Origin: Thermosipho sp. (in: thermotogales)
GTDB lineage: Bacteria > Thermotogota > Thermotogae > Thermotogales > Fervidobacteriaceae
Assembly (NCBI GenBank): GCA_017656335.1
Contig: JACDOA010000009.1
Span: 1 to 48,034, forward strand
Length of the DNA: 48,034 nt
Direction: 5' to 3'
Part shown: positions 1-48,034 of the stretch, one piece after another
Numbering within the stretch: position 1 is the stretch's first letter
Layout: each line of letters starts with the position of its first letter
Notes under the pieces: generated by a model
What the model saw: the letters and a program-made list of their open reading frames with translations, nothing else
The model's database searches: none
What the model was told of the DNA's origin: nothing
Position numbers and translations under genes: made by a program

Positions 1-1744
1 TAAACCAATTTGGAATTGATTTTGGTGAATTTTTAGGTGAAATTCCAAAGAGAGTAGGTAAAGTCCTTATGTGCCATGCGGCTGGTCTTGACCAATATGG
101 GTTGTCCTCATTTGGCCAATTTATCCAATATTTTGTGGAATATTCATACCAATGAGCTGTATAGAATGCTGGAATACTTGGCATGTCTTGATAGAATAAT
201 TCTTGTATTTTGTAATATACTTTTTTCATATGTTCAGTATCAAGAGTAGAAACAACGGAATCTAACAATTCCATAACTTCTTCATTTTTATATCTTTCCC
301 AGTCTCCTGCCCAGTTTGAAACACCAACTGGACTTGTAAGTCTATAATCTCCAACAAATCTGTAAATATTGTATGGATGATCAAATGATGGTCCAACACT
401 CCAGGAAATAATAAGATCAAATGTACCTTTTGTCATTTCGTCAGCCCAAATAGAATAGTCAGGAAATTCTGGTTTTACATCAATACCGATTTTCTTTAAA
501 TTTACAGCTATCATATTACACATCATCATCCAGTCAGACCATCCATATGGAACTTTTATTTTATATGGACCAAGTTTTTGACCATCTGGTGAAACTCTAA
601 TTCCATCTGGTCCCATTTTAAATCCAGCTTCGTCTAATATTTTATTTGCCATATCTAAATCTGTTGGAACTCTTCCATCTTCTGAACCCCATACTTTTTT
701 TGCAAGGTCATAATCAATGTATTGTTTGTTGGGCTCAAATAAATCAATTACCATTGATGGGTGAGCTTGGCTACCATAGCCGAAATATGCTTTTTGAAGC
801 ATTTCTTTGTAGGGAATTGCATATGCTATAGCCTTTTTAACAGCCGGATTGTTAAGAGGTTCTTTGGTATTGTTTATATATAGAAATCCTACACCATCAG
901 GTAAGAAATATGGTTCGGATTTGTACCACGTTCCGATTTCTAAACCTTTCTTTTCCCAAAGTTCCCATACACTTGGAATAAATAGAGCTGCCCAATCAAC
1001 ATCTCCTTGTTCTACTGCTAATGCAGCGCTATTGTTATCTTTGTAAATTACATGCGCAATATATTTAGGCCTCGGCAAACCAAATATATCCTTACCCCAC
1101 CAATCATCAATTCTTTCATAAACAAGTATATTTGGATCAGAGTAGAAAAGCTTGTAAGGACCTGAAACCACTTGTTCTTTAGGATCATCGTTAATAAAAT
1201 CTCTTACATCCATTCCTTTTGCTTCAATTCTTTGGTAAACGTGTTTTGGAACTATTGCAGTTTGAAATGCGAAATTCAAAAATTGGAAATAATTTACATT
1301 ATCTTCCCTTGCCTTAAATTCAACTGTTTTTTCGTCAATTGCTTTTACATATTCAACGTACACATCCCAACCTGTGCCAGGACCTATACCAATCTTTTTA
1401 GTTAGTTCAAATGTATAAACAAAATCATCTGCAGTAATTGGAAGGCCGTCACTCCATCTAGCTTCTGGTCTAATGTGAATTCTCACTGTCTTATCATTTA
1501 AAAATGTATAACCTTCTGCAATAAGTGGAATCCAAGCATTTTTTCCTAGATCATAAGTAAAAGCCTCCAAATACAAAAATTGATCAGTACCCCACGTACT
1601 TTGTGGACCATAAAGATTAAAAGTAGTTGCAGGTCCCCAAATTGCTCCAGCAACGTAAACTGTTTCATCTCTAGGTAATTGAATCCCTGCAAAACCCGCA
1701 AAAACAAACAAAGAAACAACAATTAAAACAAAATACTTTTTCAT
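1..1744 (-). CDS. ABC transporter family 5 substrate-binding protein (3' end outside window)
   Basis: Extracytoplasmic solute-binding protein of the SBP_bac_5 (peptide/oligosaccharide) class. The start is ATG at 1742-1744, preceded on the minus strand by TAAGGAGGTGA. The first 20 or so residues (MKKYFVLIVVSLFVFAGFAG) form a signal peptide. The mature protein begins with a segment rich in aromatic and Gly residues (ETVYVAGAIWGP), then the typical RIRPEARWSDG-like and ADDFVYTFEL blocks of family 5 proteins. The frame stays open to base 2, so at least 581 residues are visible and only the last few are lost. In Thermotogota many such proteins bind oligosaccharides rather than peptides; the ligand cannot be read here. 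Partner permease and ATPase genes would lie to the left, outside the window. Two 14-bp palindromes lie just upstream. Confidence 0.9.
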   Translation of the reverse strand, partial: MKKYFVLIVVSLFVFAGFAGIQLPRDETVYVAGAIWGPATTFNLYGPQSTWGTDQFLYLEAFTYDLGKNAWIPLIAEGYTFLNDKTVRIHIRPEARWSDGLPITADDFVYTFELTKKIGIGPGTGWDVYVEYVKAIDEKTVEFKAREDNVNYFQFLNFAFQTAIVPKHVYQRIEAKGMDVRDFINDDPKEQVVSGPYKLFYSDPNILVYERIDDWWGKDIFGLPRPKYIAHVIYKDNNSAALAVEQGDVDWAALFIPSVWELWEKKGLEIGTWYKSEPYFLPDGVGFLYINNTKEPLNNPAVKKAIAYAIPYKEMLQKAYFGYGSQAHPSMVIDLFEPNKQYIDYDLAKKVWGSEDGRVPTDLDMANKILDEAGFKMGPDGIRVSPDGQKLGPYKIKVPYGWSDWMMMCNMIAVNLKKIGIDVKPEFPDYSIWADEMTKGTFDLIISWSVGPSFDHPYNIYRFVGDYRLTSPVGVSNWAGDWERYKNEEVMELLDSVVSTLDTEHMKKVYYKIQELFYQDMPSIPAFYTAHWYEYSTKYWINWPNEDNPYWSRPAAWHIRTLPTLFGISPKNSPKSIPNWF

Positions 1745-1780
1745 ACGTTCACCTCCTTATTAAGTGAAATACCAAAAACT

Positions 1781-1823
1781 TGTAAACATTTACATCTTAA
1801 ATATATCAATGTAAATAATTACA
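1781..1823. promoter_or_regulatory. two similar 14-bp operator-like palindromes upstream of the ABC binding protein
   Basis: TGTAAACATTTACA at 1781-1794 has perfect 6-bp arms. TGTAAATAATTACA at 1810-1823 has perfect 5-bp arms. They have the same length and outer sequence, with centres 29 bp apart. They lie 37-80 bases upstream of the binding-protein start, where a sugar-responsive repressor of the LacI or ROK type would act. The regulator is not in the window. Confidence 0.45.
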
Positions 1824-1900
1824 CAAAAAATGTTCTTAATATTACTTAACCTGTTTTAAACTCAATTATGAACAAAAATCATATATACGCTTTTATTTAT

Positions 1901-1923
1901 TAACATATATTTAAAATATGTTA
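1901..1923. promoter_or_regulatory. AT-rich palindrome upstream of queD
   Basis: TAACATAT, 7 bases, then ATATGTTA: perfect 8-bp arms about 42 bases before the queD start, between two divergent genes. It could be an operator or a weak terminator-like hairpin. No recognisable preQ1 riboswitch is seen. Confidence 0.3.
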
Positions 1924-1964
1924 AAATTATTAAAAAGATTAAAAAGATTAAGAGGAGGTATAAT

Positions 1965-2333
1965 ATGCTATTTGTTTCAAAAGAATTTTCTTTTGATGCC
2001 GCCCACAATCTTGTAAAGTATCATGGTAAATGTGAAAAACTTCATGGGCATACATATAAACTTGTTGTAACAGTTGCAGGAAAAAAAGATGATGAAGGGA
2101 TGGTCATTGATTTTAACGAATTGAAAAGAGTTGTAAAAAATTATGTTTTAAATATTCTTGATCATTCGTATATTAATGACATTCTTGAACAACCAAGTGC
2201 AGAAAATATTGCCGAGTGGATATGGAACAAAATTTCAGACAAATTACAAACAGATCGATATTTTCTGTATGAAATAAGATTATACGAAACCCCCACTTCC
2301 TATGTCACACTTAGAAGGGATGATTTAAAATGA
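1965..2333 (+). CDS. queD: 6-carboxytetrahydropterin synthase QueD (PTPS family)
   Basis: Converts dihydroneopterin triphosphate to 6-carboxytetrahydropterin in queuosine/7-deazaguanine synthesis; cytoplasmic. At 122 residues it has the normal family length. Zn-binding histidines are visible at H14 (AAHN) and H27/H29 (HGH), with the catalytic Cys at position 23 in C-E-K-L-H-G-H, the spacing typical of QueD rather than of Cys-less PTPS-III. DFNELK and LDHSYIND are the usual downstream motifs. A strong site (AGAGGAGGT) sits 7 bases before ATG. Its stop overlaps the next gene's start (ATGA), so the pair is probably translationally coupled. No other queuosine gene is adjacent. A role in folate or another pterin pathway cannot be excluded. 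Confidence 0.88.
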   Translation: MLFVSKEFSFDAAHNLVKYHGKCEKLHGHTYKLVVTVAGKKDDEGMVIDFNELKRVVKNYVLNILDHSYINDILEQPSAENIAEWIWNKISDKLQTDRYFLYEIRLYETPTSYVTLRRDDLK

Positions 2334-3484
2334 CAAGCTTTGATAAAATTATCGAAAGAAGAGGAACTAATTCATATAAATGGGACTTTGGTCATAACAC
2401 TCGTATAAAAAACCTTCTTCCTCTATGGGTTGCAGACATGGATTTCGAAACACCAAAAGGAGTAATTGAAGCCATGAAAAACAGAGTAAATCACGGAATA
2501 TACGGATATACCTTTCGGCCAGATTCATATTATCAATCTATAATTTCGTGGTTCAAAGAAATTCATGACATTGAAATTAAAAAAGATTGGATCGTTCCTA
2601 TTCCAGGTGTTGTTCCTGGAATTTCTTTTGCTATACAAGCCTTTACAAATCCAGGTGATAAAATAATCATTCAACCACCTGTTTATCGACCTTTTTATGA
2701 AGTTATTACTGAACTTGGAAGAAGAATTAATCTTAATCCTTTGATTGAAGAGAATGGTTATTATAAAATGGACTTTGAAAACCTTGAAAAAATTATCGAT
2801 GAAAGAACAAGAATGTTAATTTTGTGTAGTCCACATAATCCCGTTGGAAGGGTATGGAAAAAAGAAGAATTGGAAAGACTTGGAGAAATTTGTATAAGGA
2901 AAAATATAATTATAGTTTCTGATGAAATACACGCAGATATTGTTTATAGTCCCAGTAAACATAATGTTTTAATTTCTGTTTCCGAAAAACTATTGGATAA
3001 TACTATTATTTTAACTGCACCTAACAAAACCTTCAATATTGCTGGCTTACAATCAGGGAATGCATTTATTCCTAGTAAAAAACTTAAGGATCAATTCTCT
3101 GCAGTAATTAACTCCCAACATTTAAGTATGTCAAATATTTTTGGGATTGTAGCAACAGAAGCAGCTTATAAATATGGCAAAACTTGGTTAAATAGTCTTT
3201 TAGATTACTTATATAAAAACGCCGAATTTGTAAAAAGCTACCTTGAAAGCAAAACCAATGTTAAAACTCAGATTCCTGAAGGAACGTTTTTGATGTGGCT
3301 TGATTTCAGAAATTATAATTCTAAAGATGATATTCACAAAAAACTTCTTGAAAATGGATTGTGGTTAAATGAAGGAAAAGAATTTGGAAAAGAAGGAATT
3401 GGTTTTGAAAGGATGAACATAGCAACTTCACGAAAAATCATTGAAAAAGCATTAAAAATAATCGAAAAAACCGTAAAAAAATAA
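2330..3484 (+). CDS. MalY/PatB-like PLP-dependent aminotransferase or C-S lyase
   Basis: Fold-type I PLP enzyme of the MalY/PatB subgroup, 384 residues. Members cleave cystathionine or Cys conjugates, or transaminate. Visible family features are LWVADMDFETP near the N terminus, SPHNPVGRVW in the cofactor region, SDEIHADI (the PLP-pyridine Asp), and the Schiff-base lysine K233 in APNKTFN. An Arg near the C terminus (the RMNIAT segment) fits the carboxylate-binding site. The start overlaps the queD stop by 4 bases, so the two genes probably share one mRNA; a functional link to queuosine is not evident. The exact substrate cannot be read from sequence. Confidence 0.85.
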   Translation: MTSFDKIIERRGTNSYKWDFGHNTRIKNLLPLWVADMDFETPKGVIEAMKNRVNHGIYGYTFRPDSYYQSIISWFKEIHDIEIKKDWIVPIPGVVPGISFAIQAFTNPGDKIIIQPPVYRPFYEVITELGRRINLNPLIEENGYYKMDFENLEKIIDERTRMLILCSPHNPVGRVWKKEELERLGEICIRKNIIIVSDEIHADIVYSPSKHNVLISVSEKLLDNTIILTAPNKTFNIAGLQSGNAFIPSKKLKDQFSAVINSQHLSMSNIFGIVATEAAYKYGKTWLNSLLDYLYKNAEFVKSYLESKTNVKTQIPEGTFLMWLDFRNYNSKDDIHKKLLENGLWLNEGKEFGKEGIGFERMNIATSRKIIEKALKIIEKTVKK

Positions 3485-3505
3485 GCCACCATAATGGTGG
3501 CTTAT
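3481..3505. terminator. bidirectional rho-independent terminator
   Basis: ATAAGCCACC, 5-base loop, GGTGGCTTAT: perfect 10-bp stem. It is followed on the plus strand by TTTTCT and flanked on the other side by an A-run that becomes a T-run on the minus strand. It serves the converging aminotransferase and trkH genes, and the aminotransferase stop TAA lies inside the stem. Confidence 0.9.
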
Positions 3506-3508
3506 TTT

Positions 3509-4999
3509 CTATAGTTTACTTTTTTTTATTTTATCATATAGATCTATAAATAGTTTCGATAGAGCATAAATTATGACCAAAAATTCAAGCCTACCAGCAA
3601 ACATGGCAATAGTTAATGTCCACATTGCACCAAGAGGCATGGTAGAAGAAGTTATTCCTACTGATAAACCTACACCATTCATAGCAGAAGAAAATTCAAA
3701 CATAGACTCTGTTAAACTATAACCGTAAAGAGATAAAATTATACTTCCAACAAAAAATGTAGAAAAATACATAGAAAAAACTATCAAAATTTCTTTAATA
3801 TCTTCATAACTAACAAAATTCCTATTTTGTCCCTTCCAAACAGCTACTTTAGTCACACTTCTAGATGGTAATAAAAATTCTTTTATCGAATGTAATACTA
3901 CTTTGATTGTCACCCAAATACGATATTGTTTTAAACCACCTGCTGTGGAGTCCATACCTCCTCCAGCTAGCATTAAAGAAGTTAAAATGAACATAGCAAC
4001 ACCGAAATTTATCCACAGAGGGTTTGAAAGATCAACCGTCGAAAAACCAGTTCCAGTTAAGGCTGATGTTGTTTGAAAAATAGCCTGTCTAAAACCTTCA
4101 GAAAAATTTGTAAATATTTTCCCGAGACCATTCAAAGTTATTATTAAAGTCGTTATAAATATTGTTGAAATCATAAGCCATGGTTCACCATTTCTTACTA
4201 AAGCTTTGAAATTCCCACGCCATAAAGCATAATGAACTCCAAATCCCGTTCCACCCATAAACATCAGTATCATCGTTACAATTTCAATATTTAAATTATT
4301 ATATTGACCAATACTTGCATTTTTAACTGAAAAACCTCCAGTTGCAAGTGCTGTTAATGAATGATTAAAAGCATCAAAAAGAGGCATTCCTGCAATATTC
4401 AATGAAATTACTCCAATTACAGCATAAACTACGTATATGAGAGAAATAATTCTAGCAGATCTTTTAATATTTGGGGCAATATTGTCAACTCTGCCTTCTG
4501 CATGATACATTCCAAACCCCTTAGGACCTATAACCGAGCCCATCATTATAAGGGCAAATCCTGCACCACCAATAAATTGCATCAAACTTCTCCAAACTAA
4601 AATAAGTTTGGATGCATGCTCCACATCTTGAAACATAGTCAATCCTGTTGTAGTAAATCCACTAGTTGCCTCAAAAACTGCCTGCGAAAATGTTAGATGT
4701 TCGATTAAAACAAAAGGTATAGAACCAATTAATACAACAGAAAGCCAGGTGAAAAGAACAATAACAGCTCCTTCTCTAACTGTAACAGTGGGGGAAGATT
4801 CAAGTTTGGAAATTTTCTTCAAAAAAATTCCCAACCCTAATGAAACAGCTGAAGAAATAATAAATGCAAGAATATGCATCCATTCAAAAGGAAAAAAGAA
4901 TGCAAAAATGGTAGGAATCAAAAGAATTATTGGATAGAATAAAAGAACATTTCCTACATTAAAAAATATAATTTGATATTGCTCAGATTTTTTTGGCAT
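3509..4999 (-). CDS. trkH: TrkH/KtrB-family potassium uptake membrane subunit
   Basis: Integral membrane K+ channel subunit of the SKT superfamily, gated by TrkA-type regulators. About 496 residues with multiple hydrophobic segments and the four pore-loop repeats: SGFTTTGLT, LATGGFSV, SALTGTGFSTVD and SAMNGVGLSVG. Each carries the selectivity-filter Gly. I place the start at ATG 4997-4999 (MPKKSEQ) because AGGTG ends 6 bases before it; the upstream in-frame GTG at 5006-5008 is inside that ribosome site. It overlaps the end of the preceding trkA by 17 bases, so translation is coupled. It is the last gene of the operon and ends at the shared terminator. Confidence 0.92.
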   Translation of the reverse strand: MPKKSEQYQIIFFNVGNVLLFYPIILLIPTIFAFFFPFEWMHILAFIISSAVSLGLGIFLKKISKLESSPTVTVREGAVIVLFTWLSVVLIGSIPFVLIEHLTFSQAVFEATSGFTTTGLTMFQDVEHASKLILVWRSLMQFIGGAGFALIMMGSVIGPKGFGMYHAEGRVDNIAPNIKRSARIISLIYVVYAVIGVISLNIAGMPLFDAFNHSLTALATGGFSVKNASIGQYNNLNIEIVTMILMFMGGTGFGVHYALWRGNFKALVRNGEPWLMISTIFITTLIITLNGLGKIFTNFSEGFRQAIFQTTSALTGTGFSTVDLSNPLWINFGVAMFILTSLMLAGGGMDSTAGGLKQYRIWVTIKVVLHSIKEFLLPSRSVTKVAVWKGQNRNFVSYEDIKEILIVFSMYFSTFFVGSIILSLYGYSLTESMFEFSSAMNGVGLSVGITSSTMPLGAMWTLTIAMFAGRLEFLVIIYALSKLFIDLYDKIKKSKL

Positions 5000-5660
5000 C
5001 TTTTTCACCTGTTAACAGATTTGCTATTTCTGTTTGAACAGTAGGAACAGCAACAATAAACAATATATCACCAATATCTAATATAGTATCCCCATGAGGA
5101 ATTATTACTTCACCTTTTCTCAAAATTCCTCCAACTACGCAATCATGTGGTAATCCAATATCTTTTAATTTTTTACCAATAACCTTAGAATTTTCTGGTA
5201 TTTCAATTTTTAAGAAAGCAAGTTTTCCTTCTTCAAGTGATAGAAATTCTTCCAATTCCTTACCAAACAATAAATTTTCTACAGCTCTTTGCATCATAGT
5301 TGTGGTACTCACAGCTGCAGAAATACCCAGTTTATTAAATAATTCTATATTATCAGGATTGTTAATTAAAGTTACAATATTTTTAACTCCAAAAATTTTT
5401 TTTGCAAGTTGAGTGATTATTAAGTTTTCCTTGTCTTTATTGGTTAGAACAACTATAATATCTTCTTCTTCAATATCAAGTTGTTCTAAAACAGATCTTT
5501 TGCTAGCATCACCATGAACAATTACAGCTTTTAAATCTCTGGCAAAATCTTCACATAATTGCGCATCCTTGTTAACTACATAAATTCTATAACCTTTACT
5601 TGAAATAGATTTTGCCAAAAAATATGCTATTCGTTCCCCTCCAATTATTACAACCTTCAT
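4983..5660 (-). CDS. trkA: TrkA-type potassium channel regulatory subunit (RCK N + C domains)
   Basis: Cytoplasmic ring subunit that binds NAD(H) or ATP/ADP and gates TrkH. 225 residues: Rossmann RCK_N domain at about 1-130 and RCK_C (TrkA_C) at about 135-215 (KLKDIGLPHDCVVGGI, then DTILDIGDILFIV). The nucleotide loop is degenerate: MKVVIIGGERIAYFLA instead of GxGxxG, so its nucleotide affinity may differ from that of the partner encoded next to it. Its start overlaps the upstream single-domain trkA stop by 4 bases. It is followed by trkH with overlap, which fits a coupled KtrA/B- or TrkA/H-like complex. Confidence 0.9.
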   Translation of the reverse strand: MKVVIIGGERIAYFLAKSISSKGYRIYVVNKDAQLCEDFARDLKAVIVHGDASKRSVLEQLDIEEEDIIVVLTNKDKENLIITQLAKKIFGVKNIVTLINNPDNIELFNKLGISAAVSTTTMMQRAVENLLFGKELEEFLSLEEGKLAFLKIEIPENSKVIGKKLKDIGLPHDCVVGGILRKGEVIIPHGDTILDIGDILFIVAVPTVQTEIANLLTGEKDAKKI

Positions 5661-6088
5661 TTATAATCACCAACCACAAAATCAGATAACTTATCTATAG
5701 CAAGTACTGTCGGAGAAATAACTTCAACATCATATTCTCTAAATAGCTGTATATTATCGGGCTCATAAACACGAGCAATTACTTTTTTCACCGCAAAATA
5801 ATATTTACAGGCCATGGAAATTAAAAAATTTGTATTATCATCTTCTGTTAATACAAAAACATAATCAGCTCTATCTATTTTTGCTTCCATTAATACATCT
5901 TTTTCAGTTGCATCACCGAAAATTGTAAAGCCTGTAAATTCAACGGTAAGATTTTCAAAAGCTTTTTCATTCTTGTCTATCACAACAACATTATGTCCTA
6001 TTGAAGATGCTCTACTAGCAACATTTGCTCCAACTTTTCCACAACCAATTATTACTAAATATAAATTGTCTTTACTTTTATTCCTCAT
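5657..6088 (-). CDS. single-domain TrkA_N (RCK_N) protein
   Basis: 143 residues containing only the Rossmann RCK_N domain. It has an intact loop IIGCGKVGANVA (GxGxxG) and the terminal acidic residue VVIDKN. There is no RCK_C domain. I choose ATG 6086-6088 (MRNKSKDN) because AGGTGG lies 6 bases upstream; longer in-frame starts would overlap the preceding gene by 56 bases. The 11-base overlap with the response regulator end and 4-base overlap with the next trkA indicate tight coupling. Together with the neighbour it looks like a split or duplicated TrkA, as in Thermotoga, where short TrkA proteins are encoded in tandem. Confidence 0.85.
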   Translation of the reverse strand: MRNKSKDNLYLVIIGCGKVGANVASRASSIGHNVVVIDKNEKAFENLTVEFTGFTIFGDATEKDVLMEAKIDRADYVFVLTEDDNTNFLISMACKYYFAVKKVIARVYEPDNIQLFREYDVEVISPTVLAIDKLSDFVVGDYK

Positions 6089-6686
6089 CTTTCTCCACCT
6101 TCTCTTTGTTTGGATCAAGAGCCTTGGCTGCATTTAAATGTCTTAAAGCAAGTTCTCTATTTCCTCTTCTTTTTAGCAGTTCATACATTAAATAATGAGG
6201 TGCTGGTGAAGATGGAGCAAATTTAAACATTTGCCGAATTGATTTCTCTGCCCTATTTAAATCGCCTTTTTTAATATATTCGTTTGCTTCTCTTAAGAGT
6301 CTATCAAAAGTTTCTTTTGGTTTTTCGAGTAAATTTTTTACTTTGGATATTAATTCTTCTTTTGTAAAAGGTTTTGATAAATAGTCAACATTTTCAAACT
6401 TAAATAGTTCAGAGATAACTTCAGGCTTCACATACGCTGAAATAATTAAAATTGGGATATCAATTCCTTCCTTTCTAATTTCCCTGATCAAATCTAGTCC
6501 AGATTTACCCGGCAATTTTATATCAGTAATTATTAAATCATATTTTTTTTCATTATTATTAAAAAAAATTTTCAAGGCTTCTTCTGCACTCACGAAAGAA
6601 TCAATTTTGACTGATTCATCAGCCAAAAACCTCTCTATTAAAAATCTAACATTTCTTTCATCATCTACAACCAAGAAATCTGGCAT
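6078..6686 (-). CDS. response regulator receiver with C-terminal TPR-like region
   Basis: 202 residues. Receiver domain at about 1-120 with the acidic pair DD (LVVDDE), phosphoacceptor Asp in LIITDIKLPG, a conserved Ser/Thr-Ala (ISAY) and Lys in LSKPF. The rest is helical (EANEYIKKGDLNRAEKSI, then RGNRELALRHLNAAKAL) and resembles one or two TPR units; no DNA-binding domain is present. ATG 6684-6686 is preceded by AAGGAGGTAAAT; the longer TTG start lies inside that ribosome site. It is first gene of the potassium-uptake operon, so it may relay a signal by protein contact. No histidine kinase is nearby. Only 50 bases separate it from pgk-tpi and they contain the pgk terminator, so it may depend on readthrough or a promoter inside pgk-tpi. 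Confidence 0.85.
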   Translation of the reverse strand: MPDFLVVDDERNVRFLIERFLADESVKIDSFVSAEEALKIFFNNNEKKYDLIITDIKLPGKSGLDLIREIRKEGIDIPILIISAYVKPEVISELFKFENVDYLSKPFTKEELISKVKNLLEKPKETFDRLLREANEYIKKGDLNRAEKSIRQMFKFAPSSPAPHYLMYELLKRRGNRELALRHLNAAKALDPNKEKVEKDEE

Positions 6687-6700
6687 ATTTACCTCCTTCA

Positions 6701-6733
6701 AAAAGAAAAAGTTAGGGGGATTTTCCCCCTAAC
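6701..6733 (-). terminator. rho-independent terminator after pgk-tpi
   Basis: Minus strand GTTAGGGGGA, 3-base loop, TCCCCCTAAC, then TTTTTCTTTTT. It is strong and begins 4 bases after the pgk-tpi stop. It lies directly before the ribosome site of the response regulator, so it may also set how much glycolytic transcription enters the trk operon. Confidence 0.88.
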
Positions 6734-6736
6734 ATA

Positions 6737-8689
6737 TTATACCACTCTTGAAATAATATTACCAAGTTCTAAAAAACTTTCTTTTAAACTTGCGCCACCA
6801 ACAAGACCACCATCAATATCAGGCTGTATAATCAAACTGAAGAAATTATGTGGTTTTACACTTCCACCATATAGAATTCTGACTTTCTCGACACTTTCTT
6901 TGGAATACATTTCACTTAAAAGCTCTCTTATAAATCTATGAACTTCTTGTGCTTGCTTAGGAGTTGCAACTTTTCCTGTACCAATAGCCCACACTGGTTC
7001 ATAAGCAATAATAACTTTTTCTATATCTTCAACACCTTTTACACCTTTACGTATTTGAGTTTCTACTACTGCAAATGTTAGACCTTCTTCTCTCTCCTCT
7101 AATCTTTCTCCTACACATAAAATAGGTGTAATCCCAACTTCTAACGCTTTCAATACTTTTTTATTAATTAAATCATCAGTCTCTCCAAAAATATGTCTTC
7201 TTTCACTATGTCCTAAAATTACATATTCAACGCCAATTTCCTTCAACATCTTCCAGGAAATTTCTCCAGTAAAAGCACCTGAATCTTCATAATACATGTT
7301 TTGAGCCGCAATTTTTATATTTGAATCTCTTAAAATTTCATATACTCCCGGGATAGAAACAAATGGTGGCGCCACAATAATATCATATTCTTTTACACCA
7401 ACAAAACCGTTCAATAATACACTAGAAAATTGTATTGCTTCAGTTGGAGTTTTATTCATTTTCCAATTTCCTGCTAAAATCAATCTCCTAATTTTTTTTT
7501 TATTTGTTATAGATGAAATTCCTGGCAATTCTTTTCCTTCAAGAAATTCAAGTGATGCTCCACCTCCAGTTGAAACATGGGAGAATTTATCTTTTATTCC
7601 AAATTTTGTAACTGCTGCTGCACTATCCCCTCCACCAACTACTGAAATTGCTCCTTTAGTAGTTTCCTCAGCTATTGCAAGCGCTATTTCTTTGGTTCCA
7701 GTTGAAAAATCATCAATTTCAAAAACACCCATTGGTCCATTCCAAGCAATAGTCTTTGCACCACTTAATTTTTCTTTAAATAATTTCACAGATTCAGGAC
7801 CAATATCGAGGCCCATCCAACCTTCTGGAACGCCTTCATCAAGATTATATATTCTCTTTTCAACACCCAGTTCTATTTTTTGAGCACAAATTGCATCAAC
7901 TGGTAATACTATTTCAACACCTTTTTCTTCAGACCTTTTTATTAAATCTTTTGCAAGATCTAATTTATCCTCCTCAACTAATGAAGAACCTATATTCTTT
8001 CCTAATGCTTTCAAGAAAGTAAACATCATTGCTCCACCAATCAATATTTTATCAGCCTTTTCAAGTAAGTTAGTAATTACACCAATTTTATCAGAAACTT
8101 TTGCACCACCCAAAACTACAACGTATGGCTTCTCGGGATTTAATGCAGCTTTTGAAAGAAATTTAATTTCTTTCTCCATTAAAAAGCCCGCAACACTCGG
8201 AATGTATTGTGCTATACCTACATTACTAGCATGTGCTCTGTGAGCTGTTCCAAAGGCATCATTAACATGTAAATCTGCTAAATCTGCCCATTTTTTTGCA
8301 AGTTCGGGGTCATTTTTTGTTTCTCCCTTATCAAATCTTGTATTTTCAAGCAAAATAATATCGCCAGGTTTAGCATCATTTACAGCTTTGTCAACTTCGG
8401 GGCCATATAAATAAGGAACAAATTTTACTTCTTTTCCAAGTAATTCAGAAAGCCTCTCGGCAACTGGTTTTAGTGAAAATTCTGGTTTGGGTTCACCTTT
8501 AGGTCTTCCAAGATGTGATAGCAAAATGACTATTGATTCTTGTTCGATTGCATATTTTATAGTTGGCAAAGCACCTATTAATCTTGTGTCATCAGTAATC
8601 TTTCCGTCCTTTATTGGGACGTTGAAATCCACTCTCATTATTACTTTTTTATCCTTTATATCTACATCTCGAATTGTTAATTTTTCCAT
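6737..8689 (-). CDS. pgk-tpi: bifunctional phosphoglycerate kinase / triosephosphate isomerase fusion
   Basis: 650 residues. Residues 1 to about 397 are PGK (N-terminal [16 protein letters not shown]-terminal GGGDSAAA and STGGGASLE). After a short KKK linker, residues about 401-650 are TIM with catalytic residues in NWKMN (Lys), ILGHSERR (His) and [11 protein letters not shown] (Glu). It catalyses two steps of glycolysis. Such fusions are characteristic of Thermotogales; in T. maritima both free PGK and the fusion are known. Of two adjacent ATGs I chose the inner one (MEKLTIRD), 7 bases from GGAGG. The linker is encoded by ten As and offers a frameshift route to free PGK (see findings). It follows gap in the same orientation. 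Confidence 0.95.
7492..7501 (-). promoter_or_regulatory. A10 slip site at the PGK/TIM junction
   Basis: On the minus strand the coding sequence is AAT, ten As, then TTAGGAGATTGA. The zero frame reads K-K-K-I-R-R-L into TIM. One extra A (or a -1 shift) gives AAT TAG. One A fewer (or +1) gives TTA GGA GAT TGA. Both alternatives stop within five codons of the PGK end. Confidence 0.6.
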
Positions 8690-8714
8690 CATTACACCTC
8701 CCTATTTAAATAAT

Positions 8715-8731
8715 GGGGGCATATTGCCCCC
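8715..8731 (-). terminator. hairpin between gap and pgk-tpi (weak terminator or attenuator)
   Basis: GGGGGC, 5 bases, GCCCCC on both strands: a 6-bp GC-only stem. On the minus strand it is followed by ATTATTTAAA rather than a clean T-run, so partial termination or mRNA stabilisation between gap and pgk-tpi is more likely than full termination. Confidence 0.5.
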
Positions 8732-8753
8732 TAAATTAAACTTAAATTTTATA

Positions 8754-9812
<1,059 letters not shown>

Positions 9813-9859
9813 TTAGTGAATTTTCATGAATTTTTCGTTACAATTCATACAAAGTTGGC

Positions 9860-11203
9860 TCAAAAATTATATTTGAATTCTAAATAAAAAGCTAAATCAA
9901 AAATCTTTTCATTATTTTCAGAAGGTAAAAAGTATGGCTTTCCAGCAGAATCCTCAGAATCAACAACTTCTAACTTATTTAAAATAACACCTGTAGTAAT
10001 ATTTGCACCTAAAGTTATTTTACCAAAATTTTTTTCAATAGAATTTTTAAATAAAATTGTTTTTTCCAAAACATTTTCATTTAAAAGATTAAACCCTCTT
10101 TCATACGTACTAGAATCGTCTTCACTCCAAGGATTTACAGGGGATTTAGAACCTGAAATTAAAAATTCCAATGAAGAATGAACCTTATAATTTTGTGGAG
10201 TCCATATTATATCTAATAAAAAGGCTATATTATTTTCCCCATATTTATAGCCAATATAATTGTCTTGATAATCAATTATATAATTATCAAATATAATTTC
10301 CGTATAATAAGTATAACCATAATACAGCGGATTCCCACTTTCCTTTGATGGTTGAAAGGTATATTTTGTTGCTCCAGCATGATATACTCCCAAACTTAAA
10401 TCCTTTCCAATTTCTTTTCTTCCACCAATAGACCAGGCAATTTTATCAACCGTTGGATTATCAGGATTAAATACCCTATTAGCGTTGAAATCATCTATAA
10501 GGATTTGCGCATAAATGTATTTTTCTGAATCATTATAGTCTGCAAAAAAGCCCATAAGTGAATTATCATCAAATATTGCACTATTTTCATAAAATCTTTT
10601 CCTTGCATATTGAATAAAGAAATTTGGAATAGGATTTAAAAAATAATCTAAGTCAAAATTTGTACGTGAAGCATATACAATAGATTCTTCATATCCAAAT
10701 CTAAAATTTCCAAATTTTATAGAATAATATTTAAAATTCATCCCCTTATCTACAAAATTTAAACCATTAGAATAAGATATAAGGACATATCGAGTCTCAT
10801 ATTCAAATTTATCGTCCAAATATTTTATTGAAATTGTTGGTTTCGAATGCCCTAGAGAAGAAAAATACAATGAATAGGGAGATCCTACAATATCATAATT
10901 TGATAGGTTTCCAAGTGAAAATCGTAAATTTTCAACAGAAAATCTTATTCCTGCATCAGTTAGAATGATATAATAATTTCCATAAAAATCTTGCATAAAA
11001 GGAGGAAATTTTCCATCATTTGAAAATAACAAAGAAACATCAAAAGAAAAATTGGTGCTTTCATAACTAATTTTAGGTTGAAATGTATTTGAAAAAAGTT
11101 TCATATCATCTAAAGATAGAATATTTTGAGAATAAAAAAGAGAAAAAGTAGTTCCAAAAGCCATTATAGGAAATAAAAAAAGAAAAATTAATTTCTTTAC
11201 CAT
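9860..11203 (-). CDS. predicted outer-membrane beta-barrel protein (unknown function)
   Basis: 447 residues. Signal peptide MVKKLIFLFLFPIMAFG, then strand-rich sequence full of alternating aromatic residues (for example IYAQILIDDFN, YYTEIIFDNYIID). The very C terminus is LAFYLEFKYNF, ending in Phe with alternating hydrophobics, the usual signature of a barrel inserted by BamA. This fits a porin-like protein of the toga outer envelope. I do not recognise a named family. ATG at 11203 is preceded by GGGAGTGAGAAA. It has its own candidate promoter and is not clearly joined to gap. Confidence 0.65.
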   Translation of the reverse strand: MVKKLIFLFLFPIMAFGTTFSLFYSQNILSLDDMKLFSNTFQPKISYESTNFSFDVSLLFSNDGKFPPFMQDFYGNYYIILTDAGIRFSVENLRFSLGNLSNYDIVGSPYSLYFSSLGHSKPTISIKYLDDKFEYETRYVLISYSNGLNFVDKGMNFKYYSIKFGNFRFGYEESIVYASRTNFDLDYFLNPIPNFFIQYARKRFYENSAIFDDNSLMGFFADYNDSEKYIYAQILIDDFNANRVFNPDNPTVDKIAWSIGGRKEIGKDLSLGVYHAGATKYTFQPSKESGNPLYYGYTYYTEIIFDNYIIDYQDNYIGYKYGENNIAFLLDIIWTPQNYKVHSSLEFLISGSKSPVNPWSEDDSSTYERGFNLLNENVLEKTILFKNSIEKNFGKITLGANITTGVILNKLEVVDSEDSAGKPYFLPSENNEKIFDLAFYLEFKYNF

Positions 11204-11235
11204 TTTCTCACTCCCAAATTTTTTTTACTATTTAG

Positions 11236-11241
11236 ATTATA
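11236..11241 (-). promoter_or_regulatory. candidate -10 box for the beta-barrel gene
   Basis: TATAAT on the minus strand about 33 bases before the start codon and downstream of the preceding gene's terminator. The -35 is weak (TTTTTA about 17 bases upstream). Confidence 0.4.
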
Positions 11242-11261
11242 CTATAAACCATATCAAATAA

Positions 11262-11285
11262 AAACTCGCCCATAATGGGCGAGTT
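11262..11285 (-). terminator. rho-independent terminator
   Basis: Minus strand AACTCGCCCA, 3 bases, TGGGCGAGTT, then TTTATTT: perfect 10-bp stem 18 bases after the stop of the secreted OB-fold-like protein gene. Confidence 0.88.
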
Positions 11286-11303
11286 ATAACTACTTCAATT
11301 TAA

Positions 11304-11924
11304 TTAATTTGCATTGTAAATACATGTTTCTGGTCTTTCAGTGTTCATGTTTCTTCCGTTATTTGTGTTTCTTTCTCTCATACCTCTATTTTGTCCTGCA
11401 TTTTGTCTACTATTTTGTCTTACATCATTTTGTGTGTTTCTTGCTCCATTCCTTCCCATTCTTCCAATATTGTTCCCTCTATTTCCATCTTCCCATCCTT
11501 TTCGTGCAAATACCGGAAAGTTGTTATCCCTTATTACTATCTCTTCCCCATTTATTACTGCTTTTGATAATACAACGTAAGTCTCATCTTCAAGTGTAAT
11601 TAGCCTTCCTGTTATTTCTATTTCCATTCCTTCTTCTAATTTTCCTAACACCCAAATTGGACCTGTGTGAATTTCATATTCTGTTCCATCAACATCTAAA
11701 ATAATTTCTGAACCTTCACCTGGAACTACATTGACTTCTTTGATTAAACCTGTTAAAGTTGTATCTGTAACTGAAGCTCCTTCTGGTAAGTTCCTGTAAA
11801 ATGGTTCAGTCCCTACACTTGGGTTTGTGTTTACCTGTGAATTACTGTTCCATGGCCCTGTTGCAAATATACTTACTGATAAAACTAAAACCGTTAATAA
11901 AATCACACTTACCTTTTTAAACAT
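11304..11924 (-). CDS. secreted OB-fold-like protein with Asn/Arg/Gly-rich tail
   Basis: 206 residues. Signal peptide MFKKVSVILLTVLVLSVSIFA, then a globular part at about 45-130. Its strand pattern (LTGLIKEVNVVPGEGSEIIL, GMEIEITGRLI, ETYVVLSKAVING) resembles small bacterial OB-fold domains. Residues about 140-195 are low complexity (QNSRQNAGQNRG and similar), positively charged and probably disordered. Function unknown; it is likely periplasmic or toga-associated. ATG is preceded by TTGGAGGTGAAAGT. It is a single gene with its own terminator. Confidence 0.6.
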   Translation of the reverse strand: MFKKVSVILLTVLVLSVSIFATGPWNSNSQVNTNPSVGTEPFYRNLPEGASVTDTTLTGLIKEVNVVPGEGSEIILDVDGTEYEIHTGPIWVLGKLEEGMEIEITGRLITLEDETYVVLSKAVINGEEIVIRDNNFPVFARKGWEDGNRGNNIGRMGRNGARNTQNDVRQNSRQNAGQNRGMRERNTNNGRNMNTERPETCIYNAN

Positions 11925-12030
11925 ACTTTCACCTCCAAGTTTTAATGTAGACTTGCATTATCAATATTACTCTGAATTCCTTAGAATAACCTTAATATTA
12001 ACTTAGAGGTTTCTTAAAATTTAAATATTG

Positions 12031-12036
12031 TATACT
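12031..12036 (+). promoter_or_regulatory. candidate -10 box for the DUF445 gene
   Basis: TATACT 20 bases before the ribosome site region, preceded directly by TG. The -35 is not convincing. Confidence 0.35.
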
Positions 12037-12056
12037 TAGAGCTGGGAGGTATTAAA

Positions 12057-13319
12057 ATGAGCCTTTTGAAAAAGTTATTTAAAGACATAATTTTCTGGAC
12101 TATATTAGGAATATATCTTGTATCTTTATATTACTTTAATAAAAATGGATTATTTTTACTTAAAGTTATTGGTGCGCTTTCAATAGGTGCATTGGTAGGT
12201 TATCTTACCAACATGTTTGCAATCTGGATGCTTTTTAACCCAAAAAGGAAATTTTTAGGTATTCAAGGAGTTATTCCTAAAAAAAGAAAGGAAATCGCGG
12301 ACGGAATTTCAACTGTTATTGAAGAAGAATTCATAAATCCTGCTTCAATTAGAAATTTTATCGAAAAAAACTCTGATATATTTATAGATTCAATTGAAAC
12401 ATTTATTGAAAGATATGAAGAAATTAAGATTCCATCGATAAAATCTATTGTCGACGAAAACTACATGTCAATTATCAAAAAAATTTCAAAGAATTTAATT
12501 TCAAATTTACAAAACATAAATTTTGAAAAGTATAATTTTGAAATTTCAACCCTTTTGAAAAATTCTTTGGAAAAACCTTTACTTTTTATTTGGAATAAAT
12601 TAGAAGAAAAATCTCTAGAAGATCTTGGAATTAATCTAAGTGATATAATAATGAATAATCTTGCAAAAATTTTTAAAGAAGAAAAAACTATCAACTCTAT
12701 AAAGATTGGCATTGTTAATACAATAACTAAAAAGGTAAAAGTACCATTTTTACCTATTGAAAGTATGGTTTCAAATTTAGTGGAAAAGTTCATAAATGAT
12801 CTTGTTTCAGACTTTAACAATAGGGAAGACATTTACCTTGAAACCCAAAACTTTATTAATTCATTTTCCTCATCATTAAAAATAAAAGATATCTTAACAT
12901 ATGAACAATTCAAAAATCTAATTCAAGAATTCATTGAAAAAATTGAACTTTCAAAAGTCATTGATTATCTATTATCGAATCAACAAAGTCAAGAATTTGA
13001 AAAAATTATGACTAAAATCTTAGATAAAATTTTTAGTATTGAATTAAACATCACTAAGATATTATCGTTCTTTTCAGTTGATTTAAAATTTATCCTTAAA
13101 TATTTATTCAATAAATATCAGGAGAAAATTACAAATACTTTAGAATCTTTCTTTAAAAAAATTTCTTTTTCTGAAATAGTAAAAGAAAAAATTGAAAGTT
13201 ATTCAGTTGAAGAAATGGAAGAAGTCACTTTGAAGGTTGCAAAAAGGGAGTTAAGATATGTTGAAATTTTTGGTATACCACTTGGAATGCTAATTAGTCT
13301 ATTCCAGATTATTTTTTAA
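12057..13319 (+). CDS. DUF445 family membrane-anchored protein
   Basis: 420 residues. Two hydrophobic segments near the N terminus (residues about 12-30 and 34-60) contain the family-defining GYLTNMFAIWMLF, followed by GVIPKKRKEIADGI. The long middle is helical and charged with amphipathic repeats. A final hydrophobic segment (LGMLISLFQIIF) matches the layout of YheB/DUF445 proteins. Function unknown. Start ATG with GGGAGGT 7 bases upstream. Its 3' end overlaps the convergent pseudouridine synthase gene by 21 bases. Confidence 0.85.
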   Translation: MSLLKKLFKDIIFWTILGIYLVSLYYFNKNGLFLLKVIGALSIGALVGYLTNMFAIWMLFNPKRKFLGIQGVIPKKRKEIADGISTVIEEEFINPASIRNFIEKNSDIFIDSIETFIERYEEIKIPSIKSIVDENYMSIIKKISKNLISNLQNINFEKYNFEISTLLKNSLEKPLLFIWNKLEEKSLEDLGINLSDIIMNNLAKIFKEEKTINSIKIGIVNTITKKVKVPFLPIESMVSNLVEKFINDLVSDFNNREDIYLETQNFINSFSSSLKIKDILTYEQFKNLIQEFIEKIELSKVIDYLLSNQQSQEFEKIMTKILDKIFSIELNITKILSFFSVDLKFILKYLFNKYQEKITNTLESFFKKISFSEIVKEKIESYSVEEMEEVTLKVAKRELRYVEIFGIPLGMLISLFQIIF

Positions 13320-14030
13320 ATGTTTCTTTTTTAAATACAAAAGCTTTTTCAAAACTTCTCCTTCAATTTTCTTAATCTGACCTGGTTTTGAAACTAGCGA
13401 AATATCAACCGGGCCATGAGCTATTCTTCTAAGTTCTATTACATCATGCCCAATGCTTTTAAATAACCTCTTTACTTCGTGTTTTTTCCCTTTTATCATC
13501 TCAACTTTTACAATAGAATAATCAAAACCTTTTTCTAAAATTTCAAAACGTTCTAATTTTAAAAACTCACCTTCGTCTTTGATACCACTTTTTAATTTTA
13601 ATAAGTCTTTAAAGTCTACAACTCCAGTTACTTTAGCAATATAAATTTTCTTTATCCCATATCTAGCACTAGTAAGAACATTTATTAAATCACCATCGTT
13701 TGTTAATATTAACACCCCTGTAGTATCTTTATCAAGCCTCCCAACAGGTCTTAAAGGAGTTTTTATGGAAGATATGAACTTTTTTATAGTATTCTTCTCC
13801 TTTGGATCATAAAGGGTGGTTGTATACCCCTTTGGTTTATGTAAAACATAGTACTCATATTTTTTAGGTTTTAGAACTTTTTCTTCAAATAAAACAATAT
13901 CTCCTTTTTTTACTTCATACCAAGGCTCTTTAATAACGATATTATTAACTTTAATTTTTCCATTAATTATTAAATAATCAGCTTTTCTTCTAGCAAAGCC
14001 ACATAATTGAAGATATTTTTGTAATTTAAT
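13299..14030 (-). CDS. RsuA/RluB-family pseudouridine synthase, apparently starting at ATT
   Basis: 243 residues, typical for the family. S4 RNA-binding domain at about 1-60 (IKLQKYLQLCGFARRKADYLI), catalytic motif GRLDKDTTGVL with the essential Asp, and the C-terminal KGKKHEVKRLF and LRRIAHGP motifs. It isomerises a specific uridine in rRNA. No ATG, GTG or TTG is available where the family begins: going upstream from KLQKYL the frame reads ATT, AAT, GAG, then TGA. AGGTGA lies 6 bases before the ATT, so ATT at 14028-14030 is the best start. The only downstream option (GTG at 13715) would delete the S4 domain and the catalytic Asp. It is last in a leftward cluster with the flavin reductase and hydrogenase regulator genes. 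Confidence 0.8.
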   Translation of the reverse strand: MKLQKYLQLCGFARRKADYLIINGKIKVNNIVIKEPWYEVKKGDIVLFEEKVLKPKKYEYYVLHKPKGYTTTLYDPKEKNTIKKFISSIKTPLRPVGRLDKDTTGVLILTNDGDLINVLTSARYGIKKIYIAKVTGVVDFKDLLKLKSGIKDEGEFLKLERFEILEKGFDYSIVKVEMIKGKKHEVKRLFKSIGHDVIELRRIAHGPVDISLVSKPGQIKKIEGEVLKKLLYLKKKHLKNNLE

Positions 14031-14101
14031 ATTCTCTCACCTTCCAGTCATTTTTTAGAATTAAAACTTAAAAAGTGCCTTGGAAAGTTCTCAGATCATT
14101 T

Positions 14102-14374
14102 TCAATTATTAAAACTCAATCTCATTAAATCTGCCTTTACACCTGGAATTTGATTTAGTTTTTCTTTTAATTCCTCATGTTTTTTTTCATCATCAACAAG
14201 TTCTAAAATAATAAGCCCTGAGTTTGAACAATACTGAGGAACTCCTTCATGTAATCCAAGTCTAGTTTTAATGAAACAACCATATTCTGTTAGTAATTCT
14301 TGAATACTTGTGGCATTCTTTTCTCGGTTATCAATCAAAATAGCCATAACAGTTCTTACGGTAGTATCTGCCAT
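14102..14374 (-). CDS. TM1266-type iron-only hydrogenase system regulator (ACT-like fold)
   Basis: 90 residues with a beta-alpha-beta pattern: TVRTVMAILIDNREKN, then LHEGVPQYCSNSGLIILEL, then LNQIPGVKADLMRLSF. This matches the small NikR-C/ACT-like family exemplified by TM1266, named putative regulators of the [Fe-Fe] hydrogenase system. There is no DNA-binding domain. AGGAGGTGGAAAG precedes ATG, and the stop of the upstream flavin reductase (TAG) lies within this ribosome site, so the genes are coupled. No hydrogenase or maturase gene is in the window. Confidence 0.8.
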   Translation of the reverse strand: MADTTVRTVMAILIDNREKNATSIQELLTEYGCFIKTRLGLHEGVPQYCSNSGLIILELVDDEKKHEELKEKLNQIPGVKADLMRLSFNN

Positions 14375-14385
14375 CTTTCCACCTC

Positions 14386-14892
14386 CTATTTACCCTTATA
14401 CGTAGGTGCGTTTTTTGGAGACTTTCCTTTTACAACTTCCCTGTAATACAAATATGTCATAGGTCTTTTATCACTAACCACTTTAGTATCCACAATTTTT
14501 CCAACAAAAATCGTATGAGTGAAACTATCTACGTAATCCACAACTTCAGCTTCAAACACTGAAACAGCATATTCTAAAACAAGTGGTGTACCAGTTTTAC
14601 CAATTTCGTAATTTATACCTTCAAATTTATCTATATCCCTGCCAGATTTAAAACCGAATCTACCAATAAATATCATAGGTGTTTCTTCACTAAGAACAGT
14701 TACACCAAAAACTTTACTTTTCATTATAAGTTCGTGAGTTAAATTATTTTTATTAATACTTATTGAAACAGCTGGTGGAATAGCTGCAGTTTGCATTAGA
14801 GCATCAACAATCTGTCCATTTAATTTTTCGCTATCACGAGATGTAACAATATAAAGTCCATAACTAATTTTATCTAATGCTTCTTGAAACAT
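14386..14892 (-). CDS. flavin reductase-like domain protein (FMN-binding)
   Basis: 168 residues from MFQEALDK; split-barrel FMN-binding flavin reductase domain over the whole length (ISYGLYIVTSRD, MQTAAIPPAVSISINK, FTHTIFVGKIVD). The C terminus KGKSPKNAPTYKG matches the linker after which related clostridial proteins carry a rubredoxin domain. Here the protein stops, so it is the rubredoxin-less form. It probably acts in NAD(P)H- or ferredoxin-linked oxygen or peroxide handling. The longer frame upstream lacks a ribosome site. A -10 TATAAT lies about 50 bases before the start. Its TAG stop shows that ordinary genes here use TAG for termination. Confidence 0.8.
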   Translation of the reverse strand: MFQEALDKISYGLYIVTSRDSEKLNGQIVDALMQTAAIPPAVSISINKNNLTHELIMKSKVFGVTVLSEETPMIFIGRFGFKSGRDIDKFEGINYEIGKTGTPLVLEYAVSVFEAEVVDYVDSFTHTIFVGKIVDTKVVSDKRPMTYLYYREVVKGKSPKNAPTYKGK

Positions 14893-14940
14893 GTAATCAC
14901 AACCCCTTAAAATTGTTAATAAACCAAATTGTCTACACTT

Positions 14941-14946
14941 ATTATA
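14941..14946 (-). promoter_or_regulatory. candidate -10 box for the flavin reductase cluster
   Basis: TATAAT on the minus strand preceded by GTG, between the clpC terminator and the flavin reductase start. The -35 falls in a T-rich tract and is weak. Confidence 0.45.
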
Positions 14947-14962
14947 CACTAAAACAAACAAA

Positions 14963-14989
14963 AAAATTAGGGTCTCCATTCGGAGACCC
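14963..14989 (-). terminator. rho-independent terminator after clpC
   Basis: Minus strand GGGTCTCC, 4 bases, GGAGACCC then TAATTTTTTTG: perfect 8-bp stem 12 bases after the clpC stop. Confidence 0.88.
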
Positions 14990-15000
14990 CATTTTCTTTT

Positions 15001-17367
15001 TTATGACACAAGTTCTTTTTCTTTTTCTACATTTAATCTACCATTCACTTCATCAACTAAAACCATATCTCCTTCTGAAATTTCACCTGAAATTATTTTC
15101 AATGAAAGTGGTGTTTCAATTTCTCTTTCAATCAACCTTCTCAGAGGCCTTGCACCAAATGCTGGATCATATCCTTTTTCAGCCAAATATTCTTTTGCTT
15201 TATCAGTTAATTTTATCTTAATGTTCTTGTCTTGCAATCTTTTTTCAAGCCTTGCTACAAGTTTTTCGACGATTTCTTTTATATGTTCTTTAGTAAGTGG
15301 CTTGAATATTACAACATGATCAATTCTGTTGATAAATTCAGGTCTAAAGTAATGCTTTAAGTCTTCTCTTACAGATTCTTCTATTTTCTCAAAGTCAATT
15401 CCTGCTTCTACTTTTCTCAATATTTTGTCACTTGCAAGATTGCTTGTCATTATAATTATAGTGTTCCTAAAGTCCACCGTATTTCCTTTACCATCGGTAA
15501 GTCTTCCATCATCAAATACTTGTAAAAGTATATTAAATACTTCCGGATGTGCTTTTTCTATTTCATCTAAGAGAATAACACTATACGGTTTTCTCCTTAC
15601 AGATTCTGTTAATTGACCTCCTTGGTCATATCCTACATATCCAGGAGGTGCACCTATAAGTCTTGCTACTGAGTGCTTTTCCATATATTCGCTCATATCA
15701 ATTCTAATAAGAGCATTTTCTGAACCGAATAACAATTCTGCTATAGTTTTTGCAAGCTCTGTTTTACCTACTCCACTTGGACCTAGGAATAAAAATGTTC
15801 CAATTGGTCTATTAGGATCTTTAATTCCTGCTCTTGCTTTTCTAATAGCATCTGCAACAACTTTTACTGCTTCTTCCTGATCCACCATTCTCTGGTGAAC
15901 AAGGTCTTCGAATTTAAGCAATTTTTCTTTTTCTGATTCCATCATTTTTGTTGCAGGAATTCCAGTCCAAGATTCCACAACTTTTGCAACAGTCTCAGCT
16001 GTTACTTCATTACCACCATATTTCTTTTCAAGTTCTTCGTATTGTTTTTGCAATTGATACATCTGTTGTTTCATTTCTGCAGCTTCTTTGTATTGAGAAT
16101 TAATTGTAAGTTCATCGATTTTTTCACTTAATGAGTTAATTTTTTCTTTAAGTTCAGTAATTTTAGGATCAGCAGTTTTCAAACTTACCTTTGCTGCAGC
16201 TTCATCTATTAAATCTATAGCCTTATCTGGCATGAATCTATCTTGTATGTATTTAGATGATAACTTTGCGGCTGCCTCAATTGCTTCATCTGTTATTTTA
16301 GTATTGTGGTGTTTTTCATATGTTTCTTTTAAACCTTTAAGTATTTCTATTGTTTCTTCTACTGAAGGTTCTTCTACAAGTACAGGTTGGAACCTTCTTG
16401 CAAGTGCTTTGTCTTTTTCAATGTGCTTTCTGTATTCTTCAAGAGTTGTTGCTCCAATTGCGTGAAGTTCTCCTCTTGCAAGTGCTGGTTTTAACATGTT
16501 TGAAGCATCCATTGCACCTTCAGCTGCTCCAGCACCAACAATAGTGTGAAGTTCATCGATAAAGAGAATTAGATTATCTTTCATCTTTTTAATTTCTTCC
16601 ATCACTTTTTTAAGTCTTTCTTCGAATTCGCCTCTATATTTACTACCAGCAAGCATTTTACCGAGATCTAACATTAAAATTCGTTTGTTTTTAAGCTTTT
16701 CAGGTACTTTTCCTTCAATTATTCTTTGTGCAAGACCTTCGACTATTGCTGTTTTACCAACACCAGGATCTCCTATAAGTACTGGGTTGTTTTTAGTCTT
16801 CCTTGAAAGAATTTCAATAACCCTTTCAATTTCTTTATCTCTTCCAATTACTGGAGAAAGTTTTCCTTCTTTCGCAAGTTTAGTTAAGTCAACTGTATAT
16901 TGTGCTAAAACATTTTCCTCTCCACCTAATTCCCCTGATTCTGCTAATTCTTTAACTGCATTTAAAACCGCCTCATAAGTTACTCCATATTTAGAAAGAA
17001 TAGCAGCACATTGCGTTGAAGAATCTTTCAAAACTGCTAAAAGAAAGTGAATCGGTGAAACTTTTGAAGCACTAAATAACTTGGCTTCTTTTCTTGACAA
17101 TTCAAATATTCTAGAAAGTTCATTAGACATATAAACTCCGGAACCAGAACCATAATAAACCCCATATTGACTTTCAATTAACTCTTCTATTCTATCTTCG
17201 ATTTCTGCAGTATTAATTTTTAAAGAATCAAATATTTTTTGAATGCTTTCATCGTGAAGGATTTCATATAAAACATGTTCCGGTTTTAAAAGATTTTGCC
17301 TTCTTTGACTTAAGTGTTCAGCAGCTTGTTGAACTAATTCTTGCATTCTTTCATCAAGGTATCTCAT
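15001..17367 (-). CDS. clpC: ClpC/ClpB-type AAA+ unfoldase
   Basis: 788 residues. Clp N domain at about 1-145 (two repeats), D1 with Walker A GDPGVGKT (about 199-206) and Walker B LILFIDE, a short coiled middle region (about 400-450), and D2 with Walker A GPSGVGKT (about 527-534), Walker B VILLDE and the C-terminal FGARPLRR sensor-2 motif. The short middle region and length favour ClpC over the long-coil ClpB. The ClpP-docking loop is not classical: AGIDFEK sits where ClpC has VGF, so pairing with ClpP is uncertain. ATG 17365-17367 follows GGAGGTGGTATAT; an upstream ATG lies inside that site. A CIRCE-like operator about 30 bases upstream suggests HrcA heat-shock control. Confidence 0.92.
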   Translation of the reverse strand: MRYLDERMQELVQQAAEHLSQRRQNLLKPEHVLYEILHDESIQKIFDSLKINTAEIEDRIEELIESQYGVYYGSGSGVYMSNELSRIFELSRKEAKLFSASKVSPIHFLLAVLKDSSTQCAAILSKYGVTYEAVLNAVKELAESGELGGEENVLAQYTVDLTKLAKEGKLSPVIGRDKEIERVIEILSRKTKNNPVLIGDPGVGKTAIVEGLAQRIIEGKVPEKLKNKRILMLDLGKMLAGSKYRGEFEERLKKVMEEIKKMKDNLILFIDELHTIVGAGAAEGAMDASNMLKPALARGELHAIGATTLEEYRKHIEKDKALARRFQPVLVEEPSVEETIEILKGLKETYEKHHNTKITDEAIEAAAKLSSKYIQDRFMPDKAIDLIDEAAAKVSLKTADPKITELKEKINSLSEKIDELTINSQYKEAAEMKQQMYQLQKQYEELEKKYGGNEVTAETVAKVVESWTGIPATKMMESEKEKLLKFEDLVHQRMVDQEEAVKVVADAIRKARAGIKDPNRPIGTFLFLGPSGVGKTELAKTIAELLFGSENALIRIDMSEYMEKHSVARLIGAPPGYVGYDQGGQLTESVRRKPYSVILLDEIEKAHPEVFNILLQVFDDGRLTDGKGNTVDFRNTIIIMTSNLASDKILRKVEAGIDFEKIEESVREDLKHYFRPEFINRIDHVVIFKPLTKEHIKEIVEKLVARLEKRLQDKNIKIKLTDKAKEYLAEKGYDPAFGARPLRRLIEREIETPLSLKIISGEISEGDMVLVDEVNGRLNVEKEKELVS

Positions 17368-17397
17368 ATATACCACCTCCATTAATTATTTTTTATT

Positions 17398-17424
17398 TTA
17401 TCACTCATGTATTTAGACTGCTAA
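17398..17424. promoter_or_regulatory. CIRCE-like HrcA operator
   Basis: TTATCACTC, 9 bases, GACTGCTAA. The CIRCE consensus is TTAGCACTC-N9-GAGTGCTAA, so 16 of 18 arm positions match and the spacing is exact. It sits between clpC and the divergent GGDEF gene, next to the clpC start. A candidate minus-strand promoter (TTGAAC at 17436-17441, 18-base spacer, TCTAAA at 17412-17417) overlaps it. Confidence 0.72.
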
Positions 17425-17483
17425 ATATAAGGTAAGTTCAACTTTATTTGTTAATTTTTTGTAAAAAATTTTTTAGTATAATA

Positions 17484-17511
17484 TTGAGATTTAATTTTTA
17501 TTTGATATAAT
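17484..17511 (+). promoter_or_regulatory. sigma-A-like promoter of the GGDEF gene
   Basis: TTGAGA, 16-base spacer, TATAAT, ending 38 bases before the start codon. A second TATAAT lies just upstream of this -35. Confidence 0.6.
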
Positions 17512-17549
17512 AATATGATAGGGTACTAACATCCCCGGGAGGGAAAACA

Positions 17550-18983
17550 ATGTTTTTGTACATTTTAGTAACTTTACTACTGATTTTGTTAATTATCATA
17601 ATTTTTCTTTTCCGTAAATATTACCTTCTTTTAAAAGTATTTTCCTATTCAAAAATACCTAGTATAAGTATTGTAATATGGGAAGGAGAAAAGTTGATTT
17701 TCTACACTCCAAATCTTCCTGATTTTCTCAAATCACACAATATAGACTTTGATGACTTTAAAAATGTTCCAAAAGAAAAATTACAAACATTTCACGAGAA
17801 ATACCCATTTTTAGAGGATTTTTTTAAGGAGATTTTTAAAAATTATCATTCTGATTCACTGTTTTTTGACAAAGAAATATTTATAGACAATAATCATTAT
17901 ATCTTTAAATTTAACAGAATAATAATGAACGAAAAAAAATATAACATTGCTTATATCATTAATATAACCCAAAATATAACTCACCATAATCAGCAATTAA
18001 TCTCTCCTATTCTAAATTTTCCAACATCAATTTTTGAAGATGCGATAAATAACGAAAATACCGCTGTAATAATTAAAAAACTTTATAATTATTTGAAATC
18101 AAACAATTTGGTTGATTCCATTGCCTTTGGTATCAAACAAGGAGATGGTTCTGTAAATATTCAATACGCATTCATTGATGGTGAAGAAATCTTCAACTTA
18201 AAAATACCTGTTGAAAATAAATCTTTAACTTCTTATATTATTGATTTTGACAAAAAGATATATATTAAAGACTCACAAAATTTCAATTTACCAAAAGGAT
18301 ACTCCTACAAATCAATTGGTAAAAAAAGAACAGTGTCAATATATGGAGCTCCATTACATTACAAAAAACAGGTGTTCGGTGCCATACTTTTTGAAAAATC
18401 AGGTATCGATATGTTTAGTTATAAGGAATTATATATTTTCGACATAATAGCAAATCTAATTGCAACAAATTACAAATTTAAAGAATATATTGAAAAATTA
18501 AACATTGAAAAGGAAATAAATTTCAAAAATTCTATGCTTGATCCTCTTACAGGAGCTTATAACAGGAATTTTTTTGATCACTATCTTAGCAAATTATTAG
18601 AAGAAGTAAAAAGATTCAATTCAAAAAACTCTTTGGTTTTTCTTGATTTAGATAATTTTAAACAAATAAATGATACATATGGTCATCATTTTGGCGATAA
18701 ATTACTCAAACAATTTGTGATAATAACCAAAAAAACTCTTAGAAAAATGGATGTAATAGTCAGGCACGGCGGAGATGAATTCTTAATTATTCTTCCAAAA
18801 TCAAGTTTGAAAAATTCAGTAAACGTAGTTAAAAGATTGCAAAAAAATCTATCAAAACTTGAACCTCCAATAGAATTCTCATATGGATTAGCAGAGATTA
18901 CTCCAAACAAAACCCCCGATGAACTTTTAAAACAAGTAGACAATTTAATGTATTCTATGAAAGAAAAAAGAAAAAGAAGTTAG
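17550..18983 (+). CDS. membrane-anchored diguanylate cyclase (GGDEF)
   Basis: 477 residues. One N-terminal transmembrane helix (residues about 2-24), a middle region at about 30-300 resembling PAS/GAF sensory folds without a clear named match, then a complete GGDEF domain (about 330-475). The active site HGGDEF is at about 406-411, the nucleotide/metal motif is LVFLDLDNFKQIND, and the inhibitory I-site RKMD is placed exactly five residues before GGDEF. It should make c-di-GMP with product inhibition. Start ATG follows GGGAGGGAAAACA. It is single-gene and ends with TAG. Confidence 0.9.
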   Translation: MFLYILVTLLLILLIIIIFLFRKYYLLLKVFSYSKIPSISIVIWEGEKLIFYTPNLPDFLKSHNIDFDDFKNVPKEKLQTFHEKYPFLEDFFKEIFKNYHSDSLFFDKEIFIDNNHYIFKFNRIIMNEKKYNIAYIINITQNITHHNQQLISPILNFPTSIFEDAINNENTAVIIKKLYNYLKSNNLVDSIAFGIKQGDGSVNIQYAFIDGEEIFNLKIPVENKSLTSYIIDFDKKIYIKDSQNFNLPKGYSYKSIGKKRTVSIYGAPLHYKKQVFGAILFEKSGIDMFSYKELYIFDIIANLIATNYKFKEYIEKLNIEKEINFKNSMLDPLTGAYNRNFFDHYLSKLLEEVKRFNSKNSLVFLDLDNFKQINDTYGHHFGDKLLKQFVIITKKTLRKMDVIVRHGGDEFLIILPKSSLKNSVNVVKRLQKNLSKLEPPIEFSYGLAEITPNKTPDELLKQVDNLMYSMKEKRKRS

Positions 18984-19009
18984 CAAACACAAATTATTCC
19001 TAAAAAATA

Positions 19010-19037
19010 TTGACAAATTATTTATTTATGATATATT
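19010..19037 (+). promoter_or_regulatory. second upstream promoter candidate for tRNA-Asn
   Basis: TTGACA, 16 bases, TATATT, between the GGDEF gene and the main tRNA promoter. Confidence 0.4.
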
Positions 19038-19082
19038 TTATAATAGTTTGTTTTTCCTAAAAGCCCATAAATAAAGAGATGA

Positions 19083-19111
19083 TTGACAAAAAACAAAAAG
19101 TGTGGTATAAT
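19083..19111 (+). promoter_or_regulatory. consensus promoter of tRNA-Asn
   Basis: TTGACA, 17 bases, TATAAT, with TGG directly before the -10 (extended -10). It is a perfect sigma-A consensus, 24 bases upstream of the tRNA. Confidence 0.9.
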
Positions 19112-19134
19112 ATTAAATGGTTTAATTAAGAAGT

Positions 19135-19210
19135 TCCGGCGTAGCTCAATCGGCAGAGCGGGTGGCTGTTAACCACTAGGTTGGGGGTTCGAGTCCCTCC
19201 GCCGGAGCCA
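19135..19210 (+). tRNA. tRNA-Asn (GTT)
   Basis: Acceptor stem TCCGGCG/CGCCGGA, D stem GCTC/GAGC, anticodon stem GGTGG/CCACT with loop CTGTTAA (anticodon GTT), T arm with GGTTCGAGTCC, discriminator G and encoded CCA. All arms are complete. It is the only tRNA seen in the window. Confidence 0.97.
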
Positions 19211-19251
19211 GTGAGAGAAACTATTTAGGGGTTACAGTTCGATATGAAAAG

Positions 19252-19280
19252 CGGAGCCAATAAGGCTCCGTTTTTTTTTT
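19252..19280 (+). terminator. rho-independent terminator after tRNA-Asn
   Basis: CGGAGCC, AATAA, GGCTCCG, then ten Ts. Variants of this hairpin recur at 22361, 41089 and 46975, as part of a dispersed repeat. Confidence 0.92.
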
Positions 19281-19441
19281 GTGCTTTTACTTTTTTTGCA
19301 ACTAACTAATTTACATGACACGGAAATAAAACTTCAATAATTCCTTATTTATAGAGCTAAAAAATTGATACTGGAATTTCGTATCTAATGCATAACACAA
19401 ATTGTTTTTCTGCAATTTATCTTTCAAGAAAGATAGAAAAG

Positions 19442-19770
19442 TTATCTATTCTTATCACTTGAAGTAAAAGCTAAGATCCCTGCAATGAGTAATAAAACGA
19501 ATTGAATAGCATAAAGTATCGACGAAGTGAGTAATCCTAACGTTCCAGAAACTATAAACATAAAGCTCACATCTTTTGGCTTATGTTCTATGAACAGGCT
19601 TGCTATTACAGCAAATACACTACATAGAATAACAAACACTCCTATTAATAATGCTTCTTCTTTATCATCTGCTACCACTTCAAATAGATTATTTTCATGA
19701 TCAAGATCCCAAATAATATTCCTAAAACTCCGCCTAACAATCCTAATATAAATTCAGCTTTATGTTTCAT
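19442..19770 (-). pseudogene. DUF4064-like small membrane protein, frameshifted (copy 1)
   Basis: A GTTATG start behind GGAGGC gives MKHKAEFILGLLGGVLGILF, then a one-base deletion near 19690 shifts the frame, and the remaining hydrophobic part (IGVFVILCSVFAVIASLFIE, LLLIAGILAFTSS) continues in another frame. The intact product would be about 109 residues with three to four membrane helices. Alignment with the copy at 47162-47489, which is whole at this point, shows the missing base. Confidence 0.75.
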
Positions 19771-20083
19771 AACAGCCTCCTATGTCTATAAGATCAGCTA
19801 ATAACATTGTACTAGAAATCATGTATTTAGTCTAACCCATTTTTAAGCCCCTGTTGAATTTCTCAATTTATAATTATGGATTACTGTAAGTGAATATGTC
19901 AAACGTGAAATTCCTTGCTTAATATTTTCGGGCTTATTTTTTTATAGAACAAATGATATTTGGTTCATGATTCTCTAGAATGATATAATTAAAATGAGAT
20001 TTCAAATTATGTAACATAAACTTAATTTACCGTATCAATATTCTCTGGTTCGTAGTAATTATGAAGTTTAAGGGGGTTAAAAC

Positions 20084-21676
20084 ATGAAAAAGATAATATT
20101 CATATTGATAATTCTTGGGTTGTTATTACTATCGTGTGTTCCATCAAACACTCCTCCATCTAATAATGAAACTAACAACCTTCCAACACAACCTTCTAAT
20201 CCATCTCCATCAGATGGTGCGACCGATGTTTCATTGACACCTTCAATTTCATGGGAAGCATCTGATCCTGATGGAGATTCACTTACTTTTGACATATATT
20301 TTGGCACTGAATCAACTCCAACATTAGTAAAAAGTGATTTAGCAACAAACACATATACACCAGATGTTTTAAATTCATTTACAACATATTATTGGAAAAT
20401 TGTGGCAAAAGATGGTAAAAGTGGGGTGGTAGAAGGACCGTTATGGAACTTTACAACGGGAGTTATAGCCTGGCAAAAAACTCTTGGAGGAAGTAATGGT
20501 GATGAGGCTTATAGCATCCAGCAAACAAGTGATGGAGGATATATTGTTGCTGGGACTACATATTCAAACAATGGGGATGTAAGCGGAAATCATGGGGGGA
20601 GAGATTTTTGGATAGTTAAGCTAGATGATGACGGAAACATAAAATGGCAAAAAGCTCTTGGTGGCAGCAATAATGAATTGGCATATAGCATTCAACAGAC
20701 AAGTGATGGAGGGTATATTGTTGCTGGTAATACAAATTCAAATGATGGGGATGTAAGTGGTAATCATGGAAACTTTGACTATTGGGTAATAAAGCTTGAT
20801 AATAGTGGAAATATTGAATGGCAAAAAGCTCTTGGTGGTAGTGATTATGAATATGCACGTAGCATCCAGCAGACAAATGATGGAGGCTATATTGTTGCTG
20901 GCACTGCATACTCAAATGATGGAGATGTAACCGGGAATAATGTAGGAAATTGCTATTGGGTAGTAAAACTTGATAGTAACGGAAACATAGAATGGCAAAA
21001 AGCACTTGGTGGCAGTAGTGGAGATTGGGCAGATAGTATTCAGCAAACAAGTGATGGAGGGTACATTGTTGCTGGGTACACATATTCGAACGATGGGGAT
21101 GTAAGTGGTAATCATGGAGAAAGAGACTTTTGGATAGTTAAGCTTGATAAAAACGGAAACATAGAATGGCAAAAAGCACTTGGTGGCAGTAGTGGAGATT
21201 GGGCACATAGTATTCGGCAGACAAGTGATGGAGGGTACATTGTTGCTGGGTACACATATTCGAACGATGGGGATGTAAGTGGTAATCATGGAGAAAGAGA
21301 CTTTTGGATAGTTAAGCTTGATAATAATGGAAATATAGTCTGGCAAAAAACTCTTGGTGGTAGTCAATGGGATGAAGCATATAGTGTTCAGCAGACAAGT
21401 GATAGAGGATACATTGTTGCTGGAATTACTTGGTCAAACGATGGAGATGTAAGCGGCAATCATGGAGGAGATGATTATTGGGTAGTAAAACTAGACACAA
21501 ACGGAAACATTGTATGGCAAAAAACTCTTGGTGGTAGTCGGTATGAAACTGCAAGCAGCATCCAGCAAACAAGTGATGGAGGATATATTGTTGCTGGATA
21601 CACAGATTCAAATGATGGTTATGTAAGCGGTAATCATGGATCTCGTGACTATTGGGTAGTAAAGCTTGGGAAATAG
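20084..21676 (+). CDS. lipoprotein with Fn3-like domain and seven 58-residue propeller repeats
   Basis: 530 residues. Lipoprotein signal with lipobox LLSC (Cys about 18), a Ser/Pro linker, a fibronectin/cadherin-like domain at about 35-120 (NPSPSDGATDVSLTPSISWE onward), then seven near-identical repeats of 58 residues, each starting WQK-LGGS and containing SIQQTSDGGYIVAG, SNDGDVSGN and VKLD-NGNI. Seven units suggest a closed seven-bladed beta-propeller on the cell surface. The repeats are so alike in DNA (about 174-bp units) that copy number could change by recombination. Start ATG follows AAGGGGGTTAAAAC. Function unknown; adhesion or carbohydrate contact is a guess. Confidence 0.8.
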   Translation: MKKIIFILIILGLLLLSCVPSNTPPSNNETNNLPTQPSNPSPSDGATDVSLTPSISWEASDPDGDSLTFDIYFGTESTPTLVKSDLATNTYTPDVLNSFTTYYWKIVAKDGKSGVVEGPLWNFTTGVIAWQKTLGGSNGDEAYSIQQTSDGGYIVAGTTYSNNGDVSGNHGGRDFWIVKLDDDGNIKWQKALGGSNNELAYSIQQTSDGGYIVAGNTNSNDGDVSGNHGNFDYWVIKLDNSGNIEWQKALGGSDYEYARSIQQTNDGGYIVAGTAYSNDGDVTGNNVGNCYWVVKLDSNGNIEWQKALGGSSGDWADSIQQTSDGGYIVAGYTYSNDGDVSGNHGERDFWIVKLDKNGNIEWQKALGGSSGDWAHSIRQTSDGGYIVAGYTYSNDGDVSGNHGERDFWIVKLDNNGNIVWQKTLGGSQWDEAYSVQQTSDRGYIVAGITWSNDGDVSGNHGGDDYWVVKLDTNGNIVWQKTLGGSRYETASSIQQTSDGGYIVAGYTDSNDGYVSGNHGSRDYWVVKLGK

Positions 21677-22477
21677 TAAAAATTATCTAAGTTGATCATT
21701 TGAATTTACACTTGAAAGTACAACAGATAAAAAAATCAATTTATTGCCCTTTCTAATCAGTATGGCTTCGGTATACAACCGGGCCATGTTTTTATTTCCT
21801 TATTCTTATCATTGTTTTGTATCATACGGTTTCTTTTCTGCTTATGACAACAGTAAAACCACTCATTTAAATCGAAATTAAGGCCCTCTAAAATATCGAG
21901 ATATGTAATTATTTATATATCTCACTACCGACAAAGGCGTTTATTGACGAAATACATGGTCATAATCCACAACCAGAAAAAACCTTATCCAAAAGATCAT
22001 AAATATACAAAACTAACTTTTCATAATTCATTCAAATACAAGGTAAAAAAAAACAAATTCACAACGTCCATCCACTCATATGCTTATTTAACATATAAAA
22101 TCTACCATCTCCCATTCAATTCTGATTAAAACCATTGTATTTACAGCGTTTTCTGTGATTCTTTTTAATTACTGCTCGGGACGGTGATAATAAATAAGGC
22201 GTTGAACAAATATGGGAATTGGTTCGTTAATCTTGTATATACGTTTACATTTTGTTTTTGACAAGAACATATTTTCTGTCTAATTAACACGATAAGTAAT
22301 TAGTTTTCTTAATGTTCCACGCCGGTGATAAAAATTAGGATATACGTTATAACAAAAAAACGGAGCCTTTTTTGGCTCCGTTTTCTAACTTCTATTATAA
22401 ATTCTATTTCCTAAAACCACAAACAATTGTAATAATATTCTTCAAGAGATATCCTTTAAATTGAAAGTTTGAGATTT
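21677..22477. other. 800-bp intergenic region
   Basis: AT-rich with no supported gene; the short frame at 21944-22129 lacks a ribosome site and family features. It contains a block (about 21845-21955) similar to the tail of the long repeat copy near 47.7 kb, and the shared terminator at 22361-22380. Confidence 0.5.
22361..22380. terminator. bidirectional terminator between the two propeller lipoproteins
   Basis: CGGAGCC, six Ts, GGCTCCG, with TTTT on one side and an A-run (TTTTTTT on the minus strand) on the other. It serves the leftward gene ending at 22478 and possibly the rightward one. Same hairpin family as the tRNA-Asn terminator. Confidence 0.8.
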
Positions 22478-23929
22478 TCACTCAACATCATTATAATTAC
22501 CTGTATTTCTATTGTTTTTTTGAAATTTTGGCCAAGGTGAGTTTGCAAGACCTGGACTATCTGTTTCAATTGCATATAAACATCCATCCCAATTTGGAAC
22601 ATACAAGGTACCATCATTTGATAAACCTAAATGTGAGTACGATATACTTCGTGAAAAATTTTCATATTTCCAAGACAATGTGCCATCACTATTTATTGCA
22701 TAAATATATTTATATACACCAACATATATTGTTCCATCTTCTCCAATCACCGGATTTGTTTGAATAGCATATCCGGTTTCAAAGTTCCATTTCATTGAAC
22801 CATCAGGATTTATCGCATATAAATAACCATCGAAACTTCCTACGTATATTGTTCCATCTTCTCCAATCACCGGACTTGTTCGAATGTCATCTCCAGTTTC
22901 GAATTTCCACTTAAGCGTTCCATCTGGATTTATTGCATAAAGATAATCATCGTCAGACCCTACATATATAGTTCCATCTTCTCCTATAGCAGGAGAGGAT
23001 CGAAAAACATAATTTGCTTCGAATTTCCACTTAAGTGTTCCATCTGGATTTATCGCATATAAATAATTCGTATCATATGATCCAATATAAATTGTACCAT
23101 CAGGACCAATAGATGGACTGGTATCTTCAAATCTTGCATCACCAATTGCCCATCTAACAGAACCATCATCAGGATTAAAAGCATAAAATCCATAAGCTCC
23201 ACCTAAATATATTGTGCCATCTTCCCCAATAGTTGGACTTTCAGCTTGTCCACCAAAAGGATGATCATATGACCATTTTAAAGAACCATCAGAATTTACT
23301 GCAAAGAGTTTTCCAGAAGTTACTATGTAAATGGTACCGTCAGAACCAATAGTAGGTGAGGTCTCCCATACATAATCACCAGTTTGGTATTTCCATTTTA
23401 AAGATCCATCTGGGTTTATAGCATAAAGATTATTATCAAAAGAACCTATATAAATCGTACCATCAGTAGCTACGGCTAGGCCACCATATATCGTATCATA
23501 TGTTTCAAATTTCCATTTTAATCTTGCTGGTTTACAAGTAGTGAATTTCCATATAGAACTTGGCGTAACACCACCTTTGCTATCTTTAGCAACAACCATC
23601 CAATAATAAGTTGTTTCATTTTGCAGTTCTCTGTATCCCGGTATTGTTTCAAGAACAAGTTTCGTTGAAGGATGATCATCTTTTATAACAGGAAGCTTCT
23701 CTGGGTCAGTGCCAAAATAAATATCATAAGATAAAGAATCCCCATCAGGATCACTGCATTCCCATAAAAGCGTTGGGGTAATAGTTACGTTTGTAGCGTT
23801 ATTTAAAGGGAAAGAATTAGAAGGAGGATTTGGTGGACTATTACTCGATAGCTGTGGTGCTGTACATGAAAATAGAATTAGCATTGCTATAGCAATTAAA
23901 ATAATTCCCCCTATAAATTTCTTCTTCAC
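22478..23929 (-). CDS. lipoprotein with Fn3-like domain and eight-bladed PQQ/BamB-like propeller
   Basis: 483 residues from GTG at 23927-23929 (VKKKFIGG), preceded by AAAGGAGTGATTCCT. The signal ends in lipobox LFSC. A Fn3-like domain (about 25-120) is related to the one in the gene at 20084. Then come eight repeats with DGTIYVGS, LYAINPDGTLKWKFE patterns, each one blade of a PQQ-like (BamB-type) propeller. It ends with WPKFQKNNRNTGNY, typical of this protein group. Probably surface-exposed and non-enzymatic, since no catalytic motif is seen. A relative lies at 29434-30690. Confidence 0.82.
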   Translation of the reverse strand: MKKKFIGGIILIAIAMLILFSCTAPQLSSNSPPNPPSNSFPLNNATNVTITPTLLWECSDPDGDSLSYDIYFGTDPEKLPVIKDDHPSTKLVLETIPGYRELQNETTYYWMVVAKDSKGGVTPSSIWKFTTCKPARLKWKFETYDTIYGGLAVATDGTIYIGSFDNNLYAINPDGSLKWKYQTGDYVWETSPTIGSDGTIYIVTSGKLFAVNSDGSLKWSYDHPFGGQAESPTIGEDGTIYLGGAYGFYAFNPDDGSVRWAIGDARFEDTSPSIGPDGTIYIGSYDTNYLYAINPDGTLKWKFEANYVFRSSPAIGEDGTIYVGSDDDYLYAINPDGTLKWKFETGDDIRTSPVIGEDGTIYVGSFDGYLYAINPDGSMKWNFETGYAIQTNPVIGEDGTIYVGVYKYIYAINSDGTLSWKYENFSRSISYSHLGLSNDGTLYVPNWDGCLYAIETDSPGLANSPWPKFQKNNRNTGNYNDVE

Positions 23930-24049
23930 AGGAATCACTCCTTTAAAAATATCGTAATATAATCGAAACACATTATAAATTATATCACAAACCATTCATT
24001 TTATGTATAGACATCACCAATTTTAGCAGTCTTGTAATTTTATAAATTA

Positions 24050-24085
24050 CTAACAAAAAAATAAAAGGGAGAGCTATTGCTCTCC
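24050..24085 (-). terminator. rho-independent terminator of the 50-residue ORF
   Basis: Minus strand GGAGAGC, 4 bases, GCTCTCC followed by a T-rich tract (CTTTTATTTTTTTG). The ORF stop TAG is in the loop. Confidence 0.85.
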
Positions 24086-24226
24086 TCTTGATATATTCTC
24101 CAGTGTATCACCTGCTTTTTTCAAGATTGAACCAATAACCTTAAGAGTCTCTTTAATGGTTTTCTTCGCTTCTTGGGCTAAATCAATTTCTTTGCCTTCA
24201 TTGTTTTTGAAAATAATCTTTACCAT
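24074..24226 (-). CDS. small protein of unknown function (50 residues)
   Basis: MVKIIFKNNEGKEIDLAQEA, then a charged amphipathic helix (KKTIKETLKVIGSILKKAGD). ATG is preceded by GGGAGGGGTATAA, and a strong terminator overlaps the stop, so it is a real transcription unit. No family recognised. It stops at TAG inside the terminator loop, which is genuine use of TAG as a stop close to the TAG-containing element. Confidence 0.65.
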   Translation of the reverse strand: MVKIIFKNNEGKEIDLAQEAKKTIKETLKVIGSILKKAGDTLENISRGEQ

Positions 24227-24282
24227 TTATACCCCTCCCTTTCAAGATTTCACAATACACTATTCGTCAATAGAAAACCGTG

Positions 24283-24362
24283 GACAGGGGGTGGGGCATA
24301 AATCTCTCCCCTGGGTGCCCGACCGCGGAGTGGGAGGGAGTATCCCTTTCGCACGTTGCAAT
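24283..24362. ncRNA. GC-rich block, candidate structured RNA or element end
   Basis: About 80 bases (from GTGGACAGGGG to CGCACGTTGCAA) are strikingly G/C-rich in an AT-rich region. They can form CAGGGG/CCCCTG, GGGTGCCC-type and GGGA-GTAT-TCCC pairings. No ORF with a ribosome site matches. In AT-rich thermophiles such blocks are often structured RNAs; an IS605-type end is another possibility. Strand and identity are unknown. Confidence 0.35.
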
Positions 24363-24379
24363 TAAACTTTTCCATAATG

Positions 24380-24510
24380 TTAATTTACAAATTGAGCAAT
24401 TACTTACAAGTACATACAAAAAGATTTTTTTACTGTTAATTTACCATATGAAAATGCATTTGAAATAAAAATCTATCAGTTATGTTCATTTTGCATTGTT
24501 AATATACAAT
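24380..24510. promoter_or_regulatory. three iterated TGTTAATWTAC motifs upstream of the primase-helicase module
   Basis: TGTTAATTTACA (near 24381), TGTTAATTTACC (near 24437) and TTGTTAATATACAA (near 24495) recur at roughly 57-base spacing before the small ORF at 24542. Each has TGT...ACA dyad character. They could be operators or replication iterons; similar TTAACA motifs occur at the recombinase promoter. Confidence 0.4.
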
Positions 24511-24541
24511 TAGAACAAACAATAGAAAGGAGGAAAAAAAC

Positions 24542-24823
24542 ATGGGAAGAACAAAAGTATTCTATATTATCGATCCACAGAAATTGTTCGAAGTTTTAAA
24601 ACAAGTAATAAACAAGAAAATATTCAGACAATTCATGAAAGGAATAAGATTTGGCCGGGCAAAATTGATATCTATCATTTAGTCCGGTCGTATTCCAGAA
24701 TATTTAGGTAACAGACTTATCAACTTAGTTGGCACAGATGATTTCGTTCAAGAAGTTGAAATTATTGATCGTGACACACACTCCAAAATTCCTTACTCAT
24801 TGTATAAAACAATTACACATTAA
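24542..24823 (+). CDS. small helix-turn-helix-like protein read through an in-frame TAG
   Basis: A strong site (AAAGGAGGAAAAAAAC) leads ATG at 24542. The frame gives 46 residues (MGRTKVFYIIDPQKLFEVLK onward), then TAG at 24680-24682, and continues in frame to TAA at 24823, 93 codons in all. The TAG falls in what looks like a helix-turn-helix: RAKLISII-TAG-SGRIPEYLGN, where a Gln would fit. Terminated at TAG it would lose the second half of that motif. It lies just upstream of the primase-helicase and is possibly its regulator. Confidence 0.5.
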
Positions 24824-24916
24824 AATGGGGTTAAAAGCAAGCTGCCAGTATCGAAGGAGTCTTTTTCTTGAAAGATATGAATTGAAATATTTAAAAAAGC
24901 TTTAATAAAAACAAGC

Positions 24917-24933
24917 CCCTCCACTAAGGAGGG
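24917..24933. other. hairpin before the primase-helicase gene
   Basis: CCCTCC, 5 bases, GGAGGG, about 35 bases before the start codon. It has no T-run on the plus strand, so it is not a forward terminator; on the minus strand it is followed by CTTGTTTTTATT. It may mask or space the ribosome site. Confidence 0.35.
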
Positions 24934-24967
24934 AGATGATTAAAAAAATAAAGAAGGGGAGATGTTT

Positions 24968-27900
24968 ATGTTCAGAAAAAACCATTATTAGAAATCAAAT
25001 CATGAAAAATTCATTGAAAAACTCATAAATATCACGCACGATCTTGTAACAAATGGCATTCAAGTTTTACCGCTTAGAAATTATGAAAAGCATCCTAATA
25101 TTAAAGAGTGGAACAAAAAGACTTTTCTTTCTAAAGAAATACCTTCCAATGCTACAGGCCTTGCCGTAAAAACTGGGTTACCCACCAAATTAGGAAAATT
25201 AGTTTGTATTGATATTGACGAATATTCTTATTTGATTGTTAAAAATACCGTGGAACTAATAAAAAGAACTCTAGATATTAAAGACATCTCATATAGTGAA
25301 TTAACAACTTCTGGAGGTTATCACTTATTTTTCTTTGTTGACACAGAGCTCCCTATAAAATCCAGGAGCTTCCAAATTGTTGAACCAAAAACTAATAAGT
25401 TAGTAAAAATTGAAATACTCGGAGAGGGAAAAATAGCAGTCATCGCACCTTCACGCGCTAAATCAAAATCGCTAAAAGACGGCAAAAAAAACATTGGAAA
25501 ATATGAAAATCTAACTAAGAACGCTCTAATAGATGCGGATAAATTAACCGAAGAACAATTCACAAAACTTGTAACTACACTGGAACAAATGAATATTAAG
25601 CAAAATACTTTGCAAAATATTAAATACAAGAACGCCCATTATTTTGAAAACAAAGATGAATTCATTATTTTTAACTTCCAATTTGATAAGTATTTGCACA
25701 ACTTGGATTTAATTGAAATCTTAGATAAACTTGGTCTTCAATATGACAATGATAAGTCTAAGAACTATGTAAGAGTATTTTCAATCTATGTTGATGACGG
25801 AAAAAATCCTGATATGATTATCTACAAAAATCCAGAAAATTTCTCATATATAGTGTTTGAAACACACTTGCCAAAAGTATTCACACTTGGAAAACTTATA
25901 TACGACTATTATTTTAATTTTATTGACAATAAAAAGAAAAGAAAAGAGAAATATTTTTGGGAATGGGTTGAAAAAGAGTTTAGATTCAAAAAATCTCACT
26001 CTGAAAATTCGTTTGAATTTTTGAAAACTGAAGGAAAGGAAATTCCGATAAAAAGATATTTAAGTGAAAAACCTGAGATAATCAAAGAAATTTTTAATAT
26101 TCCAGAAAATGTAAACATTATAGCTCCTACAGGTTCTGGAAAAACTTCAACATTGATACATTATGCTTTAAAAAATAATTTAAATGTAATTATAATTCAA
26201 CCATATGCTGTCCAAGTTGCCCAAACTGGTGTTACTTTTAGTATCCCTGCCGTAAATCAGTTCGAGCAAGCTCCTGGATTAGAAATCCGAAAATAGGTAG
26301 AGAAAGAAAAATTTGTTTTTGCCGCTACTTATGATTCGCTAGAAAAGCTTATAAAAATTCTCGAAAAGGTTTTTTCACCTGATCCAATTGACAAAATACT
26401 CAACAATTTTATTTTAATCGTCGATGAATACCACAACTTTGTCACCCAAAACAACTTTAGGTACAATGTATTCGAAAAAATAAAAAATTACGAAAGCAAA
26501 TTCAAAAAAAGCATTTACATAACAGGAACACCTGAATTAGTATTCAAATTTAAAGAAAACAACAAAACATACATTTTTAAAACATCTCCAAAAGAAAACA
26601 ACTACACTATTGTTATGACAAAAGAAATTGAAAACACTCTAATTTCACTGATAAAAAGGAAATTTGAAAATGGAAAAATTGATGTAGTATTACTTGACGA
26701 TAAGAAGAAAATAAAAGCTCTCTAGAAAGTGCTAAGTAACAACTTCCCTGATAAAAAAATTGTAGCAATAAGTGCAGAAGAAAAGGAAAATGAAATTGTG
26801 CGGCATATAATTGAAAATAATGCAATTCCAGAGGATGTTGACATTCTGCTCACCACATCTGTTATTAGCGATGGAATAAATATTTTAAATAAGAACATCA
26901 ATAACGTTTATTTATGTGGAGAATATAATCCATTAAAGAAAATGCAGTTTATAGCCAGATTTAGAAAAGGTGTAAATATGGTGTTTGACATCGGCAAATA
27001 TCATACAAATATTGAAGATATAGATATAGAATTTGAATTTAATAAAATACTCGAAGCCTCCAAAAGTCTTGTTAATGTTGTAAATGATAGCTTTGAAGAA
27101 AATAATTTTGAATTAAAACAATCTCTTTTAAGATCCATTGGGAACGAGTTAATCAGCAAGGTTGAAAAACAGTATGTTCCAAATGAAGAAACTATTAAAT
27201 TTTATACTATGCAGAAACTCTCTCGTTTATTACGAGATGCAAATTTATTGAAAACATTTTTATCAGAATTTTATAATTTCGAACCGAAGATCACGGAACT
27301 GGTAGGTAAAAAACTTGAAGATATAAAAGATTTGATCAAACTTGAAAAGGAAAACGAGAAACAAATTTTAGATTTAATATTAAAAGAGCCTGGTAAATGG
27401 GTTACAGGTTATTTCAATAAAAATGGAAAATTGAAACTTGTAAAAAAAGAACTCAAAAGAGTCTGTTTGTATAGTGAAAGTTCATTAACAGCTGCAGAGG
27501 AAGCACTCCTTAGTAAATCTTTTGTTAAAAATACTATAAGCAAAATAATACTGCTTAAAATGAGATTACATAAGGAAAACATTTCTAAAGAAGATATTGA
27601 GCGAATATCAAAACAACAACTTAGCAGTGCTTATGATTTTCTCGCAATTATTGAAAATGAAATTCTCATGACCATTGACGAAGATATAGTAAAAGAGTAC
27701 TCTGAAAAATACAATAAATTCGAATATATATTAATCAAGTACCTAAAGGAAATCACTCAAAAAATGATAGGAACGACAATGACTCAAAAAGAACTTATTG
27801 AATATCTTACTAAATCAGCAAGTTCACAATTCAATTTGAAACCAAATTCTATAAGAAACGTTGTTAAAAAATGGGTTAAAGCAATGGTAAATTTTAAGCC

Positions 27901-28351
27901 AGCCAAAGTTAATAAAAGAAAAGTATACAAAATAGAATCAATTAGAAGCATTGGGCAATTTCTTAAGGAATTGGGGTTTGAAGATAATAAAATAAATATA
28001 ACAGCGGATTTGCTTATAGCAGATATTGCTTGTAAAGCACTTGATAAACTTAAAAACATTTATAAAGAACTGGGTTTAGATAAAGAACTATTCAGTGAAA
28101 AAGTTAAAAATTTTGTTGAGTTTGCTATCAAAACCCTTGATTTTGATTATTTTAACATTAAATCCTTGGTAAAAGAATATTTTAGCTTAGATCTTGATTT
28201 CTACAACTTTGTTAGTTCCAAAATAGCAGAAGAAGAATACTAGGAATACTTATACGACATAGAAGAAGATTTAGAAATAACTCTTGATTCAGCACCAACG
28301 CGCTCGCTGGAAACTTATGACAAAAAAGTTGGTTCCTTTTTTTTGAATTAA
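24968..28351 (+). CDS. PrimPol-SF2 helicase replication protein with four in-frame TAG codons
   Basis: One frame of 1,127 codons from ATG 24968 (AAGGGGAG 6-7 bases before) to TAA 28349-28351. N-terminal primase-polymerase domain: GIQVLPLRNYEKHP, metal-binding IDID (D82, D84) and TSGGYHLFF with H119. Then an SF2 ATPase: Walker A APTGSGKT (386-393), DEYH (486-489), ITGTPE (motif III-like), TSVISDGINI, and QFIARFRKG (motif VI-like). The remainder is helical. TAG occurs at codons 8, 443, 586 and 1092; there is no TAA, TGA or frameshift. Codon 443 lies between Walker A and DEYH, so strict termination would destroy the ATPase. By my count Gln is 21 CAA and 4 CAG here. This is the replicative protein type of plasmids, viruses and integrated elements. 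It is either TAG-recoded (probably Gln) or a nonsense-riddled pseudogene. Confidence 0.7.
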
Positions 28352-29433
28352 AAATATAAATATTTTCTATTCAAATTTTTGGAACCTTTTTCATCAGGCA
28401 CAAAGATACGTAATTGTGGGGGCAAGTAACAAAGATATATTTACTCAAGAATTCGTTTATACATACCGTCTTTTGAAAATACCTATTTTTACGCAAATAG
28501 CAATTAAGGGCTTATTTCATATGCTTTTGGTAGTATTTTCTTCTGAGTGTTTTTCCATGGATATATAGTAAAAATTACAAAAATACTCTTAGTTTTTTTA
28601 AAAAGAAACGTTTATTCAAATTTTCATGTGCGAAAATGAAAAAATTTGATACTATAACCACGGCAAAACTTTATTTCTTACTATTTATATTTTTAAAAGC
28701 GTTCAATAACATCAAATATTGAAACAGCCAAAAAAACAGTATAAAAGATATTAGGCGGAAATATATCTCTGGATTAGCCAGTAGCATGGAATACAAGTAA
28801 TGTTACAATAATTAAATTGATCTTTATTAGTAACAGTTTAAATTGCTTTATATGTTATTATCTTCCTAATTTTGTTCAACACACTATATTATGAATTTAA
28901 TTGACCATTTATTTATTTGTTGGATTGTTTTTATTAATAGCATAATTTGAACAAAAATTGCCTCGTACTTCGATTTTAAGAAGGGTTAATAGGTAATGAT
29001 ATGTAATATATATCTGCATTAAAATCATGTATATATACGAAAACAAAACGTTCTTAACAAACACACGTCACACTTCATACTATCGGATAATATATATTAA
29101 CTTGTTTATGAAGATATTCAATCTCTTATTATGCTAGTTGGTATAATACCGACTGATAAAAAATTGTTTTTAGCACTTATATAAAAGTAAAGATTTAATG
29201 AGCGATAATTTTACATTTTTGCAACTTTTTCTTTTTCATATTTATAAACAATGATCTATCTATAATCTGTATATGAGTTTTTTTCGCTTTTAAATCAAAA
29301 AATTTGACAATAACTTTCGATTGACACATAATTGCAAATTTTTTATTTCATTTTTAGATTCTTGATTTGTTATAATATTTTTGTCTATAACAGCGTTAAG
29401 GAATTAAGTTCGTTGCTTGTGGGGGAGGGAACT
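28352..29433. other. about 1.1 kb without a supported gene
   Basis: AT-rich, with scattered short frames lacking ribosome sites. A phrase similar to one near 41.13 kb (TTTTTCATCAGGC) occurs near 28387. TATAAT at 29371-29376 may serve the following lipoprotein gene. No tRNA, including an amber suppressor, was seen. Confidence 0.5.
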
Positions 29434-30690
29434 ATGAGAAGATCTGTTTTATTAATTTTTTTTATTGCAATTTTGTTATCTTTATCGTCTTGTATTTCAG
29501 AATATACTTCAAGTGTAGGGACTCTAAAATGGAAACTTGAACTAGGATCATTTTTTACCGAAGTAGCATTAGGACAAGATAAAACTATTTATGTAGGGTT
29601 TTCTTCAAGTAAAGAATCTCAACTACTTGCAATAAATCCAAACGGAACTTTAAAATGGAAATATGTAGTGGGAAATAACGAAGAAATATTATCATGGCGA
29701 TTATCTAGACCTGCAATTGACAACAACGGAAATATATATATTCTTTATAACTATTCTATATACGAAAATTTTGAGGAAAAAAGATTAGTTTGGCTATATG
29801 CAATAAATCCTAATGGAACTCTAAAATGGAAATTACAAATAAATAAATCGAGCAATTATGTTGAAAGTTTCTCCGCTCCATCAATTGGCCTCGATGGTAC
29901 TATTTTTGTTACATCCAGAACATATGATGGTTATTGGAAAGGATATCTTAATGCAATCAATCCTGATGGTTCGGTAAAATGGGTATACAATAATTCAGAC
30001 CAAATTGCTTTTCAATCGTTAGCAATAGATCAAAATGGTTCTATTTATTTCAGTGTTAATGACTACAATGCAACTTTTAATTATCTAATAGCCCTTAATT
30101 CAGATGGTAGTCTAAAATGGGAATATGAAACAAAAGAATCAATCGGATCCCCTTCAATTGGAAGCGATGGTACTTTATATTTTAGTTCTTATGATGTCAG
30201 TAACAAAGAATTTTTCTTATGTGCTATGAATTCAGATGGAATTATAAAATGGAAAACGCAAGTAGAAAATGGAGTTTCTCAACCTATAATCGGAATTAAC
30301 GAAACACTGTATTCAATAGGAAGACTTTACAATAAATATAACGTTTTTTACGTTTATGCTTTCAATTCAGATGGTAGTTTAAAATGGAAAACACTGATAG
30401 ATGAAGAGTGTCACGGAGGATTAACTCTAGGAAATGATGGGACAATTTATGTAATTGGAGAACACAGTGTTTATGCTATAGATTCCGAAGGGACAGTAAA
30501 ATGGAAATATACTACAAATAGACTTTTGAATGCAACAATTGCTATTGACAGTAATGGAGTTTTATATATAGGTTCAAATACAACTTTATATGCTATACAA
30601 AGTGAAAGTACTGGATTAGCTAAAACTGCTTGGCCAAAAAGCTGGCATGATAATCAGAATACTGGAAATTCAGCATTTCAAACTAATTAA
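29434..30690 (+). CDS. lipoprotein with PQQ/BamB-like beta-propeller repeats
   Basis: 418 residues from MRRSVLLIFF; GGGGGAGGGAACT precedes ATG. The frame extends 34 codons upstream but without a ribosome site. Lipobox LSSC near residue 20. The remainder is about eight propeller blades with GTLKWKYV, NGNIYILY, LNAINPDGSVKW patterns, and the end WPKSWHDNQNTGN is shared with the protein at 22478-23929. Unlike that protein it has no Fn3-like domain. The repeats are more diverged, so it is probably an older paralogue. Surface role, unknown ligand. Confidence 0.8.
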   Translation: MRRSVLLIFFIAILLSLSSCISEYTSSVGTLKWKLELGSFFTEVALGQDKTIYVGFSSSKESQLLAINPNGTLKWKYVVGNNEEILSWRLSRPAIDNNGNIYILYNYSIYENFEEKRLVWLYAINPNGTLKWKLQINKSSNYVESFSAPSIGLDGTIFVTSRTYDGYWKGYLNAINPDGSVKWVYNNSDQIAFQSLAIDQNGSIYFSVNDYNATFNYLIALNSDGSLKWEYETKESIGSPSIGSDGTLYFSSYDVSNKEFFLCAMNSDGIIKWKTQVENGVSQPIIGINETLYSIGRLYNKYNVFYVYAFNSDGSLKWKTLIDEECHGGLTLGNDGTIYVIGEHSVYAIDSEGTVKWKYTTNRLLNATIAIDSNGVLYIGSNTTLYAIQSESTGLAKTAWPKSWHDNQNTGNSAFQTN

Positions 30691-30845
30691 AGATTTTTAT
30701 GAAAAATGCAACTGAATCATTATGCCATAAATTTAAAAACAAAATTAATGAATATATTCTCTATAAAGATAAATAAACACATAAAGACTTGTAAACACAA
30801 TTTAATTTCGCATCCTGTATCGGTGTCAGTAAAAAATACAATATC

Positions 30846-31112
30846 TTATTGATGATTCAAATATGCCTTTTGTAAGGCTTTAAACAATCTATTATGTGTT
30901 GGGTATCGTAGATGCAAAAGCTCATGAACAATCACTTCCGCTCTTTTTCCTGAAGTTTCATTTAATAAATCTTTTGCAAAAGTTAATCTACCTTTACTAG
31001 AACAACTCCCCCATTTATTCTTCATTTCTCTTATATGTATTTCTTTTGGTTCCACTCCAATTTTTTCAGCCCATTTTATTACTTCTTCTTTGAATTCTTT
31101 TTCTGTAATCAC
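30846..31112 (-). CDS. YgjP-like (DUF45) zinc metallopeptidase domain protein
   Basis: 88 residues with zinc site HELLH in VIVHELLHLRYPTHN (third ligand probably the His in PTHN) and the family motif KNKWGSCSSKGRLTF. It is shorter than free-standing YgjP proteins, so essentially the catalytic core only. It follows hsdR with one base between stop and start, so it belongs to the type I restriction operon, where small metallopeptidases of this kind are often found. Its role there is unknown; a protease trimming or controlling HsdR is possible. Confidence 0.8.
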   Translation of the reverse strand: MITEKEFKEEVIKWAEKIGVEPKEIHIREMKNKWGSCSSKGRLTFAKDLLNETSGKRAEVIVHELLHLRYPTHNRLFKALQKAYLNHQ

Positions 31113-31113
31113 T

Positions 31114-34029
31114 TTAGTTCACACCTTTCAATATCTTTAGGATTTTGTTTGCTAAATTAATAACTTCCTTTGATGAAAGTTTATTATTCAATAGAACTTT
31201 TATCATCTGTTTCTTTAACTCTCTTTCATAACGTTCACTGTTTCTCCAATTATTATATTCCTCAAATAACTCTCCTATTTCCTTTGCAACGCTTTCGGCT
31301 GGGAATAATCCTTCCTGTTTTAATATCCAATAAACGGTGAATGTATCAGTTGACATGTTTTTCTCAGCTTGTTCTTTGTTTGCTTCATTAATCTCTTGAA
31401 CTATTTTCTTTAATTCTTCCAATGTTTCTAACGTTGATTTCTGCCTGTTTTTGAACATCTCAGATATTATTTCTGCTTTTTCCCCTATCGATTTTAAATA
31501 AGGTTTCATTTTTAAATTCTTTCTTATTTCCTCTTCAATGCTTCTAATAAGATTGAATACTTTTTCTGTATCGGATGCTTTACTTTCTTCTAGTTTCTTT
31601 AATGTATCTTCATTTATTTCAAAGATTTCAAGAGATGTTTTTATTTTTCCACTATATGTATGTTGTTGAACTAACTGGATTGTTTTTCTCAAAAAATCTT
31701 TATCAATTAAAGTTGATGGTTCATATGCTTCTCGTACTATTCTAAACATTCGAGCTAAAGTATTATAATCTTCCAAGTAAGGTCTCAAAAATGGATCAGG
31801 TGATATGATTTCAAATATTTCTGATAGTTCTTTGAAAATCCGATAAAATTCTTTTCTTTTTTCTTTATTAGAAAATTCTTTCAAAGCGGCTTCGGTTGCC
31901 TTGTCTTGTGATTTACCTTCAATTATTTCTAAATATTTCTTTCCATTTTCCATAAGCGTTTTAAATCTCTCTTTTAATACTTCTATATCGTGAACAACTC
32001 CTGAAATATCTCCTGAATCAAACGCTAGAGCTTTTTCTAAATTATCAAATATTCCGACAAAATCAATAACCAAACCTGATTTTTTCTTTCTTCCTTCTGT
32101 ATCTTCATATGGACGATTAACACGTGCTATTGCTTGTAATAGCACATGGTCTCTCATTGGTTTGTCTAAATACATACAATATAAAATAGGCGCATCAAAT
32201 CCTGTTAAAAGCTTTTCTGTTACTATAAGTATCTTTGGTAATTCATCAGGATTCCTAAATGCTTTCCTTATTCTTTTTTCTTCATCTTCGGAATGATGAT
32301 ATTTCTTTAATAGCAGACTATCATTGTGATTCTGGCTGTATATTACTTCTGAATATTCTGAAGGCAGATATTTATCTAATACTTCTTTATACAATGCACA
32401 CGCTTCACGGTCTACAGCAACTAAGAATGCTTTATACCCCATTGGTTCTATGTAGTCTTTATAATGCTGCGCTACATATTTTGCAATTTTTTCAATTCTT
32501 TCTGGTGTTTTCATCATATTTTTTAAAGTAACCGCTTTGTCAAGTATTTTGTTTAGTGTTTCTACATCGCTCATTCCTTCAGCTTCTGCAAGATCTAGAA
32601 ATTCTTTCTCTAACGTTTCTCTATCTGGTCTTAATTCATTTGGAGCTAGAGTGTAATGTAGTTCAACTGTAGTTCCGTCTTCTACTGATTCGGCTATTCC
32701 GTATTTATCAAGATATCCTTTTGGTGGATCATCAGTTCCAAATATAAAAAATGTATTTTTACCATGAGAGGTTTTATCTATTGGTGTTCCTGTAAATCCC
32801 ATGTATGTCGCATTTGGAAGCGCACCCATCAAGTAATTCCCTAGTTTCCCCCCTGTTGTTCTATGGGCCTCATCTATTAAAACAAAAATATTCTCCCTTT
32901 TGTTTATATTTGCTGGCATATTATCGAATTTATGTATTGTAGAAACAATTAACCCTCTTGTATCATTTGCAAGGAGTGATCTTAGATGTTTTTTCGAATT
33001 TGCAATTTCTACATGCTCTATTCCACAAGAAGATAGATTACTGAAAAGTTGGGCTTCCAATTCGTTTCTATCTACTAACATTATGACTGTTGGATTTTCA
33101 AAGATAGGATTTTCAAGTATCCTTTGCGCTGTTACTATCATTGTATATGTTTTTCCTGAACCTTGTGTATGCCAAATGAGAGCGCGTTTCCTATCTTTAT
33201 CTTGTGCCCTTTGTATTAACTTATTTACTGCACGCATTTGATGGGGTCGTAATATTACTTTTCGTAATTCATCATCTTGACGTGTAAAGAGAATAAAATT
33301 ATGCAAGATATCTATAATTCGTTGTGGTTCAAAAAATGTTTTTACCAATTTTTCATATTCTTTTTCCCCTGATTCTGTTTTCCAATTGAATACTGATTTT
33401 AACGAGAAGTTCCATGTGGCTGAATAAAGGAAATGTATGATATTTGTTACTATGAATAACTGGAAAAGTGTCATTGCCTCTGGTGTTTCTCTGTGATATC
33501 GTTTTACCTGTTCTAATGCTTCTGTAATTATAGATTCACGTTCTGTGTTATCTCCAAAAAATTTTGCCACAGCTTTTGTTTCTACAAACAATATGGGGAT
33601 ACCGTTAACAAGAAATACGACATCATATCTGTTTGTATGCATACCATTGGTGTATGAAAATTCATCTGTAACGTGAAAAATGTTGTTACCAGCATTTTTA
33701 TCAATAATTTTCACGTTTCTTTCTCTGTTTTCTTGTGGTACAAAAACTGTTTTTAATCCTTTTAAATATTCCCAAGCTTGTAAATTGCCTTCTATATTGT
33801 TTGGTAGTAATTCTAACCGGGTTATTAATTCATTAATGACAACAGGATTTGCAAATTCACTGTTTAATTTTGATATCTGTTCAATAAATACATTTTTGAA
33901 AATAAGGCCTATTTCTCCCCCACGTAATCGTAACGCTTCTTTGGAATCTATATATTGCCATCCGATTTCTTTTGCGTATTCAATTAGTGGGCTTTGGACG
34001 GCAGACCTTTCCCCCCCGAGCCTTGGCAT
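31114..34029 (-). CDS. hsdR: type I restriction endonuclease subunit R
   Basis: 971 residues. N-terminal PD-(D/E)xK nuclease with YDVVFLVNGIPILFVETKA (Asp, then E-x-K), then the SF2 translocase: Walker A HTQGSGKT, DEAH in VLIDEAHRT, MGFTGTPI, and IARVNRP (motif VI). The C-terminal third is helical and binds the methylase complex. Start ATG follows GAGGTGAGTTAAA, one base after the hsdS stop. With hsdM and hsdS it forms the restriction complex that translocates and cuts unmodified foreign DNA. No lesions are seen. Confidence 0.95.
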   Translation of the reverse strand: MPRLGGERSAVQSPLIEYAKEIGWQYIDSKEALRLRGGEIGLIFKNVFIEQISKLNSEFANPVVINELITRLELLPNNIEGNLQAWEYLKGLKTVFVPQENRERNVKIIDKNAGNNIFHVTDEFSYTNGMHTNRYDVVFLVNGIPILFVETKAVAKFFGDNTERESIITEALEQVKRYHRETPEAMTLFQLFIVTNIIHFLYSATWNFSLKSVFNWKTESGEKEYEKLVKTFFEPQRIIDILHNFILFTRQDDELRKVILRPHQMRAVNKLIQRAQDKDRKRALIWHTQGSGKTYTMIVTAQRILENPIFENPTVIMLVDRNELEAQLFSNLSSCGIEHVEIANSKKHLRSLLANDTRGLIVSTIHKFDNMPANINKRENIFVLIDEAHRTTGGKLGNYLMGALPNATYMGFTGTPIDKTSHGKNTFFIFGTDDPPKGYLDKYGIAESVEDGTTVELHYTLAPNELRPDRETLEKEFLDLAEAEGMSDVETLNKILDKAVTLKNMMKTPERIEKIAKYVAQHYKDYIEPMGYKAFLVAVDREACALYKEVLDKYLPSEYSEVIYSQNHNDSLLLKKYHHSEDEEKRIRKAFRNPDELPKILIVTEKLLTGFDAPILYCMYLDKPMRDHVLLQAIARVNRPYEDTEGRKKKSGLVIDFVGIFDNLEKALAFDSGDISGVVHDIEVLKERFKTLMENGKKYLEIIEGKSQDKATEAALKEFSNKEKRKEFYRIFKELSEIFEIISPDPFLRPYLEDYNTLARMFRIVREAYEPSTLIDKDFLRKTIQLVQQHTYSGKIKTSLEIFEINEDTLKKLEESKASDTEKVFNLIRSIEEEIRKNLKMKPYLKSIGEKAEIISEMFKNRQKSTLETLEELKKIVQEINEANKEQAEKNMSTDTFTVYWILKQEGLFPAESVAKEIGELFEEYNNWRNSERYERELKKQMIKVLLNNKLSSKEVINLANKILKILKGVN

Positions 34030-34030
34030 T

Positions 34031-35299
34031 TTAACTCACCTCGAGATCTTTTACTCTTATTTTTCCTGTCATAAGGTTATGGAGCATTGATTTGAATAGT
34101 TCTTCAAGTGCTTTCTTTTTGTTCTCTTCTGCTTCTATCTTTTTGTCTATTGTTGATAAAATATTTGCTATTTTTTTCTGTTCCTCTAATGAAGGAAAAG
34201 GAATTTTGAATTTTTTTAAAGATGACCAGTTAGTTCGTGGATGATTGACGCCAGTCATTGACCTTGTAGCATATTCCAAAAAAAATGATGAATGGACTAA
34301 ATAAGCTAGATATTTAGGATTTATAATATTTCTTTTAGGATTTATAACTATGATATCAGTAGAACAAATACCTTTAAATTCAGCTAAAGCCCCTTTGTCT
34401 AAGTATGGCCTAAGTTTAGCATAAAGAATGTCTCCATTATAAAATTTTAATTTTGTGCTTTTTACTTCTTTTGAATATCCAAATTTTTCTAACTTTATTT
34501 TTCCAGGAATAATATGTTCAAGTCCTATGTAAATAGCCTTTTCATTTTTTGGATCGACCTTTTCACTTCTTTTAGAAGCTACTTCTCCTAACTCAACCAA
34601 TTTCCATTCTTTTCGTAATACACCTATTTCCGTTTCTTTCAATTTAACTTTATTAACTTCATTCAAAGGCACGGAACCATATGTAAAGAGGTGTTTCATA
34701 AGGGATTTTTTAAGTGCTTTTGTTGCTTCTATAACCTGTTCTGTTTTTTCTTTTGCTTCTTGAATGGTTGAAAGAACATATGCTATTTTTTTCTGTTCGT
34801 CGAGTGGTGGAAGTGGGATTTTAAAGTTTTCTACAATTCCTTTGTTTATATTTTTTTGAGTACTTTGAATATTTTGTCTTTGCAATACTTGGGAATTAAA
34901 TTTAAGCAGATATGCACCGTAAATATTATTAAGTCTTTCATTTGGTATTATTGCTAAAATAGCTTGGTTAGTAGCAACGGGAATTTTATTTATTGCCGTC
35001 TCTCCAATTGTAGCGTACATAGACAATAGCAATGAATTAGGTGGAACAATCCAAGCATTTGAATTGTTTAACCCGTCTTGAGTGATTGTTTCCTTTGTTT
35101 TCTTAAGATATAACCCGCATGAAGTTAAATCCTCAATAAGGGCGAAAGGTATATCTCCATTCCAATATTCTTTAACAGACCTTTTTGGAGTTCCCCCTGC
35201 TTTTAACTTTTCCGAAACATCTTTTATTTTAACAACTTCCCAATCCTCTGGTATCAATCCAATTTCTGTTTCTTTCATTCCATCTCTTTCTTCTTTCAT
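34031..35299 (-). CDS. hsdS: type I restriction-modification specificity subunit S
   Basis: 422 residues with two target-recognition domains, each ending in the conserved helical spacer with PLPPLDEQKKIAYVLSTI and FPSLEEQKKIANILSTID. TRD1 is about 10-150 and TRD2 about 225-370; each recognises half of a split DNA target. The target sequence cannot be read. It starts one base after the hsdM stop. An internal ATG seven codons later (MKETEIGLIPEDW) is an alternative start closer to the family's usual beginning. Confidence 0.93.
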   Translation of the reverse strand: MKEERDGMKETEIGLIPEDWEVVKIKDVSEKLKAGGTPKRSVKEYWNGDIPFALIEDLTSCGLYLKKTKETITQDGLNNSNAWIVPPNSLLLSMYATIGETAINKIPVATNQAILAIIPNERLNNIYGAYLLKFNSQVLQRQNIQSTQKNINKGIVENFKIPLPPLDEQKKIAYVLSTIQEAKEKTEQVIEATKALKKSLMKHLFTYGSVPLNEVNKVKLKETEIGVLRKEWKLVELGEVASKRSEKVDPKNEKAIYIGLEHIIPGKIKLEKFGYSKEVKSTKLKFYNGDILYAKLRPYLDKGALAEFKGICSTDIIVINPKRNIINPKYLAYLVHSSFFLEYATRSMTGVNHPRTNWSSLKKFKIPFPSLEEQKKIANILSTIDKKIEAEENKKKALEELFKSMLHNLMTGKIRVKDLEVS

Positions 35300-35300
35300 A

Positions 35301-36821
35301 TCACATCAACCCCATTTGTTTAAGTATTACATTTAACTTCTCATCTGCATTTTGTCTTTCTTCTTCAGCTTCTTGCAATAAAACAATTGCTTCTTCAAGG
35401 GGCAACGTATTATCTTCTCCATTTTGTATTACATATCGCGAAGGGCTGAGGTTATAATCATTCCTTACTGCTTCATCTTTTGTTATAACTTTACTTATAC
35501 CTTCAACTTCTTTAAATTCTTTATAGATTTCTGCTATTTCACTAATCGCATCTTCTGGGATATAGTTTTTTGGTCTTCCTTTCTCATACATCTTTGAAGC
35601 ATTGATGAGTAAAATCTTTTCTTTTTCTTTTTTATTCTTGTTAATCACTATAATAATCCCAGGTGCAGATGTATTGTAAAATAAGTTTTCAGGTAGTAAG
35701 ATCACGGTTTCAATTAAATCATTTTCAACAAACTGCTTTCTTATATCTCTTTCTCTATTTGAACCTTGATTCCCTGATCCTCTTGAAACGGCACCTGTAT
35801 CAAGAACAACGGCCATCCTACCATTATCTTTTAACGAAGCATACATGTGTTGTATCCAACCCCAATCAGCCGAGCTTGATGGTGGATAACCAAATACAAA
35901 TCTATTATATGGATCATTTTCGTAAACTTTTTGCTCAAATTTCTGATTCCACATAGGATTTGCAACAACTATATCAAATTTTTTAAGTGAACCATCAGCA
36001 TTTTTGAAGGCAGGGTTAATCATTGTATCTCCTAATGCTATATTTGTTTCTTCCATATTATGAATTACCGCATTCATTTTAGCCATAGCATATGTCCCAT
36101 GTAAAATTTCTTGTCCATAGAACTTTAATGGATTTATTTTGTTAAGGTTATCTTTATATTTTTCTTTGAAATGGAGGTAACTCTTAATTAGCAACCCACC
36201 TGAACCTAAACAAGGATCGTATATTTCTTCACCTTCAGATGGATCAACTATCTTTGCAATTAAAGTTGCCACTTCTCCTGGAGTATAAAACTCTCCTGCA
36301 CTTTGACCGGAACCTTCTGCAAACTTCCTAAGCAAGTATTCATATGCCCTTCCTAAAATATCTGGATCAACATCATTTAATCCAAGTCTGTGCTTATTCA
36401 GTGTATCAATTAGGGCTCTTAGTTTATCATCGCTGATTATTCTTTGACCAGCTGTTGTGGCATTAAAATCAACCATATTGATAACTCCCTGTAATTTAGG
36501 ATTTTCTCTTGCAATATCTCTTACAGCCTTTGTTAAGTATTCACCCAATCCTGTGCTTTGTTTCATTATGTTGCTCCAACGTGCATTTTCAGGTAAATAA
36601 AACCAAACAAGGGAATGATCTTGTTCGATTAATTCGATAGCAATTTCTTTGCTTCCATATTCTTCAGCTAGTTTTCCTATTTCATCATCAAAAACATCTG
36701 ATAATCTTTTCAAGAAAATGAGTGGCAATATATAATCTTTATATTTAGGTGCATCAATTTCGCCTCTTATTTTACATGCAGCTTCCCATAGCCAATTTTC
36801 AAGTGTTTTAATATCTAGCAC
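35301..36821 (-). CDS. hsdM: type I DNA methyltransferase subunit M
   Basis: 506 residues. N-terminal HsdM_N helices, then the N6-adenine methylase: SAM motif DPCLGSGGLL, catalytic ANPMWNQ in place of the usual NPPF/Y, and GEFYTPGEV before it. The NPMW variant occurs in this family. It starts at GTG 36819-36821 with AAGGGGGATATTT upstream. First gene of the hsdM-hsdS-hsdR-peptidase operon; TATAAT on the minus strand near 36922 may be the promoter. Methylates the target to protect self DNA. Confidence 0.94.
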   Translation of the reverse strand: MLDIKTLENWLWEAACKIRGEIDAPKYKDYILPLIFLKRLSDVFDDEIGKLAEEYGSKEIAIELIEQDHSLVWFYLPENARWSNIMKQSTGLGEYLTKAVRDIARENPKLQGVINMVDFNATTAGQRIISDDKLRALIDTLNKHRLGLNDVDPDILGRAYEYLLRKFAEGSGQSAGEFYTPGEVATLIAKIVDPSEGEEIYDPCLGSGGLLIKSYLHFKEKYKDNLNKINPLKFYGQEILHGTYAMAKMNAVIHNMEETNIALGDTMINPAFKNADGSLKKFDIVVANPMWNQKFEQKVYENDPYNRFVFGYPPSSSADWGWIQHMYASLKDNGRMAVVLDTGAVSRGSGNQGSNRERDIRKQFVENDLIETVILLPENLFYNTSAPGIIIVINKNKKEKEKILLINASKMYEKGRPKNYIPEDAISEIAEIYKEFKEVEGISKVITKDEAVRNDYNLSPSRYVIQNGEDNTLPLEEAIVLLQEAEEERQNADEKLNVILKQMGLM

Positions 36822-37072
36822 AAATATCCCCCTTCATAGTTTAATATTTTCTTTTAATCTATTGAAGTGAAATATTACATTTCGCCTTTATAATTTCAAG
36901 AACATAGTCAATATTTAAAAAATTATAGTTTTCTACCAAATATAAAAGTTCTTTTACAAATAAAATCCTTTAATAAATTCTTGTTTAACTCCTCCCTATG
37001 CTTTTTTTGTCAAACAGTTCAGATCACCAAATTCAAGGCATTATTTCAATGCTTTCGTCAAATTTAGTCGGT

Positions 37073-37860
37073 TTATTCTTCAAGACTTACTTCTTTAATT
37101 TTAAAATCCAATTTATATTCAAATAAACTTACTTGCGGAATCATCGAAGCGGCATATTCCAGTCTTTTATCAACGTTTTTTGCCACAATAACACCTTTAA
37201 CTTTTCTACCTTTAGCTATGTTTTTTCTAACCCATCCCATATATCTCAATATTTGTCCCAATGCTCTATCTGCACCTCTACTAACTTTCAACTCAAAAAC
37301 AACAAAGTTTCCTTCTTCATCAACTGCTAAAATATCAATATATCCTATATCTGTAGGATATTCTACTCCATCTCTTCCTGTTTCATCTATATATATAAGC
37401 TTAAAGATTTTCCGTTAACTTTTATTGAATTAATATTTTGTGCTATGAAATCTCTGAGATGGCTTTCTATAGGAAAGAGAAATTCTTCACTTTCTTCTCC
37501 TTCTATAAGATCCTGTTCTTCTAAACCTGATTGAACAACTATAAGTTTTCCGTATTCATCTCTTTTAATTTCTCAAACTCCATGCTTTTCAGGACCATAT
37601 AATTCGACTATTCCTCTACCAATACTATAAAGAAAATCATATTTTGTATTAGCGATTCTTGGTTTTTTGTTTTCAGGATAATGTACTCTAGAAGGATGAT
37701 TAACGGTGCAAACAACGATTTGAGTATTTAAAGTGTTTTCATTTACTTCTCCATATTTATTTTTAATATACTCTTTTATTTCAGAATAAGTAGCTTTTCC
37801 TCCTAAATTCTCAATTGCTTCCTTAATCATTTGCCAGACATAAGGTCTGTCATCATTCAT
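37073..37860 (-). pseudogene. winged-helix + PD-(D/E)xK nuclease gene broken by TGA and a TA-repeat frameshift
   Basis: The first part (37573-37860) gives a 95-residue winged-helix-like domain (WQMIKEAIENLGGKATYSEI) ending at TGA where a Trp would fit (EKHGV-stop-EIKRDEYGK). The frame then continues to about 37390, where an extra TA in TTATATATATAG shifts it. The rest is a NucS/DUF91-like nuclease: TDIGYIDILA, FVVFELKVSRGADRALGQIL. Both lesions argue for decay. It lies between the restriction operon and the repressor and was probably a stand-alone restriction-type nuclease. Confidence 0.75.
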
Positions 37861-37879
37861 TTACATCCCCCCTCAAGTT

Positions 37880-38596
37880 TTACAAAAACTTTTTATGCGG
37901 TTTAAAATCAAACAAGAATCCTACTACTACGCCAAAAACCAGAAAACTATCCGAGGGTTTTATAATGATATCTTTGTATTTTCTATTTTCAGCAGCCAAA
38001 ATTCTCTCATCATTATTTTGTATATACCATCTAACTCCAAATTTACCATTCAATCTATACAAAATTAAATCACCATTTCTAAAAGCTATATTTTTATTAA
38101 TAAGTAATAAAGAACCTCTTGGAATGTAAGGCTCCATTACATCATAATTTAGTCTTAAAGCCATATGAATTTTAGTTTCAATGTCTATAAACAAGTTTAA
38201 ATATTTTTTTAATTCTAATTCATTTTTATCATCGGAGGTATGTTCAGGCGGTATAGAAAACATGTAAACCGGAATCTTTCTACTTACAGGTTTTTTTATA
38301 ACTTTTTTCACCGTCTTAAAATTTTGAATATCTCCACCTAAAAAACCTAACGTCACTGAAGATGTATCATCAGAATATACGTGGTATTCTTCGGTAGTTT
38401 CTTCATTTGTAAAAAAGTATGTTATTGAAACACCCAATTCTTTTGCAATCGCTTCAAGCACATCTATAGGTGGAATAACCCTTCCGTTTTCATAATGTGA
38501 AATTGATTCTCTTGAAACTCCTACTCTTTTTGCAAGCTCTTCTTGACTTAACCCTCTTTCAGATCTAAGATTTTTTATCTTTTCTCCAATATTCAT
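37880..38596 (-). CDS. CI/LexA-like repressor: XRE helix-turn-helix + S24 peptidase-like domain lacking the Ser
   Basis: 238 residues. HTH at about 5-60 (LSQEELAKRVGVSRESISHY), linker, then an S24-type domain (about 135-235). The nucleophile motif normally reads D-S-M-E-P; here it is YDVMEPYIPRGS, with Val in place of Ser, so RecA-driven self-cleavage is unlikely. Start follows AAGGAGAATATTATT. It is divergent from the serine recombinase across a 190-base region with palindromes, the layout of a phage or element immunity region. It probably represses the recombinase; induction may be by ligand or partner rather than cleavage. Confidence 0.85.
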   Translation of the reverse strand: MNIGEKIKNLRSERGLSQEELAKRVGVSRESISHYENGRVIPPIDVLEAIAKELGVSITYFFTNEETTEEYHVYSDDTSSVTLGFLGGDIQNFKTVKKVIKKPVSRKIPVYMFSIPPEHTSDDKNELELKKYLNLFIDIETKIHMALRLNYDVMEPYIPRGSLLLINKNIAFRNGDLILYRLNGKFGVRWYIQNNDERILAAENRKYKDIIIKPSDSFLVFGVVVGFLFDFKPHKKFL

Positions 38597-38629
38597 AATA
38601 ATATTCTCCTTAACCGTATTCTCAACTTA

Positions 38630-38635
38630 ATTATA
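38630..38635 (-). promoter_or_regulatory. -10 box of the repressor gene
   Basis: TATAAT on the minus strand with TGG before it (extended -10), about 33 bases upstream of the repressor start; the -35 (TTATTT) is weak. Confidence 0.5.
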
Positions 38636-38665
38636 CCAAACTAAATATTCAAAATAACAAACAAA

Positions 38666-38684
38666 ATGTTAACAAAATTAACAT
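38666..38684. promoter_or_regulatory. operator-like palindrome between repressor and recombinase
   Basis: ATGTTAA, CAAAA, TTAACAT: perfect 7-bp arms. Further TTAACA motifs occur near 38745 and 38770, and TGGTA-N7-TACCA (38701-38717) covers the recombinase -35. This fits binding by the divergently encoded CI-like repressor. Confidence 0.6.
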
Positions 38685-38705
38685 AGATCTGTAAACATTG
38701 TGGTA

Positions 38706-38734
38706 TTGACATTACCATAATTTTATTTTATAAT
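38706..38734 (+). promoter_or_regulatory. consensus promoter of the recombinase operon
   Basis: TTGACA, 17 bases, TATAAT: exact sigma-A consensus, overlapped by the TGGTA/TACCA dyad. Confidence 0.88.
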
Positions 38735-38787
38735 GTTCATGTGATTAACACCAATTAGTAAATTTTATTAACAAAGGAGGTTATAGT

Positions 38788-38943
38788 ATGCTTTAGGTAT
38801 TAGCAGAACTGCTTTATGAACTTTCCAAAGAAGGTATTTTAAAAATTTCCAAAACAAATTCCACTCAAAGTAAAAGTAGCTCGCCCAATTCTTATCCGGA
38901 AACAGTTAATTCCACAACCCCGGGGGGTGAAACCCATGACTGA
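38788..38943 (+). CDS. small ORF with TAG as third codon, coupled to the serine recombinase
   Basis: AAAGGAGGTTATAGT leads ATG at 38788. The reading is M-L-TAG, then VLAELLYELSKEGILKISKT and a Ser/Thr/Asn-rich tail to TGA at 38943, 51 codons. The stop overlaps the recombinase start by 8 bases, a coupling arrangement that only works if ribosomes pass the TAG. A Gln at position 3 would give a normal amphipathic helix. If TAG terminates, only a dipeptide is made. Confidence 0.45.
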
Positions 38944-40426
38944 AATCTCACACTATCCTTTAAAAGCTGCAGCATATGCTAGATATTCCTCAAATAATCA
39001 ATCTGAAACATCAATCGAAGCGCAATTACAAGCTATTGAAGAATTTGCAAGACAAAATGGGTATATTATTATTGAAAAATACATAGACAGGGCAAAAAGC
39101 GCAAAAAGTGATGAAAGACCAGAATTTCAAAGAATGATTTCGGATGCCAAAAACAAAAAATTTGACGCAATAATAGTTCATAAATTAGACAGATTTTCAA
39201 GAAGAAGGCGCGATGCCATAATCTATTCTGAGCTTCTCAAACAAAACAATATAAAACTTGTTTCAGTAACTGAACCTTTTTCTGATGACCCTTCAGGAGA
39301 ATTACTAAAAGGCGTAATAGAAGTGGTAAATGAATGGTATATAAACAATTTGAGACATGAGATAAAAACTAAAACAAAAATTGTTGCAATGAAAGGGTAT
39401 TTTCTAGGTGGAGTTCCACCCCTAGGATATGATTTAGAAGAAGTAAAGGACGAATATGGAAACACTAGAAAACGTTATGTAATAAATGAAGAAGAGGCTG
39501 AAATTGTTCGTGAAATTTTCAGACTATATTCTGAAGGATTCAGCTTCAAAAAAATAGCTAATTATTTAAACAATAAAGGATATAAAACCAAAAAAGGGGG
39601 TCATTTTAAAGCTTCTTCTATAGCAGAAATTTTACGAAACAAAAAATATGGAGGAATTTATGTTTATAACCAGAGCAAACACGGTACAAGGATAAGGCAT
39701 CCACATGACGAGATAATTGAAATTGAAGGACTAATTCCTGCAATAGTAAGCAAAGAATTATTTGAATTAGTACGACAAAAATTGAACAAAAATTCTAGAA
39801 CATTAACTAAAAAGCACAATTATTTGCTTCTTGATATTATTTATTGCGGAGATTGTGGCAGCAGGATGACAGGTTCAGGAGGAAAAAAACCAAAATATGT
39901 ATGCCAGAATTGGAAAAATAACAAAAAAGGCAGATATGTAGGTGTAGGAAAACAAAAAGTAGAACAATTTGTGATCTCATACCTTAAAAATGTACTACTT
40001 CCAATAGACAAGATAGATTTTGAAAAGTTAACAGAGGAATTAAATAGAATCGAAGCAGAACGAGAAAGTTTATATGAAAAGAAATTTGAAGAGCTAATGA
40101 ATAAAAAAGCAGAGATTGAGAAACAAATAGAAAATATTACTAAGGCTATTTTAAGAGGTATTTTGACTGATAAACTGGAACTAAAATCTAAAGAACTAGA
40201 ACAACAACTTAGAGATATAAACAACGAAATTAAAAATCTTAGGAACCAAGCTCTAAATAAATACTCCCCTGAGCAGGTCAAAGAAATGTATAAATATTTT
40301 CTACTGCAACTTAATAGTAATAATGAGCTTTTAATTGAACGTGCAATCAAGAAATTGATTTCAAAAGTAATCGTATATCCAAGAGGATATATCGACATCA
40401 AAACACGTGATTTTCTTAATAGCTAA
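38936..40426 (+). CDS. large serine recombinase (site-specific integrase/resolvase)
   Basis: 496 residues. Resolvase catalytic domain at about 8-150 with the nucleophile Ser in ARYSSNNQSETS and the LDRFSRRRRD motif; recombinase domain about 165-290; zinc-ribbon-like CGDCGSRM...YVC with the fourth Cys apparently missing; then a long coiled coil (about 365-440) and tail. This is the layout of phage and element integrases such as phiC31 or TndX. ATG 38936 follows GGGGGTGAAACCC; an upstream in-frame GTG lies in the ribosome site. It probably integrates or excises the surrounding element. The att sites were not found. Confidence 0.93.
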   Translation: MTEISHYPLKAAAYARYSSNNQSETSIEAQLQAIEEFARQNGYIIIEKYIDRAKSAKSDERPEFQRMISDAKNKKFDAIIVHKLDRFSRRRRDAIIYSELLKQNNIKLVSVTEPFSDDPSGELLKGVIEVVNEWYINNLRHEIKTKTKIVAMKGYFLGGVPPLGYDLEEVKDEYGNTRKRYVINEEEAEIVREIFRLYSEGFSFKKIANYLNNKGYKTKKGGHFKASSIAEILRNKKYGGIYVYNQSKHGTRIRHPHDEIIEIEGLIPAIVSKELFELVRQKLNKNSRTLTKKHNYLLLDIIYCGDCGSRMTGSGGKKPKYVCQNWKNNKKGRYVGVGKQKVEQFVISYLKNVLLPIDKIDFEKLTEELNRIEAERESLYEKKFEELMNKKAEIEKQIENITKAILRGILTDKLELKSKELEQQLRDINNEIKNLRNQALNKYSPEQVKEMYKYFLLQLNSNNELLIERAIKKLISKVIVYPRGYIDIKTRDFLNS

Positions 40427-40474
40427 TTAAAAGCTGTTTTTAGCTGCTCAATAAAAAGAAGGAGGCTTGATAAT

Positions 40475-40745
40475 ATGTTTGGAAACAATCAAGATGAAAA
40501 AAGATTTCCCGGAGCAATTCCTATTAAAGTTTTAGAAGAAATATACAGATCAAAAAGAATACAGACAAGCTGTTCTTTTAGATAAATTGGAATATGTATT
40601 AATAGATTATAAAGAAACAAAAGAACAACTTAAAGAATTAAATGAAGAAAGAGAAGCTTTGGAAGAACTTATATTAAATTTATTACATGAACTTTCTGTA
40701 GAAAAAGAAGAAATAATTGATATGAGGAACAAAATAGGGATTTAA
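40475..40745 (+). pseudogene. small coiled-coil protein gene with one-base frameshift
   Basis: AAGGAGGCTTGATAAT leads ATG: MFGNNQDEKRFPGAIPIKVL, then EEIYRS, after which an A5 run (probably A4 originally) shifts the frame. The continuation KEYRQAVLLDKLEYVLIDYK and a Glu-rich coiled coil runs to TAA at 40745. Intact length would be about 89 residues. It directly follows the recombinase and may be an accessory factor. Programmed frameshifting is possible but nothing else supports it. Confidence 0.55.
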
Positions 40746-40802
40746 CTAAAAAATCTAATTTAAAATAATTAATACTTTTTTAGTATTTTCAGTAAAAATA
40801 AA

Positions 40803-40826
40803 ACGGGGATATTCCCCGTTTTTTTC
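40803..40826 (+). terminator. rho-independent terminator of the recombinase operon
   Basis: ACGGGGA, TAT, TCCCCGT, then a T7 run. Confidence 0.92.
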
Positions 40827-41479
40827 TAAATAGCTAACTTTCTTCTAAAAGAATTTAATAATTCATCTAAGATATAATCGCTTAACTTAATAAGTACTTA
40901 AGACAATCAAATAATACTATAACAAAGCATTAATTTATCAAATGAACCTGTTGATCAGTACATCAAAACACATAATTTCCTATTGAATAGGAAACGTATG
41001 CAAAATTATCCAAGATATATACCTTTCGTGTAAAAGCTTAATACTACACTTTCAACTTTCCAAACCACTATTTAGGGGGTACAAAAAACGGGCCTTATTG
41101 GCTCCGTTTTTTTATACTTTTCCTTTTTTCATCAGGCTAAAGTAAATAATGAGGATTTATTGAAATTAACCATAGAGATTTTCTAAAGAGCTATTCGAAA
41201 TGGAGAGGGGTATCTAAAAAAAGAAAGAAAATTAATTATTATGTTTAAAAATATGAAAAGTCAAGAAGATTTCCAAAAAAACTTTTGATACTGTTCATGT
41301 ATTTGAAACTGAAAGCTAACGATAATCATTTTATTAAACAACTTCAAAGTATCTTTGTTAGAAAACATATTACTGAAAAAAGATGGTTCGGAAAAATATG
41401 CCAAAATTTTATATCACATTAAATTTATGTTATAATATTATTATCATATTCTAACTTACCCAAGAGAGGAAGAAAAATC
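40827..41479. other. 650-bp intergenic region with a dispersed repeat
   Basis: No supported gene. Bases 41038-41113 match 46876-46999 in TTAATACTACACTTTCAACT, CCAAACCACTATTTAGGGG and a degraded CGG-GCC/GGCTCCG hairpin with a T-run. Confidence 0.55.
41038..41113 (+). repeat. dispersed repeat with terminator-like hairpin (partial copy)
   Basis: About 40 bases nearly identical to 46875-46917, followed by CGGGCC...GGCTCCG and seven Ts. In the complete copies the stem is CGGAGCC/GGCTCCG; one A is missing here. Confidence 0.7.
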
Positions 41480-41936
41480 ATGAAAAACAAACTTTTAATT
41501 ATGGCATTTTCCATATTAAGGGTTTTTTTACTATCTTCCTGTAATATTTTAAATAATTTCTTTCCAGCATATTCTGCTGAAAACATTAGAATTTCTAAGG
41601 ATACCTTTAAAATTGCGATTAGTCCTATTAAAATTTAAAAAAACTAGCGATCTAAAAATAGAAGTCTCCTTTTTAAAAGAGTGGCAAACAAATTATGGAT
41701 TAGAAATTATTTTGCTTGATGAAGATGCATTCATTAATTTTATTAAAGATAAACCATTTACTACTGATTATCATTATTCCATTTTCGTTTCAGGAAACTA
41801 CCGAATAAACTTTGATAAAGTTCTAAAAGGTACATATTATTTAATCATCGATAATTCAATAAAAGGGTGGGAAAAACCTGATTCAAGTAGTCAAGAAAAT
41901 GAAGCAATATTGAATGTAAAAAATTACATTAATTAA
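41480..41936 (+). pseudogene. lipoprotein-like gene with one-base frameshift
   Basis: GAGGAAGAAAAATC leads ATG: MKNKLLIMAFSILRVFLLSS with lipobox LSSC, then about 32 more residues. At about 41631 the run CCTATTAAAATTTAAAA puts the frame out by one base (one A too many), and KTSDLKIEVSFLKEWQTNYG continues to TAA at 41936. The intact protein would be about 151 residues. No family recognised. Confidence 0.6.
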
Positions 41937-42015
41937 CTGAAAGCAACTTGGAATTTATTCCCTATAAGTTCATAGAAACCTTTATGAATTTTTATAAAGA
42001 AAGGAAGTAACCATT

Positions 42016-42258
42016 CATTCTTTAAGACATATTTTTACCATTCATCTTTTAAAGTGTAAAATTTATTTAAGGTATATTCAGAAACTTTTAGGTTATAAAA
42101 GTTCAAAGGCAACAGAAATTTTCACTCATGTCAATGCAAAAAATCCTTCCACAATAAAGAACCCACTTGATAATCTTTTGAAAGGGATGAAATATGAGAA
42201 TAAGAACAAAGAACAATGGCAGTGCAGAGGGATGTATATCCGAACAGCTCAGATATGA
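42016..42258 (+). pseudogene. tyrosine recombinase C-terminal remnant (integron/XerC-like)
   Basis: 81 codons without a start: HSLRHIFTIHLLKCKIYLRY, LLGYKSSKATEIFTHVNAKN, then IKNPLDNLLKG. The catalytic HxLRH, the second His/Lys region and the Tyr-containing motif appear in changed form: the usual IYTHV is IFTHV, so the nucleophile Tyr is replaced by Phe. It is the last third of a XerC/IntI-type integrase; the N-terminal two thirds are gone. It lies directly before the cassette-like units, in the same orientation. Confidence 0.8.
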
Positions 42259-42272
42259 ACGAGTTAAATGAA

Positions 42273-42296
42273 GTGCCAAACACCGCTTTGTTAAAA
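42273..42296 (+). repeat. attC-like right half before unit 1
   Basis: GTGCCAAACAC, 6-base spacer, GTTAAAA. Its reverse complement matches GTTTAAC-T-GTGTTTGGCAC on the far side of the next gene. The order (L'-like arm, spacer, GTTRRR-like core) is that of integron attC ends. GTTAAAT, a better core, lies at 42263-42269. Confidence 0.45.
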
Positions 42297-42347
42297 GGAA
42301 GTCATAAATAAATGCTTAATAAAACTCAGAGGAAGTGGGAGAGCAAT

Positions 42348-43244
42348 ATGAATATAAGAAAGACATTCCTTAAAATATTTCCTTATTTATCATCTATTTT
42401 GGCAGGAGTTATTTTTTATCTTTTAGGCATTCAATTTAAAGATTTTAGAGACCTTTTTGTAAATATATCTGCCGCTTTCATAGCAATACCTTTTATATAT
42501 CTTTTTTATCAAATAGCAGAAAAATATTCTAAGAAAAAATTGAATAAGGAAATCATTGATTATGCCAAAATGCAGATTGATAGGGAGATACTTTCATTAA
42601 TCAATCAATTGTTTAAGATAGTATATCCAATAGAAGAAAGGGATTTCACACTAAAAGGTATTAATAGATTTCTTTCCTTAAAAAGAGACAATCTTAAGAA
42701 AATTATTTCTAAAAAAGAATACTTAGGTTTTCAAGTATTCAAGAAATGGGATGTTGTTGAAAACAATTTACATGATATTTTAAAGAACCCATATATTCTA
42801 AATAGACTAGAAGATGAACAAATTATTGTTATTATACGATTATTGAAGAGCATAAGATATTTGGAACAACTACAAAAAATAAAAGATCTTTATGTTGAAA
42901 CAACGAAAAAAGCCTCATCATTTAAAATTGTAAGTGGAAAAGATCTAAATGAAGAAAATGTTAAATTCTTAAACAGATATTTGTTATTAAAAGATTTAGG
43001 AGATAATAAATTCTTAGTAGTGGATTTTGGCGATTTCCCTCAATATAACGTAGATAAACTTTTAATAATTTTTAACATAAACAACAAATATATAGACATA
43101 TATGTTGATGCAATATTGGATATAGTAAATGAAATAAATAATTGGGTAGATTTAACAGATAGAGAATTTTTAATTGATACTAAAATGTTTCGACTTGGTG
43201 TTTATTCAATTGATAACCAAATACATGATGGGGAAAAATTATGA
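42348..43244 (+). CDS. two-TM membrane protein with cytosolic helical domain (cassette-like unit 1)
   Basis: 298 residues from MNIRKTFLKIF; GGGAGAGCAAT precedes this ATG, while the in-frame ATG 36 bases earlier has no site. Two transmembrane helices (about 8-25 and 32-53), then a charged, mostly helical cytosolic region of about 240 residues. No family recognised. It is flanked by the inverted attC-like arms, 80 bases after the recombinase remnant. Small-TM proteins with soluble tails are common among defence effectors, but nothing in the sequence proves that here. Confidence 0.6.
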   Translation: MNIRKTFLKIFPYLSSILAGVIFYLLGIQFKDFRDLFVNISAAFIAIPFIYLFYQIAEKYSKKKLNKEIIDYAKMQIDREILSLINQLFKIVYPIEERDFTLKGINRFLSLKRDNLKKIISKKEYLGFQVFKKWDVVENNLHDILKNPYILNRLEDEQIIVIIRLLKSIRYLEQLQKIKDLYVETTKKASSFKIVSGKDLNEENVKFLNRYLLLKDLGDNKFLVVDFGDFPQYNVDKLLIIFNINNKYIDIYVDAILDIVNEINNWVDLTDREFLIDTKMFRLGVYSIDNQIHDGEKL

Positions 43245-43257
43245 TCTACTTAAAGAA

Positions 43258-43276
43258 GTTTAACTGTGTTTGGCAC
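43258..43276 (+). repeat. attC-like left half after unit 1
   Basis: GTTTAAC (matches RYYYAAC), one base, then GTGTTTGGCAC, an 11-base perfect complement of GTGCCAAACAC at 42273. The following GC-rich DNA up to about 43375 contains a GCAC/GTGC hairpin but no clear GTTRRRY partner. Confidence 0.5.
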
Positions 43277-43418
43277 TCTGCGGTGCTTCAGCCCCTATTC
43301 AGCTCACTTTACAGGAGGATATGTATCTCGCTACCGTTCACCCAAATTTGCTCTGCTATTATCACGTAAACTTCACATATCCTATTAATTTTGTATACAA
43401 TTAAGGAGGCGGAAAAAG

Positions 43419-44351
43419 ATGAGGTATGATTCTCCATTATTTCAAAGTGCTTTAGAACTGTTTGCACATGCAATAGAGCATTTTAATAGAGGTGATGAGA
43501 AAGATAGAAAATTTGTAATTTTGCATTTAGCTAATGCCGTGGAATTGATTCTTAAGGATTTCTTACTCGATCTTGGAGAATCTATCTATAGAAATCCAAA
43601 AGAAACAGTAAACATATGGGAGGCTATACGAAAATTACAAGAAAAAGAAAGTAAAGAGGAGAAGATTATAATTCCCTCTACAAATAAAATAGAAATTCTT
43701 ATAGATGAGAGAAATGCATTACAACATAGATACGGGTTTCCAAATGAAATCACAACAATATTTCATATGGATAACACTTATAATTTTTTAAAAGAATTTC
43801 TTAGAGAAAACTATGGATTAGAGATTGATGAAGTAATAAAAGATTTCTTTCCAGAAGAAGAATTTGCCTCTTTCCAACTTAGAAGGAAAATATCCACAGA
43901 AAATGAACTGGACAAACTTATAAAACTAGCAAAAATTCATCCGGTCGGCGCGTTATTATCTGCTTTTGCTTATTTAGAAAGTCAATTACTGGAAATTAGA
44001 GATATAATAATGGAAAATTCTCGGTCACAAGGATTACTCGAAGAAAATAGAGAAGTTTTAAGAGACATTAGATTTTTAACAATGAAATTGATGAGATTTG
44101 AGTATCTTCCTAAATTGATGAGAATTTATGAAATTCCTGTTACTGAAGAAGTCGAAGAAATGCTTTTTAAATTACGCGATATTAAGAATTCTGTCTCACA
44201 AGGAAGGGAACAAATCACTCAGAAAGAAGCAAAAGAATTAATTGAATTTATCAAATCTATAGAGCCAAAAGTTAAAGAGTTAAAAGAAAAAGTAAAAATG
44301 GATCCTAATTTAATACTAAACAGTGAAAAAATTAGGAGGAGAACGATATGA
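43419..44351 (+). CDS. HEPN-domain protein, putative ribonuclease (cassette-like unit 2)
   Basis: 310 residues. The N-terminal domain (about 5-135) has the layout of HEPN proteins: FAHAIEHFNRGDEKDRKFVI, LANAVELILKDFLL, then the catalytic R-x4-H in ERNALQHRYG. The C-terminal half (about 150-310) is helical with a coiled end. HEPN domains usually cleave RNA in toxin-antitoxin and phage-defence systems. No separate antitoxin is adjacent, though the neighbouring units could supply one. AAGGAGGCGGAAAAAG precedes ATG. Confidence 0.78.
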   Translation: MRYDSPLFQSALELFAHAIEHFNRGDEKDRKFVILHLANAVELILKDFLLDLGESIYRNPKETVNIWEAIRKLQEKESKEEKIIIPSTNKIEILIDERNALQHRYGFPNEITTIFHMDNTYNFLKEFLRENYGLEIDEVIKDFFPEEEFASFQLRRKISTENELDKLIKLAKIHPVGALLSAFAYLESQLLEIRDIIMENSRSQGLLEENREVLRDIRFLTMKLMRFEYLPKLMRIYEIPVTEEVEEMLFKLRDIKNSVSQGREQITQKEAKELIEFIKSIEPKVKELKEKVKMDPNLILNSEKIRRRTI

Positions 44352-44480
44352 TTTCATTTTTAACTGCTCACAACATGCGGCTATCTGGTTCGAGTTTTCA
44401 AACATCACCCAAATCGCCTACAGCGACTTCAGATACCCAGATACCCACCGGAGGGTTAGTTGGCATAACAGTTTTGGAGG
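44352..44480 (+). repeat. GC-rich spacer between units 2 and 3 (attC-like, weak)
   Basis: Much richer in G/C than the genes, with complementary arms TATCTGG (near 44378) and CCAGATA (near 44438), a TTTTTAAC near the left end and GGGTTAGTTGG near the right end. The cores do not match the attC consensus well. Confidence 0.35.
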
Positions 44481-44487
44481 GCAGAAA

Positions 44488-45519
44488 ATGAAAATTGCTA
44501 TATTTGGTAGTTGAAGTGAAACCGGAAAAAAATGGAAATTGCGGGGAACTAAAGAAGAATTTATAGAAGCTTGCATGATGATTGGTAGAAGAATTGCTAA
44601 TTATGAACATACAATTATTGTTGGTTCGTCATCTCCAAATACTGCAGACAGATATGTTGTGAAAGGTGTTATTAAAGAAGCCAAAAATATGAATATTCGA
44701 CATCCTGTAATTAATATCTTAAGACCCTCTGATAATCTGTACCCATTTAACGAACTAGTGAAAAAATATCCAAAAATTTTTGGCGCTTATTTAACAACAC
44801 AGCCTTGGTGGGATGGTGCACATCTGATTGCTATAAGAGAAGCGGATGCAGTTCTTACAATAGGTGGTAGAAAAGGGACCTATCTTGCTGGTTTATCATC
44901 CATAATTGCAAAAAAGAGATTAGTTCCTATAGGTTCTTTTGGAGGATCTTCAGAAAAGATTCTCCAGATATTAGAAAGAATGACTAGCGAAATTGAGCAA
45001 AAGAATAAAATCAGAAGGTTAAATTCCCCATGGAACAATCAGATAATTGATATTTCTTTTGAGCTTTTAGGAATTACTGAGGTACCCAGGGTTTTAATAA
45101 TTCATGGCAGAAGCAATGACTGGCAGAACTTAAAGAATTATTTAGAAAATATATTAAATCTTCGTAAAGTTATAATAATGGAGGAGGAATTCGTAGGTGT
45201 GGGCAAAACGTTGCCGGAGAAATTTGAGTACTTAGCGTCAAAAGTTGATTGTGTAATTGCTGTAACAACCCCAGATGATATTGGAGCATTAAAAAGCAAA
45301 CAAGATTTTAAGTTACGTGCTCGTCAAAATGTATGGTTAGAAGTGGGATGGTTCTGGGGACGTTTGGGTAGAGAAAGAGTCATGATTTTATGCAAAGAAA
45401 ACGTAGAAATTCCATCTGATATTCAAGGAATAGAGCTTTATTTTTATAGAAAAAAACCCGAAGAAAAAGCTAAAGAAATTAGACTTTTTATTGATAAGAT
45501 TAAAAATGGTGTTGTATGA
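44488..45519 (+). CDS. SLOG-TIR (CAP12/Pycsar-type TIR) effector with in-frame TGA (cassette-like unit 3)
   Basis: Read from ATG 44488 (TTTTGGAGGGCAGAAA before it) there are 344 codons with one TGA at codon 9: MKIAIFGS-TGA-SETGKKW. N-terminal SLOG/LOG-like Rossmann domain (about 1-180): IIVGSSSPNTADRYV, then LTIGGRKGTYLAGLSS. C-terminal TIR-like domain of the CAP12/Pycsar-effector type (about 200-340): VLIIHGRSNDW, VDCVIAVTTPDDIGA, RARQNVWLEVGWFWGRLG with the NADase Glu, then IPSDIQGIELYFY. Such fusions are expected to sense a nucleotide signal through SLOG and deplete NAD+. A TTG at 44539 could start a shorter form, but that loses the first SLOG strand. No cyclase or ThsB-like partner is seen. 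Confidence 0.75.
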
Positions 45520-45537
45520 TGAATAAGGAGTTACGTT

Positions 45538-45625
45538 GCTTAACAATGTGTATGCAGTTCTTTCCCTTCGTCGCTCTCCTAAACTGTGCATTGGCACAAC
45601 TTCGCATATACCGAGGCCGTTAAGT
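45538..45625 (+). repeat. attC-like palindromic site between units 3 and 4
   Basis: GCTTAAC (RYYYAAC) at 45538-45544 and GTTAAGT (GTTRRRY) at 45619-45625. The inner arms GTGTATGC (45548-45555) and GCATATAC (45604-45611) pair with one G-T, with extra unpaired bases, followed by AGTT/AACT, and a central TGTGC-ATTG-GCACA hairpin. This is the R''-L''...L'-R' plan of an integron attC site, 88 bp long. Confidence 0.55.
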
Positions 45626-45654
45626 GAAATCGGTCTCCACAGAGAAGGTGAACA

Positions 45655-46432
45655 ATGCCAAGAGAGAAAATAGCCAGTATAACACTTTTCTATTTGCTTA
45701 CTTACTTAATTACTTACATTGTAAATCTTTTTCTGGTTTTACATTTGGAAATACCATATATTCTTCTTAGCCTCCTTTTGACCCATATACTCTTACTGGT
45801 TGGAATATACTTAATCATCTATGTAGTTTTAAAGCAAAGCAACGAAAACTGCACCATTTCAAGTTTTGGGATTAGAAAGCATAACTTAGTTAATAGTTTT
45901 CTGTGGGCGGCAGCTTTTTCAACTCCTATTCCGCTGCTTTGGCTTATTGGTACACAAATTGTAGGTGTTGATACTATATTAATTGCTGCCAAACCTTCTT
46001 GGGCAAATCCACCAATTTTGCCGCAAGTTTTGATATCTTCTATACTTTTATGGATTCTGACGGGCATTGTAGCGTTCCTATTTTGGGAAGCTTTCTCCTA
46101 TGAATTCATGAAAGAGTTTCCCAAAAAGATTGTGATACCTTTAATAGCAAGTTTATGGGCAGGTTTATATAATAATACAACTTTGTTGACAGGAAATTTT
46201 GATCCATTTGATGTCATATTCTTTGGATTTTTTTGCATTGGTTTATCATAAGACAAGAAATAGTATTGGGATATTGATAGCATACCTTTTGAATGAAAAT
46301 CCTCTATGGTGGATAATATCAGCAGTATTTGGGACAAATATTAAAATAGCGTTCACGGTTTCTCTCATCCTCCGGATGTTAATATGTTCCATATCCGCAT
46401 TTTGGATAATTAAAGCAAAAATTTCTAAGTAA
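45655..46432 (+). pseudogene. CPBP-like intramembrane protein, frameshifted (cassette-like unit 4)
   Basis: GAAGGTGAACA leads ATG. About six hydrophobic segments; the frame breaks at a T7 run (near 46232), and removing one T joins it to VYHKTRNSIGILIAYLLNEN and the final helix, giving about 258 residues. The spacing of FLFWEAFSYEFM and of the late His segment resembles CPBP/Abi intramembrane proteases, but the usual EExxxR motif is not intact. Function uncertain. Confidence 0.55.
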
Positions 46433-46908
46433 TGAGGGTAAAGAAAATGATGATGCTACTGCTCCGCCTGACTCTGTGGTGTTTCGCACTTACCTTGCGA
46501 GGCGCTTAACAGGAGGATAAATGGAACACAATCACTTGCTCAAATTTGCTTCACCTGAGCTTTCTAAACTTCACACATTCCCAGAACGCCAAAAAATGAC
46601 TGCTCTGCGGGGAGATGTTTTTTTGTTTCAAAGTTTGCAATAAATTAGGTAAGCTTAGTTGAGCAAACTTTGCATCAAGCCTTTGGTACGAGCACCTCGC
46701 GGACTCTCAAACCGTTATACTGAATCAATAAGAGAAGCACGTATCTTTATAAATACAAAAAAGTTCCCAACCCTCAAACTTTTGGCTTTAAAATTTTGAC
46801 GAACCACTTTCAAACCTAGACCTTCTTTTACATAAACAGATGCGGTTTGAGTTAAAGATATTCCAATTATATAAAGGTTTAATACTACACTTTCAACTTC
46901 CCAAACCA
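46433..46908. other. GC-rich spacer and remnant region after unit 4
   Basis: No supported gene. Contains GCTTAAC at 46504-46510 in a GC-rich stretch whose phrases (CTCTGTGGTG, AACAGGAGGATA, CAAATTTGCT) echo the spacer after unit 1. There is also a perfect 9-bp inverted repeat AAAGTTTGC (46630-46638)/GCAAACTTT (46663-46671). Probably the end of the cassette-like array or a lost unit. Confidence 0.45.
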
Positions 46909-46974
46909 CTATTTAGGGGTTATTATGGCTTCGCTCCGCCGAAGCCAGAAAATAATTATAAAAGTAAGAAACGG

Positions 46975-46997
46975 AGCCAATTTAGGCTCCGTTTTTT
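46975..46997 (+). terminator. terminator hairpin in repeat copy 2
   Basis: CGGAGCC, AATTTA, GGCTCCG, then seven Ts; counterpart of the tRNA-Asn terminator. Confidence 0.85.
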
Positions 46998-47161
46998 TGT
47001 GCTTTATGTGCTTTAACTTTTTGTAAATTAAGTATATGATGCGGAGATAAAACATAATAATTCTTTTTTATGAAGGTTTATAAAATAGAGGTGTTTTTTC
47101 GTATATAGTACATTACACAAGTTGTTTTTCTACAATATATCTATCTAGAAAGATTAAAAAG

Positions 47162-47489
47162 TTATCCGTTCTCATTACCTTTAGTAAGGCCAAAATTCCT
47201 GCAATGAGTAATAAAACAAACTGAACACCATAAAGAAACGATGAAGTTAGTAATCCCAATGCTCCAAAACAAGAAACATTAAGCCGGCTTCTCTCGGTTT
47301 ACGTTCTATAAACAAGCTTGCTATTACAGCAAATACGCTACATAGAATTACTAACATTTCTGTTAATAATGCTCCTTCTTTATCGCCTGCCACCACTTTA
47401 AATAGGTCGGTTTTCATGATCAAAACTCCAGCTAATATTCCTAAAACTCTATCTAACAATCCTAATATAAATTCAACCTTATGTTTCAT
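47162..47489 (-). pseudogene. DUF4064-like small membrane protein, frameshifted (copy 2)
   Basis: Starts MKHKVEFILGLLDRVLGILA behind GGAGGC and runs through the site where copy 1 is broken. It then loses frame near 47265 (MFLVLEHWDY then stop, where copy 1 reads GTLGLLTSS) and again near the end. The two copies carry different lesions, so they decayed independently after duplication. Confidence 0.75.
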
Positions 47490-47545
47490 AACGGCCTCCT
47501 GTGTTATAAGATCAGTTAATAATATTGTACTAGATAATCATGTGT

Positions 47546-48034
47546 TTAACATAACACGTTTTATAAGTTTGAATTTATTCTTGTTTATCCATCTTAATAT
47601 AGTCCGATTCGGGGGTGATCAAATTACCTTAAAGATTAGAATAAAATTCACCCATTTAAATCAAATTTAAGATCCTTTAAAAATTAAATATGAAAAATAT
47701 ATATCCTGGTGCCATTGACGGTGGTTATTGGCGAAATATAAAAGAATACAACCCAAAAAATGGTTGTGTTGACCTGATGTCAATGAAAGTATTTTACATA
47801 ATAAGTGAAAAAAGCTACTTAACCAATTATACATTCCTAGCGGTAAAAATTTTTGTTACCTATTTTACGGCATGCTTGGTAAAAAAATTTTACCAAGTTA
47901 CTTTTTTTGATATGTTATCTGTAAGTTTCTGATATGTTATCTGTAAGTTAAGGTAAAAAAACAGGGTTTATTGAAAATATAAAAAAGCTTAAGAGGACTT
48001 CAATAATCAAATCTTGTAATGACTTGATAATGGG
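47546..48034. other. AT-rich end of window without a supported gene
   Basis: The block near 47640-47745 resembles 21845-21955. A perfect hairpin CTTGGTAAAA-AAA-TTTTACCAAG (47875-47897) is followed by TTACTTTTTTTG, terminator-like. Then come two tandem copies of a 22-bp unit (TGATATGTTATCTGTAAGTT plus two bases) at about 47909-47950. Confidence 0.5.

Follow-up and report, generated by a model that had tools for sequence, protein, structure and literature searches.

Organization of the TAG-interrupted operon

The analysed window, 48,034 nucleotides of a Thermosipho sp. contig (JACDOA010000009.1), contains on its plus strand a two-gene operon (24542–28351) interrupted by in-frame TAG codons. The larger gene, rep (24968–28351, 1,127 codons, ending in TAA), encodes a PrimPol–SF2 helicase replication protein and begins at ATG 24968 behind a well-placed Shine-Dalgarno sequence (GGGGAG). 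The first-pass annotation had described rep as a single frame broken only by TAG, and translation of the frame bore this out: the TAGs at 24989, 26294, 26723 and 28241 (codons 8, 443, 586 and 1092) are its only breaks, with no TAA, TGA or frameshift. Coding periodicity is kept in all three large segments between the TAGs, and no ATG, GTG or TTG restart codon lies between TAG8 and the primase domain.

Pfam placed a Prim-Pol domain (PF09250) at residues 25–165 of Rep and a ResIII/DEAD domain at 371–523, while PHROGs returned one primase family and one replication family. The motifs of the PrimPol domain (CIDIDEY, SGGYH and GEGKIAVIAPS) and of the helicase (APTGSGKT, DEYH, TGTP, TTSVISDGINILN and QFIARFRKG) are intact, including those on either side of TAG443 and TAG586, as the first-pass annotation had proposed. 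A two-sequence AlphaFold model of Rep was set aside (pLDDT 33).

The small upstream gene (24542–24823, plus strand, 93 codons, TAA end) follows a strong Shine-Dalgarno sequence (gaaaggagg) and carries a TAG at codon 47 (24680), the fifth in-frame TAG of the operon, which had been missed earlier. As the 35-codon tail of Rep beyond TAG1092 might be open by chance, the count could be four rather than five. The small gene had no match in Pfam, PHROG or PADLOC, and its status as a gene therefore rests on its frame, its Shine-Dalgarno sequence and a single-sequence AlphaFold model (pLDDT 77), which is mainly helical and places the TAG inside helix 39–48. A fold search gave insignificant matches only, several of the weak ones being repressor helix-turn-helix (HTH) proteins; judging from this model, the product may be an HTH repressor.

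Three near-identical direct repeats of TGTTAATWTACMA (24378–24511, plus strand; copies at 24378, 24434 and 24497, spaced by 56 and 63) lie just 5′ of the operon and are likely to be an operator or iterons; 0.25 matches are expected per 48 kb for this pattern, which was picked after inspection of the sequence. Between the two genes, a hairpin-forming GC segment (24910–24960, plus strand) contains a duplicated GGGAGATG. Beside this duplication, within 24910–24968, CCCCTCC is able to pair with either GGAGGG or the rep Shine-Dalgarno GGGGAG, and we infer that such alternative pairing may control translation of rep. An AT-rich inverted repeat (GGTTCC...GGAACC, 28331–28386, plus strand) spans the rep stop codon and is a candidate terminator or origin hairpin (hairpin signal for 28270–28400, z = −1.86). 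From the end of rep onwards there is ~1 kb with no clear gene and neither a tRNA nor an Rfam match (28352–29331, plus strand), probably the right part of the captured replicon or filler.

Upstream of the operon, a GC-rich and hairpin-rich motif (GGGGGTGGGGC...CTCCCC...GGGAGGGAGTAT, 24286–24347) gave no Rfam match. It is 82% conserved in a genome of the same family (L138 7165–7226) and adjoins a small minus-strand gene in both genomes. We rejected the idea that it is a degenerate tRNA, given that the small gene which its conserved copy precedes in the related genome is an unrelated one.

The operon lies in a genomic island

The operon is part of an island that extends from a tRNA-Asn(GTT) gene at its left edge (19135–19210, plus strand) to at least a CI/LexA-like repressor (37880–38596, minus strand) and a large serine recombinase (LSR; 38927–40426, plus strand), and that also includes a type I restriction-modification system (31114–36821). 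We found no second att copy in the window and no convincing att repeats for the operon itself. The same-family genome, which belongs to another genus, has a related tRNA-Asn island (L138 4400–16450). This island carries the same lipoprotein gene and the GC-rich motif as well as ParA and homologues of the LSR and CI genes, and it holds a different gene where the replicon sits here. The tRNA-Asn site thus looks like an integration hotspot.

Two further features were noted. At 42312–45519, a protein with weak PDC-S19 similarity, a TIR-domain (CAP12/Pycsar-type) effector and a 310-aa protein likely form a defence cluster. The segment at ~21695–21800, repeated at 75–82% identity in many contigs of a same-genus genome (G001) and in others, is possibly a dispersed repeat.

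The codon usage of the operon ranks at the 0.7th percentile among host genes. The LSR (1.0%) and HsdR (1.7%) rank similarly low, and such a rank does not prove origin. Internal TAGs are a different matter. Seven other island genes (HsdR, HsdS, HsdM, the LSR, two of the lipoproteins nearest the operon and the lipoprotein at 20084; ~3,390 codons) contain none, where ~14–16 would be expected at the rate of the operon, indicating that the use of internal TAG is a property of the operon and not of the island.

Internal stops of the operon are TAG only

All five internal stops across the two genes are TAG and no frameshift occurs, while both genes, the only two available for this comparison, end in TAA. 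TAG accounts for ~22% of the stop-making single-base changes in the operon's codons, so that under random single-base nonsense five TAGs out of five have P ~5e-4, and the four of rep alone ~2.4e-3; these values apply to an operon that was selected for study because of its TAG pattern. The earlier count of 21 CAA to 4 CAG glutamine codons in rep was reproduced. If the stops had arisen by C-to-T change, all five would have fallen at CAG (10 original sites in the operon) and none at CAA (24 sites), for which P ~9e-4.

These figures bear on the possibility that the operon is an ordinary pseudogene, in which neutral decay produced stops that are TAG by coincidence. Decayed replication genes are common in variable islands, and the operon sits in just such an island amid foreign genes, in a genome where we found no CUA tRNA to read its TAGs. 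In simulations of neutral decay with an assumed indel ratio of 0.1, the accumulation of five stops was accompanied by an expected ~76 missense changes and ~10 indels, and 0 of 3,000 simulated decays ended with five TAGs. With the same assumed ratio, zero frameshifts over ~3.7 kb have P ~1e-3. Inspection of 74 Rep motif residues revealed no obvious loss, for which P ~0.03 under decay. Together with the kept periodicity and the absence of mixed stops, these results make coincidental decay a rather unlikely explanation.

A scan of 1.015 Mb (57%) of the genome, with antisense-shadow filters applied and its listed candidates assessed by eye, revealed no further gene in which one stop codon recurs mid-frame with long coding sequence on either side. 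A sequencing or assembly artefact would agree with the operon's presence in one genome only; it would also require five errors that all create TAG and all fall within a single operon, sparing the rest of the 1.015 Mb, and we give it almost no credence.

Homologues and the residue at the TAG sites

The homologues of the Rep helicase are replication genes from a Methanocaldococcus plasmid, from Clostridioides phages and plasmids, and from an Ignavibacteriales metagenome-assembled genome (MAG). They share 25–31% identity with Rep and are standard-coded, with no internal TAG. The Methanocaldococcus homologue covers most of Rep, and the best homologue is the Ignavibacteriales protein. Truncated or unrelated sequence after the TAGs had been named beforehand as evidence against recoding; instead, the alignment runs through TAG443 and TAG586. 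We found no close relatives of the operon genes in 198 and 390 related genomes or in genome-contig and viral-contig collections, where the matches were distant helicases only, and neither gene turned up in the phylum's other genomes (0 of 103).

To keep the residue alignment from being led, the TAGs were set to X. Codon 586 falls opposite Lys (Methanocaldococcus homologue), Gln (Ignavibacteriales MAG) and Ser, codon 443 opposite Tyr and Ala, and codon 1092 opposite Glu, where the C-terminal alignment is weak. Substitution scoring at the aligned sites left Glu, Lys and Gln tied, with Tyr and Ser below. The earlier proposal that TAG stands for Gln is hence compatible with the alignment, through the Gln at 586 in one homologue, but is not singled out by it, as Glu and Lys tie with Gln and the other sites are mixed. 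On this analysis the residue is probably polar, and Gln would be the most likely choice on phage precedent alone.

The tie, the Lys opposite TAG586 and the long match to the Methanocaldococcus protein would also suit a donor in which TAG encoded pyrrolysine or a Lys-like residue, such as a Pyl-decoding methanogen. The best homologue, however, has Gln at TAG586, and the present genome contains no PylS above the curated cut-off; nor was a tRNA-Pyl found. We know of no use of pyrrolysine by M. jannaschii itself. A donor of this kind appears highly improbable.

The present cell uses TAG as a stop

The host genome (1.79 Mb, 33 contigs) encodes full-length RF1 with the PST tripeptide and full-length RF2 with SPF. 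Among solved structures, the best match of RF1 is the RF1 chain 1rq0, which we take to be that of Thermotoga maritima, and the gene content suggests a placement in Thermotogota. Host genes said to stop at TAG at 18981, 21674 and, on the minus strand, 14386 do so, and TAG terminates 60 of 409 long ORFs (~15%) in a 628-kb sample. We rejected host-wide recoding of TAG, which truly functions as a stop; those further TAG candidates that we inspected are gene junctions.

We then looked for a means of reading UAG. No CUA-anticodon tRNA was detected in the window, where ARAGORN and Rfam gave tRNA-Asn only, or among 44 tRNAs genome-wide, and a CUA pattern search of the genome returned no tRNA beyond the known ones. 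tRNA-Ile(GAT) and tRNA-Ala(TGC) were not found either, which shows that the assembly lacks part of the tRNA gene set. Neither of the two signs of altered decoding that the first-pass annotation had pointed to, a CUA tRNA and a modified RF1, was therefore found in this incomplete assembly. Its suggestion of an element-borne suppressor fared no better, since the window and genome hold no CUA tRNA, RF1 is full length and the tested island genes are free of TAG.

The TAGs might nonetheless be decoded in the present cell, giving full-length Rep despite RF1, if a helper phage or plasmid, or DNA missing from the assembly, encoded a suppressor tRNA. The gaps in the 33-contig assembly leave room for such a tRNA, and an intact gene implies recent selection. 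On the other side stand the negative tRNA searches, the lack of internal TAG in the other island genes, and the cost that a strong suppressor would impose where ~15% of long host genes end in TAG. We judge present decoding to be unlikely.

A weaker form of decoding, regulated read-through by near-cognate tRNAs, would hold Rep to trace amounts. Conserved in-frame stops under purifying selection have been reported for bacteria (PMC7918605), and TAG8 and TAG47 lie early, where they would be suited as gates. Read-through at ~1% for each of the four rep TAGs, however, would leave ~1e-8 of the product. The route through 4-bp anticodon stems, proposed for UGA reading in one report (PMC13092985), was not seen, the anticodon stems being of the normal 5 bp in 44 of 44 tRNAs. 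Regulated read-through is thus very unlikely.

A proposed history of the operon

With stops that are TAG only, a second gene that shares them, intact motifs and atypical codon usage, the operon behaves as if it had been shaped where TAG was a sense codon. Sense TAG is well supported as part of the operon's history. As an ability of the present cell it is not supported, because RF1 and RF2 are intact, TAG is used as a stop and no CUA tRNA was found. The first-pass proposal of TAG recoding in a mobile element accordingly holds for the pattern in the genes and fails for decoding here by a suppressor that the element itself carries.

Our preferred account, to which we assign about an even chance, is that a foreign minimal plasmid replicon evolved under sense UAG, was captured by a standard-code genome and is silent there for want of a suppressor. 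The failure of the searches to turn up a close relative and the standard code of the distant homologues count against it. The operon would comprise a possible repressor, a PrimPol–SF2 initiator, repeats and a terminal hairpin. It would have evolved with UAG translated into an amino acid, whether by a TAG-recoded host or by a suppressor tRNA alongside, and would then have entered the tRNA-Asn island of a Thermotogota-like bacterium that uses the standard code. In the present cell, RF1 would cut Rep short at 7 residues and the small protein at 46. Given such termination and no suppressor, the replicon would stay silent, or 'amber-locked', unless a UAG suppressor enters. That it is actively maintained in this state, with replication switched on only upon entry of a suppressor (e.g. 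with a recoded phage), is a further step that we consider unlikely.

The known cases of stop-codon recoding in mobile DNA come from large phages, most of which encode suppressor tRNAs themselves. No recoded small replicon was found in the open-access library searched, which lacks most subscription journals. If the preferred account is true, the capture of a recoded replicon by a cell with the standard code would directly show that DNA can cross from one genetic code into another. The operon would then point to a UAG-reading donor, or a helper element, that has yet to be seen.

Comparison with known systems

In crAss-like, Lak and phAss-1 phages, whole genomes are TAG-recoded, often with a suppressor tRNA of their own, according to published reports (PMC7886860, PMC8346664, PMC10607447). 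As described there, these phages resemble the operon in having in-frame TAGs within otherwise intact genes; unlike them, the operon is a two-gene replicon without phage structural genes or a suppressor. A homologous SF2 helicase occurs on the Methanocaldococcus jannaschii plasmid NC_001732, in the Clostridioides phages and plasmids, and in the Ignavibacteriales MAG (CAIMOS010000177). The MAG protein has a primase-like N-terminus (Pfam AEP-TOTE), and the Methanocaldococcus protein has one as judged by eye only.

The pRN1 family combines the repressor orf56, the PrimPol-helicase orf904 and a downstream stem-loop origin (PMC4234260). The operon shares with it the order of a small gene and then a PrimPol-helicase and the PF09250 primase domain, and its candidate 3′ hairpin may correspond to the stem-loop. 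It differs in its location in a bacterial chromosome, its five TAGs and the putative nature of its repressor. Moreover, the helicase of pRN1 belongs to SF3, whereas that of Rep is SF2 (ResIII/DEAD, DEYH), and the operon is therefore pRN1-like in layout rather than a member of the family.
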